Below are positions 1-64,000 of a stretch of DNA of 64,000 nt, in pieces. A model generated the notes under the pieces. The model had not been told where the DNA came from, did not search any database, and saw only the letters and a program-made list of their open reading frames with translations. A program made the translations under genes and the position numbers. The DNA comes from Alcanivorax sp. DP30 (GTDB taxonomy: Bacteria; Pseudomonadota; Gammaproteobacteria; Pseudomonadales; Alcanivoracaceae). The DNA is taken from assembly GCF_009882945.1 (NCBI RefSeq), contig NZ_WTUY01000002.1:374927-438926 (forward strand), read 5' to 3'. Each line of letters begins with the position of its first letter. Position 1 is the first letter of the stretch.

Positions 1-563
1 GCCAGGGTATTGATGGGGGAGCGCAGTCCCAGGTAGTAACGCAGGGTCAGCAGATACGACAGGGGCCCACAGAACTGTTCAATGGGCAGGTAGGCCAGAC
101 CTTGCTGGTCAAGATGTTCGCCAGCCTCACTAACGCTGCTGGCCACCTTCAGGCCAAGGGCGGGAAGCAGCTCATCGGTATAGACACGGTTAGGTGTGTG
201 TGCGGGGCCGCCATGGAGCAGGGTGCGAATCCCCTGATCGGCCAGGAGTATAGTGGCCAACAGGTACCAGGGGTGGTGTTTCTTCTTGCCGGCATAGCTG
301 GGCCAGTCCAGTTGCACCGCGGGAAAGCCGGCCAGCGTCCGGTCACACAGGGCTCGACAGGCATCCAGAAAGCCGGCCAGTTCTTCCGGGGTTTCTTCCT
401 TTACCCGCAGCAGCATCAGGAAGGCACCCAACTGCACCTCTTCCGCCTTGCCATCGAGAATCATCTGCATGGCGTCCCGGGCTTCTTCCCGGGTCAGGCT
501 GCGACGGGCGCGCTTGCCGCGGCCAAGCGTACGAACGTATTCAGCAAAGGCATGTTCGCTCAT
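1..563 (-). CDS. ybiB: TrpD2/YbiB-like glycosyltransferase-fold protein (partial, C-terminus outside window)
   Basis: The first 187 or so residues of a protein of the anthranilate phosphoribosyltransferase-like TrpD2/YbiB family. YbiB proteins have the TrpD fold but bind nucleic acid and are not tryptophan enzymes. Visible hallmarks are an N-terminal helical segment with LGRGKRARRSLTREEA and LGAFLMLLRVKEETPEEL, then the HGGPAHTPNRVYTDEL region where the TrpD glycine-rich loop would lie. The start at 563 is chosen because GAGG lies 5 bases upstream. It is downstream of tusBCD, 70 bases after the tusB stop, and the same arrangement of a 'glycosyl transferase family protein' beside tus genes is known in pseudomonads. 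The C-terminal half is not seen. The family call is from recalled similarity and is fairly sure; the function is not. Confidence 0.75.
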   Translation of the reverse strand, partial: MSEHAFAEYVRTLGRGKRARRSLTREEARDAMQMILDGKAEEVQLGAFLMLLRVKEETPEELAGFLDACRALCDRTLAGFPAVQLDWPSYAGKKKHHPWYLLATILLADQGIRTLLHGGPAHTPNRVYTDELLPALGLKVASSVSEAGEHLDQQGLAYLPIEQFCGPLSYLLTLRYYLGLRSPINTL

Positions 564-632
564 TAAAACCTCGCAATACGCCCCACGCATCACATTTGCA
601 CGCAGACTTGCCAGGGGCGCGATTTCTATAAA

Positions 633-887
633 TCAGTACCAGCTGGTACAGGGGCCGTGTGCAGCCACCAGATCCAGCAGAGTTGTGTGATCAATGATCT
701 CGAGATCACTGTTTGGTGTTTTAATCTGCGGGTGCTCCAGCAGGTAGGCTTGGCCTTCCAGCGGCAGTGTGGAAGCAAGCAGCAGGCCAGCGTCGGTGAA
801 GACGCAGATGTCATCAGGCTGGTAAAGCGTGAGGAAGGTATCGATACCGGTCTGGTCGCCGGGTTTGAGTCCGATCAGATGCAGCAT
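633..887 (-). CDS. tusB: sulfurtransferase complex subunit TusB
   Basis: TusB is the small subunit of the TusBCD heterohexamer, which takes persulfide sulfur from TusA and hands it to TusE and then MnmA for 2-thiouridine at the tRNA wobble position. The 84-residue product starts MLHLIG and shows the DsrH/TusB pattern of a hydrophobic strand, a DDICVFTDAGLLL segment and a short C-terminus. It is slightly shorter than the roughly 95 residues of the E. coli protein. It starts one base after the tusC stop, so the order tusD-tusC-tusB is an operon. Position and size support the name more than sequence alone, because the family is divergent. Confidence 0.8.
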   Translation of the reverse strand: MLHLIGLKPGDQTGIDTFLTLYQPDDICVFTDAGLLLASTLPLEGQAYLLEHPQIKTPNSDLEIIDHTTLLDLVAAHGPCTSWY

Positions 888-888
888 T

Positions 889-1191
889 TCAGAACACCAG
901 AACCTGTTGGCAGTCGCTACTCAGATTACGCAGCGTAGCGGCACTCAGTTTCTCTACCTGCAAGTAGCCCGGTGCTGCGGTCTCCGAGGCCACACAGCGA
1001 ACCCCGAAATCCGCCAGCTGCGAAAGGCTGTCGTTGGCAGGCAGGGCGGCCAGTGCGTTAAGGCAGCCATCGGTTAGCCACAGGGTGGTAGGCAGGCCGA
1101 AGGCAGCACCGGTCATCAGCATATCCAGCATCTCCTGGAAGCGGTCGCTGAGTGGCGCGTTGGCGCTGGCGATATAAAGCCGGTTAGCCAA
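889..1191 (-). CDS. tusC: sulfurtransferase complex subunit TusC
   Basis: DsrF/TusC-type subunit of the cytoplasmic TusBCD sulfur relay complex. The protein is 100 residues, somewhat shorter than the 119-residue E. coli TusC. It has the DsrE-like fold pattern: a first strand, EMLDMLMTGAAFGLPTTLWLTDG, and a final strand LSSDCQQVLVF. Its start overlaps the end of tusD by 8 bases, which indicates translational coupling. Together with flanking tusB and tusD the assignment is secure. TusC carries no catalytic cysteine in known homologues, consistent with a structural role. Confidence 0.85.
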   Translation of the reverse strand: MANRLYIASANAPLSDRFQEMLDMLMTGAAFGLPTTLWLTDGCLNALAALPANDSLSQLADFGVRCVASETAAPGYLQVEKLSAATLRNLSSDCQQVLVF

Positions 1192-1555
1192 ACTGGAGTA
1201 CCCGGTCTGCGTTGATCATGGCATCAGCCCATTGGCCCAGGCCGACCAGGGTAAACCCCGGCGCCAGTGTGGCGCCCTGATCGGCGGCTACGATGCCACG
1301 GCGTTTCGCTGCTCCCACGCAAACTTCTGCTGTCACACCGCTTTCCTGGATCCATTGTTGCCATTGTTGGGCGGTATTGGCGTTGCTGCCGTCACCACGC
1401 CAGGCCTGACCATTGGCCAGGTGAACGGCATCAGCATAGAAGAAAAGACGGTAGCAGTGATTGTCAGAACTGGTGTGCAGGGATTTGGCGGTAAGGAGGG
1501 CGGTCAGCGCGGCGGGGGAGTCCGCCGCCGCGTTAACCAGTAGAGCAAACTGCAT
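1184..1555 (-). CDS. tusD: sulfurtransferase complex subunit TusD
   Basis: TusD is the DsrE-family subunit that carries the active persulfide cysteine. The 123-residue product starts MQFALLVNAA, and the segment EVCVGAAKRRGI matches the family's active-cysteine region (Cys followed by a basic pair). I chose the start at 1555 rather than an upstream in-frame start because the family begins with this first beta-strand, and because the ATG overlaps the yccA stop by one base (TGATG). That overlap is typical of coupled translation. tusE is not found among the neighbours, so it must lie elsewhere or beyond the window edge. Confidence 0.88.
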   Translation of the reverse strand: MQFALLVNAAADSPAALTALLTAKSLHTSSDNHCYRLFFYADAVHLANGQAWRGDGSNANTAQQWQQWIQESGVTAEVCVGAAKRRGIVAADQGATLAPGFTLVGLGQWADAMINADRVLQFG

Positions 1556-2238
1556 CAATCGTCGCCGCCAAGAGCGGTAAGAAGGTGGAGCAGTGACATG
1601 AACAGGTTGTAGATGGAAACGAACAGGGTGACGGTGGCCAGAATGTAGTTGGTCTCGCCGCCATGAATGATGGCGCTGGTCTGCCACATGATCAGCAGGG
1701 AAGACAGCAATACGAATGCGGCTGAAACTGCCAGGCTCAACGCCGGGATGCCAAGGAAAATGTTGGCAAGACTGGCAACAAACGCAACCAGAACCCCGAT
1801 CATGATGAAGTTGGTCAGGAAGCTGAAGTCCTTGCGGGTCACCAGTGAAATGGCAGACATGGCCACAAAGATGAAGGCTGTGCCGCCAAGGGCCGTGGTG
1901 ACGATTTCCATGCCGCCAGGAATCTGGGCATACATGTTGATGATGGGGCCGGTAGTGAAGCCGAGCCAGCCGGTCAGGCCGAAGACAGCGAGAATACCCC
2001 AGGCACTGTTGCGAAGCATGTTGGTGGCAATCAACAGGCCAAAGTAGATGCCAATTGTCAGCAGGGGATTGATAAATCCGATATTGCTGCTCATGGCGAA
2101 CCAGGAGGCCCCGGTTGCAACAATCAGTGACAGCCCCAGCAGCATGTAGGTGTTTTTAAGGACCTGGGCCGCACGTTCTCCGGTAACGGCCATGCCGTGA
2201 TGCTGCGGAGTCGAGTAGGGGTTGGTCTGGTTATTCAT
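1555..2238 (-). CDS. yccA: Bax inhibitor-1/YccA family membrane protein
   Basis: A 227-residue polytopic inner-membrane protein of the BI-1/YccA family. In E. coli YccA binds and slows the membrane protease FtsH. About seven hydrophobic segments are visible from residue 30 onward, including TYMLLGLSLIVATGAS, GILAVFGLTGWLGFTTGP and FVFVAMSAISL-type stretches. The end, NYILATVTLFVSIYNLFMSLLHLL, has the family's closing helix. The start MNNQTNPY is preferred over MIKI four codons upstream because AAGGA lies 11 bases before it. It heads the tus operon (order yccA-tusD-tusC-tusB), an association also known in Pseudomonas. Confidence 0.9.
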   Translation of the reverse strand: MNNQTNPYSTPQHHGMAVTGERAAQVLKNTYMLLGLSLIVATGASWFAMSSNIGFINPLLTIGIYFGLLIATNMLRNSAWGILAVFGLTGWLGFTTGPIINMYAQIPGGMEIVTTALGGTAFIFVAMSAISLVTRKDFSFLTNFIMIGVLVAFVASLANIFLGIPALSLAVSAAFVLLSSLLIMWQTSAIIHGGETNYILATVTLFVSIYNLFMSLLHLLTALGGDD

Positions 2239-2447
2239 AATCTTGATCATCCTTGTGAATGGTACCTGTGATGATAAGGGCGCGGGCTGCAAAATCAAGG
2301 GAAAGCGTTCCTTGTAACCCACTGTTTTTATGAGGGTAATAGTTTTCCTTTCGGTTTGGACGAATTCACCGCTTTGTGAACGGAATCTCGGGAGAAAACG
2401 CCGAATATTCATACTATATTCGTAGCTTGGGAGGTTTCTTCTTAATT

Positions 2448-3116
2448 ATGACAACGTTATCCATTGCTCCACGTGAAGAGCAGATACAGCTTCAGGGGGT
2501 GCCCGGTGGGCTGGACCAGTCACAGCTGGTAGCCGTTCCTGGCGAAAATGACCGGAAGGTGGAACTGGTTTATGCGCCGAAAGCGGGTGGCACAGCCAGC
2601 AGTCTGTCTCTGTTCAATGGTCGTTTTGTGGAATATCGGCGCAGGGGGCGCAAGGGGCATTCCGCAGTGTTCAATCTTGCCTTTGTTGACCCCAGGCCGT
2701 CCCATGATGTTCACCACGCGCTATTAGAATGGCTGGTTGCCAGCCTTGGATTGTTTGCCATTGCTACGGGGGCTTACCTGCAGATTTGGCTCCTGGCGGC
2801 TACTGGCGCGGGCTGGACCGCTGTACTTGGCGTTGTTGCCCGGCGCAAGCAGCGCAATCGCTGGGTCTTTTTTAGTCGTCATGGGCGCATTGCCTTGTTC
2901 GAGTTGCCTCAGAGCCGTGCCGATGGCGAGCGACTGCAAAAACTGATTTCCATCCTGGCAAAGCGTGGCCAGCTGGCCTGGACCGCGCTCCCGGCGGGCA
3001 AGGAAAGACTGGCCGCTGAAGTGGCCGAGCATCGCCGACTGATGGCCGGCGGAACGATAAGCAAAGACCGCTATGAAATTGCAAAACGACGAATTTTTGG
3101 CCGTTACAAGGCTTAA
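2448..3116 (+). CDS. membrane protein with a SHOCT-like C-terminal segment, function unknown
   Basis: A 222-residue protein I cannot name. The N-terminal 90 residues are soluble and rich in strands, two hydrophobic helices follow (around residues 90-130, LVASLGLFAIATGAYLQIWLLAATGAGWT split by a short turn), then about 90 charged residues. The last 25 residues, including GGTISKDRYEIAKRRIFGRY, resemble the short SHOCT oligomerisation motif (Gly-x-Ile-Ser-x-x-x-Tyr/Phe-x-x-x-Lys). The start at ATG 2448 is chosen because a TATATT element at 2415 would place transcription after the longer GTG start at 2376. GGGAGG lies 13 bases upstream, which is a long spacing. It is divergent from yccA and stands alone before tRNA-Ser. 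Confidence 0.6.
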   Translation: MTTLSIAPREEQIQLQGVPGGLDQSQLVAVPGENDRKVELVYAPKAGGTASSLSLFNGRFVEYRRRGRKGHSAVFNLAFVDPRPSHDVHHALLEWLVASLGLFAIATGAYLQIWLLAATGAGWTAVLGVVARRKQRNRWVFFSRHGRIALFELPQSRADGERLQKLISILAKRGQLAWTALPAGKERLAAEVAEHRRLMAGGTISKDRYEIAKRRIFGRYKA

Positions 3117-3172
3117 CAGGCAATGTGTCGATCAAGTTTCCATCAGTTATTGGTCTTGAGCCCCTGAGGTCG

Positions 3173-3200
3173 TTGACTGGCTAACGGGCTCATGTATTAT
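3173..3200 (+). promoter_or_regulatory. predicted sigma-70 promoter of tRNA-Ser
   Basis: TTGACT at 3173-3178 and TATTAT at 3195-3200 are separated by 16 bases, and the tRNA starts 13 bases later. Strong consensus match and position make this a good promoter call. Confidence 0.65.
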
Positions 3201-3213
3201 TGCTGGCCAGTCA

Positions 3214-3301
3214 GGAGGGGTGGCAGAGTGGCCGAATGCACCGGTCTTGAAAACCGGCGACGGGAGACCGTCCGTGGGTTCAAATCCCACCCCCTCCGCC
3301 A
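3214..3301 (+). tRNA. tRNA-Ser (anticodon UGA)
   Basis: Acceptor stem GGAGGGG pairs with CCCCTCC, followed by discriminator G and an encoded CCA at 3299-3301. The anticodon arm is CCGGT-CTTGAAA-ACCGG with anticodon TGA. A long variable arm (GCGACGGGAGACCGTC region) is present, as expected for a class II serine tRNA. The T-arm contains GGGTTCAAATCCC. All arms fold, so identity is secure. Confidence 0.97.
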
Positions 3302-3310
3302 TACAGAAAA

Positions 3311-3342
3311 GCCCACGCTTACTCAGCGTGGGCTTTTTTTTG
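3311..3342 (+). terminator. intrinsic terminator after tRNA-Ser
   Basis: A 9-bp perfect stem GCCCACGCT / AGCGTGGGC with a 5-base loop is followed by a run of T residues starting at 3334. It ends the tRNA-Ser transcript 10 bases after CCA. Confidence 0.9.
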
Positions 3343-3463
3343 GGCGCTTCGTGGATTTGAGGGAAACCACTGCTCATGGTGTGCTTGCCTGTCTCAAATA
3401 CAAGGGTTGCAGACTTTCCCTCCAGGCCGCATCAGCTTATACGCCTGATATTTTCGATCCGCT

Positions 3464-4522
3464 TCATGCTTGGCTTCCTGAGCCACTGCCATGGGAAAGC
3501 GCCTGTGAATCTTCCAGCATCTTTGAAAAAGTCTGGATGGCATCGATGCCTTGCACATCACATTCCTGAAGCGGGATGTACAGGGTGGGGAGGGTAGTGA
3601 ATAGTTTCCGGATCTCTTCCATATGGCGCTGCTGAGTCACAAGACGCGCCGCAAAAAAAGCCCCGTCCACTGAGTCTGGAAGCACTCGGTTGATGATCAG
3701 TCCCGACACAGGGATGCCTGATTCCTGCAGGCTGTCCACTGCCCGGCGAGTTTCGAGTATGGGTAGCTTCTCCGGTGTCATGACAAAGATAAAGCCGGTT
3801 TTCTCCGGGTCAGAAAGCTGCCTGCGCGCCCGATGAAAGAGGCGCTGCCGGGCCAGCAGGGTGTCGGCGATCTGCTGGCTTCTCGGGTCGAGATCCCGGT
3901 TGGCGTGTTCGGCCGGGTCCTGCATAGGGCTGTCGAGATCCTTGCCGGGGCTAAGATGGTCCAGCACCTTGCCCAGTTGTTGTGCCTTGTGATTGTGCTT
4001 TAGCAGCCCGCTGGTCCAGGCTGCCATGACTTCAGGCAGGCTCAACAGGCGCAGTGTGTGCCCCGTGGGAGCGGTATCGAAGATAACCAGATCGTAATGG
4101 CGTGTTTCTTCATCAATGATCTGCGACAGCCGTTCCAGCAGAGCCGCTTCCTGGGCACCGGGGGACTGACGGCTCAGGCGCAGTTGTTTTTCCAGTTCGC
4201 GGAACTGGTCCGGCCCGGCAAAACGGCGCATCTGGGTGCTGACATTATCCAGATAGCGGTCTACTTCTTCATCCGGATCCAGCTCAAGGGCATACAGGTT
4301 GGCGGCCATACAGCGCACCCGGTTACCGATCTGCTCGCCGAAGGCGTCCCCGAGGCTGTGGGCCGGGTCAGTGGATACCAGCAGCACCTTGCGGCCCATA
4401 TCTGCAGCGCGGCAGGCAATGGCGGCTGCACTAGTGGTTTTACCCACGCCTCCCTTGCCGCCAACCATCAGCAATTGGCGCTGCTGGATCAGATGATCTA
4501 TCTCCAGTGCGTTGTCGGCCAT
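3464..4522 (-). CDS. ArsA/GET3-family ATPase associated with CstA
   Basis: A 352-residue single-domain ATPase of the ArsA/GET3 (TRC40) branch of deviant Walker-A P-loop proteins. Near the N-terminus is the signature P-loop GGKGGVGKTT, followed by STDPAHSLGDAFG (switch I) and later DTAPTGHTLRLLSLP (switch II). Known relatives act in arsenite efflux (ArsA, two fused halves) or tail-anchored protein targeting (GET3). This one has only one half, and no arsB or arsR lies nearby, so arsenite efflux is unlikely. The start at 4522 overlaps the stop of the preceding gene (TGATG), showing coupling to the small protein and cstA. An ATP-driven assembly or targeting role for the transporter is inference. 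Confidence 0.8.
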   Translation of the reverse strand: MADNALEIDHLIQQRQLLMVGGKGGVGKTTSAAAIACRAADMGRKVLLVSTDPAHSLGDAFGEQIGNRVRCMAANLYALELDPDEEVDRYLDNVSTQMRRFAGPDQFRELEKQLRLSRQSPGAQEAALLERLSQIIDEETRHYDLVIFDTAPTGHTLRLLSLPEVMAAWTSGLLKHNHKAQQLGKVLDHLSPGKDLDSPMQDPAEHANRDLDPRSQQIADTLLARQRLFHRARRQLSDPEKTGFIFVMTPEKLPILETRRAVDSLQESGIPVSGLIINRVLPDSVDGAFFAARLVTQQRHMEEIRKLFTTLPTLYIPLQECDVQGIDAIQTFSKMLEDSQALSHGSGSGSQA

Positions 4523-4791
4523 CAGCAACAGCGGAAGTGGTCGAGGGGAGAGCGTTCCATACCCATGCGGGTATGCCATTCGTGAAATCGGTCCATGAGT
4601 AGTGGCTGAAGCTCCAGTGTTGTCCATGCGGCGGGATTGGGTATTCCCATCATCTCTGAAAACACCAGCAGCATGAACAGGTCTTCTTCGTCACGCTTTG
4701 CGCGAGCGATAGCTGCGCGATAAGGAACGTTGTAATACTGCGTACCCAGCTCGTTGAGCCGCTTCAGCGCCCCGCGAATACGCCCAGTCAC
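4522..4791 (-). CDS. small 'cory-CC-star'-like protein between cstA and the ArsA-like ATPase
   Basis: An 89-residue protein starting at GTG 4791, which overlaps the cstA stop (GTGA), and ending on two cysteines directly before the stop (HFRCC). The central segment QYYNVPYRAAIARAKRDEED and the MGIPNPAAW segment are conserved-looking. The terminal Cys-Cys-stop and Tyr-rich core match what I recall as the 'cory-CC-star' family, found beside CstA-type transporters and ArsA-type ATPases. It has no signal peptide and one moderately hydrophobic helix (LFMLLVFSEMMGI). Molecular function is unknown. The terminal cysteines suggest metal binding, redox chemistry or lipid modification, which is inference. 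Confidence 0.65.
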   Translation of the reverse strand: MTGRIRGALKRLNELGTQYYNVPYRAAIARAKRDEEDLFMLLVFSEMMGIPNPAAWTTLELQPLLMDRFHEWHTRMGMERSPLDHFRCC

Positions 4792-6464
4792 GAGGACTGC
4801 TCCACGGGTTCGGCGAAGGCTCTTTTGAGCGCTGCAGCGCATTCCAGTGTTACCAGAAGTGCAGCGATTAGCACCACAACGTCCAGGCCTAGCAGGAACC
4901 AGTCCTGCTTGTCATAGAAGCTCTTCAGCTGAAGAAGCAGCGCCATCAGGGTCATCACCAGCAGGAAGGCCAGAGGCGCCAGGGTGTAAATGGCAGGGCG
5001 TCCACGCCGGACCAGCATGATGGTGATGACCAGCAGGGTCAGGCCGGCAAGAAGCTGGTTGGTGGTACCGAACAATGGCCAGATCAGCAAGCCGCCGCTG
5101 CCATCCGCGCCCCCGGCACCAAAGGCCAGCAGCAAACAACTCACGACAGCTAGCAGGGTGGCAGGAAGAGGTCTGGTCAGCCATTTTTGCTGATAGATCT
5201 CGCCCCATTCCTGGAAGATATAGCGTTGAAGACGCAGTCCTGTATCCATGGTGGTGCCAGCAAAAAGCGCCGCCATTACCGTTAGCAACGTTGCGGCCAC
5301 GCCCACTTCCATGCCCAAACCGCCTGCGAGAATGGCGGCTCCGCCGTCCACAAAGGCTGTCAGACTTCCCTTGCCAAACGCGGTATAGACAGCCTGCCAG
5401 TCAGCCAGGCTGGCGAAGCCTGCAGTGGCGGCGATGATTGCTGCCAGGGCCAGGGAGCCTTCACCCACAGCACCGAAATAGCCCACAAAGCGGGCATCGG
5501 TTTCCCGGTCGAGCTGCTTGGAACTGGTGCCAGAGGCCACAAGACCATGAAAGCCGGAAATGGCCCCGCATGCGATGGTGACAAACAGCAGTGGAAGTAA
5601 TGATGGTGTACCGGGGGGGACGTCCACATTGATCATTGGTGCTACCACGGTGGGGTTGCCGATCAGTACTGCGCCATAAAGCAGAATCAGACCTACAAAC
5701 AGTTGCAGGCCGTTGATGTAGTCACGGGGCTGCAGCAGCATCCATACGGGCAGCAGGGAGGCGATGGCAGCGTAGGCAAACAGCAACAGGATCCAGCTGG
5801 CGCTGGCAGACAAGCCCATGACCTGCTCAGGCAGGGCGACAGGTACCTGCGGGCCGATATAAATCAGGGAGTAAAGAGCGACAACGCCGACCACCGAGAC
5901 GATCCCCAGGCCGATTATTCGCCGATAGATCAGCTGGCCGATGACCAGTGCCACTGCAATGGCGCCCCAAACGGGGACAACCGCGCCGGGGTTATTGATC
6001 AGAAGCTTGGCGATGACCACACCAAACACGGCATTAACCATCAGCAGCACCAGGAAAATGACAATCATGAAGATGGTGCGGGCGCGATGCCCCACCACTT
6101 TACCAGTGAGCGCGCCCACCGACTTGGCGCGATTACGGACGCTGGCCCAAAGCGCGCCGCTGTCGTGCACGCCAGCGAAGAAAATGGTACCTAACACCAC
6201 CCAGGCGAAGGCGGGAAGCCAGCCCCAAATCACGGCGATGGCGGGGCCAACAATGGGTGCGGCCCCGGCGACAGAGGTGAAATGGTGCCCCCACAATACG
6301 TACCGATTGGTGGGTACAAAATCCACGCCATCTTCAAATTCATGGGCAGGGGTGCGAAATTCTGCATCAAGTTTGAAGATGCGGTTGGCGATGAAGCGAG
6401 AGTAGAATAGATAACCGGCGGCCATGCCGCCCAGCCCCAGCAGGAGTAGAACGATTGCACTCAT
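4788..6464 (-). CDS. cstA: CstA-family carbon starvation / peptide or pyruvate transporter
   Basis: A 558-residue inner-membrane protein with about 14-16 hydrophobic helices. The N-terminal region contains NRYVLWGHHFTSVAGAAPIVGPAIAVIWGW and FFAGVHDSGALWASVRNRAKSVG, both hallmarks of the CstA family. E. coli members are CstA (peptide uptake on carbon starvation) and BtsT (pyruvate uptake), each about 700 residues. This protein is of the shorter subclass and lacks roughly 150 residues. The following two genes overlap its end and each other, forming a three-gene unit. No LytS/LytT-type regulator (as for BtsT) lies beside it. The substrate is not predictable from sequence. Confidence 0.88.
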   Translation of the reverse strand: MSAIVLLLLGLGGMAAGYLFYSRFIANRIFKLDAEFRTPAHEFEDGVDFVPTNRYVLWGHHFTSVAGAAPIVGPAIAVIWGWLPAFAWVVLGTIFFAGVHDSGALWASVRNRAKSVGALTGKVVGHRARTIFMIVIFLVLLMVNAVFGVVIAKLLINNPGAVVPVWGAIAVALVIGQLIYRRIIGLGIVSVVGVVALYSLIYIGPQVPVALPEQVMGLSASASWILLLFAYAAIASLLPVWMLLQPRDYINGLQLFVGLILLYGAVLIGNPTVVAPMINVDVPPGTPSLLPLLFVTIACGAISGFHGLVASGTSSKQLDRETDARFVGYFGAVGEGSLALAAIIAATAGFASLADWQAVYTAFGKGSLTAFVDGGAAILAGGLGMEVGVAATLLTVMAALFAGTTMDTGLRLQRYIFQEWGEIYQQKWLTRPLPATLLAVVSCLLLAFGAGGADGSGGLLIWPLFGTTNQLLAGLTLLVITIMLVRRGRPAIYTLAPLAFLLVMTLMALLLQLKSFYDKQDWFLLGLDVVVLIAALLVTLECAAALKRAFAEPVEQSS

Positions 6465-6685
6465 GAAGGTTGCCCTTGGGTCTTGTTGCTGTTTGGCTTT
6501 GACATTAGATGAATCAGTTTCTCATGGCTGACTCGCCGGTCAACGCGACCTATGGCTAATATACCTAAAGTCTCAGTGACTGCGATCACGTTTGCCGAAA
6601 ATGTGCTATGAAAGGTGCAAGCTAGTGCGTATGGTTTTCGGCAGTTTTTGCAGAGCGGGTAAAGGAACTACCCGGAGGTAAAGAA

Positions 6686-7342
6686 ATGATCAAAGTTTTG
6701 GTAGTGGATGACCATGATCTGGTCAGAACCGGCATTGCGAGAATGCTGGATGAAGTCGATGGTATCAAGGTGGTTGGACAAGCCTGTTCTGGCGAAGAGG
6801 CGATTCAGCTTACCCGGGACAAGTCCCCTGATGTTGTTCTTATGGATATCAAGATGCCCGGTATTGGCGGTCTTGAGGCCACCCGGAAGCTGTTGCGTGT
6901 CGACGATGCGCTGCGTGTCATTGCCGTCACCATGTGTGAAGAAGAGCCGTTTCCTTCCCGATTGATGAAAGCCGGCGCCGCAGGTTACATGACTAAAGGT
7001 GCAGATCTGGAAGAAATGGTGCGCGCTATCAAGATAGTCACCACGGGGCAGCGCTATATCAGCCCTGAAATTGCCCAGGCCATGGCACTCAAGCCATACG
7101 TGGGTGAAGAGGCCAGTTTGCTGGACATGCTGTCTGAGCGTGAGCTGCAGATCATGATGATGATCGTTAATTGCCACAAGGTTCAGGATGTGGCTGATAA
7201 GCTGTGTCTCTCTCCGAAAACGGTTAACACCTACCGTTACCGCATCTTCGACAAGCTTGGCGTTTCCAGTGATGTGGAAATGGCCTTGCTGGCCGTGCGC
7301 CATGGCATGCTTGATGCTGTTGAGCAGGCTTTGCCGGATTAA
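6686..7342 (+). CDS. uvrY: UvrY/GacA-type LuxR-family response regulator
   Basis: A 218-residue two-component response regulator of the BarA/UvrY (GacS/GacA) system, which controls the Csr/Rsm small RNAs in gammaproteobacteria. The N-terminal receiver domain (residues 1-120) has the acidic pair VVDDHD, the phospho-acceptor in VLMDIKMPG (Asp54) and the conserved Lys in MTKGAD. The C-terminal LuxR helix-turn-helix (about 145-205) has LSERELQIMMMI and LCLSPKTVNTYRYRIFDKL. A strong Shine-Dalgarno CCCGGAGG precedes the ATG by 7 bases. It is followed by uvrC and pgsA as in E. coli and Pseudomonas, which supports orthology. The cognate BarA/GacS kinase is not in the window. Confidence 0.95.
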   Translation: MIKVLVVDDHDLVRTGIARMLDEVDGIKVVGQACSGEEAIQLTRDKSPDVVLMDIKMPGIGGLEATRKLLRVDDALRVIAVTMCEEEPFPSRLMKAGAAGYMTKGADLEEMVRAIKIVTTGQRYISPEIAQAMALKPYVGEEASLLDMLSERELQIMMMIVNCHKVQDVADKLCLSPKTVNTYRYRIFDKLGVSSDVEMALLAVRHGMLDAVEQALPD

Positions 7343-7383
7343 TCACCAGTCCCATCTGAAAGGAATGTCTCCCCATGCGCTGC

Positions 7384-7389
7384 TATACT
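7384..7389 (+). promoter_or_regulatory. possible -10 element for uvrC
   Basis: TATACT, 25 bases before the uvrC start and inside the 72-base uvrY-uvrC gap. The -35 region is poor. The same TATACT in a similar CTATACTG context precedes pgsA, so the element may be real, but this is weak evidence. Confidence 0.35.
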
Positions 7390-7414
7390 GAGCGAATAAA
7401 CCGGAGACATTTCC

Positions 7415-9238
7415 TTGCCTGAGTTCGACCACAGCCACTTCCTTGATCACTGTGCCCGCAAGCCCGGTGTTTACCGTATGCTCAATGCGGAGGGCGACGT
7501 ACTGTACGTGGGCAAGGCGCGCAATCTTCAGGCTAGATTGAACAGCTATTTCCAGAAGAATGTTGCCAGCGTCAAAACACGTGCGCTTGTTGCGCGAATC
7601 ACGGATATCCAGACCACAGTCACCAGCAGTGAAGCTGAGGCGTTATTGCTTGAGCAATCGCTGATCAAAAGCTTGCGTCCCCCGTACAACATCCTTTTGC
7701 GTGACGACAAGAGCTATCCCTATATCCGCATCACCACCTCCGACACCTTTCCCCGGATTACCTTCCACCGTGGCACTCGCCGCAAGGGAAGCCATTATTT
7801 TGGTCCGTACCCCAGCGGCGGGGCAGTGCGCGAGGCCATCTCCCTGGTGGAAAAGGTGTTTCAGTTGCGCAACTGCAGCGACAGCTATTTTCGCAACCGG
7901 ACCCGACCGTGCCTGCAACACCAGATTCAGCGCTGTACGGCACCTTGTGTTGATCTGGTGTCTGCCGAGGACTATAGCCAGCAGGTAAAGCTGGCCATGG
8001 ACTTCCTTGATGGCCGCAGCCGGGATGTGGTGGAACATTTAAGCAGAAAAATGGAAGCGGCCTCGCGGGCGCTGGCATTCGAAGAGGCTGCAGTGTTGCG
8101 GGACAAGCTGGCAGCCATCCAGTCTGTGCAACAGAAACAGTATGCAGAAACAGGGCAGGGCGACCTGGACATTGTGGCCGTCGATGGGCGTCATGGGCTG
8201 GCGGTGGTGGATGTGTTGATGATTCGCGGCGGTCGCATTCTCGGTCATCGTACTTTTCGGCCAGATACCCGCGGCGAAGAAGATCTGGCTGAAATTCTGG
8301 AAGCCTTCGTGGGGCAATATTATCTCGGCGACAGGGAGGATCCTGTTGACCCACCAGAAATCCTCCTCAGTCACGAAATTCCTGGCATCGAAACGCTTTC
8401 ACAAGCATTGAGCTCCCACTGGCAAAAGAAAGTCCGGGTGGCCTGGCGAGTGCGAGGAGACAGATCAGCCTGGGTGAGCATGGCTCGGGCCAATGCCAGT
8501 CAGTCTCTGGCTACCGAGTTGGCGGCTCGCGAACATATGGAAAAGCGCTTTCATGCCCTGGAAAGCCTGCTGGAAACCGACAAGCCCATGCGCTGGATCG
8601 AGTGTTTCGATATCAGCCATACCCAGGGAGAAAAGGCGGTGGCTTCCTGCGTGGTGTTTGACCAGCAGGGTGCACGCAAGCCTGACTATCGACATTTCAA
8701 CGTTAGTCCACCCCAGGCCGGTGATGACTATGCAGCGCTTGAAGAGGCGATTCGTCGCCGTTACCAGCGGGTACTAAAGGAAGAAGGGCGACTGCCGGAT
8801 CTGTTGTTGATTGACGGCGGAAAGGGGCAGTTACAGCGGGGCTGGGAGGTCATGGCAGAGCTGGGCCTGCAGGGGCGAATGCAGGTCATGGGCATTGGCA
8901 AGGGGCCCAGCCGTCGCCCGGGTTTCGAGGTGCTTTACCTTCCGGATGGACGGGAATTTACTCCTGGCCCCGCCCATTCTGCGTTGCACCTGCTGCAGCA
9001 GGTGCGCGATGAAGCTCATCGATTTGCACTCACCGGGCACAGAGCCCGGCGCGGAAAGGCGCGAAAGACGTCTTCCCTTGATGAAATTCCCGGCATAGGA
9101 CCCAAGCGCCGCAAGGCGTTGCTGACCCACTTTGGCGGCCTCAAACAGTTGCGAAACGCTTCACTGGCAGAACTGGCTCGCGTGCCTGGCATCAATGCCC
9201 AGATGGCAGAAACCCTCTATGACTGGTTTCACCACTAA
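7415..9238 (+). CDS. uvrC: excinuclease ABC subunit UvrC
   Basis: UvrC makes both incisions around a bulky DNA lesion in nucleotide excision repair, acting after UvrA and UvrB. The 607-residue length matches the family. The N-terminal GIY-YIG domain shows KPGVYRMLNAEGDVLYVGKA (residues 16-35). Next come a cysteine cluster around RPCLQHQIQRCTAPC, the UvrB-interacting UVR motif (about 200-235), the RNase H-like 5' nuclease domain with ECFDISHTQG and DLLLIDGGKGQ, and C-terminal helix-hairpin-helix motifs (LDEIPGIGPKRRKALL). The start is TTG at 7415, with GGAG nine bases upstream. The rare start codon may keep expression low. It lies 72 bases after uvrY. Confidence 0.97.
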   Translation: MPEFDHSHFLDHCARKPGVYRMLNAEGDVLYVGKARNLQARLNSYFQKNVASVKTRALVARITDIQTTVTSSEAEALLLEQSLIKSLRPPYNILLRDDKSYPYIRITTSDTFPRITFHRGTRRKGSHYFGPYPSGGAVREAISLVEKVFQLRNCSDSYFRNRTRPCLQHQIQRCTAPCVDLVSAEDYSQQVKLAMDFLDGRSRDVVEHLSRKMEAASRALAFEEAAVLRDKLAAIQSVQQKQYAETGQGDLDIVAVDGRHGLAVVDVLMIRGGRILGHRTFRPDTRGEEDLAEILEAFVGQYYLGDREDPVDPPEILLSHEIPGIETLSQALSSHWQKKVRVAWRVRGDRSAWVSMARANASQSLATELAAREHMEKRFHALESLLETDKPMRWIECFDISHTQGEKAVASCVVFDQQGARKPDYRHFNVSPPQAGDDYAALEEAIRRRYQRVLKEEGRLPDLLLIDGGKGQLQRGWEVMAELGLQGRMQVMGIGKGPSRRPGFEVLYLPDGREFTPGPAHSALHLLQQVRDEAHRFALTGHRARRGKARKTSSLDEIPGIGPKRRKALLTHFGGLKQLRNASLAELARVPGINAQMAETLYDWFHH

Positions 9239-9307
9239 AACAGGGCATTTGTCCGGTCGGAAACGGGTTGTGAAAAAATCGTCCATGAGTCTGAGGGCGG
9301 TTTTCGC

Positions 9308-9313
9308 TATACT
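9308..9313 (+). promoter_or_regulatory. possible -10 element for pgsA
   Basis: TATACT within the 104-base uvrC-pgsA gap, about 30 bases before the pgsA start. No convincing -35 box is seen at 17 bases. In E. coli pgsA has its own promoter here, which gives mild support. Confidence 0.35.
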
Positions 9314-9342
9314 GCACGCTTAATCAGCGAGCGGTAGGTGTT

Positions 9343-9948
9343 ATGCAGAAGAATCACCCGGTAATGAATTTGCCCAATATCCTGACTCTAATCCGGGTAG
9401 TGGCAATTCCTGTACTGGTTCTTGTCTTTTACCTGCCGTACAAGTGGAGCGGCCTGTGTGCCGCGCTGTTGTTTCTCGCTGCCGGCGTGACTGATTGGCT
9501 GGACGGCTATCTGGCGCGTAAGCTGAACCAGACCAGCCCCTTTGGCGCTTTCCTGGATCCCGTCGCTGACAAGTTGATCGTCGGTGTTGCACTGGTGATG
9601 CTGGTACAGATCCATGCCACGGCCTGGCTCGCCGTGCCTGCCATGGTTATCGTCTCCCGGGAAATCACTGTTTCGGCCCTGCGTGAGTGGATGGCAGAGC
9701 TTGGGCAGCGGGCCAAGGTGGCTGTCAGTCAGCTGGGAAAGATCAAGACGGTGGCACAAATGACGGCCATCACCTTGCTGCTGGCACAAAAGCCCGGCTT
9801 TGATCAGGCTGGCGATATTGTCATGACCCCCTGGCTCTGGTTGAGTTATGGTTTGCTTTACTTGGCAACGGCGCTCACTTTGTGGTCGATGATGTCCTAT
9901 CTGCGTGCGGCAGCACCACAATTGCTCAAAAGTCAGTCAAAGTCCTGA
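9343..9948 (+). CDS. pgsA: CDP-diacylglycerol-glycerol-3-phosphate 3-phosphatidyltransferase
   Basis: PgsA condenses CDP-diacylglycerol with glycerol-3-phosphate, the committed step to phosphatidylglycerol and cardiolipin, in the inner membrane. The 201-residue product shows the full CDP-alcohol phosphotransferase signature around residues 51-76: DWLDGYLAR, then G eight residues later and D-x3-D in GAFLDPVADK. Several membrane helices surround it (LVLVFYLPYKWSG, LCAALLFLAAGV and later ones). The ATG at 9343 gives a short extra N-terminus; MNLPNILTL seven codons later is an alternative and fits the usual family start. Position after uvrC and before the tRNA trio is the conserved gammaproteobacterial order. 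Confidence 0.96.
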   Translation: MQKNHPVMNLPNILTLIRVVAIPVLVLVFYLPYKWSGLCAALLFLAAGVTDWLDGYLARKLNQTSPFGAFLDPVADKLIVGVALVMLVQIHATAWLAVPAMVIVSREITVSALREWMAELGQRAKVAVSQLGKIKTVAQMTAITLLLAQKPGFDQAGDIVMTPWLWLSYGLLYLATALTLWSMMSYLRAAAPQLLKSQSKS

Positions 9949-9976
9949 AATATCAGAAAAAATGCTTCATTGCGGC

Positions 9977-10004
9977 TTGACACCCAGAGGGTGATGAGTA
10001 GAAT
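9977..10004 (+). promoter_or_regulatory. predicted strong sigma-70 promoter of the tRNA cluster
   Basis: A perfect TTGACA at 9977-9982 and TAGAAT at 9999-10004 are separated by 16 bases, 47 bases upstream of tRNA-Gly. It is one of the best consensus promoters in the window and is placed to drive the tRNA genes. Confidence 0.78.
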
Positions 10005-10051
10005 TCTTTCCCGCAACGAAGCACAGTTTTAGCGTGGCTTCTGACAACAAT

Positions 10052-10127
<76 letters not shown>

Positions 10128-10140
10128 GATTTCAGAAAAG

Positions 10141-10163
10141 CCTCGGTTCTACCGAGGTTTTTT
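10141..10163 (+). terminator. terminator-like hairpin between tRNA-Gly and tRNA-Cys
   Basis: A 7-bp stem CCTCGGT / ACCGAGG with a 3-base loop is followed by TTTTTT at 10158-10163. It looks like a complete intrinsic terminator but lies inside a tRNA cluster, only 17 bases before tRNA-Cys. It may therefore attenuate rather than end transcription. Confidence 0.65.
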
Positions 10164-10180
10164 CTTGTTAGCAGTTTAAA

Positions 10181-10254
10181 GGCGCGGTGGCAGAGTGGTT
10201 ATGCAGCGGACTGCAACTCCGTGTACGCCGGTTCGATTCCGACCCGCGCCTCCA
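10181..10254 (+). tRNA. tRNA-Cys (anticodon GCA)
   Basis: Acceptor GGCGCGG pairs with CCGCGCC, discriminator T, encoded CCA at 10252-10254. Anticodon stem CGGA-CTGCAAC-TCCG gives GCA. T-arm CCGGTTCGATTCCGG is complete. No promoter fits between the preceding hairpin and this gene, so it is probably read from the promoter upstream of tRNA-Gly. Confidence 0.98.
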
Positions 10255-10276
10255 ATTATCGACCCGTACGGTCACC

Positions 10277-10362
10277 GCCCGGGTGGCGAAATTGGTAGAC
10301 GCAACGGACTTAAAATCCGTTGACCTTTGGTCGTGCGGGTTCAAGTCCCGCCCCGGGCACCA
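10277..10362 (+). tRNA. tRNA-Leu (anticodon UAA)
   Basis: Acceptor GCCCGGG pairs with CCCGGGC, discriminator A, encoded CCA at 10360-10362. Anticodon arm ACGGA-CTTAAAA-TCCGT gives TAA. A long variable arm (TGACCTTTGGTCG) marks a class II leucine tRNA. It is the last gene of the Gly-Cys-Leu cluster, 22 bases after tRNA-Cys. Confidence 0.98.
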
Positions 10363-10428
10363 AACAAACCCTTCCTCCTGTCGTCCCAATTCTCCCGATT
10401 GTCAATGAAATCAATAGGATGGTAAATC

Positions 10429-10473
10429 CTGTTAAGGCTGTTTATTGCTGTTAAGGCCGCCTTTCTGTTAGCC
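10429..10473 (+). repeat. short direct repeats upstream of the hybrid kinase gene
   Basis: CTGTTAAGGC occurs at 10429-10438 and again at 10448-10457, and a shortened copy CTGTTAGCC lies at 10465-10473. The spacing is 19 and 17 bases, nearly two helical turns. The region is 75-120 bases before the kinase start, so it may be an operator. No regulator is assigned. Confidence 0.5.
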
Positions 10474-10546
10474 TCACACTTTAGTCTTAGCCCTGTTTCA
10501 GCGGGCATCAGAAAAACAAGGCCGGAAAGGCACGAGGGGCAACAGA

Positions 10547-13500
10547 ATGAACTGGTTTCAGAACCTGTCTGTCAGGTTGAAGATTCTGTCAGTGGCAGGG
10601 CTGGGTATCGCGCTTTTTGTGGTCTATGCGGCCTACAGTTATTACATTGCTGAAACGAATATCCACCACCTTGAGCGCATTGAAGACCAGGACTTTCCGG
10701 TTCTGGAGTTGGTCAATGCCAATAATGTGGATTTCATCGCCATCGGCGAGTCTTTTATTGCCGCCATTACCCAGGCCGACCCGGACCTGCTCCAGGAAGC
10801 GCTGGATCGTGCTGACAAGTTTGGTGATCGTCTCGAAGACATCCGTCGGACGGATCCTGAACTTTCTTCAAGTGTTGGTGAACTCAAGCAGAGCTTCGAA
10901 GCTTACATTGATGCGGCGGACAGCCTTGCCCGCAGCCTGATTAATGACTCAGCGGGTGACGCAGATATCTACCAGCGCATCACCCACGTTCGTGAATTAC
11001 AGAGCGGTTATGAGACTGCCCAGAAATCCTTCGAGACCCAGCGCTACGAAGCCTTCCGTGAGACCCTGAACAAAAGCAGAAATGATAATCAGGGAACACA
11101 GAAAATTGGCCTTTTCCTTGGCCTTGTTGCTTTCTCTGCACTGGCGTTGATCGCCTTGCGGGTTACCCGCGCCATTACCCTGCCCCTGGAAGGGGCGGTG
11201 ACCGCCGCTGACAATATCGCCGATGGAAAGTGGGATACCCCCATTGAATCCACTGGCCGTGATGAAACCGGCAAGTTGCTGCACGCAATTCGGAAGATGC
11301 GCGATGCCCTCGTCAAGCGGCACCAGGAAGACCGGCGCCAGGAAACCATCAAGAATCACCTAGCAGAATTGAATAACCGCATGCGCGGTGAAATGAGCTA
11401 TGAGCAGCTTGGCAACAATATGCTCAGTTTTCTGGTTCCGGTGCTGGATGCGCAGGTTGGGGCATTCTATAGCTTCAACCCGGAAACCCAGCGTCTGTCG
11501 TTGAGTAGTTCCTATGCCATGCAGCGTCGCAAGCACTTGGCAAACGATTTTGGTCTTGGCGAATCGCTGGTTGGCCAGTGCGCGTTAGAGCGCAAGACCA
11601 TCCTGCTTGAGCAGGTGCCAGAAGGGTATATCAGTATCAGTTCCGGTACCGGTGTGGGTGAAGCCCGGAATGTGGTGGTCATGCCGGTTATCCACGAGGA
11701 AGAACTGAAAGGGGTGTTGGAAATTGGCGCCTTCCGCCAGTTCACGGACAGTGATCTGGCTTTTCTGGATCAATCATCAGAGGTCATCGCGATTTCTGTA
11801 AGCAGCGCCATGAGCCGTATGCGAATGGCGGAAATGCTTGAGCAAACCCGTCAGCAGGCCATTGAGCTTGAAAAGCAGAAGGAGGAAATGGCTCAGGTCA
11901 ATAATGATCTCGAAGAGCAGGCCATGGAACTGTCGGCCTCGGAATCCCGTCTGCAGCAGCAGCAGGAAGAGCTCAAGGCGATCAATGAAGAGCTGGAGTC
12001 TCAGACCCAGGCCCTTCGCGCCTCGGAAGAAAGCCTGCAAGCCCAGCAGGAAGAGCTGAGGGTGACAAATGAAGAGCTGGAAGCACAGGCTCGTTTGCTC
12101 ACTGAGCAGAAATCAGAAATGGCTCAGAAGAACGATGAGCTGGAGCTTCTGCACCACGAACTGGAAGACAAGATTCGCGAGCTGGAATTGTCATCCAAGT
12201 ACAAATCCGAGTTCCTCTCTACAATGAGCCACGAACTTCGGACGCCACTGAACTCCATTCTTATCCTTTCCAACGCTCTGGGGCAGAACAAGAAGGGCAA
12301 TCTTAACGAGAAGCAGGTTGAGCATGCCCAGGTTATCCATTCCGCGGGCTCGGATCTGCTGAGCCTGATTAACGATATCCTCGATATTTCCAAGATCGAG
12401 GAAGGCAAGATGGATGTGGTGATTGATGATTTGTCACCCAATGAACTGGGCGAGCACTTCCAGCGTCACTTCTCCCATGTTGCAGAAAATCGCGGCCTGG
12501 AGTTTCACGTCAATGTGGGTGAGGACGTGCCGGAGCACTTCTACACCGACCGTCAGCGTCTTGAGCAAATCATCAAGAACCTGCTGTCCAATGCGTTGAA
12601 GTTTACCGAACAGGGATCGGTAACCCTGAGTATTGAGCGTCCGGATAGCAGCGACGCGCTCCCGCGCCACCTGACCGCCGACAAGGCTATCAAGCTGGCA
12701 GTAATCGATACCGGTGCCGGTATTCCGGCGGAGAAGCAGAAGCTCATCTTTGAGGCCTTCCAGCAAGCGGACGGTACAACCAGCCGGAAATACGGTGGCA
12801 CAGGCCTGGGGCTGACCATTTCCCGGGAACTGGCCCGCTTGCTTGGTGGTGAAATTGGGCTCTACAGCGACGGAGAAGGGCAGGGTGCCACCTTCACCCT
12901 TTATCTTCCTGAAGGCACGCCTGAGTCTCTTGAACAGGCAGATCAGGCGGCCGATCAAGATGCGAGCATCAGTTTTAACGCTGAGGCGCATACTGCAGCT
13001 CTGGTGTCCGAAAAATCTGCTGATGACGAGTTTGTGGTTCGGGAAAAAACCGTTCTTATCGTTGAAGACGATGAAGAGTTTGGCGGCGTTTTGTTGGAAC
13101 TGGCGGCTGACTACGGTCTTGAAGGGCATATCTGTCATGACGGTGAGGCGGGCCTTGAGTACGCAAGCCATTACCGGCCAAGTGCCATTATCCTTGATAT
13201 CGGGCTGCCAGGTATCGATGGCTGGGAGGTCATGGAGAAACTGAAGGCCGACCCGCGCACCAAGGATATCCCGGTCCACTTCCTGTCTGGTCGAGACGAG
13301 CGCAAGAAAGCGCTCGATCTTGGCGCCCTGGATTTGCTCACCAAGCCGGTTAATCAGGAGGACATCCTGTCGGCCTTTGCCAAAATCGAAGGTGCCATCG
13401 AAACCAATGTTCGCCGCCTGCTGGTGGTAGAAGACAGTGAAATACAGCACGAAAGCATCCGTGAGCTGTTCGACCAGAAAGGCGTCGAGATCACTGCAGC

Positions 13501-14218
13501 CACCAGTGGTCAGGAGGCGCTTGAAGCGCTCCGTTCCACCGTTTTTGATTGCATGATCCTGGATCTCACGCTGCCGGACATGTCGGGTTTCGAATTGCTG
13601 GAATTGATCAATAACAGCGACGATTACGACAGTGTTCCCGTGGTTATCTACACTGGCAAGGATCTTACCCGCGAGGAAGAGGCGAAGCTGCGCAAGTACG
13701 CGGATCGCATCATTCTCAAAACAGAACGCTCCCATGAACGTCTGCTCAATGAGGCATCGCTGTTCCTGCACTGGCTTGAATCCACGCTGCCAAGCAATCG
13801 TAATGCGCCATCGGATTCCTCTATCGAGCATCGTGACGATATCTTCGAGGGCAAGCAGCTGCTGCTGGTTGATGATGACATGCGCAATATTTATGCGCTG
13901 TCAGCGCAGCTGGAAGAGCTGGGTTTTGAGATCACCATCGCCAACAACGGCAAGGAAGCCCTGGACGCACTGGATGATAATCCGGCTATGGATATCGTGC
14001 TCATGGATATCATGATGCCGGAAATGGACGGCTATGAAGCCATGGGGCTGATTCGTGAGCAAGCGCGCTTCAAGAAACTGCCTATGCTGGCGTTGACCGC
14101 GAAAGCCATGAAAGATGATCGAGCAAAATGTATCGAAGCGGGGGCAAATGACTACTGCTCCAAACCAATTGACATGGCCAAGCTGACATCGCTTCTGCGT
14201 GTCTGGCTGCACAAATAA
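10547..14218 (+). CDS. membrane hybrid sensor histidine kinase with HAMP, GAF, coiled coil and three receiver domains
   Basis: A 1223-residue two-component kinase. Domain order: membrane helix (12-32), four-helix-type periplasmic sensor (33-185), second helix (187-204), HAMP (205-257), GAF (about 290-425), a long glutamate/glutamine-rich coiled coil (425-555), HisKA with phospho-acceptor His562 in MSHELRTPLNS, and HATPase (N-box NLLSNALKF, G-box DTGAGIP, GTGLGL). Three receivers follow, with predicted phospho-aspartates Asp884, Asp1006 and Asp1154. Receiver 2 looks more divergent and ends in a poor Lys region; receivers 1 and 3 have TKPVN and SKPID. It is 16 bases from cheR, so it heads the signalling module. 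The ligand is unknown. No Hpt domain is visible, so the phosphorelay would need another partner. Confidence 0.9.
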   Translation: MNWFQNLSVRLKILSVAGLGIALFVVYAAYSYYIAETNIHHLERIEDQDFPVLELVNANNVDFIAIGESFIAAITQADPDLLQEALDRADKFGDRLEDIRRTDPELSSSVGELKQSFEAYIDAADSLARSLINDSAGDADIYQRITHVRELQSGYETAQKSFETQRYEAFRETLNKSRNDNQGTQKIGLFLGLVAFSALALIALRVTRAITLPLEGAVTAADNIADGKWDTPIESTGRDETGKLLHAIRKMRDALVKRHQEDRRQETIKNHLAELNNRMRGEMSYEQLGNNMLSFLVPVLDAQVGAFYSFNPETQRLSLSSSYAMQRRKHLANDFGLGESLVGQCALERKTILLEQVPEGYISISSGTGVGEARNVVVMPVIHEEELKGVLEIGAFRQFTDSDLAFLDQSSEVIAISVSSAMSRMRMAEMLEQTRQQAIELEKQKEEMAQVNNDLEEQAMELSASESRLQQQQEELKAINEELESQTQALRASEESLQAQQEELRVTNEELEAQARLLTEQKSEMAQKNDELELLHHELEDKIRELELSSKYKSEFLSTMSHELRTPLNSILILSNALGQNKKGNLNEKQVEHAQVIHSAGSDLLSLINDILDISKIEEGKMDVVIDDLSPNELGEHFQRHFSHVAENRGLEFHVNVGEDVPEHFYTDRQRLEQIIKNLLSNALKFTEQGSVTLSIERPDSSDALPRHLTADKAIKLAVIDTGAGIPAEKQKLIFEAFQQADGTTSRKYGGTGLGLTISRELARLLGGEIGLYSDGEGQGATFTLYLPEGTPESLEQADQAADQDASISFNAEAHTAALVSEKSADDEFVVREKTVLIVEDDEEFGGVLLELAADYGLEGHICHDGEAGLEYASHYRPSAIILDIGLPGIDGWEVMEKLKADPRTKDIPVHFLSGRDERKKALDLGALDLLTKPVNQEDILSAFAKIEGAIETNVRRLLVVEDSEIQHESIRELFDQKGVEITAATSGQEALEALRSTVFDCMILDLTLPDMSGFELLELINNSDDYDSVPVVIYTGKDLTREEEAKLRKYADRIILKTERSHERLLNEASLFLHWLESTLPSNRNAPSDSSIEHRDDIFEGKQLLLVDDDMRNIYALSAQLEELGFEITIANNGKEALDALDDNPAMDIVLMDIMMPEMDGYEAMGLIREQARFKKLPMLALTAKAMKDDRAKCIEAGANDYCSKPIDMAKLTSLLRVWLHK

Positions 14219-14234
14219 GCGCCCGGAGAACGTG

Positions 14235-15095
14235 ATGGCGGAGTCATTTCCGATTGATGATGACGAGATCGATGTCGAAGACATCGAGATCCGCTTGCTA
14301 CTGGAAGCCATCTTCCAGATGTATGGATATGACTTTCGCTCATACAGCAAGGCATCCATACGCCGCCGCATCATGCACCGGCTTGGCATGTCCGGTTTTT
14401 CCAGCATTATGGAAATGACTGACAAGCTTCTCAGAGACAGGCGCTTTTTTGTCACCTTGCTGAATGACCTCACCGTCAATGTCACAGAAATGTACCGAGA
14501 CCCAGAGTTTTACCGGGCATTTCGGGAAGAGGTGGTGCCGGTCTTAAAAACCTATCCATTCATCAAGATATGGCATGCCGGTTGTTCAACCGGTGAAGAA
14601 ATCTACTCCATGGCAATTCTTCTTGAAGAGGAGGGGTTGTACGATCGTGCCATGATCTATGCCACTGACATTGATAAAAATGTCCTGGCAGCTGCAAAGA
14701 AAGGTATTTACTCCATCGAGGCAGTCAAGCAGTACGGCGATAACTATCGTCGCGCTGGCGGCAGACATTCTCTTTCGGACTATTTTACGGCCCGCTATGA
14801 CAGCGTGATCATGGACCAGAGGCTAAAGCGAAACATTGTATTCGCGGATCATGATCTGGCGACGGATCAGGTTTTCGGCGAAATGCACGTTGTTCTTTGC
14901 CGTAATGTGCTTATCTACTTCGACAGAGCGCTTCAAGAGCGTGTAATCCGGTTGTTTGTTGATAGTCTCGATATGGGAGGCTATCTATGTCTAGGTACCA
15001 AGGAAAGCTTGAAATTTACGGGTCAGGAAGAGGCCTTTGACATGATTAACCCGTCGCTGCGAATCTTCCGTAAGCGACAGATTCGACACCCCTGA
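14235..15095 (+). CDS. cheR: CheR-type protein-glutamate methyltransferase
   Basis: A 286-residue SAM-dependent methyltransferase of the CheR family, which methylates glutamates on chemoreceptors or, in some signalling systems, on other sensors. The N-terminal helical CheR domain (residues 10-80) contains YDFRSYSKASIRRRIMHRL and NDLTVNVTEMYRD. The SAM-binding motif I is HAGCSTGEEIYSMAI, and VLCRNVLIYFD is the late catalytic-domain motif. The start at 14235 has GGAG six bases upstream. It lacks the TPR or pentapeptide extension seen in many CheR proteins. It stands between a hybrid kinase and a receiver protein rather than a chemotaxis operon, so its substrate may be the kinase itself (inference). 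Confidence 0.92.
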   Translation: MAESFPIDDDEIDVEDIEIRLLLEAIFQMYGYDFRSYSKASIRRRIMHRLGMSGFSSIMEMTDKLLRDRRFFVTLLNDLTVNVTEMYRDPEFYRAFREEVVPVLKTYPFIKIWHAGCSTGEEIYSMAILLEEEGLYDRAMIYATDIDKNVLAAAKKGIYSIEAVKQYGDNYRRAGGRHSLSDYFTARYDSVIMDQRLKRNIVFADHDLATDQVFGEMHVVLCRNVLIYFDRALQERVIRLFVDSLDMGGYLCLGTKESLKFTGQEEAFDMINPSLRIFRKRQIRHP

Positions 15096-15115
15096 CGATT
15101 AATTAGAGAATTTTG

Positions 15116-15595
15116 ATGATTGAGCAGAAGTTGCTGTTAGTCGACGATCAACCTGCGAATCTGGTGTCCCTTGAAGCGGTACTGGAGGGTGAGGGGCGCA
15201 CGCTGATCAAGGCACATTCCGGTCAGGAAGCACTCAAAGTGCTACTCAAGGAAGACATAGCCCTCGTACTGCTTGATGTGCAGATGCCTGGCATGGATGG
15301 CTTTGAAGTGGCAGAGCTGATGCGACAGCGGAAAGATACCCAGACTATTCCGATCATTTTTGTCACCGCGATCAGCAAGGAAAAGAAATATGTCTTCAAG
15401 GGGTATCAGGCTGGCGCTGTGGATTATCTGTTCAAACCACTTGATCCGCTGATCCTCAAAAGTAAAGTGGATTTCTTTCTTGGGCTGGATCGTCAGCGCC
15501 GCGAACTGCAGGAAAAGCTCAAGCAGGCACAAGCACACCGTGCTGCCTATGAAGCCGGAAAGGCAAGCCGCGACGGAGGTGAAGGCAACGATTAG
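15116..15595 (+). CDS. single-domain response regulator with C-terminal helix
   Basis: A 159-residue receiver protein. It has LLLVDDQPANL, the phospho-acceptor Asp in LLDVQMPGMDGF and the lysine in DYLFKPLDP, so all phosphorylation residues are present. After the receiver (1-122) comes a charged helical tail (LDRQRRELQEKLKQAQAHR) with no DNA-binding domain. The [13 protein letters not shown] pattern marks the subfamily often paired with hybrid kinases and CheB/CheR. The ATG at 15116 is preferred; a TTG one codon earlier is possible. It ends on the same bases that begin the longer form of cheB, indicating an operon. Most of its receiver is near-identical to that of the PilZ protein at 16185. 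Confidence 0.88.
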   Translation: MIEQKLLLVDDQPANLVSLEAVLEGEGRTLIKAHSGQEALKVLLKEDIALVLLDVQMPGMDGFEVAELMRQRKDTQTIPIIFVTAISKEKKYVFKGYQAGAVDYLFKPLDPLILKSKVDFFLGLDRQRRELQEKLKQAQAHRAAYEAGKASRDGGEGND

Positions 15596-15606
15596 TGAGG
15601 GAATGC

Positions 15607-16176
15607 ATGGGGCCAGTGAAGGCTGTTGTCATGGGTGCATCCTGGGGAGGGCTTAACGCCTACACCCAGATTCTTGCTGCCTTGCCGGCTGACTTTCCTG
15701 CGGCCATCCTGCTGGTGCAACATCAACATGCCAGCTCGGAAAACCGGTTGCCGTGGCTGCTGGGGCGCTATTGCAAGCTCCCCGTTGTCGCTCCGGAAGA
15801 CAAGGAGCCTGTTTTACCGGGTCATGTTTATGTGGCGCCTCCCGGCTTTCACATGCTGGTTGAACAGGGAGAAACCGTGGCGTTTTCGGTGGCCCGTCCG
15901 GTTCATTACTCCCGACCGTCTGTGGATGAACTGTTTTTTTCAGCAGGCGTCGTTTATGGCGACCGTCTGGCCGCCGTAATTCTCACCGGGGCCAATGAAG
16001 ATGGCGCCGCAGGAATAGAATATATTCACCGACGTGGAGGCTTCACCATCGCACAGTCTCCCGTGAGTTCGGAAGCACCAACAATGCCCGAGTCGGCAAT
16101 AAAAACAGGTGCTGTTTCCAGGGTGCTTGATCTTGAACAGATTGGCCCTTACTTGGCGGAAAAGGTTGCAGGGTAG
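15607..16176 (+). CDS. cheB: CheB-type protein-glutamate methylesterase, catalytic domain only
   Basis: A 189-residue stand-alone CheB catalytic domain; ordinary CheB has an N-terminal receiver, which is missing here. The catalytic triad is visible as Ser in GASWGGLNA, His in VQHQH and Asp in ILTGANEDGAAGIE. In known systems this enzyme removes methyl groups from receptor glutamates and counteracts CheR. Without its own receiver, activity may be controlled by the separate receiver protein encoded just upstream (inference). I chose ATG 15607, which has GAGGGA five bases upstream, over GTG 15595. The next gene starts 8 bases after its stop. Confidence 0.9.
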   Translation: MGPVKAVVMGASWGGLNAYTQILAALPADFPAAILLVQHQHASSENRLPWLLGRYCKLPVVAPEDKEPVLPGHVYVAPPGFHMLVEQGETVAFSVARPVHYSRPSVDELFFSAGVVYGDRLAAVILTGANEDGAAGIEYIHRRGGFTIAQSPVSSEAPTMPESAIKTGAVSRVLDLEQIGPYLAEKVAG

Positions 16177-16184
16177 TTAATGCA

Positions 16185-17321
16185 ATGAAGCAAAATATTC
16201 TGGTTGTGGATGATCATAGGGAAAACCTGATTGCGCTCGAAGCAATTCTGGAAGGGGATAGTCGCAATCTTGTCATGGCACAATCGGGTAACGAGGCCCT
16301 GAATCTGGCGCTCAAGCACGATTTCGCTCTGGCATTACTCGACGTACAAATGCCGGACATGGACGGCTTTGAAGTCGCAGAACTGATGCGACAGAACAAG
16401 AAAACCCGCAATATTCCGATCATCTTTGTTACCGCGATCTCCAAAGAACAGAAATATGTTTTCCGTGGCTATGAATGCGGAGCCGTGGATTACCTGTTTA
16501 AGCCGATTGACCAAAAAATACTCGAAGCCAAGGTGAACGTCTTTCTTGAGCTGGACTTGCAACGCCGCAAGTTACAGAAAGCCGTGGTCCAGATGAAGCG
16601 GCTCAAGGATGAAAACGAGCGCTTGTTACATGCGTTGGGGGAGGCACTAGTGGGGGCTAACGCCAAAGGACAGATTACCTTCTGTAATGAGGCCGCTTGC
16701 GCACTGGTCAATCGGGATCGTGACAATCTGGTCGGGACAGACCTGTCATCCTTGTTGTTCAACGATGACACAGGCAAGCAACGCTGGCAGTGGAAGGATA
16801 ATCCGCTTCGGATTGCCTGTGAAAAAGGCGATGGCTGGAAAAATGAGCACCCGCTCTATGCCGACGATGGAAACGGCCTTGTTTCTCTGGCTTTGCGTGC
16901 CAATGCCATCATTGATGATGATGGTGGCTTTACGGGCGTCGTGGTTGTGGTTCGTCAAGCTGAAGACGAGAACGATGTCCGCGATAGCCGCAAGGATCAT
17001 CGTCGTCAGCCCCGCAAGAAGCTGTTCCGAGAAATGGTTGTGTTTGATCGCAGTACCGGTGGTAATGTGGGGCGCTTGATGAATCTGAGCCTGGATGGCT
17101 TCAAATTGTTTGCCCGCCGGGACATTGGGCCAGGTGAACGTCTTCATCTGGGCATGGTTCTGCCTGATCAGATTGCGGGTGTTAACACAATCAGTTTTGA
17201 TGCAAAGTCTGTTTGGTGTGAGAATCTCGATGCGCCAGGAGAGTTCCAGGCTGGCTTTCAGTTTGTGGACCTGAGCGACGTGACCCGACAAGTGATTGAA
17301 AACCTGATGGACAAGTACTGA
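16185..17321 (+). CDS. response regulator with receiver, PAS and PilZ domains
   Basis: A 378-residue protein. The receiver (1-125) has VVDDHRENL, phospho-Asp in [11 protein letters not shown] and [12 protein letters not shown]-like domain (about 145-260) has [21 protein letters not shown], and a C-terminal PilZ domain spans about 265-375. PilZ domains bind cyclic-di-GMP through RxxxR (here RRQPR) and [D/N]xSxxG (here NLSLDG); both are intact, so binding is expected. It carries no output catalytic domain. Its stop is two bases before the gspE ATG, so translation is probably coupled to the secretion ATPase. A role in joining phosphorylation and cyclic-di-GMP signals to type II secretion is inference from this position. 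Confidence 0.88.
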
Positions 17322-17323
17322 AC

Positions 17324-18826
17324 ATGACGGACCATGCGGAACACAGTGAAGTCCGGGCCTTGCCCCCATATTTGCTGCCTTACGGCTTTGCTCGCCGCTT
17401 TGGGGTAATGCTCCGTGAACGTGATGGCGGAAAGGAACTGTGTTACCGCAAGGACGTGTCCCTCTCGGCGTTAAGCGAAGTACAGCGCAAAATCGGCACG
17501 CTTCCCCATTTGGTGCCTATGGATGAAGCCAGCTTTAATGCTGCCATGGCGTTAACATATGAACAGCAGCGTGGCGCTGCCGCTGAAGCCGCTGATGATC
17601 TGGAAGGGCTGGATCTTGCCAGTCTGGCCGATTCGCTTCCTGAAACCTCGGATCTCCTGGAGCAGGAAGATGACGCCCCGATTATTCGCTTGATCAATGC
17701 TCTGCTGCAGGAGGCTATTCGCGAGGACGCGTCGGATATCCATATCGAGACCTTTGAACGCCGTCTTGTGGTGCGTCTGCGTGTTGACGGCGTATTGAGG
17801 GAGGTTCTCGCCCCCAAGCGGGAGTTGGCTCCGCTGCTTGTTTCACGTATCAAGGTAATGGCTCGTCTGGATATCGCAGAAAAGCGGGTGCCTCAAGACG
17901 GGCGGATTTCTCTAAGGCTGGGCGGCCGTGATGTGGATGTAAGGGTGTCAACCATGCCATCCAGCAATGGCGAGCGGGTTGTTCTGCGTCTGCTTGACAA
18001 GCAGGCAGGGCGCCTGGACCTGGCTCATCTGGGCATGGAAAAACAGAACGACGCGATGATGCGCGAGCTTATCAGCAAGCCCCATGGCATCATCCTGGTC
18101 ACCGGTCCCACTGGCTCGGGCAAGACCACAACCCTGTATGCGTCGCTGACGGAACTCAACGACAGTTCACGCAATATCCTCACCGTGGAAGACCCCATCG
18201 AATACCAGCTGGAAGGCATCGGCCAGACGCAGGTGAACAGCAAGGTAGACATGACCTTTGCCCGGGGCTTGAGAGCCATCCTCCGCCAGGACCCCGATGT
18301 GGTCATGGTGGGCGAAATCCGTGACCTGGAAACCGCAGAAATTGCCGTACAGGCATCGCTTACAGGTCACTTGGTACTTTCCACCCTGCATACCAACACC
18401 GCTGTCGGTGCGGTAACCCGACTTCAGGATATGGGCATTGAGCCGTTTCTGTTGTCCAGCTCTCTGCTGGGCGCGCTGGCTCAGAGGCTGGTGCGCGTGC
18501 TCTGTGATGACTGCAAGACTCCCTATGAGCCCTCTGCAGGTGAAAAGACACTGATAGGACTCCGGGAAGACGAAGCCTGCACACTCTATCATCCCAATGG
18601 ATGTGAGCATTGTAACAACCAGGGTTATCGCGGACGTACCGGCATTTACGAGCTGGTCATCATCGATGAAACCATGCGCCAGTTGATTCATGATCAGGCG
18701 GGCGAACTTGCCCTGACGCGTCACGCCCGCACTCTGACAGGCAGCATCCGTGAAGATGGCTGGCGCAAGGTGCTGGCAGGACAGACCAGTGTTGAAGAAG
18801 TTCTGCGCGTAACCCGCGAAGACTGA
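17324..18826 (+). CDS. gspE: type II secretion system ATPase GspE
   Basis: The 500-residue hexameric cytoplasmic ATPase that powers pseudopilus assembly in type II secretion. The N-terminal domain (1-115) is of the GspE N1 type. The catalytic part shows [10 protein letters not shown], Walker [11 protein letters not shown] (around residue 262), the Asp box [16 protein letters not shown], the His box [11 protein letters not shown] and a tetracysteine zinc element (CDDCKTPYE and CEHCNN). All catalytic features are intact. It is followed 13 bases later by gspF and preceded by two bases by the PilZ-receiver gene. gspC and gspD, usually upstream of gspE, are absent here. Confidence 0.97.
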
Positions 18827-18839
18827 CGGGGTTACGTCC

Positions 18840-20060
18840 ATGCCAGCATTCGAGTTTCGCTCCCTCGACCACAAGGGCAAAATCCGCAAAGGGACCATGG
18901 AGGCCGACAGTGCCCGGCAGGTGCGACAGCAACTGCGGGACAAGGGCTGGGTGCCGATTGAGGTCAATGAGACTCGTGACACTGACGCCAGTGCAGGCAT
19001 GAATCTGTTTTCCTCCTCGGGCAAGCTCAAGGGGGCAGAACAGGCACTAATCACTCGTCAGCTCGCGACCTTGCTGAAATCTGGGCTCCCCATCGAGCAG
19101 GCGCTTTCTGCCGTGGCCAAACAGGCCGCCAATGACCGTATCGAGCGCATCATGCTGGCGGTAAGGGCCCGTGTACGGGAAGGCTATAGTCTGGCGAAAA
19201 GCTTTGAGTCATTCCCGCGGGCCTTCCCGGAAATGTACCGCGCCACGGTAGATGCGGGAGAGCAGAGCGGGCATCTCGAGCAAGTGCTGGAGCAATTGGC
19301 GGATTATCTGGAAACCCGGCATGACACAGGCCGATCGGTTACCCAGGCAATGATCTATCCAGCATTCATCATGGTGTTTGCCTCCATCGTCATCATGCTG
19401 ATGATGACCTTTGTTGTTCCCAAACTGGTTGCCGTGTTCGAAGGGCGCGATCAGGCGCTGCCCTTGTTGACACGAATTGTCATGGCAATGAGTGATTTCT
19501 CACGGGATTGGGGCTGGCTGCTGTTGCTTGTGATCATTGTCGGGATAGTAGCGTTCAGTCGAGCCATGCGCGGTGCCGCTTTCCGAATGCGGGTGCATCG
19601 CCGGCTTGCCGGGATGCCCTTGGTGGGCACCATGCTGAGGGCAGCTGATAGCGCAAGACTTGCCAGTACTCTGGGCATTCTGGGCCGCTCTGGCGTCCCG
19701 TTGGTAGACGCACTGTTTATCGCGGCTCAAGTGGTCGGCAATCTGGCGATCCGTGACGCCGTCAAACAGGCTGCCGTGAAGGTGCGGGAAGGCGGAAACC
19801 TCAGCCGTGCACTCGATGCCAGCGGCTATTTCCCTCCCATGCTCGTGCAGATGATTGCCAGTGGTGAGGCTAGCGGTGAGCTTGATCACATGCTGACGCG
19901 GGCCGCAGATTATCAGGAACGGGAACTCACCAGCACGGTCAATACCATGGTGGGCCTCCTTGGCCCCATCATGTTGTTGGTGATGGCGGGTATAGTGGTA
20001 ATGATAGTGCTCTCGGTGATGATGCCGATCATGCAAATGAACAATATGTTAGGTGGATAA
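18840..20060 (+). CDS. gspF: type II secretion inner-membrane platform protein GspF
   Basis: A 406-residue polytopic membrane protein of the inner-membrane platform that contacts GspE and GspL. Two repeated T2SSF cytoplasmic domains are seen: LITRQLATLLKSGLPIEQAL (from residue 67) and SARLASTLGILGRSGVPLVDAL (from about 271). Three hydrophobic helices occur around 170-195 (AFIMVFASIVIMLMMTF), 222-245 and at the C-terminus (LLGPIMLLVMAGIVVMIVLSV). The N-terminal PAFEFRSLDHKGKIRKG is the family's opening. It lies between gspE and gspG with short gaps. Confidence 0.97.
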   Translation: MPAFEFRSLDHKGKIRKGTMEADSARQVRQQLRDKGWVPIEVNETRDTDASAGMNLFSSSGKLKGAEQALITRQLATLLKSGLPIEQALSAVAKQAANDRIERIMLAVRARVREGYSLAKSFESFPRAFPEMYRATVDAGEQSGHLEQVLEQLADYLETRHDTGRSVTQAMIYPAFIMVFASIVIMLMMTFVVPKLVAVFEGRDQALPLLTRIVMAMSDFSRDWGWLLLLVIIVGIVAFSRAMRGAAFRMRVHRRLAGMPLVGTMLRAADSARLASTLGILGRSGVPLVDALFIAAQVVGNLAIRDAVKQAAVKVREGGNLSRALDASGYFPPMLVQMIASGEASGELDHMLTRAADYQERELTSTVNTMVGLLGPIMLLVMAGIVVMIVLSVMMPIMQMNNMLGG

Positions 20061-20063
20061 ACA

Positions 20064-20498
20064 ATGAAGACCCTGAAACACCAGAAAGCCATGTCCGGTT
20101 TTACGCTGCTGGAGATCATGGTGGTCGTGGCCATTATCGGCCTGCTTGCTGCAGTCATCGTTCCTAATGTGATTGGTCAGGGCGAAGGTGCCAAGGTGGA
20201 TCTCACCAAGGCCAATATGGGCAAGATCGTTCAACAGTTGGACCTCTACAAGTTCAACAATGGTAGCTACCCGACTACAGAGGAAGGCCTGAACGGTCTT
20301 GTCGAACGCCCAGCCTCTGCCAGCAAGTGGCCGGATGGCGGTTATCTGTCCAAGGTGCCTGAAGATGCGTGGAACAATGATTACGTCTACCTCAGTCCTG
20401 GCGTTGATGGCCCCTTCGACCTGTTGTCACTGGGGGCTGATGGGGTAGAAGGTGGCGAGGGTAACGACGCGGATATCAACTGGCGTGACGTGCAGTAA
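20064..20498 (+). CDS. gspG: major pseudopilin GspG
   Basis: The main subunit of the type II secretion pseudopilus. The 144-residue precursor has a short basic leader ending in Gly, cut before Phe in G/FTLLEIMVVVAIIGLLAAVI, with the conserved Glu at position +5. The globular part contains PTTEEGLNGLV, and the C-terminal segment, rich in aspartate (LSLGADGVEGGEGNDADI), matches the calcium-binding loop of GspG proteins. It starts 3 bases after gspF. The prepilin peptidase (GspO/PilD) needed to process it is not in the window. Confidence 0.97.
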   Translation: MKTLKHQKAMSGFTLLEIMVVVAIIGLLAAVIVPNVIGQGEGAKVDLTKANMGKIVQQLDLYKFNNGSYPTTEEGLNGLVERPASASKWPDGGYLSKVPEDAWNNDYVYLSPGVDGPFDLLSLGADGVEGGEGNDADINWRDVQ

Positions 20499-20500
20499 TC

Positions 20501-21160
20501 ATGATCTCTGCGGCTCGTCAGACTGGCTTCACACTGCTGGAAATTCTGGTAGTGGTGATGCTTGTCGGGCTGCTCACGGCCGTAATCGCTGGCCAGGGTA
20601 ACTGGACACTCAGTGAGGATGGGCTGGATGAGGAATCCGCCCGGCTTTATGACACCCTGGAATTGCTCAACGAACGGAGTCTGTTCTCCGGGCAGCTACT
20701 CGCTCTGCGGTTGAGCCCGGATGGCTGGACACCACTGGCCTATGATCGTGATGAGCGTGACTTCCTTCCCATTGATGATTCATCGTTAAAACCACGCACC
20801 CTCGCCCCAAATCTGTCAGTGGAATGGCAAGTCGATGCGCTGGAAGATGAGCAGGTGACATTGTCCGATATGGCAGAATCCCTCATCAAGGATGATCTCA
20901 TGGCCACCCCTGAGGGGCTCAGTGAGCAGGCCGAAATAGAAGAGGGTAGTGAGCAGCGGACAGAATCCAGCGACAGCAATAAAGAAAAAACGCTTCCGCA
21001 AATCTTCTTCTTCCCCAGTGGCGAGGTCACCCCAGTCACCGTGTCATTGCTTTCCGGCGATGAACTGGACAGTTTTCGTCGCTGGCAGGTTAGCGCCCTT
21101 GGGCAGGTAACCGACCCGGATGCTGAGCCTGAGGACGAAGTCCTTGAGGAGACGCCCTGA
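20501..21160 (+). CDS. gspH: minor pseudopilin GspH
   Basis: A 219-residue prepilin-like protein with cleavage motif G/FTLLEILVVVMLVGLLTAVI and Glu+5. The C-terminal domain contains FFFPSGEVTPVTVSLL, typical of GspH. It is longer than most GspH proteins. The extra length is an acidic, low-complexity stretch around residues 125-170 (including EQAEIEEGSEQRTESSDSN) between the two halves of the globular domain. It begins two bases after the gspG stop and shares the last base of its stop with the gspI start. Confidence 0.93.
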   Translation: MISAARQTGFTLLEILVVVMLVGLLTAVIAGQGNWTLSEDGLDEESARLYDTLELLNERSLFSGQLLALRLSPDGWTPLAYDRDERDFLPIDDSSLKPRTLAPNLSVEWQVDALEDEQVTLSDMAESLIKDDLMATPEGLSEQAEIEEGSEQRTESSDSNKEKTLPQIFFFPSGEVTPVTVSLLSGDELDSFRRWQVSALGQVTDPDAEPEDEVLEETP

Positions 21161-21543
21161 TGAAAGGCGCGCGCAGCCAGGGCTTTACTCTTATCGAGGT
21201 GCTGATCGCTGTTTCGATTCTTGCTCTGGTTATGGTCACCCTGGGTCAGACCCTGGGCGCCAGTGCCCGAGCCTACACCAACATCAATGAAACCCATCTC
21301 GGTTTTCTGGTCGCATCTGACAAGCTGGTTGAAATGCAGGTTTATCAGCAGTGGCCGCCTACCGGTCAATCCGACAGTGAAGTTAGCCGAAATGGGCGTG
21401 ACTGGTGGATCGAAACCATTGTGTCCGAAGGGCCGTACCCCGATACCCGCCGGGTAGACATCAATGTGGGGCTACTGCGAGGCGATGAAAAGGAAGGACT
21501 GGCCTACCACCTTGCCAGTCTTGTCGGGAAGCCTGCCACATGA
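21160..21543 (+). CDS. gspI: minor pseudopilin GspI
   Basis: A 127-residue minor pseudopilin with cleavage motif G/FTLIEVLIAVSILALVMVTL. With GspJ and GspK it forms the complex at the tip of the pseudopilus. The globular domain has ETHLGFLVASDKLVEMQ, like the family's helix after the stem. Its ATG overlaps the gspH stop by one base, and its own stop overlaps the gspJ start by four bases. Length and order are normal. Confidence 0.95.
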   Translation: MKGARSQGFTLIEVLIAVSILALVMVTLGQTLGASARAYTNINETHLGFLVASDKLVEMQVYQQWPPTGQSDSEVSRNGRDWWIETIVSEGPYPDTRRVDINVGLLRGDEKEGLAYHLASLVGKPAT

Positions 21544-22175
21544 AGTTTCAACGCCGGCTATTGGGTTTCACGCTGCTGGAAATGGTCGTTACCATTGCCA
21601 TTTTCGCGTTTATCTATGTGTGGGCCGCATCCTTCCTCAGTAGCGCATTGCGGGGGCGGGAACAGCTAACGGAAAGCGCCGATGAGATGGAGCGTAGTCA
21701 GCGCGCAATGACCTTCCTTACCCTGGACTTTGAGCAACTGGTCAGTCGCCCGGTTCGAGACCCCTATGGAGACCCCCAGCCTGCCATCATCGGCCGGGAC
21801 AACTATGTGGAGTTCACCCGTCTGGGCTGGTCGAATCCATTCGGTCTACGCAAGCGCAGTGAAATGCAGCGGGTGATCTACACCCTGGAAAACGGCGACC
21901 TCTATCGCCGCTACTGGCCAGTACTGGACACCTCTGTCGCCACCCGTTATCAGCAGGACATTCTGCTGGAGAATGTGGCGCGCTTTACGGTTCGCTACCT
22001 GGATCTCACTCCGCAGGGGGACTGGCAATGGGTGGAGTTCTGGCCAGATGCTGCGCTCGCGACCCAGCCGGTGTGGCTACAGAGACTACCCAAGAGCATA
22101 GAGATTGAAATTGAGTTGGAAAGTGGTGACGTTATTCATCGCTTTTACCGCACGGTGGTGAATCCGTGGGCGTGA
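21540..22175 (+). CDS. gspJ: minor pseudopilin GspJ
   Basis: A 211-residue pseudopilin, the GspJ component of the pseudopilus tip. The precursor has the cleavage motif G/FTLLEMVVTIAIFAFIYVWA with Glu+5. The globular domain includes RAMTFLTLDFEQLVSRPVRD and the terminal IEIEIELESGDVIHRFYRTV, which are usual for GspJ. It overlaps gspI by 4 bases and gspK by 10 bases, so the tip subunits are translated as a coupled set. Confidence 0.95.
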   Translation: MKFQRRLLGFTLLEMVVTIAIFAFIYVWAASFLSSALRGREQLTESADEMERSQRAMTFLTLDFEQLVSRPVRDPYGDPQPAIIGRDNYVEFTRLGWSNPFGLRKRSEMQRVIYTLENGDLYRRYWPVLDTSVATRYQQDILLENVARFTVRYLDLTPQGDWQWVEFWPDAALATQPVWLQRLPKSIEIEIELESGDVIHRFYRTVVNPWA

Positions 22176-23206
22176 TCAAGCGCTATCAGCACGGGATGGC
22201 ACTGATTATCGTGCTGATGCTGTTTGCCATTCTGTCTACGCTGGCCATGGAGATCCTGTTTAGGCAGAACCGTTTCCTGAATCGGGCCGACAACCTGCTG
22301 CAATGGGACAAGCGCTATCAGTACGCCATGGCTGCCGAGGTGGTTGCCCAGCAGGGCTTGATAGACGATCTTCAAGATGACATTAAGAATAATGCGCAAC
22401 TTGATGATTGTGTTGAAGAAAAATGGGCTGTTCAGTTGCCGCCAACTCCCTATGAGGATGCTTTTTTAAGCGCCAGCGTTCAGGATCTACAGGGGCGATT
22501 CAATCTCAATTGGCTGATTGCAGACAGTCCTGACGGCTTTGTTCGCCAGCAGGACAGGGTCAGAGAGCTGGAGCAATTGCTCGACGAAATTCTGCCTGAC
22601 CAGAGCAACCCGGGCCGTCTAGCCAACGAGATGGCGGACTGGCTGGACAGCAACAACATCGTGGACGAGGCAGAAGGCGCAGAGGACCCGGAATACCGCG
22701 ACCGTCGTACCCCGAACATGCCGGCCACCCACGAGAGTGAGCTGCGGGCCTTGCTGGGTTTCCAGGCCACAGACATGCCGGAAGATCCCATGGCATGGGG
22801 ATTACTGACTGCATTGCCCCCCGGCACTAGTCTTAATGTCAATACGGCCCCGCAACAGGTTTTAAATGCTGTGGTAGGCTCATTGGCGGGGCCGGAAGGG
22901 GTGAAAGCCATCATCGATTCTCGCAAGGAAGAGCCTATTTCTGACATTGGTTCACTGCTGGCCATGCCGGTATTCTCAGAAATGGACGAAGAGGATCGTG
23001 ACCTGCTCAATGCCCGTCTTGGAGTGAGTAGCGAGTATTTCCAGGTCATGGTGGATGTTGAGGTAGATGGCCAGTTGAGCAGACTGGTGACTCGCCTGTT
23101 CCGCGGCGGAGGGGAGGGGGAGCCAACCGCGGTTGTCAGTCGTCAGGTCAGCCCCCTGCTGACACCCCTCGAACCTGCCTGTAATCCTTTCTACAATGAG
23201 GAATAA
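22166..23206 (+). CDS. gspK: type II secretion minor pseudopilin GspK
   Basis: A 346-residue large minor pseudopilin that caps the pseudopilus. After a short leader with QHG/MALIIVLMLFAILSTLAMEI, position +5 is not Glu, which is normal in GspK. The large helical domain contains QDLQGRFNLNWLI and the C-terminal SLNVNTAPQQVLNAVV with PISDIGSLLAMP, both GspK hallmarks. The start is GTG at 22166, overlapping the end of gspJ. The protein ends six bases before the TTG of the longer gspL form. Confidence 0.95.
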   Translation: MGVIKRYQHGMALIIVLMLFAILSTLAMEILFRQNRFLNRADNLLQWDKRYQYAMAAEVVAQQGLIDDLQDDIKNNAQLDDCVEEKWAVQLPPTPYEDAFLSASVQDLQGRFNLNWLIADSPDGFVRQQDRVRELEQLLDEILPDQSNPGRLANEMADWLDSNNIVDEAEGAEDPEYRDRRTPNMPATHESELRALLGFQATDMPEDPMAWGLLTALPPGTSLNVNTAPQQVLNAVVGSLAGPEGVKAIIDSRKEEPISDIGSLLAMPVFSEMDEEDRDLLNARLGVSSEYFQVMVDVEVDGQLSRLVTRLFRGGGEGEPTAVVSRQVSPLLTPLEPACNPFYNEE

Positions 23207-23248
23207 CGGCTATTGTGGCCAACAATAACGAATAAAGGATCAGATTCA

Positions 23249-24391
23249 GTGTCACAAGCTCCACTCATTTATCTCTACGACATTGACGGGTTACCGGTAA
23301 GCGGTGCCACCCAGGTGCTGTTCCAGGCTGACAGCGGTTCTCCGGTGATATCGCAGAGCCTCGATGAGGCCTTTTCCGAGGCGGCGATGCGGGGTCAATT
23401 GCGGCTGGTCCTATCTGCGCCACTGGTGCGTCTTACCCAGGTGACACTGAGCCGCAAGCAGGCACGGCATCTCGATAGAGTGATGCCATATCTGCTTGAA
23501 GAAAACCTGCTGGATAGCCCCGATTCGCTTTTCTTCAATTACCGCAAAGGCGAGGGGGATGAGTATCTTGTGACCGCGATCGAGCAGTCACTGGTTACAA
23601 CCCTGCTTGATCGCGCTTCTGACGCGGGAGCCGACCTGCAGACAGTGGAAGTGGACATTGAATGTCTTGCAGGTTCCTTCCCTTTGATTGTGGGGCTGCC
23701 GCAGGGGCAAAGTCTGCTTGCCTCCAGCCGTGATTCCTATCTTATTGTGGATGAAGAAAGACGACAGTCTCTTGTCCCCCTGTTTGGCGATTCGCTGGAT
23801 CACGCCACGGAAATTGAGGCGCAAGAAGCGTTGTTTGATCTGTTCAGACAGCATCGTGGTCAGCAGCTCCTGACAGGGGTCCATGCTCCCCGCAAAAACG
23901 CTGGTGAGCCCGGTCTATTGGCCGAATGGCGTCCATTACTGATCCTCGCAGCCTCAATCCTGGTACTGGCCATTATCGGGCTGCGTGTTCAAGCGTGGCG
24001 CTACGACCAGGCTGCCGAAGCCGCCTTGGCCGATGCCAAGGGAAAGTACGAGCAATTGTTCCCCGGCGACAAAGCCACTTCTGCTCTGATTCGGCAGTTT
24101 CAGAGTCGTTTGTCCCGCCTTTCCAGCGGTGGGGGCTCAGCTGGCACAGCCTTCTTCCCCATGCTGGTTCCTGTTGCTGAAGTACTCAGGGAAAGCAAGG
24201 TGGAGCCAAAACGGCTTCAGTATGACCAGCGTCAGAACAGTCTTTTGCTGGATGTGGGAGCCAAGGATTATGCCCAGCTTGAGGCGCTGCAGAACGCCTT
24301 GCGCGATCAGGGTGCCAAGGCATCCATTGCCAACTACCGCAACGCCGCTCAGGGTGTAAATGCCAGAATCAAAGTGGAGCAGCCAGGATGA
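23249..24391 (+). CDS. gspL: type II secretion platform protein GspL
   Basis: A 380-residue bitopic membrane protein that links GspE in the cytoplasm to GspM and GspF. The cytoplasmic part (1-235) has the actin-like fold signatures RHLDRVMPYLLEENLLDSPD and LPQGQSLLASSRDSYLIVDE. One membrane helix follows (LLILAASILVLAIIGLRVQ, about 241-259), then a periplasmic ferredoxin-like domain. The start is GTG at 23249, preceded by AAGGA at ten bases; a TTG twelve codons upstream is less likely because it lacks a ribosome site. Confidence 0.93.
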   Translation: MSQAPLIYLYDIDGLPVSGATQVLFQADSGSPVISQSLDEAFSEAAMRGQLRLVLSAPLVRLTQVTLSRKQARHLDRVMPYLLEENLLDSPDSLFFNYRKGEGDEYLVTAIEQSLVTTLLDRASDAGADLQTVEVDIECLAGSFPLIVGLPQGQSLLASSRDSYLIVDEERRQSLVPLFGDSLDHATEIEAQEALFDLFRQHRGQQLLTGVHAPRKNAGEPGLLAEWRPLLILAASILVLAIIGLRVQAWRYDQAAEAALADAKGKYEQLFPGDKATSALIRQFQSRLSRLSSGGGSAGTAFFPMLVPVAEVLRESKVEPKRLQYDQRQNSLLLDVGAKDYAQLEALQNALRDQGAKASIANYRNAAQGVNARIKVEQPG

Positions 24392-24897
24392 GCCTTGCGA
24401 CCTATCAGCAACAGCTTAAACAACGGCTAAGCCCGCTGGTTCAGTGGTATCGGAGCAGGGAGCCCCGCGAGCAAAGAGTGCTGCAACTTCTCGGCGCAGT
24501 TTTTGTTGTGGTGCTGATCTATTGGCTGCTATGGGCGCCGAGCGTCAATGCACGCAATCAATCGATGCAGCGGTACGTGGCCAATATGCAGACGCTGGAG
24601 TGGATCAATGCCAATGAAGGAGCCGTCAGGGCAGCATCCGGTGGCAAGGCATCTGCACTACCTCGAAACTGGGTGGGCGAAGTCAGCCGCAGTGCCAATG
24701 CATTTGGTTTGACCCTCAAGAATTTTACCCCGGACGGTAACACCTCTGTCCGAATTCAAATGGAAGAGCAGGCAGCAGGCCAGAGCATTCTCTGGCTGCA
24801 ATCCCTTCAGGAAAAAGGGGTGCAAATTACCAACCTGGAAATGACACCAGGTGAAAAATCAGGGACAGCCACGGTGCGTGCAACCTTACAACAATAA
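24388..24897 (+). CDS. gspM: type II secretion platform protein GspM
   Basis: A 169-residue bitopic protein that stabilises GspL. A short cytoplasmic N-terminus (PLVQWYRSREPREQRVLQLL) precedes one membrane helix (LGAVFVVVLIYWLLWAPS, about 34-52) and a periplasmic domain with LPRNWVGEVSRSANAFGL. RSREPREQRVLQLLG is the usual GspM opening. It overlaps gspL by four bases (ATGA) and its final base is shared with the next start, so the following unknown gene is clearly in the same operon. Confidence 0.92.
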   Translation: MSLATYQQQLKQRLSPLVQWYRSREPREQRVLQLLGAVFVVVLIYWLLWAPSVNARNQSMQRYVANMQTLEWINANEGAVRAASGGKASALPRNWVGEVSRSANAFGLTLKNFTPDGNTSVRIQMEEQAAGQSILWLQSLQEKGVQITNLEMTPGEKSGTATVRATLQQ

Positions 24898-26162
24898 TGA
24901 CCCTACTCAGATTTTTGCCACTCCCGTTACTGCTTTTGGGAGCAGAAGCGAATGCGCAGTGCCTGTTTGATCCTGTCGATCAGGGCAAGGTGATGAAGCT
25001 ATCCGCATCCCGGCTGGATTCCGCCAAGGGGTTGCCCTTGGCGGATCTTTCCCTTATGCGGGTGGAAAACGGTCAGCTGGTCCCCGTAGCCTTCCAGTTT
25101 GACGAAATGTCGGATCATGGCATGGTGTGGTTTGAAGAGTCAGGCTTTGACCGCATCGGTGAGGCCGGGCGCCTTGATGGTGACGACCGTTTGCTGGCGA
25201 TGCTGACCGATGCCGGGCCCCGTCGGCCAGACGGCCTGGAGCCCCGCGAGGGCAAACTGCTGGCCGACCTTGAAGTGGCGACTGACTGCCACTTCTATTT
25301 GGTCAAAGGCAACCGTCAGCGAAGTGAAAACTATTACGTCTCCCACGACAGCGACACTGGCCGCACCCGCACGGCGCTCTACCAGCTGGATGTAGATCCG
25401 GATAATGAGCTTAACTGGCGTTACCTCAGTTATCGCGGCTATCAAGGGGAAGGTTCTATCATCGATACCCTGAAGATGCGCATGAGCGCCGGGGTGTTGT
25501 CCAAATTTACCCGCATGACCCTGGATAATTACAACCTGCGTCCGCAGCTGGTTGGTCACCACGTGGGGCCCATTCGTTCTGTGATGCACCTTCGCACCCG
25601 GGTAGTGCTTGCCGGTATCCCGGTAATGACTATCCAGGTTCAGGCCATGCGTTATGCCACTCATTATGAAGCGCACACCTACGCCAAGATTCCCGAGCTA
25701 TACCGCGCCACGCTGAAAGAGCCCGAAGTGTCGGTCACGGTGGATGGCAACAATCAACTTGGCGCCCAGGTTTATACCCACAATTTCGCCGATAATCCGA
25801 TCACCGTTAATGGCGTGGCGGATGATGACAGTTTTGCCGGGCAACCCATCAGCATGTCTGAAAACTGGATTCTTTTTGACAGTGGCAAGGATTTCACCTT
25901 GCTGACAGAACTGACCGTGCCGCCGGAATTGATGTCCGTGCCATTGAGCCTGATTTATCAGGATAACAAGCAGCTCACTGTGGAGCCGGAGCAGTTCGAG
26001 GGCCAGCTACCCAACCTGGGTTACATGTTGAAGGGATGGCCGGAACAACGGGAATTGCGTTTTACGGTCAGCCTGTTCTTTGACAGCAGCATGCGAGGGT
26101 TTGCAGCCGAAGAGTACGCCGATCAGCGCTCACGGCATGTAGAGGTTCGTGTTTCACCGTGA
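24897..26162 (+). CDS. uncharacterised exported protein at the end of the type II secretion operon
   Basis: A 421-residue protein I do not recognise. It has an N-terminal signal peptide (TLLRFLPLPLLLLGAEANA before Gln), and the mature part looks periplasmic or outer-membrane associated, rich in strands and aspartate, with no further membrane helix. Recurrent features are ADLSLMRVENGQLVPVAFQF, RTALYQLDVDPDNELNWRYL and KDFTLLTELTVP. It occupies the place of gspN in several operons, but it is longer than GspN and I see none of the GspN sequence pattern. The one-base overlap with gspM (TAATGA) shows coupling. Its job is inferred only from position: a secretion accessory or a dedicated substrate-related factor. 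Confidence 0.7.
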   Translation: MTLLRFLPLPLLLLGAEANAQCLFDPVDQGKVMKLSASRLDSAKGLPLADLSLMRVENGQLVPVAFQFDEMSDHGMVWFEESGFDRIGEAGRLDGDDRLLAMLTDAGPRRPDGLEPREGKLLADLEVATDCHFYLVKGNRQRSENYYVSHDSDTGRTRTALYQLDVDPDNELNWRYLSYRGYQGEGSIIDTLKMRMSAGVLSKFTRMTLDNYNLRPQLVGHHVGPIRSVMHLRTRVVLAGIPVMTIQVQAMRYATHYEAHTYAKIPELYRATLKEPEVSVTVDGNNQLGAQVYTHNFADNPITVNGVADDDSFAGQPISMSENWILFDSGKDFTLLTELTVPPELMSVPLSLIYQDNKQLTVEPEQFEGQLPNLGYMLKGWPEQRELRFTVSLFFDSSMRGFAAEEYADQRSRHVEVRVSP

Positions 26163-26165
26163 CGC

Positions 26166-26196
26166 AGGCTTGGCAGAACCAGGATCTGCCAAGCCT
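26166..26196. terminator. hairpin between convergent genes (no clear T-run)
   Basis: A perfect 12-bp stem AGGCTTGGCAGA / TCTGCCAAGCCT with a 7-base loop lies immediately after the secretion operon and before the end of the convergent hydrolase gene. There is no U-run on either strand, so it may protect 3' ends or be part of Rho-dependent termination. Confidence 0.5.
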
Positions 26197-26220
26197 ACAG
26201 CCGGAGCTTGAACGAATCTG

Positions 26221-27981
26221 CTAGAAGGGCCTTTCCGGTTTCAGCGCCACATCATCTTCCCGGGCAAGCGGGAGCCAGATATCCCCTTTAACGGTGGCGT
26301 TACGCGCAAGAAATGCTGAGTTCAGCGGAAACTGCGCCGTAAACCCGTAAACCACCACACCAACTCTGTCGCCGGCCTTGAGTGGCTGACTGACAGCGGC
26401 GAGTTCCTGGCGATGAAACCCCTTCTCGGTGAGAGGCGTCAATTGCTCACTGGCCACACGAACTCGGCGACGGTTGGCGTGCTGGACACCAATCCCCACA
26501 AACATGGGCATGGCTTCACCGCTGCTGGAACCCGCAACACGCAGGTCGATACGGGGTTTGCCCAACAACAACTCGTCATCCCCTCTGGCGATATAGAGCG
26601 GAATGAATTTGGGGCGTCCAAAGCCACCATTAGGCTTGAGCTCACGCAGATCCGCTCCGGGCCACATGGCGCGGAACAGGTCAGAGCCTGTGTCAAAAGG
26701 CACCATTAGCCATTCAAAGGCACCGGCAAGTGGCACCGTGACTTTCTCACGAGGTACTGAAAACTGGTTGGCGGGCGGTAATTCGTTCTCCACCGCCAGG
26801 CCGCGGTCTTCTGTGATGTTCACACAGTATTGAGGCACAGTGCCTTCAGCGCCGCGCAGCTTTTCATCCCACCAGCTGACAATGGTATCAACGGTGCTGG
26901 CCTCGTATTCGCCGCAGTGAACCATGTCGTCAGTATGGAAAAAGGGCAGGCCTCCACGCAGTTTTTGTATCGGCCAGGGCATGGCGTGACCACTCTGCAA
27001 GCCGATAATGCGGGCATCGCGGCCAGCATTGCGCCAGCAGTCGTAATTTCTTTCGGCTTCCTGGAACGGAAAAATGGTATCGGAGAAGCCATGGATGAAT
27101 AGAGCATCCGCGTGGGGAGTCTTGCCCTGATCACAAAAACTGGCGGGGCTTCGCTCGTACATCAGGCGTGAAAGGTCTGAACTGATGGTGCCGTCAAATG
27201 CACTGTTCCAGGGTTTGGCAAACATCTCGCCAATATCGAAGCCACTGGTAATCCCCCCGGCGCCGAACAGAACCGCACCCCAGGCGGTACGAAACTCGCC
27301 ATTGGGAGCTATGCTGTTAAGATCGTTCCAGCCTGCTAGCGGAACCAGTGCCTTGAGGCGTGGTTCGGTAAAGCTGGCCAGGCTTTGCAGGCCTGCGCCG
27401 TAGGATTCACCAATCATGCCAATGGCAGGGCTGCCATCATCAAGACGGGATATGCCCGGGATATGGCTAAGTGACCAGTCAATAACCTGGCTGAGATCGG
27501 ACACTTCAAATTCCGGGTCCATCATGTGGACTTTGCCCTGGGATTGTCCCCAGCCCCGCTGATCGTAGAACACCACCCAGTAGCCGGCCTTCCAGGCCGC
27601 AATCGCGGCCTCCCCAGTAAGCATTGCCTGACCATAGATGGAAAGGGGGCGTTTGGCCCGGAACCCACCAAAGCCGTGGGTCGCAATAATCAGTGGCGCA
27701 CTTTGACCGGCCTGAAGTTCAGGTTGGTAGACAGTGGCAGCCAGCTTCTTGCCATCCCTGGCCAGAATGCGAACCTGGAAATAATCCGCTTCCTGTGCCG
27801 CGGTGGTCAACGTGGCATTGGTAACGGGTAACTGGGTTGTTGAGCAGCCAACAAGCGCGGCAAGGACTGCTAATAGCAGCAATCTGGCCAGGCCGATCAT
27901 TGAGAGGCGCTGACTGGAGCGGATGCCAGGCCGTGAGGTACTGGCAGTATTAAAGGCAGTATCTGTGCAGAGCGGTCGCAT
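26221..27981 (-). CDS. lipoprotein alpha/beta hydrolase (X-Pro dipeptidyl-peptidase / CocE-like)
   Basis: A 586-residue exported serine hydrolase. The N-terminal hydrophobic stretch ARLLLLAVLAALVGC ends in a lipobox (LVGC), so it should be a lipid-anchored protein. The alpha/beta-hydrolase core shows LIIATHGFGGF (oxyanion region), IGMIGESYGAGLQ (nucleophile Ser in GESYG), an Asp in FIHGFSDTIFP, and a His in LQSGHAMPW. The C-terminal third is a beta-rich domain as in S15/CocE peptidase-esterases. The start at 27981 has GAGGAAG seven bases upstream; an internal ATG at 27900 would give a shorter, more standard signal peptide but no ribosome site. Substrate is unknown. Confidence 0.75.
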   Translation of the reverse strand: MRPLCTDTAFNTASTSRPGIRSSQRLSMIGLARLLLLAVLAALVGCSTTQLPVTNATLTTAAQEADYFQVRILARDGKKLAATVYQPELQAGQSAPLIIATHGFGGFRAKRPLSIYGQAMLTGEAAIAAWKAGYWVVFYDQRGWGQSQGKVHMMDPEFEVSDLSQVIDWSLSHIPGISRLDDGSPAIGMIGESYGAGLQSLASFTEPRLKALVPLAGWNDLNSIAPNGEFRTAWGAVLFGAGGITSGFDIGEMFAKPWNSAFDGTISSDLSRLMYERSPASFCDQGKTPHADALFIHGFSDTIFPFQEAERNYDCWRNAGRDARIIGLQSGHAMPWPIQKLRGGLPFFHTDDMVHCGEYEASTVDTIVSWWDEKLRGAEGTVPQYCVNITEDRGLAVENELPPANQFSVPREKVTVPLAGAFEWLMVPFDTGSDLFRAMWPGADLRELKPNGGFGRPKFIPLYIARGDDELLLGKPRIDLRVAGSSSGEAMPMFVGIGVQHANRRRVRVASEQLTPLTEKGFHRQELAAVSQPLKAGDRVGVVVYGFTAQFPLNSAFLARNATVKGDIWLPLAREDDVALKPERPF

Positions 27982-28028
27982 GACGCAACTTCCTCTTTTA
28001 TTATTCTGTTCTGTATTGAGGGGGTGAA

Positions 28029-28781
28029 ATGACAAAACCGGCAATCAAGCGCCAGAATGCAGCCACTTTAGTGTGGTTTGCATATGCTGTCATCTCCGTA
28101 TTACTCGCGGTGCTGACCAGCTGGGCCTTGTACAGCAAGATAAATTATGGCTATCCGTTCTGGTATCAGCAGCTCGCCATTGACGAGCATATCCAGGAAT
28201 ACGGCCCCCAGAATCGCTTTAAATCAGGTCTTGAGCTATTGCCTGCAGAACAGCACTGGAAGGCATTTGAGCAAATCAGCCATGCAGTCCACCATCACGG
28301 CGATGGCCTGGCGACGATTCTGTACCAACCGCCAGGGCAGGCGCCCCGCACACTGCTTCACGCTGCTGAAGTGCAACACCTTCAGGATGTGGCCAACCTG
28401 ATTGATCGGGGCAGGGCGCTGTTCTGGATCACGCTGATACTCTGGCTACCACTGGCGTTTGCGGCCTGTCGTCTTGGATTGCCTTCCATGCGCCGACGCC
28501 TGGCGTCTGCTGTTATCGCTTCTGGGGCTGTGTTAGCGTGGCTGGGCATCGCTGGCCCAACGAAAGTCTTTTACCAGTTCCATCTGTGGCTGTTTCCCGC
28601 GGACCACCAATGGTTTTTCTATTGGCAGGATTCCCTGATGAGCACACTGATGAAGGCGCCAGTACTGTTTGGTGGTATCGCTGCCGTCATTGCGCTGGGG
28701 GCGCTGTTTCTGTTGCCGGTTTTCTATTGGCTGGGACTGGGAGCAGCGGCAAAATTACAAATACAAAAGAATCGGACATGA
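28029..28781 (+). CDS. DUF1461-like integral membrane protein
   Basis: A 250-residue membrane protein with a helix near the N-terminus (FAYAVISVLLAVLTSWALY), a soluble loop of about 90 residues, and four to five helices after residue 125. The loop ends in LLHAAEVQHLQDVANLIDRG. This layout and the His-x-x-Asp-Val motif match my memory of the DUF1461/TIGR01906 family. It starts 47 bases from the divergent lipoprotein hydrolase and overlaps the next gene by ATGA. Function is unknown. Confidence in the family is moderate. Confidence 0.6.
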   Translation: MTKPAIKRQNAATLVWFAYAVISVLLAVLTSWALYSKINYGYPFWYQQLAIDEHIQEYGPQNRFKSGLELLPAEQHWKAFEQISHAVHHHGDGLATILYQPPGQAPRTLLHAAEVQHLQDVANLIDRGRALFWITLILWLPLAFAACRLGLPSMRRRLASAVIASGAVLAWLGIAGPTKVFYQFHLWLFPADHQWFFYWQDSLMSTLMKAPVLFGGIAAVIALGALFLLPVFYWLGLGAAAKLQIQKNRT

Positions 28782-30778
28782 GCATAGAAGTACTGACGGC
28801 AGACGAGCAGGGGACTGAAAACCTGCAGCGCTGGGCCGCCATGGGTTTGCCCGTGCCACCAAGCTGGCGACTCCATCGCCAGGATATTCTCGACCTCGAA
28901 AGTGAAGACCTGGTCCAAAAGCTCCGCGCCTTGCCCCGCATGTTTGACGAAGAGCGTTACTGGGTGCTTCAACAGGGGCCAATGAACCCTGATTCATGCC
29001 GTGAGAGCCTGCTGAACCTGGATTCCGATAATGCACTGGCAGCCGCACTGCTGGCCATTTTTCGCCGTGATCAGGCCCCTGAGCAGGTGATCATCCAGGC
29101 TCTGCCACGCCAGCGAGCAGCGGGGGTTCTGTTTACCCGCCATCCTCTTCGCCAGGACCTGCCACATATGGTAGTGGAAGGCGTTTCCGACGGTAACAGC
29201 GAGCGTCAGCGCATCATTTTTGATGATCAGGGCCGGCTCGTGCATGCCAGCCATGAGGTTCAGTCCCTTGCTGATGCGGTTGGGCACGAACAAATCCTCG
29301 CTCTGCACCAGGCACTGAAACAGAATTTTGATCGTCCCCAGGCTGGGGAATGGGTGTATGACGGTGAGCGTATCTGGCTACTACAAACGCTCCCGGTTGG
29401 CTCGCTGCCGGCCCCAAAGGAAGCCTGGACACGCAGGGCCGGCACCAATCTTTTTCTGCAAGCAGAAACGCCGCTCTGGTACACCCTGGCGGCGCGCTGG
29501 TTTAAATCTTCATTCTGGGAGCCTCTGGCGCTGAAGCAAGGCTGGGACGAGCTTTATAGAGTGGAGCCCTATCGTCGTCAGCATAGCCACATCTATACCA
29601 ACTGCGCCCATTTCCTCGCGCTTCAAGATGAGCACCCGGGTAGCTTTCGGCAGGTTCCCCCTGCCTGGCAGCGTTTGCAGCCGGCTGAAACCCCGGCGGG
29701 ATACTCAGCCCTGCAAATGACACTCGATACATTTTCAATGGGACGAATCACCCGTGAAATCCGTGGCTGGGTCAAACCCGCCACTACACAGGAAGGTCTC
29801 TGGCACGCCTTGATGCAGCTTGATGCGCTGGGTGAACGACTGAGCAAGATTGAAGGGCGGTTATCTTATCTGGTGGTACCTGATCTGCTTGCTACACAGC
29901 ACAGGCCGCTGCCCTTGTCTGCGTTGACCACCGGTACTGAGCTTGCCTTGTTGCTCGATCTTGCCGCAGGGCAATCACGGCTTATAGAGCAGTCCTGCCT
30001 TCGTCCCGGGTGTGACCCGGTGCATGCGCCCCTAAACGAGCAACCCGCCCAGGCGGCCAGCCTCAGGGCTTTTCCCCGTGAGCGTCAGGAGCCGGACGAT
30101 GAGGAAGCGTTGGCGCGACCACTGGCATTGCTAAGGCAGGCGAGAGGATTACGGTTCGGTTTGGGCAACCGATTCAGAGCCCTGCTGCGCGACATGGGGG
30201 CACTGGTGGTCAACAGTGGCTTGCTTCAGCATCCTGACGACATTTACTTCCTCTACTTCGACGAGCTCTGGCAGCTATGGATGGAGCAGCGTCTTCCCGG
30301 CAGTGCCAGCCATCAGACCATTGCTGAGCGGAAGTTGCGTTACCTGGATGACAGCCTGCAAGGCGCGCCAGACTGGAAAATGGACCAGATTGGCTACGGC
30401 TTCGGCGGCGGACAGCGAATCAGCCCCTTGCTGCGGGGGCAGACTCTGGTGCCCGGCTGCGTGGAAGGGCCGATCCGGCGTGTTTGCAGCGCCTGGATGC
30501 TGAATCGAATCACGCCGGGCGATATTGTTGTGGTGGATCAAGTGGATGCGTCCTGGTTGCCGTGGTTGCTCCAGGCAGGCGGGATCGTCATAAGCGGGCA
30601 GGATCCTGCCAATGCGGCTGCCAGTCTCGCCATGGAATTCCGGATTCCGGCTATCTGGGCCGCCAGTGACGTCATGCATAGTGTTCAGGATGAACGCCTC
30701 GGCGTGCTGGATACGGTTCAGGGCACTCTTCAACTGCAACCTGAGCAGGCCATCAGTACTGACGTGGATGGCGAATAG
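28778..30778 (+). CDS. degenerate PEP-synthase / rifampin-phosphotransferase-like protein
   Basis: A 666-residue protein with the three-part layout of PEP synthases and rifampin phosphotransferases. The first part (1-215) has VIIQALPRQRAAGVLFTRHPL and ends GEWVYDGERIWLLQTLPV, the region of the nucleotide-binding QARP motif, here QTLP. A helical middle has LLQHPDDIYFLYFDELWQLW. The C-terminal swivelling domain has GDIVVVDQVDASWLPWL and GGIVISGQDPANAAASLAME. At the place of the phosphorylatable His (consensus SHAAIVARE) there is no histidine, and the N-terminal nucleotide-binding portion is short. It may be a pseudoenzyme or a changed enzyme. The start is ATG 28778, overlapping the DUF1461-like stop. 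Confidence 0.72.
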   Translation: MSIEVLTADEQGTENLQRWAAMGLPVPPSWRLHRQDILDLESEDLVQKLRALPRMFDEERYWVLQQGPMNPDSCRESLLNLDSDNALAAALLAIFRRDQAPEQVIIQALPRQRAAGVLFTRHPLRQDLPHMVVEGVSDGNSERQRIIFDDQGRLVHASHEVQSLADAVGHEQILALHQALKQNFDRPQAGEWVYDGERIWLLQTLPVGSLPAPKEAWTRRAGTNLFLQAETPLWYTLAARWFKSSFWEPLALKQGWDELYRVEPYRRQHSHIYTNCAHFLALQDEHPGSFRQVPPAWQRLQPAETPAGYSALQMTLDTFSMGRITREIRGWVKPATTQEGLWHALMQLDALGERLSKIEGRLSYLVVPDLLATQHRPLPLSALTTGTELALLLDLAAGQSRLIEQSCLRPGCDPVHAPLNEQPAQAASLRAFPRERQEPDDEEALARPLALLRQARGLRFGLGNRFRALLRDMGALVVNSGLLQHPDDIYFLYFDELWQLWMEQRLPGSASHQTIAERKLRYLDDSLQGAPDWKMDQIGYGFGGGQRISPLLRGQTLVPGCVEGPIRRVCSAWMLNRITPGDIVVVDQVDASWLPWLLQAGGIVISGQDPANAAASLAMEFRIPAIWAASDVMHSVQDERLGVLDTVQGTLQLQPEQAISTDVDGE

Positions 30779-30842
30779 AAGGTTTTCAACAAAGCCTGAT
30801 CTGGATCATTGAATCTGTTCGTGACTGGGTGAAAATGACGCC

Positions 30843-31658
30843 ATGGATGAGAAGCCGCCCCGCACAAAAGCCAATGGATTGCCTGAGGATACGCGCCCCT
30901 TTGTGGCATCGTGTCGGCCCATTGAGGTAACCGCCCCCCTGCGCTGGTTGCGCAAGGGATGGCGGGACTTTACTGCCGCACCCAGAGTCAGCCTCATCTA
31001 TGGACTGGTCATGCTGCTGCTCAGCTACCTGATCACCGGCGCAGCCTTTGCCTTTGGCAATATGGGTCTGTATCTGGCGCTTATCTCCGGTTTTGTTTTT
31101 CTTGGGCCTATTCTTGCGCTCAATCTTTATGGAATCAGCATCCAGCTTCAGCAGGGGAAGGCACCGTCCCTGCGGGAAAGTTTCCGGCAGGTAAAAACCT
31201 GCATCGGTGATGCACTTACCTTCACGGTCATCATGATTGTGGTCTTTCTGGTCTGGGCCCGTGCCGCCAACCTCATCTATATCTTTTACCCGGTGAATGA
31301 ATGGCGCATGGAAGATGCCTTGCTGTTTTTCGGCGTGGGAAGCAGCGTTGGGGCCATGTTCAGCGCGATTGTCTTCACTGCCAGCGCATTTTCCCTACCC
31401 ATGATCATGGATCGGGAAACCGATATGGTGACCGGTGTCATCACCAGTGCCAACGCTGTGCTCCGCAACAAGCTCTCACTTTTCGTCTGGGCGGGACTGA
31501 TCGGCGCCTGCCTGCTGATTGGCCTGCTTACGGCTTATCTGGCGCTGGTGGTATTACTGCCTGTACTGGGCTATGCCACTTGGCATGCCTACCGGGAATC
31601 CATTGATGCCGCAGAATGGGATCCGCGCTTCGAGTTGCCACCGGAAGAAGAGAATTAA
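30843..31658 (+). CDS. DUF2189 family integral membrane protein
   Basis: A 271-residue membrane protein with about six hydrophobic helices from residue 52 onward. The opening ITEVTAPLRWLRKGWRDF-like sequence (here PIEVTAPLRWLRKGWRDFTA) and FLGPILALNLYGISIQL are typical of the DUF2189 family, which is encoded near respiratory genes in many proteobacteria but has no known biochemical role. It is preceded by 64 bases after the PEP-synthase-like gene, so cotranscription is possible. A strong hairpin follows it. Confidence 0.8.
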   Translation: MDEKPPRTKANGLPEDTRPFVASCRPIEVTAPLRWLRKGWRDFTAAPRVSLIYGLVMLLLSYLITGAAFAFGNMGLYLALISGFVFLGPILALNLYGISIQLQQGKAPSLRESFRQVKTCIGDALTFTVIMIVVFLVWARAANLIYIFYPVNEWRMEDALLFFGVGSSVGAMFSAIVFTASAFSLPMIMDRETDMVTGVITSANAVLRNKLSLFVWAGLIGACLLIGLLTAYLALVVLLPVLGYATWHAYRESIDAAEWDPRFELPPEEEN

Positions 31659-31693
31659 TAACCGCAAGTCCCGATTTATCACAGTCCAAACCC

Positions 31694-31730
31694 AAGAGGC
31701 CGCGCCCATGCATTGGGCGCGGCCTCTTTA
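31694..31730. terminator. bidirectional terminator hairpin between DUF2189 gene and metH
   Basis: A 15-bp stem AAGAGGCCGCGCCCA / TGGGCGCGGCCTCTT with a 5-base loop lies between convergent genes. The T-run is short on both strands (TTT on plus), but the stem is very stable. Confidence 0.75.
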
Positions 31731-31761
31731 AGTTGAGACACACAGGTGCGTCGCGTGCTGT

Positions 31762-34700
31762 TTACTGGTCTTCAATGTATCCGAGTAAATGCGGGACCAT
31801 CCGTTCAATCTCCTTGCGCGTCATGCCTTTGCGGGCTGCGTAGTCGTCCATCTGGTCCTTGGCCAGCTTGCCCGTGCCGAAATACTTGGCTTCCGGGTGA
31901 GAGAAGTACCAGCCAGAGACCGCAGCGGCCGGCAACATGGCGTAGCTTTCGGTCAACGTCATGCCGGCGTTGGCTTCCGGTTCCAGCAGCTCCCAGAGCA
32001 GTGCCTTCTCGGTGTGGTCCGGGCAGGCAGGGTAGCCGGGGGCAGGGCGGATACCACGGTACTTTTCGCTGATCATGTCCTGATTGCTCAAAGCTTCTGC
32101 GCTGTCGTACCCCCAGTATTCCTTGCGGACTCTCTCGTGCATGCGCTCGGCAAAGGCTTCCGCCAGGCGGTCAGCCAGGGCTTTCAGCATGATGGAAGAG
32201 TAGTCGTCATGATCGGCTTCGAAGCGAGCCACATGCTCATCAATACCAATGCCCGCGGTGACGGCAAAACCACCCAGCCAGTCGGTAAGGCCTGTCTCCT
32301 TTGGTGCGATAAAGTCACTCAGGCAATAATCCGGCTTGTCATTCTTGGTGCGATCCAGCTGCTGGCGCAGGTGATGCAAGGTCATGAATGCCTCCTTGTC
32401 ACCCGGATTACGGTATAGCTCGATATCATCCATGCAGGAGTTGGCGGGCCAAAAACCGATTACAGCACGGGCAGTTAGCCACTTCTCTTCAACAATTTTC
32501 TCAAGCATGGTCTGGGCATCCCGGTACAGCTTGGTTGCCTCCTTGCCCACCACCTTGTCCTCAAGAATATTGGGGAATTTGCCGGCCAGCTCCCAGGAGC
32601 GGAAGAACGGGGTCCAGTCGATCCGCTGGACCAGATCTTCCAGCGGATAGTCATCAAACACTTTCAGCCCCTTCACCGCAGGCTCCGGCGGTGTGTATCC
32701 CTCCCAGTCAGGCTGGAAACGATGCTCGCGGGCCTGGTCGATACTGATCAGGCTACGGTCAACTTGCTGCTGCTTGCGGCGCACACGCAGGCCTTCATAG
32801 GTTTCCTTCAGCTCTGCCACATAATCCGCCTTGGCGGTCTTGGACAGCAGCTTGGACGCCACGCCCACCGCCCGTGAGGCATCTGCCACATGCACAACGG
32901 CATGCTGGTATGACGGATCGATCTTCACCGCGGTATGAATCCGGCTGGTTGTCGCGCCACCAATCATCAGCGGCAGATCCATATCCAGGCGCTGCATTTC
33001 GCTGGCTACGTGAACCATTTCTTCCAGGGAGGGGGTGATCAGCCCGGACAAGCCGATGATGTCTACCTTCTCCTCTTTGGCCACCTCGAGGATCTTCTCG
33101 CAGGGCACCATGACACCCAGATCCACCACATCGTAGCCGTTACACTGCAGTACCACGCCGACAATGTTCTTGCCGATGTCATGGACGTCGCCTTTCACGG
33201 TAGCCATAAGGATCTTGCCATTGGCTTCGTCCTGGGTCCCCATCTCCTCCTTTTCCTTCTCCATGAAGGGCAGGAGATAGGCCACGGCCTTTTTCATTAC
33301 CCGGGCAGATTTGACCACCTGGGGCAGGAACATCTTGCCTTCGCCGAACAGGTCACCGACCACATTCATGCCATCCATGAGCGGGCCTTCGATAACGTGC
33401 AGAGGGCGCGCCGCATTTTGGCGGGCCAGTTCGGTATCGTCTTCCACGTAGTCAGCGATGCCCTTCACCAGCGCATGCTCAAGGCGCTTCTCAACGGGCC
33501 ATTCACGCCAGGCCAGATCTTCTTTTTTGGTTTTTTCTGCGCCGCTGCCACGGTATTTCTCGGCGAGATCCAGCAAGACCTCTGTGCCTTCCTCATTGCG
33601 GTTCAGTACCACGTCCTCAACGGCGTTGCGCAGTTCCTCGGGAATATCTGAATACACGGCGAGCATGGTGGGGTTCACGATACCCATGTCCATGCCGTTC
33701 TTGATGGCGTAGTAGAGGAATACCGCATGGATGGCTTCCCTTACGGTGTCGTTACCGCGGAATGAGAAGCTCACGTTGGAGACGCCGCCGGAGATCATGG
33801 CATGGGGCAGGGTGCGCTTGATGTCCGCCACCGCTTCGATGAAGTCCACAGCATAGTTGTCGTGTTCTTCGATACCGGTGGCGATGGCAAAGATATTCGG
33901 GTCGAAGATGATGTCTTCCGGCGGGAAGTTCACTTCTTCAGTGAGCAGCTTGTAGGCCCGGGTGCAGATTTCCACCTTGCGCTCGCGGGTTTCCGCCTGG
34001 CCCTGCTCATCAAACGCCATAACGATCACGGCTGCGCCATAGCGACGCAGCAGGCGTGCCTGATGAAGGAAGGCCTCCTCACCTTCCTTCATGGAGATGG
34101 AATTCACTACCCCCTTGCCCTGGATGCACTTCAGGCCGGCCTCGATCACCTCCCACTTGGAGGAGTCGATCATGATTGGCACCTTGGCGATTTCCGGCTC
34201 GGAAGCCACCAGGTTGAGGAACTTCACCATGCACTCAGCGGATTCCAGCATCCCCTCGTCCATGTTGATATCGATGATCTGGGCGCCGTTTTCCACCTGA
34301 TCCCGAGCCACATCCAGCGCGGCATCATAGTCCTCTTCCTTGATCAGACGCAGGAATCGCTTGGAGCCAGTCACGTTGGTCCGCTCGCCCACATTGACGA
34401 ACAGGGAATCCTTGGTGATGGTGCAGGGCTCCAGGCCAGAAAGGCGGCAAGCGACCTCAATGTCCGGAAGAACCCGCGGCGCCAGGCCTTCAACCGCCTC
34501 AGCCATGGCGGCGATGTGCTCCGGGGTAGTGCCACAGCAGCCCCCGATAATGTTCAGAAAGCCTTTCTCGGCCCAGCCCCGGATCTCTTTCGCCATGGTA
34601 GCCGGATCCAGATCGTATTCACCCATCTCATTGGGCAACCCCGCATTGGGGTGGGCGGAGACAAAGGTTTCCGAAATTCGCGATAGCTCTTCAATATATG

Positions 34701-35463
34701 GCCGCAGCTCCATGGGGCCCAGGGCACAGTTAAGACCAAAACTGATGGGGCGTGCATGTCGCAGGGAATTGTAGAAGGCTTCCGTGGTCTGGCCAGTGAG
34801 AGTCCGGCCTGAGGCATCGGTGATGGTGCCGGAAATCATCACCGGCAGATCCAGATTGTTTTCGTAACAGTACTGATCCACTGCAAACACTGCAGCCTTG
34901 GCATTCAGGGTATCAAAGATGGTCTCAATTAGGACCATGTCTATCCCGCCCTCGACCAGACCGTCCAGCGCTTCCAGATAGGCATTTACCAATGCATCAA
35001 AGTTGGTGTTGCGATAGCCGGGATCGTTCACATCCGGGCTGATACTGGCCGTGCGATTGGTGGGGCCCAGTACGCCAGCCACATAGCGGGGCTTGTCCGG
35101 GGTGGAGGCTTCGTCAGCTGCTTCACGGGCTACCCTGGCCGCCGCCACATTGATGTCCCGTGCCAGGTCCTGCATGTCGTAATCGGCCATGGCGATGGAC
35201 GTGGCATTGAAGGAGTTGGTCTCGATGATGTCCGCACCGGCATCAAGATAGCCCTTGTGAAGCGCCTTGATGCGTTCCGGCTGGGTGATGCAAAGCAGGT
35301 CGTTATTGCCTTTCAGGTCAGAAGGCCAGTCCGCGAACTGACTACCTCTGAAGTCGTCTTCATCGAACTTGCAGCGCTGAATCATGGTGCCCATGCCGCC
35401 ATCCAGAATCAGGATGCGTTCTTGCAGCTGGGCAGTAAGCGTGGCGCGCAGGTTTGAAGTCAT
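31762..35463 (-). CDS. metH: cobalamin-dependent methionine synthase MetH
   Basis: MetH transfers a methyl group from 5-methyltetrahydrofolate to homocysteine through cobalamin. The 1233-residue length matches E. coli MetH. Domains in order: homocysteine-binding barrel (1-330) with [18 protein letters not shown] and [11 protein letters not shown] (zinc cysteines); pterin-binding barrel (about 355-620) with [16 protein letters not shown]12 cap and cobalamin domain with [14 protein letters not shown] (the His ligand of cobalt); and the AdoMet reactivation domain with [15 protein letters not shown]. All are intact. The start at 35463 has GGAG six bases upstream. A promoter is predicted just upstream. 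I see no cobalamin or SAM riboswitch in the leader. Confidence 0.98.
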
Positions 35464-35501
35464 GAAAGGCTCCGACAGGGACAGCAAAAGTGAGGGCGAG
35501 C

Positions 35502-35531
35502 ATTATACCGGGGCAGCTTGCAGATACCCAA
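35502..35531 (-). promoter_or_regulatory. predicted sigma-70 promoter of metH
   Basis: On the minus strand, TTGGGT (35531-35526) and a perfect TATAAT (35507-35502) are separated by 18 bases, giving a transcript start about 30 bases before the metH ATG. No clear MetR or MetJ operator was identified. Confidence 0.6.
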
Positions 35532-35697
35532 CTATGTGTGGAATAACTGTTATGAATCGGTGATTTAGCCTTCCGCAGACTGGCCAATTTTCTCATAACG
35601 ACGCATCATGGGCTGCCGCCGCAGGGTAGGCACCTCAGGTCTGGTCGCAAACCGGTGAAACATTTGTAAAATTGGGCGGTTGCCAGTCCCTGAGCAC

Positions 35698-35725
35698 TTG
35701 GGATTCACTCAATTCGGGGCATAAT
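35698..35725 (+). promoter_or_regulatory. predicted sigma-70 promoter of the mscS-like gene
   Basis: TTGGGA at 35698-35703 and CATAAT at 35720-35725 are separated by 16 bases. The start codon follows 30 bases later, with AGAGGAG as ribosome site. Confidence 0.5.
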
Positions 35726-35754
35726 TCGCGCTCATTGGAAGAGGAGTACGCTTA

Positions 35755-36573
35755 ATGGATCAATATCTGGATCAAATTCAGACGTTTGCCAACGATAACC
35801 TCATGCCTTATGCATGGAATATTGTTGCTGCACTGGTCATCTTCATTGTCGGTAAGTGGATTGTCGCGAAGATCGCCCAGGGCGTAAATCGCATGATGGA
35901 CAAGCGCATTGATGCCACTGTCGCCAAGTTTGTTGGCAACATTGTCCATATCATTCTGTTTGCCTTCGTCATCATTGCTGCACTGGACCAACTTGGCGTT
36001 GAAACCACCTCCCTGGTTGCCATTCTGGGTGCTGCCGGTCTGGCTGTGGGCCTTGCCCTGAAAGACTCCCTCGGCAACTTTGCCGCCGGTGTGATGCTTA
36101 TTCTGTTCAAGCCGTTCCGGGTTGGGCACTACGTAGAAGCCGGAGGGGCAGCAGGTACGGTGAAGGAGATCAAGATCTTCGCCACTATCATGGGCACCCC
36201 GGACAACAAGGTTGTGACTATCCCCAATGGCGCCATCATGGGCGGCAATATCATTAATTATTCTGAAATGCCCACCCGCCGTGTGGATATGGTCTTTGGT
36301 GTCGCTTATGATGCCGATCTTTCGCAGGTGAAGAAGATCCTCGAAGACGTGGTGACGTCCGATGAGCGCGTACTCAAGGATCCTGCTCCGGTAATCGTAG
36401 TTGGTGAATTGGCTGACAGCTCCGTCAACTTCCTGTGTCGCCCCTGGGTGAACAGCGCCGATTACTGGCCGGTACTCTGGGAAACCACTGAGACCGTGAA
36501 GCGTCGTTTCGACGAAGCAGGCATCGGTATTCCGTTCCCGCAGATGGACGTTCACCTGGACAAGAGTGAGTAA
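35755..36573 (+). CDS. mscS: small-conductance mechanosensitive channel MscS
   Basis: A 272-residue inner-membrane channel that opens under membrane tension to release solutes after osmotic downshock. Three membrane helices are seen (about residues 20-40, 60-80 and 88-120). The pore helix has the Gly/Ala-rich pattern ILGAAGLAVGLALKDSLGNFAAG. The cytoplasmic beta domain follows with FKPFRVGHYVEAGG and TIPNGAIMGGNIINYS. Length is close to E. coli MscS (286). It is 10 bases before the DUF481 gene, so both envelope genes probably share a transcript. For a marine host, osmotic protection is the likely role. Confidence 0.94.
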   Translation: MDQYLDQIQTFANDNLMPYAWNIVAALVIFIVGKWIVAKIAQGVNRMMDKRIDATVAKFVGNIVHIILFAFVIIAALDQLGVETTSLVAILGAAGLAVGLALKDSLGNFAAGVMLILFKPFRVGHYVEAGGAAGTVKEIKIFATIMGTPDNKVVTIPNGAIMGGNIINYSEMPTRRVDMVFGVAYDADLSQVKKILEDVVTSDERVLKDPAPVIVVGELADSSVNFLCRPWVNSADYWPVLWETTETVKRRFDEAGIGIPFPQMDVHLDKSE

Positions 36574-36583
36574 GGAGAGATTC

Positions 36584-37357
36584 ATGCGCAGCAAGTATTT
36601 GGCTGCCATGCTGATAGCTGTCGGCTTGCCGGCAGTATCAGCAGCGGCTGAAGAGACTGAAGACGGTGCCAGCAAGTGGACCGGTGATATCGGTGTTGGC
36701 CTGCTTTTCAAACGCGGCAATACCAACTCTGATTCGACTAACGCCAACGTGAATATGTCCCGTGACAGCGCCAAATGGCGCCACACGTTCAAGGCTGACG
36801 CGAACAATGAACAGGAAGAGGATCCGGATACGGAAGAGTACACCCGTACCGACGAAAACTATTTCGCATCCTACAAGCTTGACCGCAAGTTTGGCGAAGA
36901 TTCCAGGAACTATCTGTTCAACGTTGCAACCTACAGCAAGGACAATTTTTCCGGCTATCACTACGAAGCGAGTTATGCCATCGGTCTGGGCCGTCGCTGG
37001 ATTGAAACTGACCGACAGACGCTGGATGCTGAATTCGGTCCGGGTTATCGCGTAAAGTGCCTGGACCCGCAGGACACTTACTTCAGCTGTAACGATTCCC
37101 AGGAAGATGCCATTGCCCGAATCGGTATCAAGTACGACCTGAAAGTTAGTGATAACACGGTATTCCGTGAGGACTTCTCCACCGAAGTTGGCGAAGAAGG
37201 GGCAGACACCCGTGCCGAGACATCGCTGACAACGGCCATCAACTCCAAGTTTTCATTGCGTCTACGACATCTGCTGGAGCACGACTCCGATGCGCCCGAT
37301 GGCACCAATGAAACCGATCACACCTTTTCGGTTGGCGTTGTTTATACCCTGAAGTAA
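36584..37357 (+). CDS. DUF481 (YdiY-like) outer-membrane beta-barrel protein
   Basis: A 257-residue exported protein. Signal peptide KYLAAMLIAVGLPAVSAAAEE is followed by a beta-strand-rich domain. The features WTGDIGVGLLFKRGNTNSDSTN, KFGEDSRNYLF and the terminal strand HTFSVGVVYTLK ending near an aromatic/hydrophobic residue match the DUF481 salt-induced outer-membrane family. The mature protein is highly acidic, as is common in marine bacteria. ATG 36584 has AAGGAGA five bases upstream. It follows mscS directly, which fits a shared osmotic theme (inference). An intrinsic terminator follows. Confidence 0.82.
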   Translation: MRSKYLAAMLIAVGLPAVSAAAEETEDGASKWTGDIGVGLLFKRGNTNSDSTNANVNMSRDSAKWRHTFKADANNEQEEDPDTEEYTRTDENYFASYKLDRKFGEDSRNYLFNVATYSKDNFSGYHYEASYAIGLGRRWIETDRQTLDAEFGPGYRVKCLDPQDTYFSCNDSQEDAIARIGIKYDLKVSDNTVFREDFSTEVGEEGADTRAETSLTTAINSKFSLRLRHLLEHDSDAPDGTNETDHTFSVGVVYTLK

Positions 37358-37370
37358 TTAATTCAGGCAC

Positions 37371-37407
37371 AAAAAAGCCCCGGCTCGTGAGAGTCCGGGG
37401 CTTTTTT
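37371..37407 (+). terminator. intrinsic terminator after the mscS-DUF481 pair
   Basis: A-rich upstream tract, stem GCCCCGG / CCGGGGC enclosing CTC-GTGA-GAG, then TTTTTT. It fits a terminator 14 bases after the stop. Confidence 0.88.
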
Positions 37408-37618
37408 GTTTCTGACTCTGCGGCCCCAGATCCGATAGTCTCGCTGCAGAAGGATCACAGTCGATACGATTTGCCAGAATTCACGGAGAATACGGTGTTT
37501 TTCTCTGTGCCCTTGCCTTGATCGCCTATGATCCAGACCTGAAGAGGAGCACTCATACGCAAGGTTTTTTTGAGAGAGTTCGCGTCAGGCATCTAGCGTT
37601 GCTCTGTATCACACGGTC

Positions 37619-37648
37619 AAAAAAAGGGAGCCTCAAGGGCTCCCTTTT
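37619..37648 (-). terminator. intrinsic terminator of the pnt operon
   Basis: On the minus strand, GGGAGCC / GGCTCCC with a 5-base loop is followed by seven T residues, 15 bases after the pntB stop. About 210 bases between this and the previous terminator hold nothing I can identify. Confidence 0.88.
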
Positions 37649-37662
37649 CTTCAGGCCAATAA

Positions 37663-39045
37663 TCAGCCTTCCTTGAGGGCGGTGGTGATATCCAGCACCG
37701 CGCCTTTGCCGTCGCCGAACAACATCAGAGTGTTGTCCTTTGCAAACAGCGGGTTGGGCAATCCGGCAAAACCGGAGCTCAGGGAGCGCTTGACCACAAC
37801 CACTGTCTTGGCTTTGTCCACGTTAAGAATCGGCATGCCATAAATCGGGCTACCTTTATCTTCGCGTGCCATGGGGTTGGTTACGTCGTTGGCACCCAGC
37901 ACGATGGCGACATCAGTCTGCTCAAAGGTCGGGTTGATTGCGTCCATGTCCTTGAGCTGCTCGTAGGGCACTTCTGCCTCTGCCAGCAGTACATTCATGT
38001 GCCCGGGCATACGGCCAGCAACAGGGTGAATCGCGTATTCCACCTCAATGCCCATGGCTTCCATGGTATCTGCCATATCACGCACAGCGTGCTGGGCCTG
38101 AGCCATGGCCAGACCAAAGCCGGGCACGATAACTACGCGCTGGGCTGTTTCCAGCAGCATGGCTACTTCTTCAGCAGAAGTGGATTTCACCTTGCCCGCG
38201 TAGACTTCATCTTCGTCCATGGCTTCGCCAGCTTCCGCCATCACACCGAACAGTACATTGGTGAGGGAGCGGTTCATGGCTTTACACATGATACTGGTCA
38301 GAATCAGGCCGGATGCACCTACCAGGGAACCGGTAATGATCAGGGCACTGTTACCCATCACGAAACCAGCGGCAGATGCTGCCACACCGGAGTAGGAGTT
38401 CAGCAGGGCAATCACCACGGGCATGTCGGCGCCGCCAATTGGCAATACCAGCAGCAGGCCAAGTAGCATGGCTGCGGCAACCAGGCCCCAGAAGACTGCT
38501 TCGTTGCCCGGGTTCAGGACCAGATAGCCGATACCCGCCAGGGAGCCCACGAACAGAACGGCGTTAACCAGTTTCATGCCGGGGAAGCCCATGGGCTTAC
38601 CGTCAATAAGTTCCTGCAGCTTGGCAAACGCCACCAGGGAGCCGGTGAGGGTAACCGCACCAATCAATACGGCGGCACCCGTCGCGATAATGGAAACGGT
38701 GTCGTTGGCGGAACCGCGGAAGAACTCCGCAGAGGCAACCGCAAAGGAGGCGCCGCCACCAAAGCCGTTAAGCAGGGCGATCATCTGCGGCATGGAGGTC
38801 ATCTGTACCTTTTTGGCCATCACGGCACCAATCAGGCCACCGACAACGACGCCGGCAATAATGACTTCATAGGTAACAATGTGCTCGTTGAGCAGGGTAA
38901 CAACTGCAGCAACACCCATACCGGCGGCGGCCAGCAGGTTGCCGCGCACAGCGGTCTTTGGCTTGGTCAGCCCCTTGATGCCAATCACAAACAGACAGGC
39001 TGCAATCAAGTAGGCGATATCAATCCAGTTCTGGGAAACGTGCAT
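37663..39045 (-). CDS. pntB: NAD(P) transhydrogenase subunit beta
   Basis: PntB forms, with PntA, the proton-translocating transhydrogenase that makes NADPH from NADH using the proton gradient. The 460-residue protein has about nine membrane helices (residues 1-260) and the NADP(H)-binding domain III (about 285-460), with VIVPGFGLAMAQAQHAV and HPVAGRMPGHMNVLLAEA. IVLGANDVTNPMA and RSLSSGFAGL are further family motifs. It is the last of the three-gene pnt operon, 3 bases after pntAB. Confidence 0.97.
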   Translation of the reverse strand: MHVSQNWIDIAYLIAACLFVIGIKGLTKPKTAVRGNLLAAAGMGVAAVVTLLNEHIVTYEVIIAGVVVGGLIGAVMAKKVQMTSMPQMIALLNGFGGGASFAVASAEFFRGSANDTVSIIATGAAVLIGAVTLTGSLVAFAKLQELIDGKPMGFPGMKLVNAVLFVGSLAGIGYLVLNPGNEAVFWGLVAAAMLLGLLLVLPIGGADMPVVIALLNSYSGVAASAAGFVMGNSALIITGSLVGASGLILTSIMCKAMNRSLTNVLFGVMAEAGEAMDEDEVYAGKVKSTSAEEVAMLLETAQRVVIVPGFGLAMAQAQHAVRDMADTMEAMGIEVEYAIHPVAGRMPGHMNVLLAEAEVPYEQLKDMDAINPTFEQTDVAIVLGANDVTNPMAREDKGSPIYGMPILNVDKAKTVVVVKRSLSSGFAGLPNPLFAKDNTLMLFGDGKGAVLDITTALKEG

Positions 39046-39048
39046 GAA

Positions 39049-39324
39049 TTACTTCCTCTTGAACATCGCCAGCATTCGATTGGTGACCATGAAGCCCCCA
39101 ATCACGTTGATGGTGGCAAGAACCACCGCGGCAAAGCCCAGCACATTGATCAGCAGTCCGGAATCCGAACCGGCCGCAATCAGTGCGCCCACCACAGTAA
39201 TGCCGGAAATGGCGTTGGAGCCAGACATCAGGGGGGTGTGCAGGGTCGGCGGAACTTTGGTAATCAGTTCTACACCGAGGAAAATCGCCAGCACGAACAG
39301 GGTAAGTTGAGCTACGAAATCCAT
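39049..39324 (-). CDS. pntAB: NAD(P) transhydrogenase subunit alpha part 2
   Basis: A 91-residue membrane protein with three helices that corresponds to the C-terminal membrane part of E. coli PntA. The split of PntA into two polypeptides is common outside enterobacteria. Visible family motifs are GVELITKVPPTLHTPLMSG and LATINVIGGFMVTNRML. Its ATG lies on the last base of the pntAA stop, so the two alpha parts are translated together. Confidence 0.95.
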   Translation of the reverse strand: MDFVAQLTLFVLAIFLGVELITKVPPTLHTPLMSGSNAISGITVVGALIAAGSDSGLLINVLGFAAVVLATINVIGGFMVTNRMLAMFKRK

Positions 39325-40538
39325 TACTTTTCCTCCTTGCTGTCTGCTGCTTCTTCAGCCGGCGCTTCCGGTTTTTCCAGCGCAGGCAGACCAAGCAGAT
39401 CACGCAAACGGGCCTGGGGTACGTCGCCGCCATGACTGATCACAGTTTCAGCAACGATTTCGTCTTCAAAGTCCAGCTGCAGGTCGCCATTGTCGTCGAG
39501 AAGCAGACTGAGGAGGTTTTCCATGTTCTTGCCAAACATCTGGCTGGCATGGAAAGCCACAGAAGAGGGGACGTTTTCCGGACCGATGATGGTAACGCCG
39601 TGCTTGACCACTGTCTTGCCAGCTTCAGTGACTTCACAGTTACCGCCACGTTCTGCCGCCAGATCGACAATAATGGAGCCGGGCTTCATGGCCTTGACCA
39701 TGTCTTCAGTTACCAGAATCGGGCTCTTGGCGCCGGGAACAGCAGCAGTGGTGATGATCACGTCCATTTCCTTGACGACTTCCGTCATCAATTCACGCTG
39801 ACGCTTGAGGAAATCTTCACCTTGGGCCTTGGCGTAACCACCGGTGCCTTCTGCTTCTCCAGTGTCAAGATCCAGTTCCACCGGCTTGGCGCCAACAGAC
39901 AGGATCTGCTCACGGGCAGCGGGGCGCACGTCATAGGCTTCTACTACGGCACCAAGACGCTTGGCGGTAGCACAGGCCTGCAGACCGGCAACACCCGCAC
40001 CCATGATGAACACGCGGGAGGCGTTCAGGGTGCCGGCAGCGGTCATGTTCATGGGGAACATGCGCTGGGATTCGGTGGCAGCAAGCAATACACACTTATA
40101 ACCGGCAATCATGGCCATGGAAGACAGAACGTCCATGGCCTGTGCGCGGGTAATACGCGGTACCAGTTCCAACGCCAGACCTGAAATCTTCTTCTCGGCC
40201 AGGGACTGGGCGAATTGCGGATTGGCCAGAGGGTCGGTCATACCGATCAGGATCTGACCCTCTTTCAGTTTGCCCAGATCTTCTTCACCGTTGGCGGTGT
40301 TGCTGCCTGGCGTCTGAACCTGAAGGACAATCTGGGAAGAGGAGAAAATCTCGTCACGATCAACAAGTTTGGCTCCGGCAGCTTCGAAAGCGCTGTCCGG
40401 GTAACCGGCAATCTCGCCGGCGCCGCGCTCAACATTGATCTCGACACCTTGTTTTTTCAGCAATGCGCTGACATTGGCAGGCGTTAAAGCAACGCGCTGC
40501 TCGCCAGGGCAGATTTCTTTGGGAACACCGATAATCAC
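39324..40538 (-). CDS. pntAA: NAD(P) transhydrogenase subunit alpha part 1
   Basis: The soluble NAD(H)-binding domain I of the transhydrogenase. It is related to alanine dehydrogenase. The N-terminus IIGVPKEICPGEQRVALTP and the Rossmann segment FIMGAGVAGLQACATAKRLG are intact, as is AAVPGAKSPILVTEDMV. I chose GTG at 40538, because upstream in-frame sequence to 40691 shows no family similarity; this gives 404 residues. The C-terminus carries an acidic, Glu/Ala-rich tail of about 20 residues. It is the first gene of pntAA-pntAB-pntB. Confidence 0.93.
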   Translation of the reverse strand: MIIGVPKEICPGEQRVALTPANVSALLKKQGVEINVERGAGEIAGYPDSAFEAAGAKLVDRDEIFSSSQIVLQVQTPGSNTANGEEDLGKLKEGQILIGMTDPLANPQFAQSLAEKKISGLALELVPRITRAQAMDVLSSMAMIAGYKCVLLAATESQRMFPMNMTAAGTLNASRVFIMGAGVAGLQACATAKRLGAVVEAYDVRPAAREQILSVGAKPVELDLDTGEAEGTGGYAKAQGEDFLKRQRELMTEVVKEMDVIITTAAVPGAKSPILVTEDMVKAMKPGSIIVDLAAERGGNCEVTEAGKTVVKHGVTIIGPENVPSSVAFHASQMFGKNMENLLSLLLDDNGDLQLDFEDEIVAETVISHGGDVPQARLRDLLGLPALEKPEAPAEEAADSKEEK

Positions 40539-40884
40539 CTGCGTTACCCCCGTCTGTGGTTCGCAAATAATCGACTTTCTGAGAGGAATCAAGGGCAACC
40601 CGATTCCCTGAAAGCCGCGTAAAGTAAGGCCCGCTGATTGCCGACAAACCGGTCGGACAAGGATGCAGGGCCTCAGCAGGGTGCTAACCATATTGTGCGT
40701 CTACCAGCTTGGCAAATGACAAATGGTTATCGTACCGATAAGCGGTTAACAGGCGGATAACGTCTGATAACCCTTATTCGGTGCTTTCTGTGGCCTGATA
40801 TGACAGTCTTTGAGCCATAAAGGGCATGGTAAGCCCCCTTGATATAAGGGCTGCGAGCTATCCTGAGGCCGTTGCCGGTGGCCG
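40539..40884. other. 346-base intergenic region upstream of pntAA
   Basis: No gene is supported here. It must hold the pnt promoter (minus strand), but I cannot pick a convincing -35/-10 pair. It contains an inverted repeat TTATCG-TAC-CGATAA at 40727-40741 and GATAA at 40737, 40756 and 40766, which could be a regulator site. An imperfect hairpin AGCCCCCTT-GATAT-AAGGGCT lies at about 40832-40853 downstream of the kinase-like gene. Confidence 0.4.
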
Positions 40885-42312
40885 TCAATCCACCGGGCTG
40901 ATGGTTTTTTGATCAACGAGAAGGATGTCGTCCTGTTCCTGCATCGCAATAAAGGGATCAAGAATGGTATTACCGCGTACCTCGGCATCGATCACATGCA
41001 GAAAGGTATAAGCGCCAAGCAGTTTGCGGAACAGGAAGATGAATTCCTTGGGGGGCACGTCAAAGTGCACGGAAAGTGCGTTCTTGCCGGCTTTGTTCAT
41101 GATTCTTGAGGGCAGATCGCTTCTTCCCCAGCTGTATTCCAGCTTTTCATTGAGAAGATTGGCCGGTGGCGGGAAGCGTTCCGGGTCCTGTAGCACCTCG
41201 ACAGCTTCAAAACACAGGGCGGCAAAATCATCCAGAATTCGTCGCGGTGTGCCTCGGGCAAGAAAGTCCAGTGCACTCAGGGCACGGATCAGGCGATCGG
41301 TGTCGTGATGGTAGGACGCGCGAATCATTTCCCGGCCCGGACCAAGCACATCATTATCAAAGTCACGAATGGCGCCAAAATCCAGCAGGATAATCTGGTC
41401 TTTCTCCGGTTCCTCGCCAATCCTCAGCAGATAATTGCCAAAATTGGGGTCAGTCTGCATCTTGTTCCATTCGAACACTTCACGGCAACACAACTCCATG
41501 ATCGCCCGGCCGATGAAGTTCCGGCGGGTCTGGGACAGCGCCAGAACGGCGGGATCGGTCACACTGATGCCTTCTTCGAAGGTCATGCACATGATGTTGT
41601 GGCTGGAGAACTCGGAAATGATCTCCGGAACGACAAAACGGGGGTCATCGGCGAGAATCTGGCGAAAATGCCGGGTGGTATGCGCTTCCAGGTCGTAATC
41701 CACTTCCCGGCGCAGCATTTCCTGCACTTCCGCCAGCCAGGTATTGAACTGTTCCGTCATAGGCACAAGGCGGCTCAGCTTGAGCAGACGAACCAGGGCG
41801 CGCATATCGGAATCGATGGCATCGGCCACGCCAGGGTACTGGATCTTGAGCACCAGCTCGCGGCCATCTGACTTACGGGTGGCACGGTGTACCTGGGCAA
41901 GGGACGCCGCACCCAAAGGGGTAGGGTCAACGTCCAGCTGTGCCAGTTTTACTTCACCAAGCTGCATCCGCAAATGCTTCTCGATAGCCGACCATTCCAG
42001 GGCAGTGGTCTGGTTTTCCAGGGTATGCAGCGCGGTAGTTACCTCTTCAGGAAGGAAGTGTTCACCGAACAGGGCCATCATCTGACCAATCTTGACCACC
42101 GAGCCTTTCAGCTTGCCCAGTTCCTCTACCAGCTCCTGTGCACGGGCGGAAAGGATCTCCTTTCGGCGCTCATCCCGCTTGTCCTTGCTGGTAAAAAATG
42201 TACCGGCACTGGCGGTGGCGTATTTGGCACCCGCCATGAAACCGGCTCTGGCCATGGAAAAGCGACGCTCCACAGAGCCTGTTTTTACCCGTTTTACCGT
42301 TTTTCGTGTCAT
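40885..42312 (-). CDS. ABC1/AarF/UbiB-family atypical kinase-like protein
   Basis: A 475-residue member of the ABC1/ADCK family, whose members bind ATP and support ubiquinone metabolism. The hallmark KxGQ motif is in KGSVVKIGQMMAL (about residue 70-80), the Ala-rich nucleotide loop is in PLGAASLAQVHRA, the catalytic-loop region follows EWNKMQTDPNFGNYL, and the metal-binding DFG is in LLDFGAIRDF. It lacks the C-terminal membrane helices of UbiB proper and no ubiE or ubiJ is nearby, so it is a paralogue, not UbiB itself. The start at 42312 has GGAG 11 bases upstream. It is divergent from an alpha/beta hydrolase gene. Confidence 0.85.
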   Translation of the reverse strand: MTRKTVKRVKTGSVERRFSMARAGFMAGAKYATASAGTFFTSKDKRDERRKEILSARAQELVEELGKLKGSVVKIGQMMALFGEHFLPEEVTTALHTLENQTTALEWSAIEKHLRMQLGEVKLAQLDVDPTPLGAASLAQVHRATRKSDGRELVLKIQYPGVADAIDSDMRALVRLLKLSRLVPMTEQFNTWLAEVQEMLRREVDYDLEAHTTRHFRQILADDPRFVVPEIISEFSSHNIMCMTFEEGISVTDPAVLALSQTRRNFIGRAIMELCCREVFEWNKMQTDPNFGNYLLRIGEEPEKDQIILLDFGAIRDFDNDVLGPGREMIRASYHHDTDRLIRALSALDFLARGTPRRILDDFAALCFEAVEVLQDPERFPPPANLLNEKLEYSWGRSDLPSRIMNKAGKNALSVHFDVPPKEFIFLFRKLLGAYTFLHVIDAEVRGNTILDPFIAMQEQDDILLVDQKTISPVD

Positions 42313-42437
42313 TGGCGCGGAAACTCCATTTGCCATCCTGAATGCCGGTGGCATTCTAGCGGGTAAACCCCGGTGGGTCATTGTCCAAACCGCCGGGGTT
42401 AAGGTCGAATAACTACTTAAGGGAAGGATGACTACGC

Positions 42438-43208
42438 ATGGCGAGAACCTGGGTGTTGCTGAGAGGCCTGGTCCGTGAACAAAAGCATTGGGAAGATTTT
42501 CCGGCAAAAATGCAGGCCGCGCTACCCAATGACCGGGTTATCACCCTGGACCTTCCCGGAAATGGCATTTTTTATGATCAGCCCAGCCCCACGCGCATCG
42601 GCGCCATGGTGATTCATGCCCGCGAGCAGTTGAAAGAGCAGGGGCTCCAGGGGCCATATCATCTTGTGGCGCTGTCGTTGGGGGGAATGACAGCCGTTCA
42701 GTGGCTTTCCCAGGCTCCCAAGGAAGTGGCATTCGCTGCGCTTATCAATACCTCCTCCAGTCGTTTCAACCCTTTCTGGCAGCGCTTGCGGCCTGCCAAT
42801 TACCTGCGGCTCATCCGCGACGGGATTCTCAACCGGGATCGTGTTCGCAAAGAACAGGCGATTCTGGAAATCACCTCAAACCTTCATGACAGGGCGTTCC
42901 TGCATCAACTTGCTGAAAAGTGGGCAGAGTATGCCAGGTTGCAACCGGTTTCGATCACAAACAGCCTTCGCCAACTGGTTGCGGCCATGCGATTTCGTGC
43001 ACCTTCATCACTGCCTTCGTCAGTCCCTACCATCATTATCAGTGGAGGTGGTGACCGCCTGGTGAACCCGGTCTGCTCACGGCGCATGGCTGAGGCCTGG
43101 CAGCTGCCGTTGAAGGTGCAGCCACAAGCCGGGCACGATCTGCCGCTGGATGCGCCTCAGTGGCTGATCAACACCCTCATCGAGGGGGTAACAGAAAGCG
43201 CGATTTAG
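42438..43208 (+). CDS. alpha/beta hydrolase fold protein
   Basis: A 256-residue soluble hydrolase with the order strand-nucleophile-lid-acid-His. The nucleophile elbow is VALSLGGM (Ala-x-Ser-x-Gly rather than Gly-x-Ser-x-Gly). An Asp in IISGGGDRLVNP and His in QAGHDLPLD complete the triad. The opening VLLRGLVREQKHWEDF resembles carboxylesterases and lipase-like hydrolases. The ATG has GGAAGGA ten bases upstream. It lies 82 bases before the MpaB-type gene, and a shared transcript is possible. Substrate unknown. Confidence 0.8.
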   Translation: MARTWVLLRGLVREQKHWEDFPAKMQAALPNDRVITLDLPGNGIFYDQPSPTRIGAMVIHAREQLKEQGLQGPYHLVALSLGGMTAVQWLSQAPKEVAFAALINTSSSRFNPFWQRLRPANYLRLIRDGILNRDRVRKEQAILEITSNLHDRAFLHQLAEKWAEYARLQPVSITNSLRQLVAAMRFRAPSSLPSSVPTIIISGGGDRLVNPVCSRRMAEAWQLPLKVQPQAGHDLPLDAPQWLINTLIEGVTESAI

Positions 43209-43289
43209 TGTATTGACCGATACCGCGAGTGGCTTTACCTTGGAATCAGAACCCGTGAGTTCTGATAACAATAAAGTTGTGAGGTATCT

Positions 43290-44432
43290 ATGGCTACTCC
43301 GCAGGAGCTTGCGCGTTATCAAAAAGGTCCCCAAAGCCCACAGGAACGGGTGTGGTGGGACCGTTACTCCCATGAGAATCTTGACAAGTGGCGGCAGATC
43401 CAGGATCCGCTGGCCGACCGCTGTGCTGCACAAATAAAATTTACCCGCCCTTCAGGTTTGCTGGATGAGGTTGAGCGCCGCGCCAAAGAGGAGGGCGGCG
43501 ATTTTCAGGCCTTCCTGGATCATTGCTATACGGTGCCCAGCTGGGTGGACTTCGAGGAGATGGAGCTCGGACGGCGCATGTATCGCCGCAACGGCGCGTT
43601 GCAAGGGCTGGTGCTGATGTGCTCCAGTCTCGTCGAGGGCTATGCACACAACAAACCCTCCCAGGTTCTGGTGGCCACGGGGCGACTGCAGAAGGATGTG
43701 TCGCGCCGCATCTACGAAACCGGGCAGATGCTCCACAACATTGTTGGGGATGATGGCCTCAGACCGGGCGGCCTGGGTCATCGAACCATTATGGAAGTGC
43801 GCCTTTTGCACGCTGCGGTACGCCAGTTCCTGCGTAAAAACCCTCGCTGGGATGTGGAAAAGTACGACTTGCCCATCAATCAGGAAGACATGGCCGGGAC
43901 CATCCTGGAATTCGATTTCATGGTGGTACGCGGGCTCAAGCGGTTAGGGGTCAGGATCAACCGCCGTGAACATGAATCCATGCACTATTTCTGGCGTTAC
44001 GCGGGCTACTTGCTCGGTGTGGATGAGGCACTGCTGACCACCACACTGGAAGAGCAGGAAATCATGGCCCTTCAGTTGACGTCACACCTCTATGACCCAA
44101 CGCCAGACAGCGAATCGCTTGCCAAGGCGCTACTAAAAGACATGTCGGGCAAGGCTCCGTTCAATCTGCCCTATGATGTGCTGCTGGCATTCAGCCGCTA
44201 TCTGATCGGTGACACTGTGGCGAATGACCTGAACATCTACAGTTCAGTGCCAGCAAGCTCCGCGGTGCATATCGTCAAGACAGCAATCCGGGCCGCCAGC
44301 ATCAGTATGCGGATACTGCCGGATCCTGCCAAACGGGTGCTGGAAGGATTCAATCATAATCTGGGACGCCGCACGCTGCAGGCCGGTCTGGGAGAGAATC
44401 CCGCGCGCTGGGGATTCAAGTCACTGGCGTAG
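43290..44432 (+). CDS. MpaB/Lcp-type (DUF2236) oxygenase homologue
   Basis: A 380-residue protein of the DUF2236 family, which includes fungal MpaB and latex-clearing protein Lcp, haem b-containing oxygenases that cleave isoprenoid chains. The helical core has GGLGHRTIMEVRLLHAAVRQFL, where the Arg and the His of R-L-L-H-A match the conserved haem-binding region, and PINQEDMAGTILEFDF, a family hallmark. No signal peptide is seen, so it is probably cytoplasmic. Activity on a polyisoprenoid or other hydrophobic substrate is family knowledge and not shown here. An intrinsic terminator follows. The preceding hydrolase gene may be cotranscribed. Confidence 0.78.
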   Translation: MATPQELARYQKGPQSPQERVWWDRYSHENLDKWRQIQDPLADRCAAQIKFTRPSGLLDEVERRAKEEGGDFQAFLDHCYTVPSWVDFEEMELGRRMYRRNGALQGLVLMCSSLVEGYAHNKPSQVLVATGRLQKDVSRRIYETGQMLHNIVGDDGLRPGGLGHRTIMEVRLLHAAVRQFLRKNPRWDVEKYDLPINQEDMAGTILEFDFMVVRGLKRLGVRINRREHESMHYFWRYAGYLLGVDEALLTTTLEEQEIMALQLTSHLYDPTPDSESLAKALLKDMSGKAPFNLPYDVLLAFSRYLIGDTVANDLNIYSSVPASSAVHIVKTAIRAASISMRILPDPAKRVLEGFNHNLGRRTLQAGLGENPARWGFKSLA

Positions 44433-44491
44433 CAGGGTGGAGCATGACGTCTTTCGAGTAGAGGCGCCCCCGATAACAAGGCATGAACAAT

Positions 44492-44521
44492 AAAAAAGCC
44501 GGCGCTAATGCCGGCTTTTTT
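44492..44521. terminator. bidirectional intrinsic terminator
   Basis: AAAAAA-GCCGGC-GCTAAT-GCCGGC-TTTTTT gives a U-run on both strands. It separates the convergent MpaB-type gene and prc. Confidence 0.92.
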
Positions 44522-44544
44522 ATACGTCTCACAACACAGAGGAA

Positions 44545-46662
44545 TTAGCCTTTACGGGCTACCTGGCTATCTCTGATCAGATCAATCAAATCCACCAGAA
44601 TTTCCCCGGTTTCTCGGACATAGGGGTCCTCATCCATGGCTTCCTCATGGCTCTGCGGGTCCAGTGCACGCTGTTCTTCCAGATCACGGAGAGCCTTGAT
44701 GTTATCCAGCGGATCTTCATTGCGAGCCTTGCGACGCTCGTTCTCAATGGCCAGGCGCTGAACATCGAAGTCCTTTTGCATGTTGGCGCGTTTTTCCATG
44801 TTCAGTGACAGCTCATCCATGTTGCGATTGTGGTCAAGCAGGGCGCGTAGTGCTTCCACATAAACAAACTCGGGATCTTTTTGAATCCGGCTGTCATGGC
44901 GCTCACGCAACATGGGCAGGTAGGGCACCATATCGCTGACACGCTGATAATTGGCCGAATCAATTTCATCCCAGGGCATGGCATTGGGCAAGGAACTTTC
45001 GCCCACATCCGCCTTGTCTATCAGGGAGGGCATATCAACGTCCGGTACGATCCCCAGGTTCTGGTTGCTGGAACCTGATACCCGATAAAACTTGGCGTTG
45101 GTCATCTTGAGCTTGCCGTGATTCAGATCCAGCAGGGTCTGTACCGTGCCCTTGCCGTAAGTCTGGTCACCGACAATCAAGGCGCGTCCATAATCCTGCA
45201 TGGCGCCGGCAAAAATCTCGGAGGCTGAGGCACTGTAACGATTAACGATGACGGCCATGGGGCCGGCATAAAGCACACCCGGGAACTTGTCTGCTTCGAC
45301 ACTCACGCGACCACTGGATTCGCGCACCTGAACAGTGGGGCCACGGTTGATGAACAGGCTGACCAGCTTGTTCACTTCCAGCAGGGAGCCGCCACCGTTA
45401 TTGCGCAGATCAATAACCAGTCCGTCAATATTCTCCTTGCGCAGCTCCACAAGCAGCTTGGCCACATCGCTGGTGGTGCTGGTGTAATCCGGGTCACCGC
45501 GATGGAAAGCCGCGAAGTCCAGATAAAATGCCGGTATTTCGATGATGCCCAGTTTGCGGGTTTCTCCGTCACGCTGGATTTCGATGATATCTTTCTTGGC
45601 GGCCTGTTCTTCCAGCACAACCTTGTTGCGGATGATGCTGATCACCCGGGTATCGTGCTCGCTGTTGGTGCCTGCAGGAATAATCTCCAGATTGACCTTG
45701 GTGTCTTTCGGGCCTCGAATTTGATCAACCACCTCGTCCAGGCGCAGCCCAATAACAGGGACAGGGACATCTTCATCCTGGGAGACCCCGACAATACGGT
45801 CTGCCGGCTTCAGCTGGCCACTCTTGGCCGCCGGACCACCCGGCACCAGCCGCACCACCTTGGTGTAGCCATCTTCGTACTGCAGCACAGCGCCAATACC
45901 CTCAAGAGAGCGACTCATGCTGATATCGAAGTTTTCCGAATTGTGCGGAGTGAAATAGGTGGTGTGTGGATCAAATGTCTGGGTCAGCGCATTGATGTAA
46001 ACCTGGAACACGTCTTCAGGGGTGTTTTGCTTGATGCGCTTGAGCTGACTCTCATAGCGGCGCGTGAGACGGGTCTGGATGTCCTTGTCTTCCGCATCAT
46101 TCAGACGCATGGTGAGAACCGCATTCTTGAACTGACGCTCCCAGATATCGGAAAGTGCAGCTTCATCTGCCGCCCAGTCAGCGTTTTCGCGGTCGACGCG
46201 GACGCTTTCATCACCATCAAACTTGAGTTTGGAAAGGTCGCCGTTGACCAACTCAAGCATGGCGTTGAGCCGATCTTCAATACGCCCCTGGAAGCGATTG
46301 AAGATCGTGTAGCCGGCCTCGAGCTCGCCATCGCTGAGCTGATCATCCAGCAGATTGCGATAACGCTCGAATTCCTTGATATCACTGGCGACGAAATAAA
46401 GCCGGTTGGGATCAAGATCTTTCAGATACTGATCCAGTACCCGGCTGGAGAGGGCGTCATTGAAATCCAGCTTTCGGTAGTGGTATTTCAGTTTGTCCGA
46501 AATTTCCTCGGCCGCGTCAATCTGTTCGCTGGTGGGTTTCAGCGAACCTTCGATTTCCGGTGAAGCACGCAGACTCCCGGTGACTTGAAGAGCGCCACCC
46601 AGAAGCAATACTGCCAGTGCGACAGGAAACATTTTTCGGACTAATGACATGCGTTTTCTCAA
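44545..46662 (-). CDS. prc: carboxy-terminal processing (tail-specific) protease Prc
   Basis: A 705-residue periplasmic serine protease of family S41. It processes penicillin-binding protein 3 and degrades tagged envelope proteins in E. coli. Signal anchor region RKMFPVALAVLLLGGALQV is followed by a helical domain with DPHTTYFTPHNSENFDISM, a PDZ domain (about 245-335) with GPAAKSGQLKPADRIVGV, and the catalytic domain with RYSASASEIFAGAMQDYG (Ser) and TYGKGTVQTLL (Lys). The size matches the family. I give the TTG start at 46662, with AAGG six bases upstream; ATG 46650 is an alternative. It is in a convergent position to the MpaB-type gene. Confidence 0.96.
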   Translation of the reverse strand: MRKRMSLVRKMFPVALAVLLLGGALQVTGSLRASPEIEGSLKPTSEQIDAAEEISDKLKYHYRKLDFNDALSSRVLDQYLKDLDPNRLYFVASDIKEFERYRNLLDDQLSDGELEAGYTIFNRFQGRIEDRLNAMLELVNGDLSKLKFDGDESVRVDRENADWAADEAALSDIWERQFKNAVLTMRLNDAEDKDIQTRLTRRYESQLKRIKQNTPEDVFQVYINALTQTFDPHTTYFTPHNSENFDISMSRSLEGIGAVLQYEDGYTKVVRLVPGGPAAKSGQLKPADRIVGVSQDEDVPVPVIGLRLDEVVDQIRGPKDTKVNLEIIPAGTNSEHDTRVISIIRNKVVLEEQAAKKDIIEIQRDGETRKLGIIEIPAFYLDFAAFHRGDPDYTSTTSDVAKLLVELRKENIDGLVIDLRNNGGGSLLEVNKLVSLFINRGPTVQVRESSGRVSVEADKFPGVLYAGPMAVIVNRYSASASEIFAGAMQDYGRALIVGDQTYGKGTVQTLLDLNHGKLKMTNAKFYRVSGSSNQNLGIVPDVDMPSLIDKADVGESSLPNAMPWDEIDSANYQRVSDMVPYLPMLRERHDSRIQKDPEFVYVEALRALLDHNRNMDELSLNMEKRANMQKDFDVQRLAIENERRKARNEDPLDNIKALRDLEEQRALDPQSHEEAMDEDPYVRETGEILVDLIDLIRDSQVARKG

Positions 46663-46823
46663 TGTTTACCTTGTTTATGACCGGGGAGCAGATGGTCATG
46701 GCCATCACAGCTATTATCATAGACCCGGCTATCTCTACGGTGTTCCCATGCAAGAAGTGCAGGAATCACCAAATACCTAATTTTCATACACTTAGATGTA
46801 AACCCTAGCGCAAGGGGGAAGGT

Positions 46824-48047
46824 TTGCACAGACTCTTTAGCCTGTTTTTCCTCGCGGGCGTCGCTGGCGCCTGTATTCAGCTCATTATGGGTGACATGGG
46901 GGCGCCAGGGCGCCTGGTCAATGCCCTTTGGGCGGCCGCGGACCTGGCTGTTGACGTTTCCCTTGGATTGATTGGGGTGCTGGCACTGTGGAGCGGCCTG
47001 TTTCGCCTGGCCGAGGAAAGCCGCCTGGCAGACCGCCTTTCCGCCTGGCTAACGCCGTTACTGGGCAGGTTAATGCCGGAATTACAGCAAAACCGGGCAG
47101 CTACTGCCCCGGTTACCATGAATCTGGCAGCCAACATGCTGGGGCTGGACAATGCTGCGACGCCACTGGGTCTGAAAGCCATGGAGTCGCTGCAAACTTC
47201 CAATCCAACGCCACGGGTGGCCAGCAACAGCCAGATCATGTTCCTGGTGCTGAACACTTCGTCTGTCACGCTTGTCCCAGTCACCGTATTGCTTTTCCGC
47301 GCACAGCAAGGGGCCCAGGACCCGGCAGCGGTGTACTTGCCCTTATTGATGGCAACTACCATTTCCACCTTCGCCGGGGTCTGGGTCACCAGCCGTGTCC
47401 AGAAAATATCGCTGCTACAACCCCTTATACTACTGGTTGCCGGGTTGTGGCTGACGTTGCTTGGCGGGCTGGGGCTTGTTGTCTGGTTATCACCACCGGA
47501 TTTGGCCAACACCTTATCCAGCCTGCTCGGCAACGGTATTTTGTTGTTGGTCCTGGCTGCCTTCTTCATTGCTGCCTGGCGCAGCCGCGTTGATAGTTAC
47601 GATGTGTTTGTGGAAGGTGCCAAGGAAGGTTTCACCACAGCAGTGCGCATCATTCCGTATCTGGTCGCCATGCTGGCAGCGATCGCCATGCTGCGTGCGG
47701 GCGGAGTGCTGGAATTGATTCTGGGCAGTATGCGTTGGCTGGCCGCTGCTCTGGGCATGGATACCCGCTTTGTGGAAGCGCTTCCCGTGGCGATGATGAA
47801 ACCCCTGAGTGGCTCAGGCGCTCGCGCTGCCATGATCGACGTGATGCAAACCCAGGGGGTGGATTCCCTGGCAGGTCGGATGGCGGCGGTGATGCAGGGC
47901 TCCACAGAAACCACCTTTTATGTACTCGCGGTCTATTTTGGCAGTGTTGGCATCCGTGATTTTCGCTATGCGCTCTGGTGTGGGCTGGCGGCTGACGCCG
48001 CGGGGTTGATTTCAGCCATACTTATCAGCTATCTGTTCTGGGGCTGA
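46824..48047 (+). CDS. nucleoside-recognition domain membrane protein (SpmA-SpmB fusion type)
   Basis: A 407-residue inner-membrane protein with two Gate (nucleoside recognition) domains, equivalent to a fusion of Bacillus SpmA and SpmB. The first half contains TMNLAANMLGLDNAATPLGLKAM, the SpmA-like motif. The second half has VFVEGAKEGFTTAVRIIPYL and MKPLSGSGARAAMIDV, the SpmB-like motif. About ten hydrophobic helices are seen. The function in non-sporulating bacteria is unknown, with solute transport suggested. It starts at TTG 46824 with GGGGGAAGG close upstream. The end overlaps the convergent alkB-like gene by 23 bases. Confidence 0.83.
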   Translation: MHRLFSLFFLAGVAGACIQLIMGDMGAPGRLVNALWAAADLAVDVSLGLIGVLALWSGLFRLAEESRLADRLSAWLTPLLGRLMPELQQNRAATAPVTMNLAANMLGLDNAATPLGLKAMESLQTSNPTPRVASNSQIMFLVLNTSSVTLVPVTVLLFRAQQGAQDPAAVYLPLLMATTISTFAGVWVTSRVQKISLLQPLILLVAGLWLTLLGGLGLVVWLSPPDLANTLSSLLGNGILLLVLAAFFIAAWRSRVDSYDVFVEGAKEGFTTAVRIIPYLVAMLAAIAMLRAGGVLELILGSMRWLAAALGMDTRFVEALPVAMMKPLSGSGARAAMIDVMQTQGVDSLAGRMAAVMQGSTETTFYVLAVYFGSVGIRDFRYALWCGLAADAAGLISAILISYLFWG

Positions 48048-48654
48048 CAATATACCGAAAGGTCAGATTGATGCGCCCCTCTGTCACACGGGCGCGGCGG
48101 GGCAGAGCATGCTGAAAATGTGCCTGAACCCCAGGGCTCATCAGTAACAAGGTATTGTCTTCCAGCGAGATACTGGCGCACTGATGACGGCTACCGGAAC
48201 GGCGACGGAAGACAAAATCCCTGCTGGCACCAAGGCTCAAAGACGCAATCCAGGGTTGTGGCCCTAATTCTGTTTCATCGTCGCTGTGGTAGCCCATGCT
48301 ATCGCTGCCATCGCGGTAAAGGTTTCCCAGTACGCTGTTGAAGCGATGCCCGGTAACCGCCTCAACCTGCTCGAGCACAGGGCGCAGTACCAAAGGCCAG
48401 CCCGCGGCCGTCTCAGTCAAACCGGAATAACGATAGCTTACGCCTTGTTCTCCTTCCCAGGTTGTCAGCCTCGGGGTTAGGTGGTCACGGCCAAAAACTC
48501 GCACCACAGGCTGACGCCAGGCGAGGGCATTCTCAAGTTCACGATAGAGATTTTCATGGAGCGAGGCAGGCAGTGCCTGGTGCCAGAGGGTCAACCTGGC
48601 ACCTTGATCCAATGTAACAAATTCAGGTTGGCAAGGGCGGTGGTTGGCAGTCAT
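48025..48654 (-). CDS. AlkB-like 2-oxoglutarate/Fe(II) dioxygenase
   Basis: A 209-residue protein of the AlkB superfamily, whose members oxidatively remove alkyl groups from DNA or RNA bases. The iron-binding HxD is in MGYHSDDE and the distal His in HFQHALPRR; the 2-oxoglutarate-binding Arg is in RINLTFRYI. The LGNLYRDGSDSMGYHSDD segment is typical of the ALKBH2/3-like subgroup. The start at 48654 is preferred over a TTG three codons earlier; neither has a good ribosome site. The gene is divergent from corA. Confidence 0.87.
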   Translation of the reverse strand: MTANHRPCQPEFVTLDQGARLTLWHQALPASLHENLYRELENALAWRQPVVRVFGRDHLTPRLTTWEGEQGVSYRYSGLTETAAGWPLVLRPVLEQVEAVTGHRFNSVLGNLYRDGSDSMGYHSDDETELGPQPWIASLSLGASRDFVFRRRSGSRHQCASISLEDNTLLLMSPGVQAHFQHALPRRARVTEGRINLTFRYIVSPRTDS

Positions 48655-48712
48655 GATCAGCAACTAATAGCAACAGGGACCAGAGGATCGGTTCGCAATA
48701 CAGGGAAGCATC

Positions 48713-49669
48713 ATGCTGCATCTTTTCGCCATTGAAAACGGTGTGCTCAGGGAAAAGGACAGTGCCGGGCACGAACTGGACGTGGCCCAGGCCGAACAGG
48801 CCAGCTGGCTGGATCTGGTTGAGCCGGATGAGCCCGAGCGGGTTCTCGTACAGTCTTTCTTCCAGGACGCCCTGCCATCTGACGACAAGGAAGAGATTGA
48901 GTCGTCTGCCCGGTACTTCACTGACGAGCACGGCCTGCACGTTCACTCCCTGTTTCTGCTCCAATCAGAAGGGCGGTCACGGACTTCAACCGTTGCCTTT
49001 GTGGTTCAGGATGAGCGCCTGATTTCCTTCCGGGATGACATCCGCATGGCCGATTTCCGGCTCATGCGACTGCGCATTCGTCGTGGCTGGGTGAAGGTGT
49101 CGCAGCCCATGGATATCCTGCTCAGCATCCTTGATCAGAAAGTGGAGAACCTGGCCGACGCCATTGAGGATGTGCATCGCGATCTGGAGAAGGTGGGTTA
49201 CAGTGTTCTGGAGGAGGAAAATGGGGAACTGGATCAGGATATCGAGCGTCTCGCCCGCCTGGAGGATACCAACGGGAAAATTCGCCTGTGTCTAATGGAT
49301 ACCCAGCGTTCCATCTCCTTTATCCAGCGCTATGTGCGTTCTGACAAGTATCGTCGTCGCACCTGCGCCGAGATCCAGCATGATCTGGACACGCTGATGT
49401 CGCACACCACCTTCCTGTTCGACAAGATCAACTTCCTGATGGATGCGGCTCAGGGTTTCATCAATATTCAACAGAACCAGATCATCAAGATATTCTCCAT
49501 CGCGGCTGTGGTTTTCCTGCCACCCACCATGATTGCCAGCATCTACGGCATGAATTTTGAAGTGATGCCGGAGCTAGGGCTGGAGTTCGGATACCCCATG
49601 GCTATCGGGCTCATGATCCTTTCCGGCATCGCACCGTACTGGTATTTCAAACGCAAGGGATGGCTGTGA
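48713..49669 (+). CDS. corA: CorA-family magnesium/metal transporter
   Basis: A 318-residue protein of the CorA family, a pentameric Mg2+ (or Co2+/Ni2+) channel. The large cytoplasmic N-terminal domain (1-255) includes RRTCAEIQHDLDTLMSHTTFLFDK. Two C-terminal membrane helices follow, with the signature GMN after the first (FLPPTMIASIYGMNF), then a periplasmic loop EVMPEL and the last helix. All conserved features are present, and the length matches E. coli CorA (316). It is divergent from the alkB-like gene, with about 58 bases between the starts. Confidence 0.95.
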   Translation: MLHLFAIENGVLREKDSAGHELDVAQAEQASWLDLVEPDEPERVLVQSFFQDALPSDDKEEIESSARYFTDEHGLHVHSLFLLQSEGRSRTSTVAFVVQDERLISFRDDIRMADFRLMRLRIRRGWVKVSQPMDILLSILDQKVENLADAIEDVHRDLEKVGYSVLEEENGELDQDIERLARLEDTNGKIRLCLMDTQRSISFIQRYVRSDKYRRRTCAEIQHDLDTLMSHTTFLFDKINFLMDAAQGFINIQQNQIIKIFSIAAVVFLPPTMIASIYGMNFEVMPELGLEFGYPMAIGLMILSGIAPYWYFKRKGWL

Positions 49670-49677
49670 AGAGGCAA

Positions 49678-49715
49678 TTAATAGTTAACAGTGAATAGTT
49701 AATAGTTGAACAGTG
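49678..49715 (+). repeat. AT-rich tandem-like repeat after corA
   Basis: AATAGTTAACAGTG at 49680-49693, AATAGTT at 49694-49700 and AATAGTTGAACAGTG at 49701-49715 form an imperfect tandem array. It lies right after the corA stop. It lowers local GC sharply compared with the flanking genes. Confidence 0.75.
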
Positions 49716-49766
49716 CGTTGCTTTGAAGGCTTTCAGGTTTCAGCTGGGCCAGAGGGTGATTCGTGC

Positions 49767-49796
49767 TGTAGGAGCTGCACTGAGGTGCAAATCGCG
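49767..49796 (+). repeat. REP-like palindromic element with a GTAGGAGC head
   Basis: TGTAGGAGC followed by the hairpin TGCAC-TGAG-GTGCA and AATCGCG. The head and tail resemble Pseudomonas-type REP sequences. Only this copy is visible in the window, between corA and the metallo-hydrolase gene. Confidence 0.6.
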
Positions 49797-49826
49797 TGGG
49801 GCGGGCTTCTGCCGGCTTTTCAATGG

Positions 49827-50663
49827 TTACTCAAGCAACGACCAGCCCTCAGGGGATTCCTTTGCTTTTCCGTCCTCGGCCAGTTTGATCAGGTGGGCGA
49901 GGAGGGAAAATTCGGCCACACCGTGAAGAAAGGCAGGCACGTCGTCGTAGACGCTTTTTACCAGGGCACTCACCGGTACTGATGTGGCCGACAGGCAATC
50001 AAGCACCTTGTCTTCCCGCTTCTGGCGGTGGGCCAGGGTGTGGCTGACTGCGGTTTCGGGATCGTCGATCACATCGCCATGCCCCGGGGCCATCATGCGG
50101 ATACCCTGGCCCTGCAGTTTCCTCAGCGAGCTGAAGTAAGCCCCCATGGAACCTGACGGCGGGGCGATGACCACGGTGGAACCCTGAATCAGATGATCCC
50201 CGGTAAACAGCAGGCCCTGTTCGGTGAGGAAGCAAAGGTGGTTGGAAACATGTCCCGGGGTTGCAATCACTTTCAGTGAGACGCCCCCGCAATCCAGTAC
50301 GTCGTTGTCGGCAAGAAGAGTGTCAGCCTGCCAGCTTTCATCCTGAAGACCATCATCCGGGACAAAAGGACCAAGACAGCGAGCACCTGTAGCGGCAACC
50401 AGTGCCAGGGCGCCGGGCGAATGATCACGATGAGTGTGGGTGACAATCACCTGCCTGATTGGCTTGCCCAGTTCTTTCGCAGCATGCAGCAATGCCTGGA
50501 GATGATCGTGATCCTCCGGGCCGGGGTCGATTACTGTCAGGCTATCCTTGCCATACAGATAACTGTTGGTGCCAGGACCGGTCATCATTCCCGGATTGCG
50601 GGCCAGTACTCGCCAGGCATGAGTGCCAATGGGCGTGGCCTGGCCTGGGATCAAGGACGCCAT
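49827..50663 (-). CDS. metallo-beta-lactamase-fold hydrolase (LACTB2/RNase Z-like)
   Basis: A 278-residue zinc hydrolase of the MBL fold. The metal-binding motif HxHxDH is in VTHTHRDHSPG (about residues 80-90), then IATPGHVSNHLCF (His), LFTGDHLIQGST (Asp) and MAPGHGDVI (His), all conserved. The opening RVLARNPGMMTGPGTNSYLYG and a C-terminal helical domain after residue 215 fit the LACTB2-like subfamily. Substrates in this subfamily include thioesters and RNA, so the reaction cannot be decided. The gene stands alone, 67 bases from the next gene. Confidence 0.85.
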   Translation of the reverse strand: MASLIPGQATPIGTHAWRVLARNPGMMTGPGTNSYLYGKDSLTVIDPGPEDHDHLQALLHAAKELGKPIRQVIVTHTHRDHSPGALALVAATGARCLGPFVPDDGLQDESWQADTLLADNDVLDCGGVSLKVIATPGHVSNHLCFLTEQGLLFTGDHLIQGSTVVIAPPSGSMGAYFSSLRKLQGQGIRMMAPGHGDVIDDPETAVSHTLAHRQKREDKVLDCLSATSVPVSALVKSVYDDVPAFLHGVAEFSLLAHLIKLAEDGKAKESPEGWSLLE

Positions 50664-50730
50664 AAAGACTCCAGGGTGTCAGGAAGGCGAATTGTGACCA
50701 TTATCACGTCATCTTGCCAGTCGGCGCCAT

Positions 50731-51213
50731 TCAGGGGGCAGGGTAGGCCAGTCTTGACACCGGGGTGACTTCCCACTTATCAACGGTTTCTGCTCCCTCC
50801 GGATGGCGTGCAACCATTGCAAAGGCATAATGACGCCCGGCAGGTATATACAGCTGTAAAAGCTGCTCCTGCTGATCGATGGCACGGCAGTCCTGCCCCT
50901 GATCAGTACACGCAAAAGCCGTTGCTCGTAGTGTCACCCCCGCCAGATCCAGTTCACCACCGTTGAAGACTGTACCGCTAAAGCGGATGCCGGATTCAGA
51001 TTGAATCGTGTCGCTAACTTGAACACGAATATTGTCAGGGGGAAGCGTCAGCTGATCATGCTTGCCAGGCTTGAGCACCCCATATGCCAGCACAGCAAGA
51101 ACCATTGCCGTGAGTACTGCTGTTATTGCGAACACCCGCTTGCCTCGCTGCCAACTGGCCAGAAGCAACACGATAACGGCGATAATTACAGTCAATATCA
51201 GCAATAGGCGCAT
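50731..51213 (-). CDS. two-helix membrane-anchored protein of unknown function
   Basis: A 160-residue protein with two hydrophobic helices at the N-terminus (LLLILTVIIAVIVLLLASW and VFAITAVLTAMVLAVLAYGVL) and a periplasmic-type domain of about 105 residues. That domain has strand-like segments (ESGIRFSGTVFNGGELDLAGVTLRATAF), reminiscent of FxLYD-type folds, and two cysteines in CTDQGQDC that could form a disulfide. I do not recognise a named family. It lies alone between the metallo-hydrolase and yaaA genes. Confidence 0.6.
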   Translation of the reverse strand: MRLLLILTVIIAVIVLLLASWQRGKRVFAITAVLTAMVLAVLAYGVLKPGKHDQLTLPPDNIRVQVSDTIQSESGIRFSGTVFNGGELDLAGVTLRATAFACTDQGQDCRAIDQQEQLLQLYIPAGRHYAFAMVARHPEGAETVDKWEVTPVSRLAYPAP

Positions 51214-51380
51214 TTCACCTCCTCGTGTGCATACCTTGGGTTACCATGATGTTAGCAGTCTATACTCCGCCACTGCGTAGTTAATTTTGTCGTCAAACCG
51301 TCTTGATGGGTGTGCTGGAGCCATTCTACATAAACTCGCCCCCATACGTTTTAGCGACAAGAAAGTGTCAGTGCGTCAGG

Positions 51381-51411
51381 TTGTGTAGCAACATTAATCA
51401 GGCACTATAAT
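51381..51411 (+). promoter_or_regulatory. possible sigma-70 promoter of yaaA
   Basis: TTGTGT at 51381-51386 and a perfect TATAAT at 51406-51411, but with a long 19-base spacer. The yaaA start lies 30 bases later. In E. coli yaaA is OxyR-dependent; I cannot define an OxyR site here. Confidence 0.45.
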
Positions 51412-51440
51412 TGCGCCAGCGACATGTAAAGGAGAGCGTC

Positions 51441-52214
51441 ATGCTGATCGTGGTATCCCCGGCCAAAACGCTGGATTATGAAAGCCCGTTACCTGCCTTG
51501 AAGGCAACCCAGCCCCGCATGCTGGATGACAGCGAGGTACTGATCGAACGGGCTCGCCAGCTGTCACCTGCCGATGTGGGTAGCCTGATGAAGGTCAGTG
51601 ACAAGATTGCCCATCTCAATGTGGAGCGGTTTGCCCAATGGCAGCGCCCCTTCAATAAGAAGAATGCCCGGCCGGCTGCGTTCGCCTTTAAAGGCGATGT
51701 GTATACCGGCCTGGAGATTGAATCCTTTACGGACAAACAACTGGAGCGCGCTCAGGAGCAATTCCGCATGCTGTCCGGCCTGTATGGCGTACTCCGCCCC
51801 CTCGATCTGATGCAACCTTACCGGCTGGAAATGGGCACAAAACTGGATAATGACCGTGGTAAAGACCTTTACGCCTTTTGGGGGCACAGTATCACCGACC
51901 AGTTGAACCGGGATATGAAGGCGCTCAAGACCGATGTGTTGGTCAATCTTGCCTCCAACGAGTACTTCAAATCCGTAAAGGCAAAAGATATCCATGGTCG
52001 TGTCATCGAACCTGTGTTTCAGGACGAGAAAAACGGAAAATACAAAGTTATCAGCTTTTATGCGAAGAAAGCGCGAGGGTTAATGGCAGCCTGGATTCTC
52101 AAAAAGGGCATCAAGGATCCGGACAAACTCGTCAACTTCGACGTGGCAGGCTATCGCTACTGTGACGCTGAATCCACCGTAGACAAGCCTGTATTCCGGC
52201 GCGAAGAACAGTAA
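51441..52214 (+). CDS. yaaA: peroxide stress protein YaaA
   Basis: A 257-residue cytoplasmic protein of the YaaA/DUF328 family. In E. coli it limits free iron and DNA damage during peroxide stress. The signature openings MLIVVSPAKTLDYES and the later VNLASNEYFKSV, VISFYAKKARGLMAAWIL and NFDVAGYRYC are all present. Length equals the E. coli protein (258). The start at 51441 is chosen because AAGGAGAG lies a few bases upstream and the family begins here. It stands alone. Confidence 0.95.
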   Translation: MLIVVSPAKTLDYESPLPALKATQPRMLDDSEVLIERARQLSPADVGSLMKVSDKIAHLNVERFAQWQRPFNKKNARPAAFAFKGDVYTGLEIESFTDKQLERAQEQFRMLSGLYGVLRPLDLMQPYRLEMGTKLDNDRGKDLYAFWGHSITDQLNRDMKALKTDVLVNLASNEYFKSVKAKDIHGRVIEPVFQDEKNGKYKVISFYAKKARGLMAAWILKKGIKDPDKLVNFDVAGYRYCDAESTVDKPVFRREEQ

Positions 52215-52409
52215 AAAAGGTCTGGCCAAAGAGAGTGTGAAGATAGTCGTTTTTTTTCACACAAATCGACAAGGTTGATTTTCTCTGCCGTAGCGCGAAG
52301 GGCTGCAGATGGTTGTGGCACTTGTAGCCACCACCCAGAGACACAGGGGAAGCTGAAATAAAGGTTTTTTACTCAGTGAGCCCTGTGACATCTGCGGTTA
52401 AACCGGTTT

Positions 52410-52712
52410 TCAGTCTTTCTTGTCGTCTTCAAACTCGCTGCGGGCGGCGAGCAAGCCAGTTTTCAGGCCATCCCAGGCTAGCTCGACACCATCCTTGATA
52501 TCCTGCCAGGCATCTTCGGAGCGGCTTTCCAGCACCTCCAGCTTGCCTTCAAGTTCCTTGCGCTGCACCTTGAACTCCTCCAGGCGCTTTTCAGCATCGT
52601 CTTTCCACTCGTGGCTGAGATCATTGATGCGAGCAGCCAGACGATCACGCTGGTAGTCCCAATCTTCAAGCTTTTGGCGAACAGATTCGATAAAGTCCTT
52701 TTTCTCCGACAT
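52410..52712 (-). CDS. small coiled-coil protein, last gene of the hemN-fnr-usp unit
   Basis: A 100-residue, highly charged protein predicted to be a single coiled coil (residues 8-75, with KLEDWDYQRDRLAARI and heptad-like repeats EWKDDAEKRLEEFKVQRKEL) and a C-terminal amphipathic helix (ELAWDGLKTGLLAA). No signal peptide. Similar small coiled-coil proteins occur with stress proteins in other bacteria. It starts 14 bases after the universal stress protein stop. Its location suggests expression with FNR and Usp under low oxygen; function unknown. Confidence 0.7.
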   Translation of the reverse strand: MSEKKDFIESVRQKLEDWDYQRDRLAARINDLSHEWKDDAEKRLEEFKVQRKELEGKLEVLESRSEDAWQDIKDGVELAWDGLKTGLLAARSEFEDDKKD

Positions 52713-52726
52713 GGGATTCTCCGCTA

Positions 52727-53644
52727 TCAGGATTTCCAGGGCGTCTGGAAATCATCAGGTTTCACCACCAGCACATCACAGCTGGCACGGCTAATTACAG
52801 TCTCGGCAGTGGCTCCCAGCAATAACCTTTCAGGCAAATTGCGATGGACAGTGCCGACAATCAGTAAATCTACATCGTTGTCCTGACAGTAATGGGACAA
52901 GGCAGGCGCAACAGGACCTTCCAGCATGACGAGTTGCTCAGGGGGCAGCCCCTGGCCGCTGGCAAATTTCCGGAATGCCGACTTTTGTCCCTCCTTGATG
53001 TCTTCAAGGCTGCCGCTGAATTCCGACAGGGCTTCACCCATCAGCAATACCAGGCTGTCATCCACAGCATCGAGAACATGGCTGGCGTGCAAGGAACCTT
53101 GTAGTTGAGAAGAGAGGTTAACGGCTTGCCGGGTAACCTTGACTGACAACGCGTCGGCTCCGTCTTGCCCGAATTCCGGATCCACTGCGAGCAACACCCT
53201 GGGGGGTGTCGACCAGGATTGACTGTGAACACACATCACATTGCAAGGCGCCTTACGAATCAATTGCCAGTCGCGGGGAGTAAAGATGTGGCGGCGCAAA
53301 CCACTCTCAGCACTGGTGTGCACCACAACCATTTCAGGCTCTATGGCAAGAATCACCCTGCGTAGTGCATCGATTTCCTGTTTTTCCCACAGAACATAGG
53401 TGTTGCAGTCCAGCCCGCCACAAAGTGATTCAATGCGTTTTTCCCAGGCGTGATGAATTTGCCCGGAGGCAGCGGCAAAGCGTTCCTTGTCAAATCCTAC
53501 GGCTCGAGCCATGGCTGCGGAATACCCATTAACGACCACATCCAACGGCGCATCCAGCGCGTTCGCGAGGGCAAGTCCCTTGCTCAGAGCTGGCTGGTCT
53601 GCTTTCAGATCCGCATCAAGAACAACCATCACTGAGGCGGTCAC
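52727..53644 (-). CDS. tandem universal stress protein (two UspA domains)
   Basis: A 305-residue protein with two UspA domains (about 1-145 and 155-305). The second has the ATP-binding type motif in DLLIVGTVHRNLPERLLLGATAETVI; the first lacks a good glycine loop and is probably degenerate. Usp proteins of the UspE type help survival under oxygen limitation and are often encoded beside fnr or cco genes. The start is GTG 53644, with GGAGG seven bases upstream, overlapping the fnr stop (GTGA). Translation is therefore coupled to fnr. Confidence 0.86.
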   Translation of the reverse strand: MTASVMVVLDADLKADQPALSKGLALANALDAPLDVVVNGYSAAMARAVGFDKERFAAASGQIHHAWEKRIESLCGGLDCNTYVLWEKQEIDALRRVILAIEPEMVVVHTSAESGLRRHIFTPRDWQLIRKAPCNVMCVHSQSWSTPPRVLLAVDPEFGQDGADALSVKVTRQAVNLSSQLQGSLHASHVLDAVDDSLVLLMGEALSEFSGSLEDIKEGQKSAFRKFASGQGLPPEQLVMLEGPVAPALSHYCQDNDVDLLIVGTVHRNLPERLLLGATAETVISRASCDVLVVKPDDFQTPWKS

Positions 53645-54366
53645 AGGGAGTCCTCCATGGAGGCGTCCTGTCCGCAAAGTCTGCCGCGGTCAAGAATCTC
53701 GATCTCGCGACCTTCAGCACGAATCCAGCCGTTTTGCTGGAAGCGGGTAAAGATACGACTGACGGTTTCAACGGCCAGCCCCAGATAATTGGCAATGTCA
53801 TAACGGGACATGGGCAGGCGGAAGACGGTTTGGCTCAAGCCACGCCGCTGGTGGCGTGCAGACAGCGACAGCAGGAGTGATGCTACCCGATCTTCCGCAT
53901 TTTTCTTGCTCAACAGCATGTGCAGTTCACGGTCTGCCCGGATTTCGTTGCTCATCAGGCTGAAAAAATGGTGCTGCAGAGACGGGATTTTCTGTGAGAG
54001 ACCTTCCAGCTGCGAGAAGGGAATCTCGCAAACGGTGGCCGTCTCCAGCGCCTTGGCGTTGGAAATATGGTGCGCTGTGCTAATGCCATCCATGCCCAGC
54101 ACTTCGCCGGGCAGATAAAAACCGGTGACCTGTTCGTCGCCCTGATCGCTCAGTACATAGGTCTTAATGGCGCCGGAACGCACGGCGTACACCGCCTCGA
54201 AACCGTCGGAAGCCCGGAACAGGTGTTCTCCGCGTTTCAGGGGACGGCCACGGTGGATGATATTGTCCAGCTGGTCCAGTTGGGCGGGGGCCACAGCCAG
54301 AGGCAGACATACCGGGCTCAGGCTGCACTCGTTACAGGAAACATGCTGTGTCACGGGAAACTCCAT
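53641..54366 (-). CDS. fnr: FNR/ANR oxygen-sensing transcription regulator
   Basis: A 241-residue CRP/FNR-family regulator that binds DNA as a dimer when its oxygen-labile [4Fe-4S] cluster is intact. The N-terminal cysteines are in CNECSLSPVC, and a fourth is in ATVCEIP (about residue 115), so the four cluster ligands are present. The cyclic-nucleotide-type domain and the dimer helix (IPSLQHHFFSLMSNEI) follow. The helix-turn-helix has MSRYDIANYLGLAVETVSRIFTRF, with the Glu, Ser and Arg that read TTGAT half-sites. It is 51 bases downstream of hemN, without a clear promoter of its own. Confidence 0.96.
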   Translation of the reverse strand: MEFPVTQHVSCNECSLSPVCLPLAVAPAQLDQLDNIIHRGRPLKRGEHLFRASDGFEAVYAVRSGAIKTYVLSDQGDEQVTGFYLPGEVLGMDGISTAHHISNAKALETATVCEIPFSQLEGLSQKIPSLQHHFFSLMSNEIRADRELHMLLSKKNAEDRVASLLLSLSARHQRRGLSQTVFRLPMSRYDIANYLGLAVETVSRIFTRFQQNGWIRAEGREIEILDRGRLCGQDASMEDSL

Positions 54367-54417
54367 TATTTAACGCTGCGTATGTGCTCAGTGTAGAGCA
54401 ATTAAACCCACTGTGAG

Positions 54418-55791
54418 TCATAGAATCCGACTGTATTTTACCGCCGGTTGCTGTGCGATATAGCGGTCAAACGGTTGCACCAGGGCGCGGCTTACAAGGC
54501 GCCCCTGTTCGGTGATATTCAAATGGTCCGCAGTCAGCGTCACCAGGCCCTGATCCGCGAAAAAATGCCAACGCTGGAGGGCATCTGCAAAGGTCTGAGA
54601 GAAGTGAATGCCCCAGCGCTGCTCGAAGGCCTTGATGTCCAGATGGAGGTCGCACAGCAGTCGCATGATCAGATCACGACGTAGCTGATCATCTTTGCTC
54701 AACATATAGCCTTTCTCAATGGGGATCTCATCGTTTTCAATGCGTGCCTGCCATGCGCCTGTGTCTTTCTGATTCTGGACGTACAGATTCCCGATTTGGC
54801 TAATGGCGCTGACGCCCATGGCGATGAGGTCGGCATCGCCGTGCAGACTGTATCCCTGAAAATTACGGTGCAGCAGCCCATTCCTCTGGGCCACGGCCAT
54901 TTCATCCGTTTCCAGTGCGAAGTGATCCATGCCGATAAAACGGTAGCCCGCATCCTGGAGCATCTTGCCGGCACGGGCATACATTCGCACTTTCTCCTCC
55001 GAAGAGGGGAGATCGTCGCAGTTGATCTGGCGCTGTACTTTGAAACGTTCCGGCAGATGCGCGTAGTTATACAGTGAAATCCGCTCCGGCTTCAGCGGGA
55101 TGATCTTTTCCAGGGTCCGGGTCATGGACGCTTCGGACTGGCGGGGGAGTCCGCTGATGAGGTCCAGGTTGATGGAGCGGAACCCGAAATCACGGGCCCA
55201 GTGCATGGTGTCGCGAATCATTTCCCAGGGCTGAATACGATTGACCGCTTCCTGCACGTCATGATCCAGATCCTGCACTCCCAGGCTCACCCGGTTGAAG
55301 CCCAGCCCGCGCAGCAGGCCAAGCCGCGAACGGTCCACGGTGCGTGGGTCAATTTCGATGGCGTAATCCCCGCGGTCGTCCTCACGCAAATTGAAATGGC
55401 GAGCCATGTCATACACCAGTTCGGTCATCTGGGCATCACTGAGGTAAGTCGGGGTACCACCACCCCAGTGAATCTGGGTCACCTGACGGCGGTCATCAAT
55501 CATGGCCGCGCGCAGGCGGATTTCATGTTTCAGGTGTTTGAGGTATTCCCCGGCACGAGCCCGGTTGGCCGTGACAATGCGGTTGCACCCACAGTAATAA
55601 CAGACCGTGCTACAGAACGGGATGTGGAAATACAGAGACAGCGGCCGGCGAGCCGCATTGCCTTCGTCAACCGCGCTGGCGAGATCCGCCTGTGTGATAC
55701 CAGCATGGAAATTGGGGGCGGTCGGGTAGGACGTATAACGGGGGCCGGGGCCTCCGTATTGAGTAATTAGCGATTCATTCCATTCCACCAC
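54418..55791 (-). CDS. hemN: oxygen-independent coproporphyrinogen III oxidase HemN
   Basis: A 457-residue radical-SAM enzyme that converts coproporphyrinogen III to protoporphyrinogen IX without oxygen. The radical-SAM motif CSTVCYYCGC (Cys-x3-Cys-x2-Cys) is at about residues 61-70. RYTSYPTAPNF, the SAM region IHWGGGTPTYL and the tail DHLNITEQGRLVSRALVQPFD are typical of true HemN, not the HemW family. Length matches E. coli (457). A perfect FNR site lies about 61 bases upstream of the ATG. Under oxygen limitation it would supply haem to the cbb3 oxidase encoded upstream. Confidence 0.97.
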   Translation of the reverse strand: MVEWNESLITQYGGPGPRYTSYPTAPNFHAGITQADLASAVDEGNAARRPLSLYFHIPFCSTVCYYCGCNRIVTANRARAGEYLKHLKHEIRLRAAMIDDRRQVTQIHWGGGTPTYLSDAQMTELVYDMARHFNLREDDRGDYAIEIDPRTVDRSRLGLLRGLGFNRVSLGVQDLDHDVQEAVNRIQPWEMIRDTMHWARDFGFRSINLDLISGLPRQSEASMTRTLEKIIPLKPERISLYNYAHLPERFKVQRQINCDDLPSSEEKVRMYARAGKMLQDAGYRFIGMDHFALETDEMAVAQRNGLLHRNFQGYSLHGDADLIAMGVSAISQIGNLYVQNQKDTGAWQARIENDEIPIEKGYMLSKDDQLRRDLIMRLLCDLHLDIKAFEQRWGIHFSQTFADALQRWHFFADQGLVTLTADHLNITEQGRLVSRALVQPFDRYIAQQPAVKYSRIL

Positions 55792-55817
55792 AAGCAGTCC
55801 TCCCCAACAGAGGGGGC

Positions 55818-55823
55818 ATTATC
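55818..55823 (-). promoter_or_regulatory. predicted -10 element of the FNR-dependent hemN promoter
   Basis: GATAAT on the minus strand, with its centre about 32 bases from the centre of the FNR box. This predicts a start near 55811 and a class II FNR-activated promoter, with no need for a -35 box. Confidence 0.6.
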
Positions 55824-55845
55824 GCGCCGCTACTTGCTGCTTTTC

Positions 55846-55859
55846 TTGATATGGATCAA
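55846..55859 (-). promoter_or_regulatory. FNR/ANR box upstream of hemN
   Basis: A perfect TTGAT-CCAT-ATCAA on the minus strand (TTGATATGGATCAA read on plus). It is the only site of this quality noticed in the window, and it overlaps the last codons of the upstream TauE-like gene. The fnr gene itself is two genes on in the same direction. Confidence 0.88.
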
Positions 55860-56641
55860 TGGTGCTGATGATGGGGTTGGTTTTGAGGGTCGTGATACTC
55901 CATGGGGGCCTGTTGACTGCTCGCATGCTGGTGCATGTGGTGCCCGCCTCCCGATGCCATTTTCCACGCCATAAAAAGGAAAGAGCCAGCAAGTAGCGTA
56001 GTCAGGATCACTGCAAACTTGCGTGCTCCAGGGCTGCGGAATCCCTGCAAGCGGGAAGCGATGACACCGGTGGTGGCTACAGGGATCACCGTGATGGCGC
56101 CAAACACCGCCATGATGGCAGCGCCGGTCAGAGGTTGTCCGCTGGTGGCCGCCAGGGCAAGTGAGGTATATACCAGCCCGCAGGGCAGGAAGCCCCAAAG
56201 CATGCCCAGAAGATAAGCCTTGACAGGGTGATCCAGCGGTAGCAGTTTTCGAGTCAGCGGCTGCAGTTTGCGCCACACTCCCTGCCCGAATCGCTCCAGC
56301 TGGGCGAGCAGGCCGCCCTTACCCGCCAGATGCAGTGCCAGGAGTAGCATGAGAATGCCCGAAAGCCCCAAACCAACGGCCATGGCCGGGCCGGGTAGCA
56401 GATCCAGCAACTGGCTGCCCAGCACCCCGGCTAGGGCTCCAAACACGGTATAAGTAGTCATCCGGCCCAGCCCGAGAATACCCTGCCAGAGCCACAAGGT
56501 GGTGCCGTGCCGCCGGGATTCGGGAATGGCAAAGGTGAGGGCACTGCTGATGCCCCCGCACATACCAACACAGTGAATGCTGCCAGTGGCAGCGATCAAG
56601 GCGCCGCTGGCCAGCAGTGCCAGAACTGACTCAGGATTCAT
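55856..56641 (-). CDS. TauE/SafE (UreH-like) membrane protein with His-rich tail
   Basis: A 261-residue inner-membrane protein with about six helices. The opening ALIAATGSIHCVGMCGG, with a His and two Cys, is the pattern of the family often encoded beside ccoS and called sulfite exporter or UreH-like. The last 30 residues form a His-rich tail (GGGHHMHQH and HHQHH), which suggests binding of copper or nickel. It overlaps ccoS by 11 bases, so it belongs to the ccoGHIS assembly set. A role in metal supply to cbb3 oxidase is inference. Its end overlaps the FNR site of hemN. Confidence 0.8.
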   Translation of the reverse strand: MNPESVLALLASGALIAATGSIHCVGMCGGISSALTFAIPESRRHGTTLWLWQGILGLGRMTTYTVFGALAGVLGSQLLDLLPGPAMAVGLGLSGILMLLLALHLAGKGGLLAQLERFGQGVWRKLQPLTRKLLPLDHPVKAYLLGMLWGFLPCGLVYTSLALAATSGQPLTGAAIMAVFGAITVIPVATTGVIASRLQGFRSPGARKFAVILTTLLAGSFLFMAWKMASGGGHHMHQHASSQQAPMEYHDPQNQPHHQHH

Positions 56642-56831
56642 CGTTGTCACTCTCGGAACGGTTGCGGCTGGCATCCTTGTCACGGCGCTGCTCGCGATCG
56701 TCGAATACGACCCGCCAGGAAGCATTATCCAGATCCTCAAACTGGTCCTTGCGCAGGGCCCAGAACAGGAATGCGATGGCGCCGCCCAGAAAAATCAGGG
56801 CCAGCGGAATCAGGAGGATGACAATTTCCAT
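56631..56831 (-). CDS. ccoS: cbb3 oxidase assembly protein CcoS
   Basis: A 66-residue protein with one N-terminal membrane helix (VILLIPLALIFLGGAIAFLFWAL) followed by DQFEDLDNASWRVVFDD, the family's conserved region, and a charged tail. CcoS is needed for putting haem and copper into the cbb3 oxidase. It overlaps the end of ccoI by 22 bases. The size and motif are typical. Confidence 0.95.
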   Translation of the reverse strand: MEIVILLIPLALIFLGGAIAFLFWALRKDQFEDLDNASWRVVFDDREQRRDKDASRNRSESDNDES

Positions 56832-59185
56832 CGGCTTATCCGTGATGCGTTGAAGGTGACCAGCAAGGAACTGGCAGACATACCGATCGCAGCCGCCCAG
56901 GGCGGGATCAACCCGGCAACCGCAAAGGGCACCGCTAACACATTGTAGAGCAGCGCCCAGGTCAGATTTTGTCGAATCAGACGCTGGCAGAACCGTGCCA
57001 GGTCGGGCAGGGCAGGGGTGGCATCCAGCTTGTCCTGGAGCAGATAAAGACCGGCTGCCCGCTGCGTGAGACTGGTGGCATTGGCCGTTGCCACGGAGAC
57101 CGAAGCGCTCAGCATGGCATTGGCATCATTGATGCCGTCACCCACAATCATCTGCGGCGCATCGGCCTCCAATTCTTCCACCCATTGTTGCTTGGCTTGC
57201 GGGGTCATACCGGCGCGCCATTCACGGATGCCAGTAGCCCCAGCCACCTTGCCAGCTGACTCGGCGTTGTCGCCAGTGGCCATGCGGCTGGTTATGCCTT
57301 TATCAGCGAGCCGGCTCACCACCGTCGCAGATTCGTCCCGGAGGGCATCTTCCAGCCACAATTGCAGCATAAGCTGTTCGTCACAGAACAGGGCCAGACT
57401 GGTCATGCCGTCTCGCGCACTGCCCGGGTCACCGGTGATGCGCCACAGACAGCCATCACGCTGTCCCTGAACACCGTTTCCTGAGGTGCGAATTTGGTTA
57501 ACGCCCGGATCCCGGGGGATACTCTGGAAAGGTCGCGCCAGAGGATGCGGGTTTTGCCACTCCAGAGCTGCAGCAATAGCCAGTAGCACATCCTTGTCCG
57601 GGTTGTCCCCAGAGCCACCGGCCAGGCGGCTCTCCACTATGCGAAATTGACCGGTGGTGAGAGTGCCCGTCTTGTCAAAAATGGCCCCCCGCACGGCAGG
57701 CAGCTTCAGCAATTGGCGCGGAGACGCCACAAGCACGCCATTCTTCAGGGCGGAACCCAGTGTTGCCGAGAGGGTTAACGGTACCGCCAGCGCCAGGGCA
57801 CAGGGGCAGGTTACCACCAGTACAGCAAGGGTATGCTCAAAGGCGACGGCAGGGCCGGAGGACCAGTGCCAGGCCATTGTGAAAGCAGCAAGCAGCAGTA
57901 CCGCAGTGGTAAACAGCGGTGCCACCTGCTGCCAGTCCCGCACCACCTCAACCCGCTCCTGCTGGGCTCGATCAACCTGCTCACCAATCTGCGCCATCAG
58001 GCTGTTGGCCGCGGTGCCGGCGGCCTCCACCACCAGACCACCTTCCACCACCCGCGTTCCGGCATGAACGCTATCGCCACGTTGTCGCTGTACAGGCAGG
58101 GATTCGCCGGTGAAGGCGGACTCATCCAGAGCCGCCTCACCATCCAGGATACTGCCATCCACCGGGACGGTGTCGCCCTGAATCAACTGCAGCCGGTCCC
58201 CGGACGCAACCTGACGCACACTGATCCACACTGGCTGGTCATGATCATCGAGCCGGCGCACGGCCTGGGGCAGGGTTGCGCCCAGGTGCTGATAGCTTTC
58301 ATGGATAGCCCGACGCTGGCGTTGTTCCAGCCAACGGCTGGTAAGCAGAAAGAACACGAACATGGCAGCAGAATCGAAATAGACATGACGGCCACCATTG
58401 GCCATCACCGCGATACTGCCGCCCCAGGCCAACAGCAGGGCAAGGGCAATGGGCACATCCATGGTCAGGCGAGCCTTTTTCAGACCCAGCCAGGCCCCCT
58501 GGAAAAAGGGCCATCCGGAGTAGAACACCACCGGAGTGGCCACCAGCAGACTGGCGATGCGGAACACCCACTCGTACACCGCGTCCCGTCCTTCAAAGGC
58601 GCCAATATACAGAGCGGTGGCGTACATCATTGCCTGCATGGCCCCAAGGCCTGCCAACGCAAGGCGTCCCACCAGACGACGCTGTTCGCGTTTTTGTTGC
58701 TGACTCTGGGCCGGATCACCGGGCAGGGTAACGCTGTAGCCCAGACGAAGCACCCTGTCGGCGGTGGCTTCCGCATCAGCCACGCCCTGATAATCGACCA
58801 GTAAGGTCATTCCCGCCAGATTGACGGTGGCCGCCTTTACACCCGGCTGCTCGCGCACAGCCTTTTCGATTAACCAGCTGCACGCCGCACAGGTCAGGCC
58901 GCCAAGCTGTAACCTCAGCCGCTGACCATCAGGCAGATCCGTGAGATGAGGGGCCACCAGCTCCGGTACACGGAACAGGGCGCGATTAAGTGCCGTGCGG
59001 GTCTCGTCCGGCACCGGCGCCTGACTTTCTCGGACGGTGTAATAGTCGTCCAGCCCCAGGCCATAAATGGTTTCAATGGCAGCGGCGCAGCCGGGACAAC
59101 AGGCGTCACGGGAGCCTTCCGGCGTGCGTGCCTGGAACGCCCCGGCCGGGGCCGGATTTCCACAGTGCCAACAGGAATCGGTCAT
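56810..59185 (-). CDS. ccoI: copper-translocating P-type ATPase CcoI
   Basis: A 791-residue P1B-type ATPase that exports copper for assembly of the cbb3 oxidase. The N-terminus has a cysteine-rich zinc-finger-like segment (CWHCGNP, CCPGC) and a metal-binding domain with LTCAACSWLIEKAV. The membrane CPC motif is VTCPCALAL, the phosphorylation site DKTGTLTTG, and the hinge GDGINDANAML. All catalytic residues are visible. Its start overlaps the ccoH stop by 4 bases (ATGA). It is of the FixI/CcoI type, with low-rate export into the periplasm expected rather than copper resistance. Confidence 0.95.
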   Translation of the reverse strand: MTDSCWHCGNPAPAGAFQARTPEGSRDACCPGCAAAIETIYGLGLDDYYTVRESQAPVPDETRTALNRALFRVPELVAPHLTDLPDGQRLRLQLGGLTCAACSWLIEKAVREQPGVKAATVNLAGMTLLVDYQGVADAEATADRVLRLGYSVTLPGDPAQSQQQKREQRRLVGRLALAGLGAMQAMMYATALYIGAFEGRDAVYEWVFRIASLLVATPVVFYSGWPFFQGAWLGLKKARLTMDVPIALALLLAWGGSIAVMANGGRHVYFDSAAMFVFFLLTSRWLEQRQRRAIHESYQHLGATLPQAVRRLDDHDQPVWISVRQVASGDRLQLIQGDTVPVDGSILDGEAALDESAFTGESLPVQRQRGDSVHAGTRVVEGGLVVEAAGTAANSLMAQIGEQVDRAQQERVEVVRDWQQVAPLFTTAVLLLAAFTMAWHWSSGPAVAFEHTLAVLVVTCPCALALAVPLTLSATLGSALKNGVLVASPRQLLKLPAVRGAIFDKTGTLTTGQFRIVESRLAGGSGDNPDKDVLLAIAAALEWQNPHPLARPFQSIPRDPGVNQIRTSGNGVQGQRDGCLWRITGDPGSARDGMTSLALFCDEQLMLQLWLEDALRDESATVVSRLADKGITSRMATGDNAESAGKVAGATGIREWRAGMTPQAKQQWVEELEADAPQMIVGDGINDANAMLSASVSVATANATSLTQRAAGLYLLQDKLDATPALPDLARFCQRLIRQNLTWALLYNVLAVPFAVAGLIPPWAAAIGMSASSLLVTFNASRISRWKLSSS

Positions 59186-59700
59186 GAAGCCGGAATGGCC
59201 CCCAGTCGCAGCATGCCGCTGTCAGTGAAAACCGTTTGGTATAGCCGCCAATGGTCTCCTTCCGCGGTGACCGTCACATTGCGGCGACCATCATCGGGCA
59301 GGATGCCGTCGCCACGGTAGTGGCTACCGTCCTGGTTGACCAGTTCAATGATCACATCCCTGTCAGCAATAGTGGGGTGACGCAAGGCCACCCTGATGGA
59401 GGGGGGCATGGGAATCGCCGTGGCAGCCAGCAAACGGGCCTGGACTCCGGCACCCACCTGGGACAATTCCAGCCCAATGCCCAGCCTGGTTGCCAGCTGC
59501 TCCTGTTCAGCCGAGCGGTTGATGGCCTTGCCTTCCTTGTACCACTCATCCACCACCGGATCGTCGGCGTTAACGATGGCGATGTAGAGGGTAATCAGCC
59601 CCGCGACCACGGCGGTAGCGGGCAGCAGTATCGCCAGCCACAGAAAAGGGTGTCGGTACCAGGCCTTGTCAGCGTCCGGGTGCAATGAATCGTGACTCAT
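59182..59700 (-). CDS. ccoH: cbb3 oxidase assembly protein CcoH (FixH)
   Basis: A 172-residue protein with one membrane helix (WLAILLPATAVVAGLITLYIAI, about residues 19-40) and a periplasmic domain with DPVVDEWYKEGKAIN, typical of FixH/CcoH. It stabilises the new cbb3 complex. The start at 59700 is chosen from the family's short N-terminus; it overlaps the ccoG end by 32 bases. The C-terminal half is divergent, as is normal for this family. Confidence 0.92.
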   Translation of the reverse strand: MSHDSLHPDADKAWYRHPFLWLAILLPATAVVAGLITLYIAIVNADDPVVDEWYKEGKAINRSAEQEQLATRLGIGLELSQVGAGVQARLLAATAIPMPPSIRVALRHPTIADRDVIIELVNQDGSHYRGDGILPDDGRRNVTVTAEGDHWRLYQTVFTDSGMLRLGAIPAS

Positions 59701-61078
59701 GACGCTTCTCCAGGTTGGGGTCATCCAGGGATCTGACCGTGAACCAGATTGTGGATGATGGCACTTCGACTTCGTAGGGGTCATAGCTTACCGTCACCGG
59801 CAGGTTCAGGGTCTGACCGCCCTGCAGGGTAAACTGTTCGCGGGTTTCCATGGAAAGCCCGTCCGGGCCTTCCAGGGACAGTTCATAGCGTTCCGCATCC
59901 TGACTCTTGTTGAGAATCACCAGCCGATAAATATTTTCAATCTCACCGGTACTGGTGGTGCGGAATAACTGGTTTCGATCGCGAATTACATCCACCTGTA
60001 ATGGTACACGGCCATACAGACTCCCCATGAACAGAGAGCCCATCAGCAGCAAGGCGATACCGTAACCGATCAGGCGTGGCCGGATCACCTTGGAAGGCTT
60101 GTGCTGCAGGGCGTTTTCCGTGGTGTAGCGAATCAGCCCACGGGGCTTGTGAATATGATCCATCACATCGTCACAGGCGTCGATACAGGCCGCACAGGTA
60201 ATACACTCGTACTGGAGCCCCTCGCGGATATCAATACCGGTGGGACACACTTGCACGCACATCCCGCAATCGATGCAATCCCCGAGCGAGTTTTCTGCAT
60301 CTGCCTGTTTCTTCTTGGCCCCTTTGCCACGGGGTTCACCGCGTTCTTCGTCATAGGAAACGATGAGGGTATTGTGATCGAACATGACACTCTGGAAGCG
60401 AGCATAGGGGCACATGTACAGGCACACCTGCTCACGCATAAAACCCGCATTGCCATAGGTGGCAACCGTAAAAAAGCCCACCCAGAACAACTCCCAGCCA
60501 CCCCATCCGAGACTGAAGATGCGGGCGGTGAGATCGGTAATCGGTGAGAAATAACCGACAAACGTCAGCCCGGTGAGAAACGCCAGCAGCAACCATAGAA
60601 CATGCTTGCTGCCACGGCGCATGATCTTGCTGGCTGACCAGGGGGCATCGTCCATTTTCAAGCGGCTGTGGCGATCACCTTCCAGCCACTCCTCAATCCA
60701 CTGAAAAAAGCGCGTCCAGGTGGTTTGCGGGCACACGTACCCGCAGTACACCCGCCCTGCCAGTACGGTAAAGAAGAACAGGGCAAACGCCGCGATAATC
60801 AGGGACCAGGACAGGAACAGGAAATCCTGCGGCCAGAACGTCATTCCGAAGATGCGAAATTGCCGGGCCGGCAGATCAAACAGCACCGCCTGCTCACCGT
60901 CCCAGCGCAACCAGGGCAACAACAGATAAAGCCCCATGGTGCTCAGGATGGAGATATTGCGAATCGTCTGGAAACGCCCCGTTATAGACTTGACCTGAAT
61001 TCGCTTGCGCTTGCTGTAGAGACTGACGGCACCGTCAGGGCTGGCGTCTTTGACCTCGATGCGACGAGGATCTGACAT
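59669..61078 (-). CDS. ccoG: cbb3 oxidase accessory iron-sulfur protein CcoG
   Basis: A 469-residue membrane protein of the FixG/RdxA family, a cupric reductase for cbb3 assembly. Membrane helices occur around residues 45-65, 85-110, 160-185 and others. Two [4Fe-4S] motifs are seen: CIDCGMCVQVCPTGID and CITCAACIDACD. The first helix-loop segment has GRVYCGYVCPQTTWTRFF, with the CGxxCP motif, and the C-terminus is an Ig-like periplasmic domain (LNKSQDAERYELSLEGPDGL). The start at 61078 begins the second cluster of cco genes, 102 bases after ccoP. Confidence 0.96.
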   Translation of the reverse strand: MSDPRRIEVKDASPDGAVSLYSKRKRIQVKSITGRFQTIRNISILSTMGLYLLLPWLRWDGEQAVLFDLPARQFRIFGMTFWPQDFLFLSWSLIIAAFALFFFTVLAGRVYCGYVCPQTTWTRFFQWIEEWLEGDRHSRLKMDDAPWSASKIMRRGSKHVLWLLLAFLTGLTFVGYFSPITDLTARIFSLGWGGWELFWVGFFTVATYGNAGFMREQVCLYMCPYARFQSVMFDHNTLIVSYDEERGEPRGKGAKKKQADAENSLGDCIDCGMCVQVCPTGIDIREGLQYECITCAACIDACDDVMDHIHKPRGLIRYTTENALQHKPSKVIRPRLIGYGIALLLMGSLFMGSLYGRVPLQVDVIRDRNQLFRTTSTGEIENIYRLVILNKSQDAERYELSLEGPDGLSMETREQFTLQGGQTLNLPVTVSYDPYEVEVPSSTIWFTVRSLDDPNLEKRHESRFIAPGR

Positions 61079-61180
61079 GGCTGACCTCCAAGGACTCCGG
61101 AACCCGAAAGGGCCCTCCTGATCTACCCAGTCTGCCGCAGACCAGCACCGCTGGCACTGCGACAGATTGTCCCACCTGAA

Positions 61181-62092
61181 TTAGGGCTGCGCAGCCCGGG
61201 AGAGGCTGTACACATAGGAGGCGATCACATGAATCCGCTCTTCAGAGAGCAGAGACTCGTGGGCCGGCATGTTGCCGCTACGGCCCTCACGGATAGTTTG
61301 CTCGATATCTTCAATGCGCGGACCGTACAACCACACCGTGTCAGTGAGGTTGGGCGCTCCCAGCATCTGGTTGCCACTACCATCCGGGCCATGACAGGCG
61401 GCACAGACCATGAACTTCGGCTTGGCACGTTCAATGGCAGCAGCCTTGTCGGCATCTTTCGCAACCTCTGGTCGGCTCAAACTCTGTACATAGATCGCCA
61501 TATCGCGAATCGCCTCATCCGTCCCACCGATAGCAGCCGCCATGGGTGGCATCATGCCGTTACGACCAGCTGTGATACTGGTGACAATCTGCGCAGGCTC
61601 ACCACCGTACAGCCAGTCATCGTCAGTCAGGTTCGGGTAGCCCTTGGCGCCGCGCGCATCGGAGCCGTGACAAATCGCGCAGTTGTTGGAAAACAGGCGA
61701 CCACCAACGGCCAGGGCCTCCGGGTACTGGATCAGTTCCTCAATGGGCACCTGCGCGTACTGATCAAACAGCGGCCCGGTCTTGCGTTCCATCAGTGACA
61801 CTTCGCTTTCGTACTGGTTGGTACTGGTCCAGCCAAGGACGCCTTCGAATTTGCCCAGCCCCGGATAAAGCGCCAGGTACACACAGGCAAAGATCAGGGT
61901 GCCGATGAACAGGCCCAACCACCAGCGGGGCAGGGGAGAGTTGCGCTCCACAATGCCATCGAAAGTGTGACCGGTGGTCTCCTTGGCCGCCTCTTCAGGA
62001 GAAATGGACTTGTTCCACAACAACAGGCCGGCACAGCCAAGCAGGTTGAAGACAACAATCACGATAATGAACCAACTCCAGAAATCGCTCAT
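61181..62092 (-). CDS. ccoP: cbb3 cytochrome c oxidase subunit CcoP (dihaem)
   Basis: The dihaem cytochrome c subunit of the cbb3 terminal oxidase, 303 residues. The N-terminal helix pair (FIIVIVVFNLLGCAGLLLW and WWLGLFIGTLIFACVYLALY) anchors it, and two CxxCH haem-binding motifs are visible: NCAICHGSDARG and VCAACHGPDGSG. GRNGMMPPMAAAIGG and GRSGNMPAHESLL carry the axial Met residues. The start overlaps ccoQ by 4 bases (ATGA), as in ccoNOQP operons. Confidence 0.97.
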   Translation of the reverse strand: MSDFWSWFIIVIVVFNLLGCAGLLLWNKSISPEEAAKETTGHTFDGIVERNSPLPRWWLGLFIGTLIFACVYLALYPGLGKFEGVLGWTSTNQYESEVSLMERKTGPLFDQYAQVPIEELIQYPEALAVGGRLFSNNCAICHGSDARGAKGYPNLTDDDWLYGGEPAQIVTSITAGRNGMMPPMAAAIGGTDEAIRDMAIYVQSLSRPEVAKDADKAAAIERAKPKFMVCAACHGPDGSGNQMLGAPNLTDTVWLYGPRIEDIEQTIREGRSGNMPAHESLLSEERIHVIASYVYSLSRAAQP

Positions 62093-62241
62093 TGCTCACC
62101 CCCTTGGTGATTGCGATCCTCTTCCAGTGCAATCTCACCCAGTTTTTCGTAGTCCTGTTTTCGGCCCGGACGGTATACCCAGCCAACCATGACGATGAAC
62201 GCCACAAAGAACACCAGAGTTAGTAGTGCGTGATAGCTCAT
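62089..62241 (-). CDS. ccoQ: cbb3 oxidase small subunit CcoQ
   Basis: A 50-residue protein with one membrane helix ([19 protein letters not shown]) followed by [19 protein letters not shown]. This is the usual CcoQ sequence and length, and it aids stability of the complex. It overlaps ccoO by 4 bases and ccoP by 4 bases. I translated it directly from the sequence at this position because it is short. Confidence 0.93.
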
Positions 62242-62873
62242 TGGGTGATCTCCTTGCGTTCCTGGCCCAGGGAAAGCAGGTACGCCACCAGAGCATCCTC
62301 TTCCGTGGCATCAGCCCATTCGCCCTCGATTTTGGCAAGTTGCTGATTCAGGTCTTCCTCACTGTAGGGCACACCGAAGGTGTCCTTGAACAGACGCAGC
62401 TTTCGCTCGGTATGCTTCCAGCTCAGTGGGTTTTCCTGTAGCCACGGATAGGCTGGCATATTGGACTCCGGCACCACCTGACGGGGATCGCGAAGGTGCT
62501 CGCGGTGCCACTGCTCGGTGATCGGGCGAATGCCGACACGGGCCAGATCCGGGCCGGTCCGCTTGGAGCCCCACAGGAAAGGGTGCTCCCAGACATCTTC
62601 ACCAGCCACGGAGTAGGCGCCGTAACGCTCCGTTTCTGCCCGCAGGGGACGCACCATCTGGGTGTGACACACATGGCAGCCTTCACGGATGTAGATATCC
62701 CGGCCTTCCATCTCCAGTGCGGTATAGGGCCTCAGGGTTTCCAGGGGTTCCGTGGTGGCCTTCTGCCAGAACAGCGGCACGATTTCAGCCAGACCACCAA
62801 AACTCACTGCAATCAATGTCAGCACAATCATGAGGCCGACATTCTTTTCCACTCTTTCATGGGCATTGGACAT
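62238..62873 (-). CDS. ccoO: cbb3 cytochrome c oxidase subunit CcoO (monohaem)
   Basis: The membrane-bound monohaem cytochrome c subunit that passes electrons to CcoN. The 211-residue protein has one N-terminal helix ([20 protein letters not shown]) and the CxxCH motif in [33 protein letters not shown] and [12 protein letters not shown] (axial Met) are conserved. It starts 10 bases after ccoN. Confidence 0.97.
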
Positions 62874-62883
62874 GTCGTTCTCC

Positions 62884-64000
62884 TCAGGCAGCCTGCATTA
62901 CATTGTCGGCACCGCTCACATCACGGTTGCCACGAATGGTCTTGTAGACGTTGACCGCCATTAGCAGCATCCCCGCCAGGAAGATGACCCCGCCCAGCAA
63001 ACGAATGATGTAGAAAGGCTGCCGCTCCACCAACTCCTGAACGAAGTTGTAGGTCAGGGTGCCGTCGGTGTTCACCGCGCGCCACATCAGACCCTGCATG
63101 ATGCCGGATACCCACATGGACGCGATGTATAGCACCGTACCGATGGTGCTAAGCCAGAAGTGCGCGTTGATCCAGCTGATGGAATACATCTGCTTGCGAT
63201 CAAACAGGCGTGGAATCATCACGTAGATGGCACCGATGGTGATCATGGCCACCCAGCCAAGTGCGCCGGAATGCACATGGCCAATGGTCCAGTCGGTGTT
63301 ATGGCTCAGGGCGTTCACCGTCTTGATGGACATCATCGGGCCTTCGAAGGTGCTCATGCCGTAGAAGGAGAGGGCAACAATCATGAAACGAATGATCGGG
63401 TCGGTGCGCAGTTTGTGCCAGGCACCGGACAGGGTCATCATCCCGTTGATCATGCCCCCCCAACTGGGAGCCAGCAGGACAATGGAGAACACCATGCCCA
63501 CGGATTGCGCCCAGTCGGGCAGGGAAGAGTAGTGCAGATGATGCGGACCCGCCCACATGTACACGGCAATCAGGGCCCAGAAGTGAACAATGGATAACCG
63601 GTACGAGTACACCGGACGCTGGGCCTGGACCGGAATGTAGTAGTACATCATCCCCAGGAAGCCGGCGGTGAGGAAGAAGCCTACCGCGTTATGGCCGTAC
63701 CACCACTGCACCATGGCATCGATGGCGCCGGAGTACACTGAGTAGGACTTCATGGCGGAAACCGGGATTTCCAGGTTGTTGACCACGTGCAGCAGGGCGA
63801 TGGCGATGATGAACGCCCCATAGAACCAGTTGGCCACATAGATATGAGCCTGCTTGCGCCGTGCGATGGTAGCGAAGAACACAATGGCGTAGGCCACCCA
63901 GACCAGGGTAATAAGAATATCGATGGGCCATTCGAGCTCGGCGTATTCCTTGGCGCTGGTGAAACCCAGGGGCAGGGAAATGGCCGCGGCCACAATCACC
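62884..64000 (-). CDS. ccoN: cbb3 cytochrome c oxidase catalytic subunit CcoN (partial, N-terminus outside window)
   Basis: The last 371 residues or so of the catalytic haem-copper subunit of cbb3 oxidase (whole protein about 475). Visible copper and haem ligands: [17 protein letters not shown] (His of the active-site copper), [13 protein letters not shown] (His pair), and [17 protein letters not shown] (haem-binding His residues). Many membrane helices are present. The N-terminal 100 residues are cut by the window end, and the promoter is beyond it. The four subunit genes ccoNOQP are followed by assembly genes. Confidence 0.97.

Follow-up and report, generated by a model that had tools for sequence, protein, structure and literature searches.

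A REC-PAS-PilZ protein encoded directly before gspE in Alcanivorax, read as the receptor-type output of a Cfc-like signalling cassette

Introduction

How type II secretion is adjusted after assembly of its machinery is little known. MapZ, which in P. aeruginosa binds the methyltransferase CheR1, is a stand-alone PilZ protein. A signalling system close in layout to the locus described here is Cfc of P. putida, for which the cited passages describe a hybrid kinase (CfcA), CheR/CheB components (CfcB, CfcC), CfcD and a cyclase, CfcR, of REC-PAS-GGDEF-EAL architecture, with CfcA of the cfcABCDE set being needed for CfcR to act as a cyclase (PMC4951495, PMC6849547). The Cfc output acts on c-di-GMP and biofilm, and the same source remarks, as an unpublished result, that the phenotype survived mutation of the other cfc genes (PMC4951495). 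Among secretion-type ATPases, MshE and PA14_29490 are reported to bind c-di-GMP, in work whose canonical GspE test proteins belonged to other branches (PMC4624772), and in X. citri a PilZ protein is reported to bind ND1 of PilB, a domain common to PilB and GspE, at a face apart from the GspL/PilM face (PMC8389850). In A. borkumensis c-di-GMP affects colony form, in an account that names no PilZ protein in the passages cited (PMC6440734). Among the titles and abstracts covered by our literature search, with subscription papers and preprints mostly outside its scope, none describes a PilZ-bearing cassette joined to gspE, and none came up for REC-PAS-PilZ.

The cassette and the gsp genes

The window, i.e. 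the whole 64,000-nucleotide stretch of Alcanivorax sp. DP30 DNA that was analysed, contains a plus-strand gene run (10547-24897) that leads from a hybrid kinase through CheR, a lone receiver, CheB and a REC-PAS-PilZ protein to gspE-gspM with intergenic gaps of -20 to 17 bp. Its features are as follows.

10547..14218, plus strand: hybrid histidine kinase (Pfam, hydropathy and motif check)
14199..15095, plus strand: CheR methyltransferase (Pfam CheR, CheR_N)
15113..15595, plus strand: lone receiver (Pfam; own-genome search)
15595..16176, plus strand: CheB methylesterase domain without receiver (Pfam)
16185..17321, plus strand: REC-PAS-PilZ protein, 378 aa (Pfam, 38-row alignment, structure model)
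16341..16343, plus strand: codon of the phospho-acceptor Asp53, invariant in 38/38
17001..17015, plus strand: PilZ RxxxR motif, residues 273-277, with R273 and R277 invariant in 38/38
17082..17099, plus strand: PilZ NxSxxG motif, residues 300-305, with N300 and G305 in 38/38 and S302 in 35/38
17324..18826, plus strand: GspE, type II secretion ATPase with an N1E domain and no MshEN (TIGR02533, PF22341)
18840..24897, plus strand: gspF to gspM (F, K, L and M by family models; G-J by position and pseudopilin-like N-termini)

The kinase comprises two TM-like segments, HAMP, GAF, HisKA and HATPase domains and three receivers, with the phospho-accepting His at 561 (SHELRTPL) located by motif check. 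The value of -20 bp is the kinase-CheR overlap and depends on the CheR start, which is probably ATG 14235, as the matches to orthologues mostly begin at residues 10-18. Between 15113 and 16176 lies a split CheB, in which a lone receiver gene overlaps a receiver-less CheB catalytic domain by one base. GspE scores 713.8 bits against TIGR02533 (cut-off 630.25), which assigns it to type II secretion. Scans of 9900-17500 gave 6 promoters (5.3 expected), the best of which (9977-10004) is just upstream of tRNA genes, and 11 terminators (8.4 expected); as these counts are near expectation, transcription units were inferred from the gene gaps alone. Downstream, the gene at 24897-26162 shares one base with gspM and encodes a 421-aa protein with a signal-like N-terminus, to which no Pfam or NCBIfam model matches; it follows gspM in many Alcanivoracaceae loci and was undetected in the Alloalcanivorax loci among those compared. 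The window holds no secretin and secretin-domain places occur elsewhere in the genome (G000:C19:41788, G000:C22:57134 and G000:C22:417545), so the outer-membrane part of the type II secretion system (T2SS) must be encoded away from gspE-M.

Domains, motifs and predicted fold of the PilZ protein

The sequence-only reading of this DNA had noted that the PilZ gene ends two bases before the gspE ATG (17324) and that both PilZ motifs and the phospho-acceptor residues of the receiver are intact; both observations are confirmed, and more strongly than first stated. All 17 genus loci offer a possible, in-frame gspE start codon -1 to +3 bp away from where the PilZ gene stops, and the 2-bp spacing is thus a feature of the genus. 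The closest named loci are those of Alcanivorax. Outside the genus, gspE starts are assigned with less certainty, and some loci may have a gap as wide as about 100-185 bp. Pfam assigns REC to residues 5-117 (4e-25), PAS to 144-257 (6.7e-9) and PilZ to 272-375 (1.4e-7, 32.2 bits against a cut-off of 22.5), and finds no DNA-binding domain in the regulator. Across 38 aligned orthologues, REC residues D9, D10, D53, T83 and K106 and PilZ residues R273, R277, N300 and G305 are identical throughout, and position 302 is S in 35, T in 2 and G in 1.

The full-length model (mean pLDDT 83.3) has a pTM of 0.42, so the relative placement of its domains is uncertain; REC and PAS are connected by a single long helix (residues 110-151). 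Receivers took up the fold matches of the full-length model, and the PilZ domain was therefore modelled by itself (pLDDT 86.9, pTM 0.76), giving a PilZ beta-barrel. Both Foldseek and VIA match this domain best to PilZ structures, the majority of them c-di-GMP complexes: Foldseek returns 4xrn (6.5e-6), 4rt0 and 5y6f, and VIA returns 3kyf as the best (Z 13.3, 111 residues, 3.0 A), then 5kec (Z 13.2, without ligand), 4xrn_D (13.2) and 5y6g (12.8). The pilus PilZ in complex with PilB is listed low by VIA (7lkm_D, Z 6.1, 82 residues, 3.2 A). The PAS-PilZ profile, searched against PDB sequences, matched only the PAS half or the residues immediately after it. The pilus PilZ of the X. citri PilZ/PA2960 group is not known to carry the RxxxR motif, which the PilZ domain of the window has. 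The model agrees with the predicted binding of c-di-GMP and gives no preference to the PilB mode of PilZ action.

The own-genome search with REC-PAS gave 31 matches, which besides the protein itself include two close receivers (65% and 58% identity), the rest being at most 38% identical; a REC-PAS-GGDEF-EAL relative is absent among them. The long PilZ protein on G000:C19, considered as a paralogue on the basis of frame length, was rejected because its ORF has PilZ at the very start, followed by a TM-like part.

Relation to Cfc cassettes

As in P. putida Cfc, a GAF hybrid kinase is followed here by CheR, CheB and a receiver protein, with a REC-PAS regulator as the c-di-GMP output. In the place of a REC-PAS-GGDEF-EAL output, which Pfam does not find, the window regulator ends in PilZ. 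Its gene lies inside the cluster, whereas cfcR is an orphan in P. putida, and, unlike Cfc, the cassette is joined to gsp genes and has a separate receiver and a receiver-less CheB. We read the gene, by layout and not by orthology, as a Cfc-like output in which a receptor would replace the cyclase end. That the gene is the output end of such a cassette is the point that the earlier reading had missed, and it puts the kinase and CheR on at least an equal footing with GspE as candidate partners.

Of 390 order genomes, 77 have relatives of CheR at 1e-70, with identity to the window CheR of at least 63% in the 22 PilZ genomes and at most 58% in the rest. Among 20 cassette loci without PilZ, 12 have REC-PAS-GGDEF or REC-PAS-GGDEF-EAL outputs and 4 have REC-kinases (one example per main kind checked with Pfam); of the remaining four, L315 and L316 are cut by contig ends, L332 has kinase and CheR only and L333 has another order. 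No T2SS gspE lies near any of the 20 within the stretches examined. The sensor half of this signalling cassette is thus constant, and its output varies between making and reading the messenger. In three f29 loci (L319, L323, L325) the cassette ends in GGDEF-EAL, and two shorter matches to secretion ATPases, consistent in L319 with the PilT/PilU family, are located ~4.6 kb away.

Conservation of the link to gspE

The PAS-PilZ part is present in 44 of 46 family genomes (7 of 8 genera) and the gspE N-terminus in all 46; in 44/44 PilZ-bearing genomes the two matches share a strand and are no more than 190 bp apart, judged by eye from their coordinates. The adjacency of PilZ and gspE in the family is more than chance. 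The two genomes that lack PAS-PilZ, G030 (86% complete) and G031 (99% complete), have gspE with other genes upstream and no cassette, so GspE does not need the cassette. A set of 36 named loci, drawn largely from these genomes, has CheR, receiver and CheB ahead of the PilZ gene without exception and the kinase in 35, the remaining contig beginning inside cheR; gspE comes after PilZ in 35 of them, 34 with a distance of up to 191 bp and L114 with one of 2.3 kb. CheR and CheB are accordingly stricter neighbours of PilZ than gspE is. The flank on the other side of the cassette is looser than the gspE flank: once 7 loci with less than 2.5 kb ahead of the kinase match had been set aside, 29 were left, of which 18 have pgsA upstream of the kinase and 11, including L114 and L116 from outside the family, do not.

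As controls we used 80 of 87 listed gspE places, from 77 genomes, with ~5 kb on each side (some limited by contig ends). Our own HMM for PilZ of the REC-PAS-PilZ subtype, which also missed the PilZ of L005, found none near these 80 loci, and there was no match to CheR, CheB, the receiver or the PilZ protein at 1e-12; kinase matches numbered 2. Pfam PilZ matched in 68 of the 77 control genomes, and none of the matches listed lay, by eye, within 5 kb of gspE, the nearest being at 7.2 kb (G533). As the HMM is limited in reach and PilZ was checked among the best matches, independent PilZ-gspE pairs may occur elsewhere.

Distribution and history

In the 390 order genomes the PAS-PilZ query matches 66, of which 44 in part and 22 over the full length; the latter fall in four families (18 in f1, G070 in f26, G080 in f36, and G161 and G102 in f17). 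In 369 class genomes the profile matches 20 at 1e-20, over the full length only in the own genome and G080, and of 19 loci around other class matches two (L143, L150) have kinase, CheR, CheB and REC-PAS. In G070 and G080, single genomes of two other families, the cassette lies upstream of gspE at 1.7-2.3 kb. In G080 it is on the gspE strand, with two opposite-strand genes between, one of which encodes an MscS-type channel. In both f17 genomes the cassette is present and gspE is on other contigs beside other genes.

A quick, midpoint-rooted FastTree of GspE (95 rows) places the four families with the PilZ cassette in one clade (0.845), with G070 beside f17; as the linked taxa lie in one clade, a single linkage event may explain them. 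In the CheR tree G070 falls among Alcanivoracaceae and f17 joins the GGDEF-EAL rows weakly (89/61); the PilZ label needs two changes, and long branches meet. One row labelled GGDEF_EAL, L316, comes from a contig that ends inside REC-PAS. One origin of the PilZ output is likely, although one and two origins are indistinguishable on this tree. The tie to gspE would be either ancestral and lost in f17, or later.

These patterns bear on the view that the proximity reflects history only, i.e. that the cassette was inserted once before gspE and shares its transcription or reads through into it, with PilZ controlling, e.g., exopolysaccharide or pili. The unlinked f17 loci, the two of 46 family genomes that lack the cassette, the confinement of linked taxa to one GspE clade and the fairly conserved wider synteny (pgsA in 18/29 testable loci) are all in agreement with this view. 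Linkage in 44/44 genomes over seven genera, the absence of the pgsA side in 11/29 loci and the tight gspE starts of the 17 genus loci argue against it, and we regard it as unlikely. At gene level, then, a likely c-di-GMP receptor has a conserved association with the T2SS genes.

In G070 a REC-PAS-GGDEF-EAL gene lies between the REC-PAS-PilZ gene and gspE (L064:6624-8744), placing a likely c-di-GMP enzyme, receptor and secretion ATPase in a row.

CheR as a partner

A canonical PilZ protein beside a CheR methyltransferase recalls P. aeruginosa MapZ-CheR1 (5xly, 5y4r), and differs from it in that the window PilZ is fused to REC-PAS and encoded in the same cluster as CheR. The c-di-GMP-loaded PilZ protein could accordingly bind CheR, CheB or the kinase and adjust methylation of the kinase, with the gsp genes as mere neighbours. 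Such feedback has to be taken seriously, since PilZ is accompanied by CheR more strictly than by GspE: CheR, receiver and CheB precede PilZ in 36/36 named loci, against gspE after it in 35, and cassette and PilZ occur together in f17 without gspE. The PilZ model, moreover, matches MapZ bound to CheR1 (5xly_B, Z 11.0, 99 residues, 2.7 A; 5y4r_D, Z 11.4), and the window CheR matches CheR1 by sequence (5xly_A, 2e-17). MapZ is, however, not the best match, as other canonical PilZ proteins score 12.5-13.3; related cassettes retain CheR without any PilZ, and the conserved tie to gspE would be left unexplained. We consider this feedback unlikely.

GspE as a candidate target

GspE shares with the MshEN-type ATPases (MshE, PA14_29490; passages of PMC4624772) its GspE/PilB class and a proposed control by c-di-GMP. 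It differs in having no MshEN (PF05157) at E up to 10 for residues 1-112 or at 0.001 for the whole protein, which carries GSPE_N1E instead, and so cannot be controlled in that way; PilB and one further ATPase of the same genome carry MshEN. An outside c-di-GMP receptor would therefore not be redundant for GspE. The X. citri PilB-PilZ-FimX set (as described in the cited parts of PMC8389850) likewise combines a PilZ protein, a secretion-type ATPase and a REC-PAS-GGDEF-EAL protein, all of which are found in G070; unlike that set, the window has a canonical PilZ fused to REC-PAS, and its ATPase is a GspE without the ND0 subdomain. With PilB F101, R103 and F108 placed via an inferred numbering offset of 10, the aromatic pair of the PilZ-binding face is kept in the PilB of the own genome. 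GspE gave no sign of such a face in what is a weak alignment: BLASTP of the PilB and GspE N-domains left the region out, and hhalign gave a probability of 0.3%.

The earlier proposal that the adjacent PilZ protein controls the ATPase stands as far as the conserved gene-level tie and the canonical PilZ domain are concerned; a PilB-like face gave no sign in the weak alignment, and the link is imperfect. Direct control of GspE by the PilZ protein, with contact as the hypothesis, is plausible given their adjacency, their likely co-production, a regulator without a DNA-binding domain and a GspE without MshEN. In its most specific form, replacement of the cyclase end of a Cfc-type regulator would have yielded a fused FimX/PilZ-like adaptor that acts on GspE solely when phosphorylated and c-di-GMP-loaded. 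This would amount to a two-signal gate on type II secretion, and we hold it to be quite unlikely.

Proposed mechanism

What we observed directly is the order of the genes, their domains and motifs, how these are conserved, and an output unlike that of the related GGDEF-EAL cassettes; onto this we place a Cfc-like phosphorelay that lacks a chemoreceptor, has a c-di-GMP receptor as output and is genetically joined to the T2SS; we give this explanation about an even chance. The membrane kinase would sense a signal and be tuned by CheR and CheB, for which its Glu/Gln-rich coiled coil, seen by inspection, is a possible methylation target. As the lone receiver and the receiver of the PilZ protein are 65% identical, phosphate would pass to both the former and D53 of the latter. 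The PilZ domain, with its motifs and fold, is expected to bind c-di-GMP, and the doubly gated protein, having no DNA-binding domain, would act by contacting proteins of the secretion machinery that this gene run also encodes, with GspE as the first candidate and other Gsp parts as possible targets.

The 44/44 linkage set against the looser pgsA flank, the linkage in G070 and G080, the lack of gspE near PilZ-less cassettes, the lack of CheR, CheB and PilZ-protein matches at the control gspE loci, the lack of MshEN in GspE and the resemblance of the PilZ model to c-di-GMP-bound structures suggest such a phosphorelay; the unlinked f17 loci, the cassette-less G030 and G031, the single GspE clade, the remark on cfc mutants and the lack of any sign of a PilB-like face speak against it. 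In Alcanivorax-type oil degraders the last cassette gene has a messenger-sensing end in the position of the messenger-making end of the relatives, and its position before the secretion genes suggests secretion control. For a GspE of this kind, without its own c-di-GMP site, a dedicated protein gated by phosphate and c-di-GMP would be a direct handle on secretion, one that would apply in organisms living on oil surfaces.

Elsewhere in the genome, on G000:C20 (L166:8178-9939), a gene for a serine/threonine protein kinase has as its neighbour the lone receiver with 58% identity to the REC domain of REC-PAS-PilZ, and this receiver could be a further target of the cassette histidine kinase.
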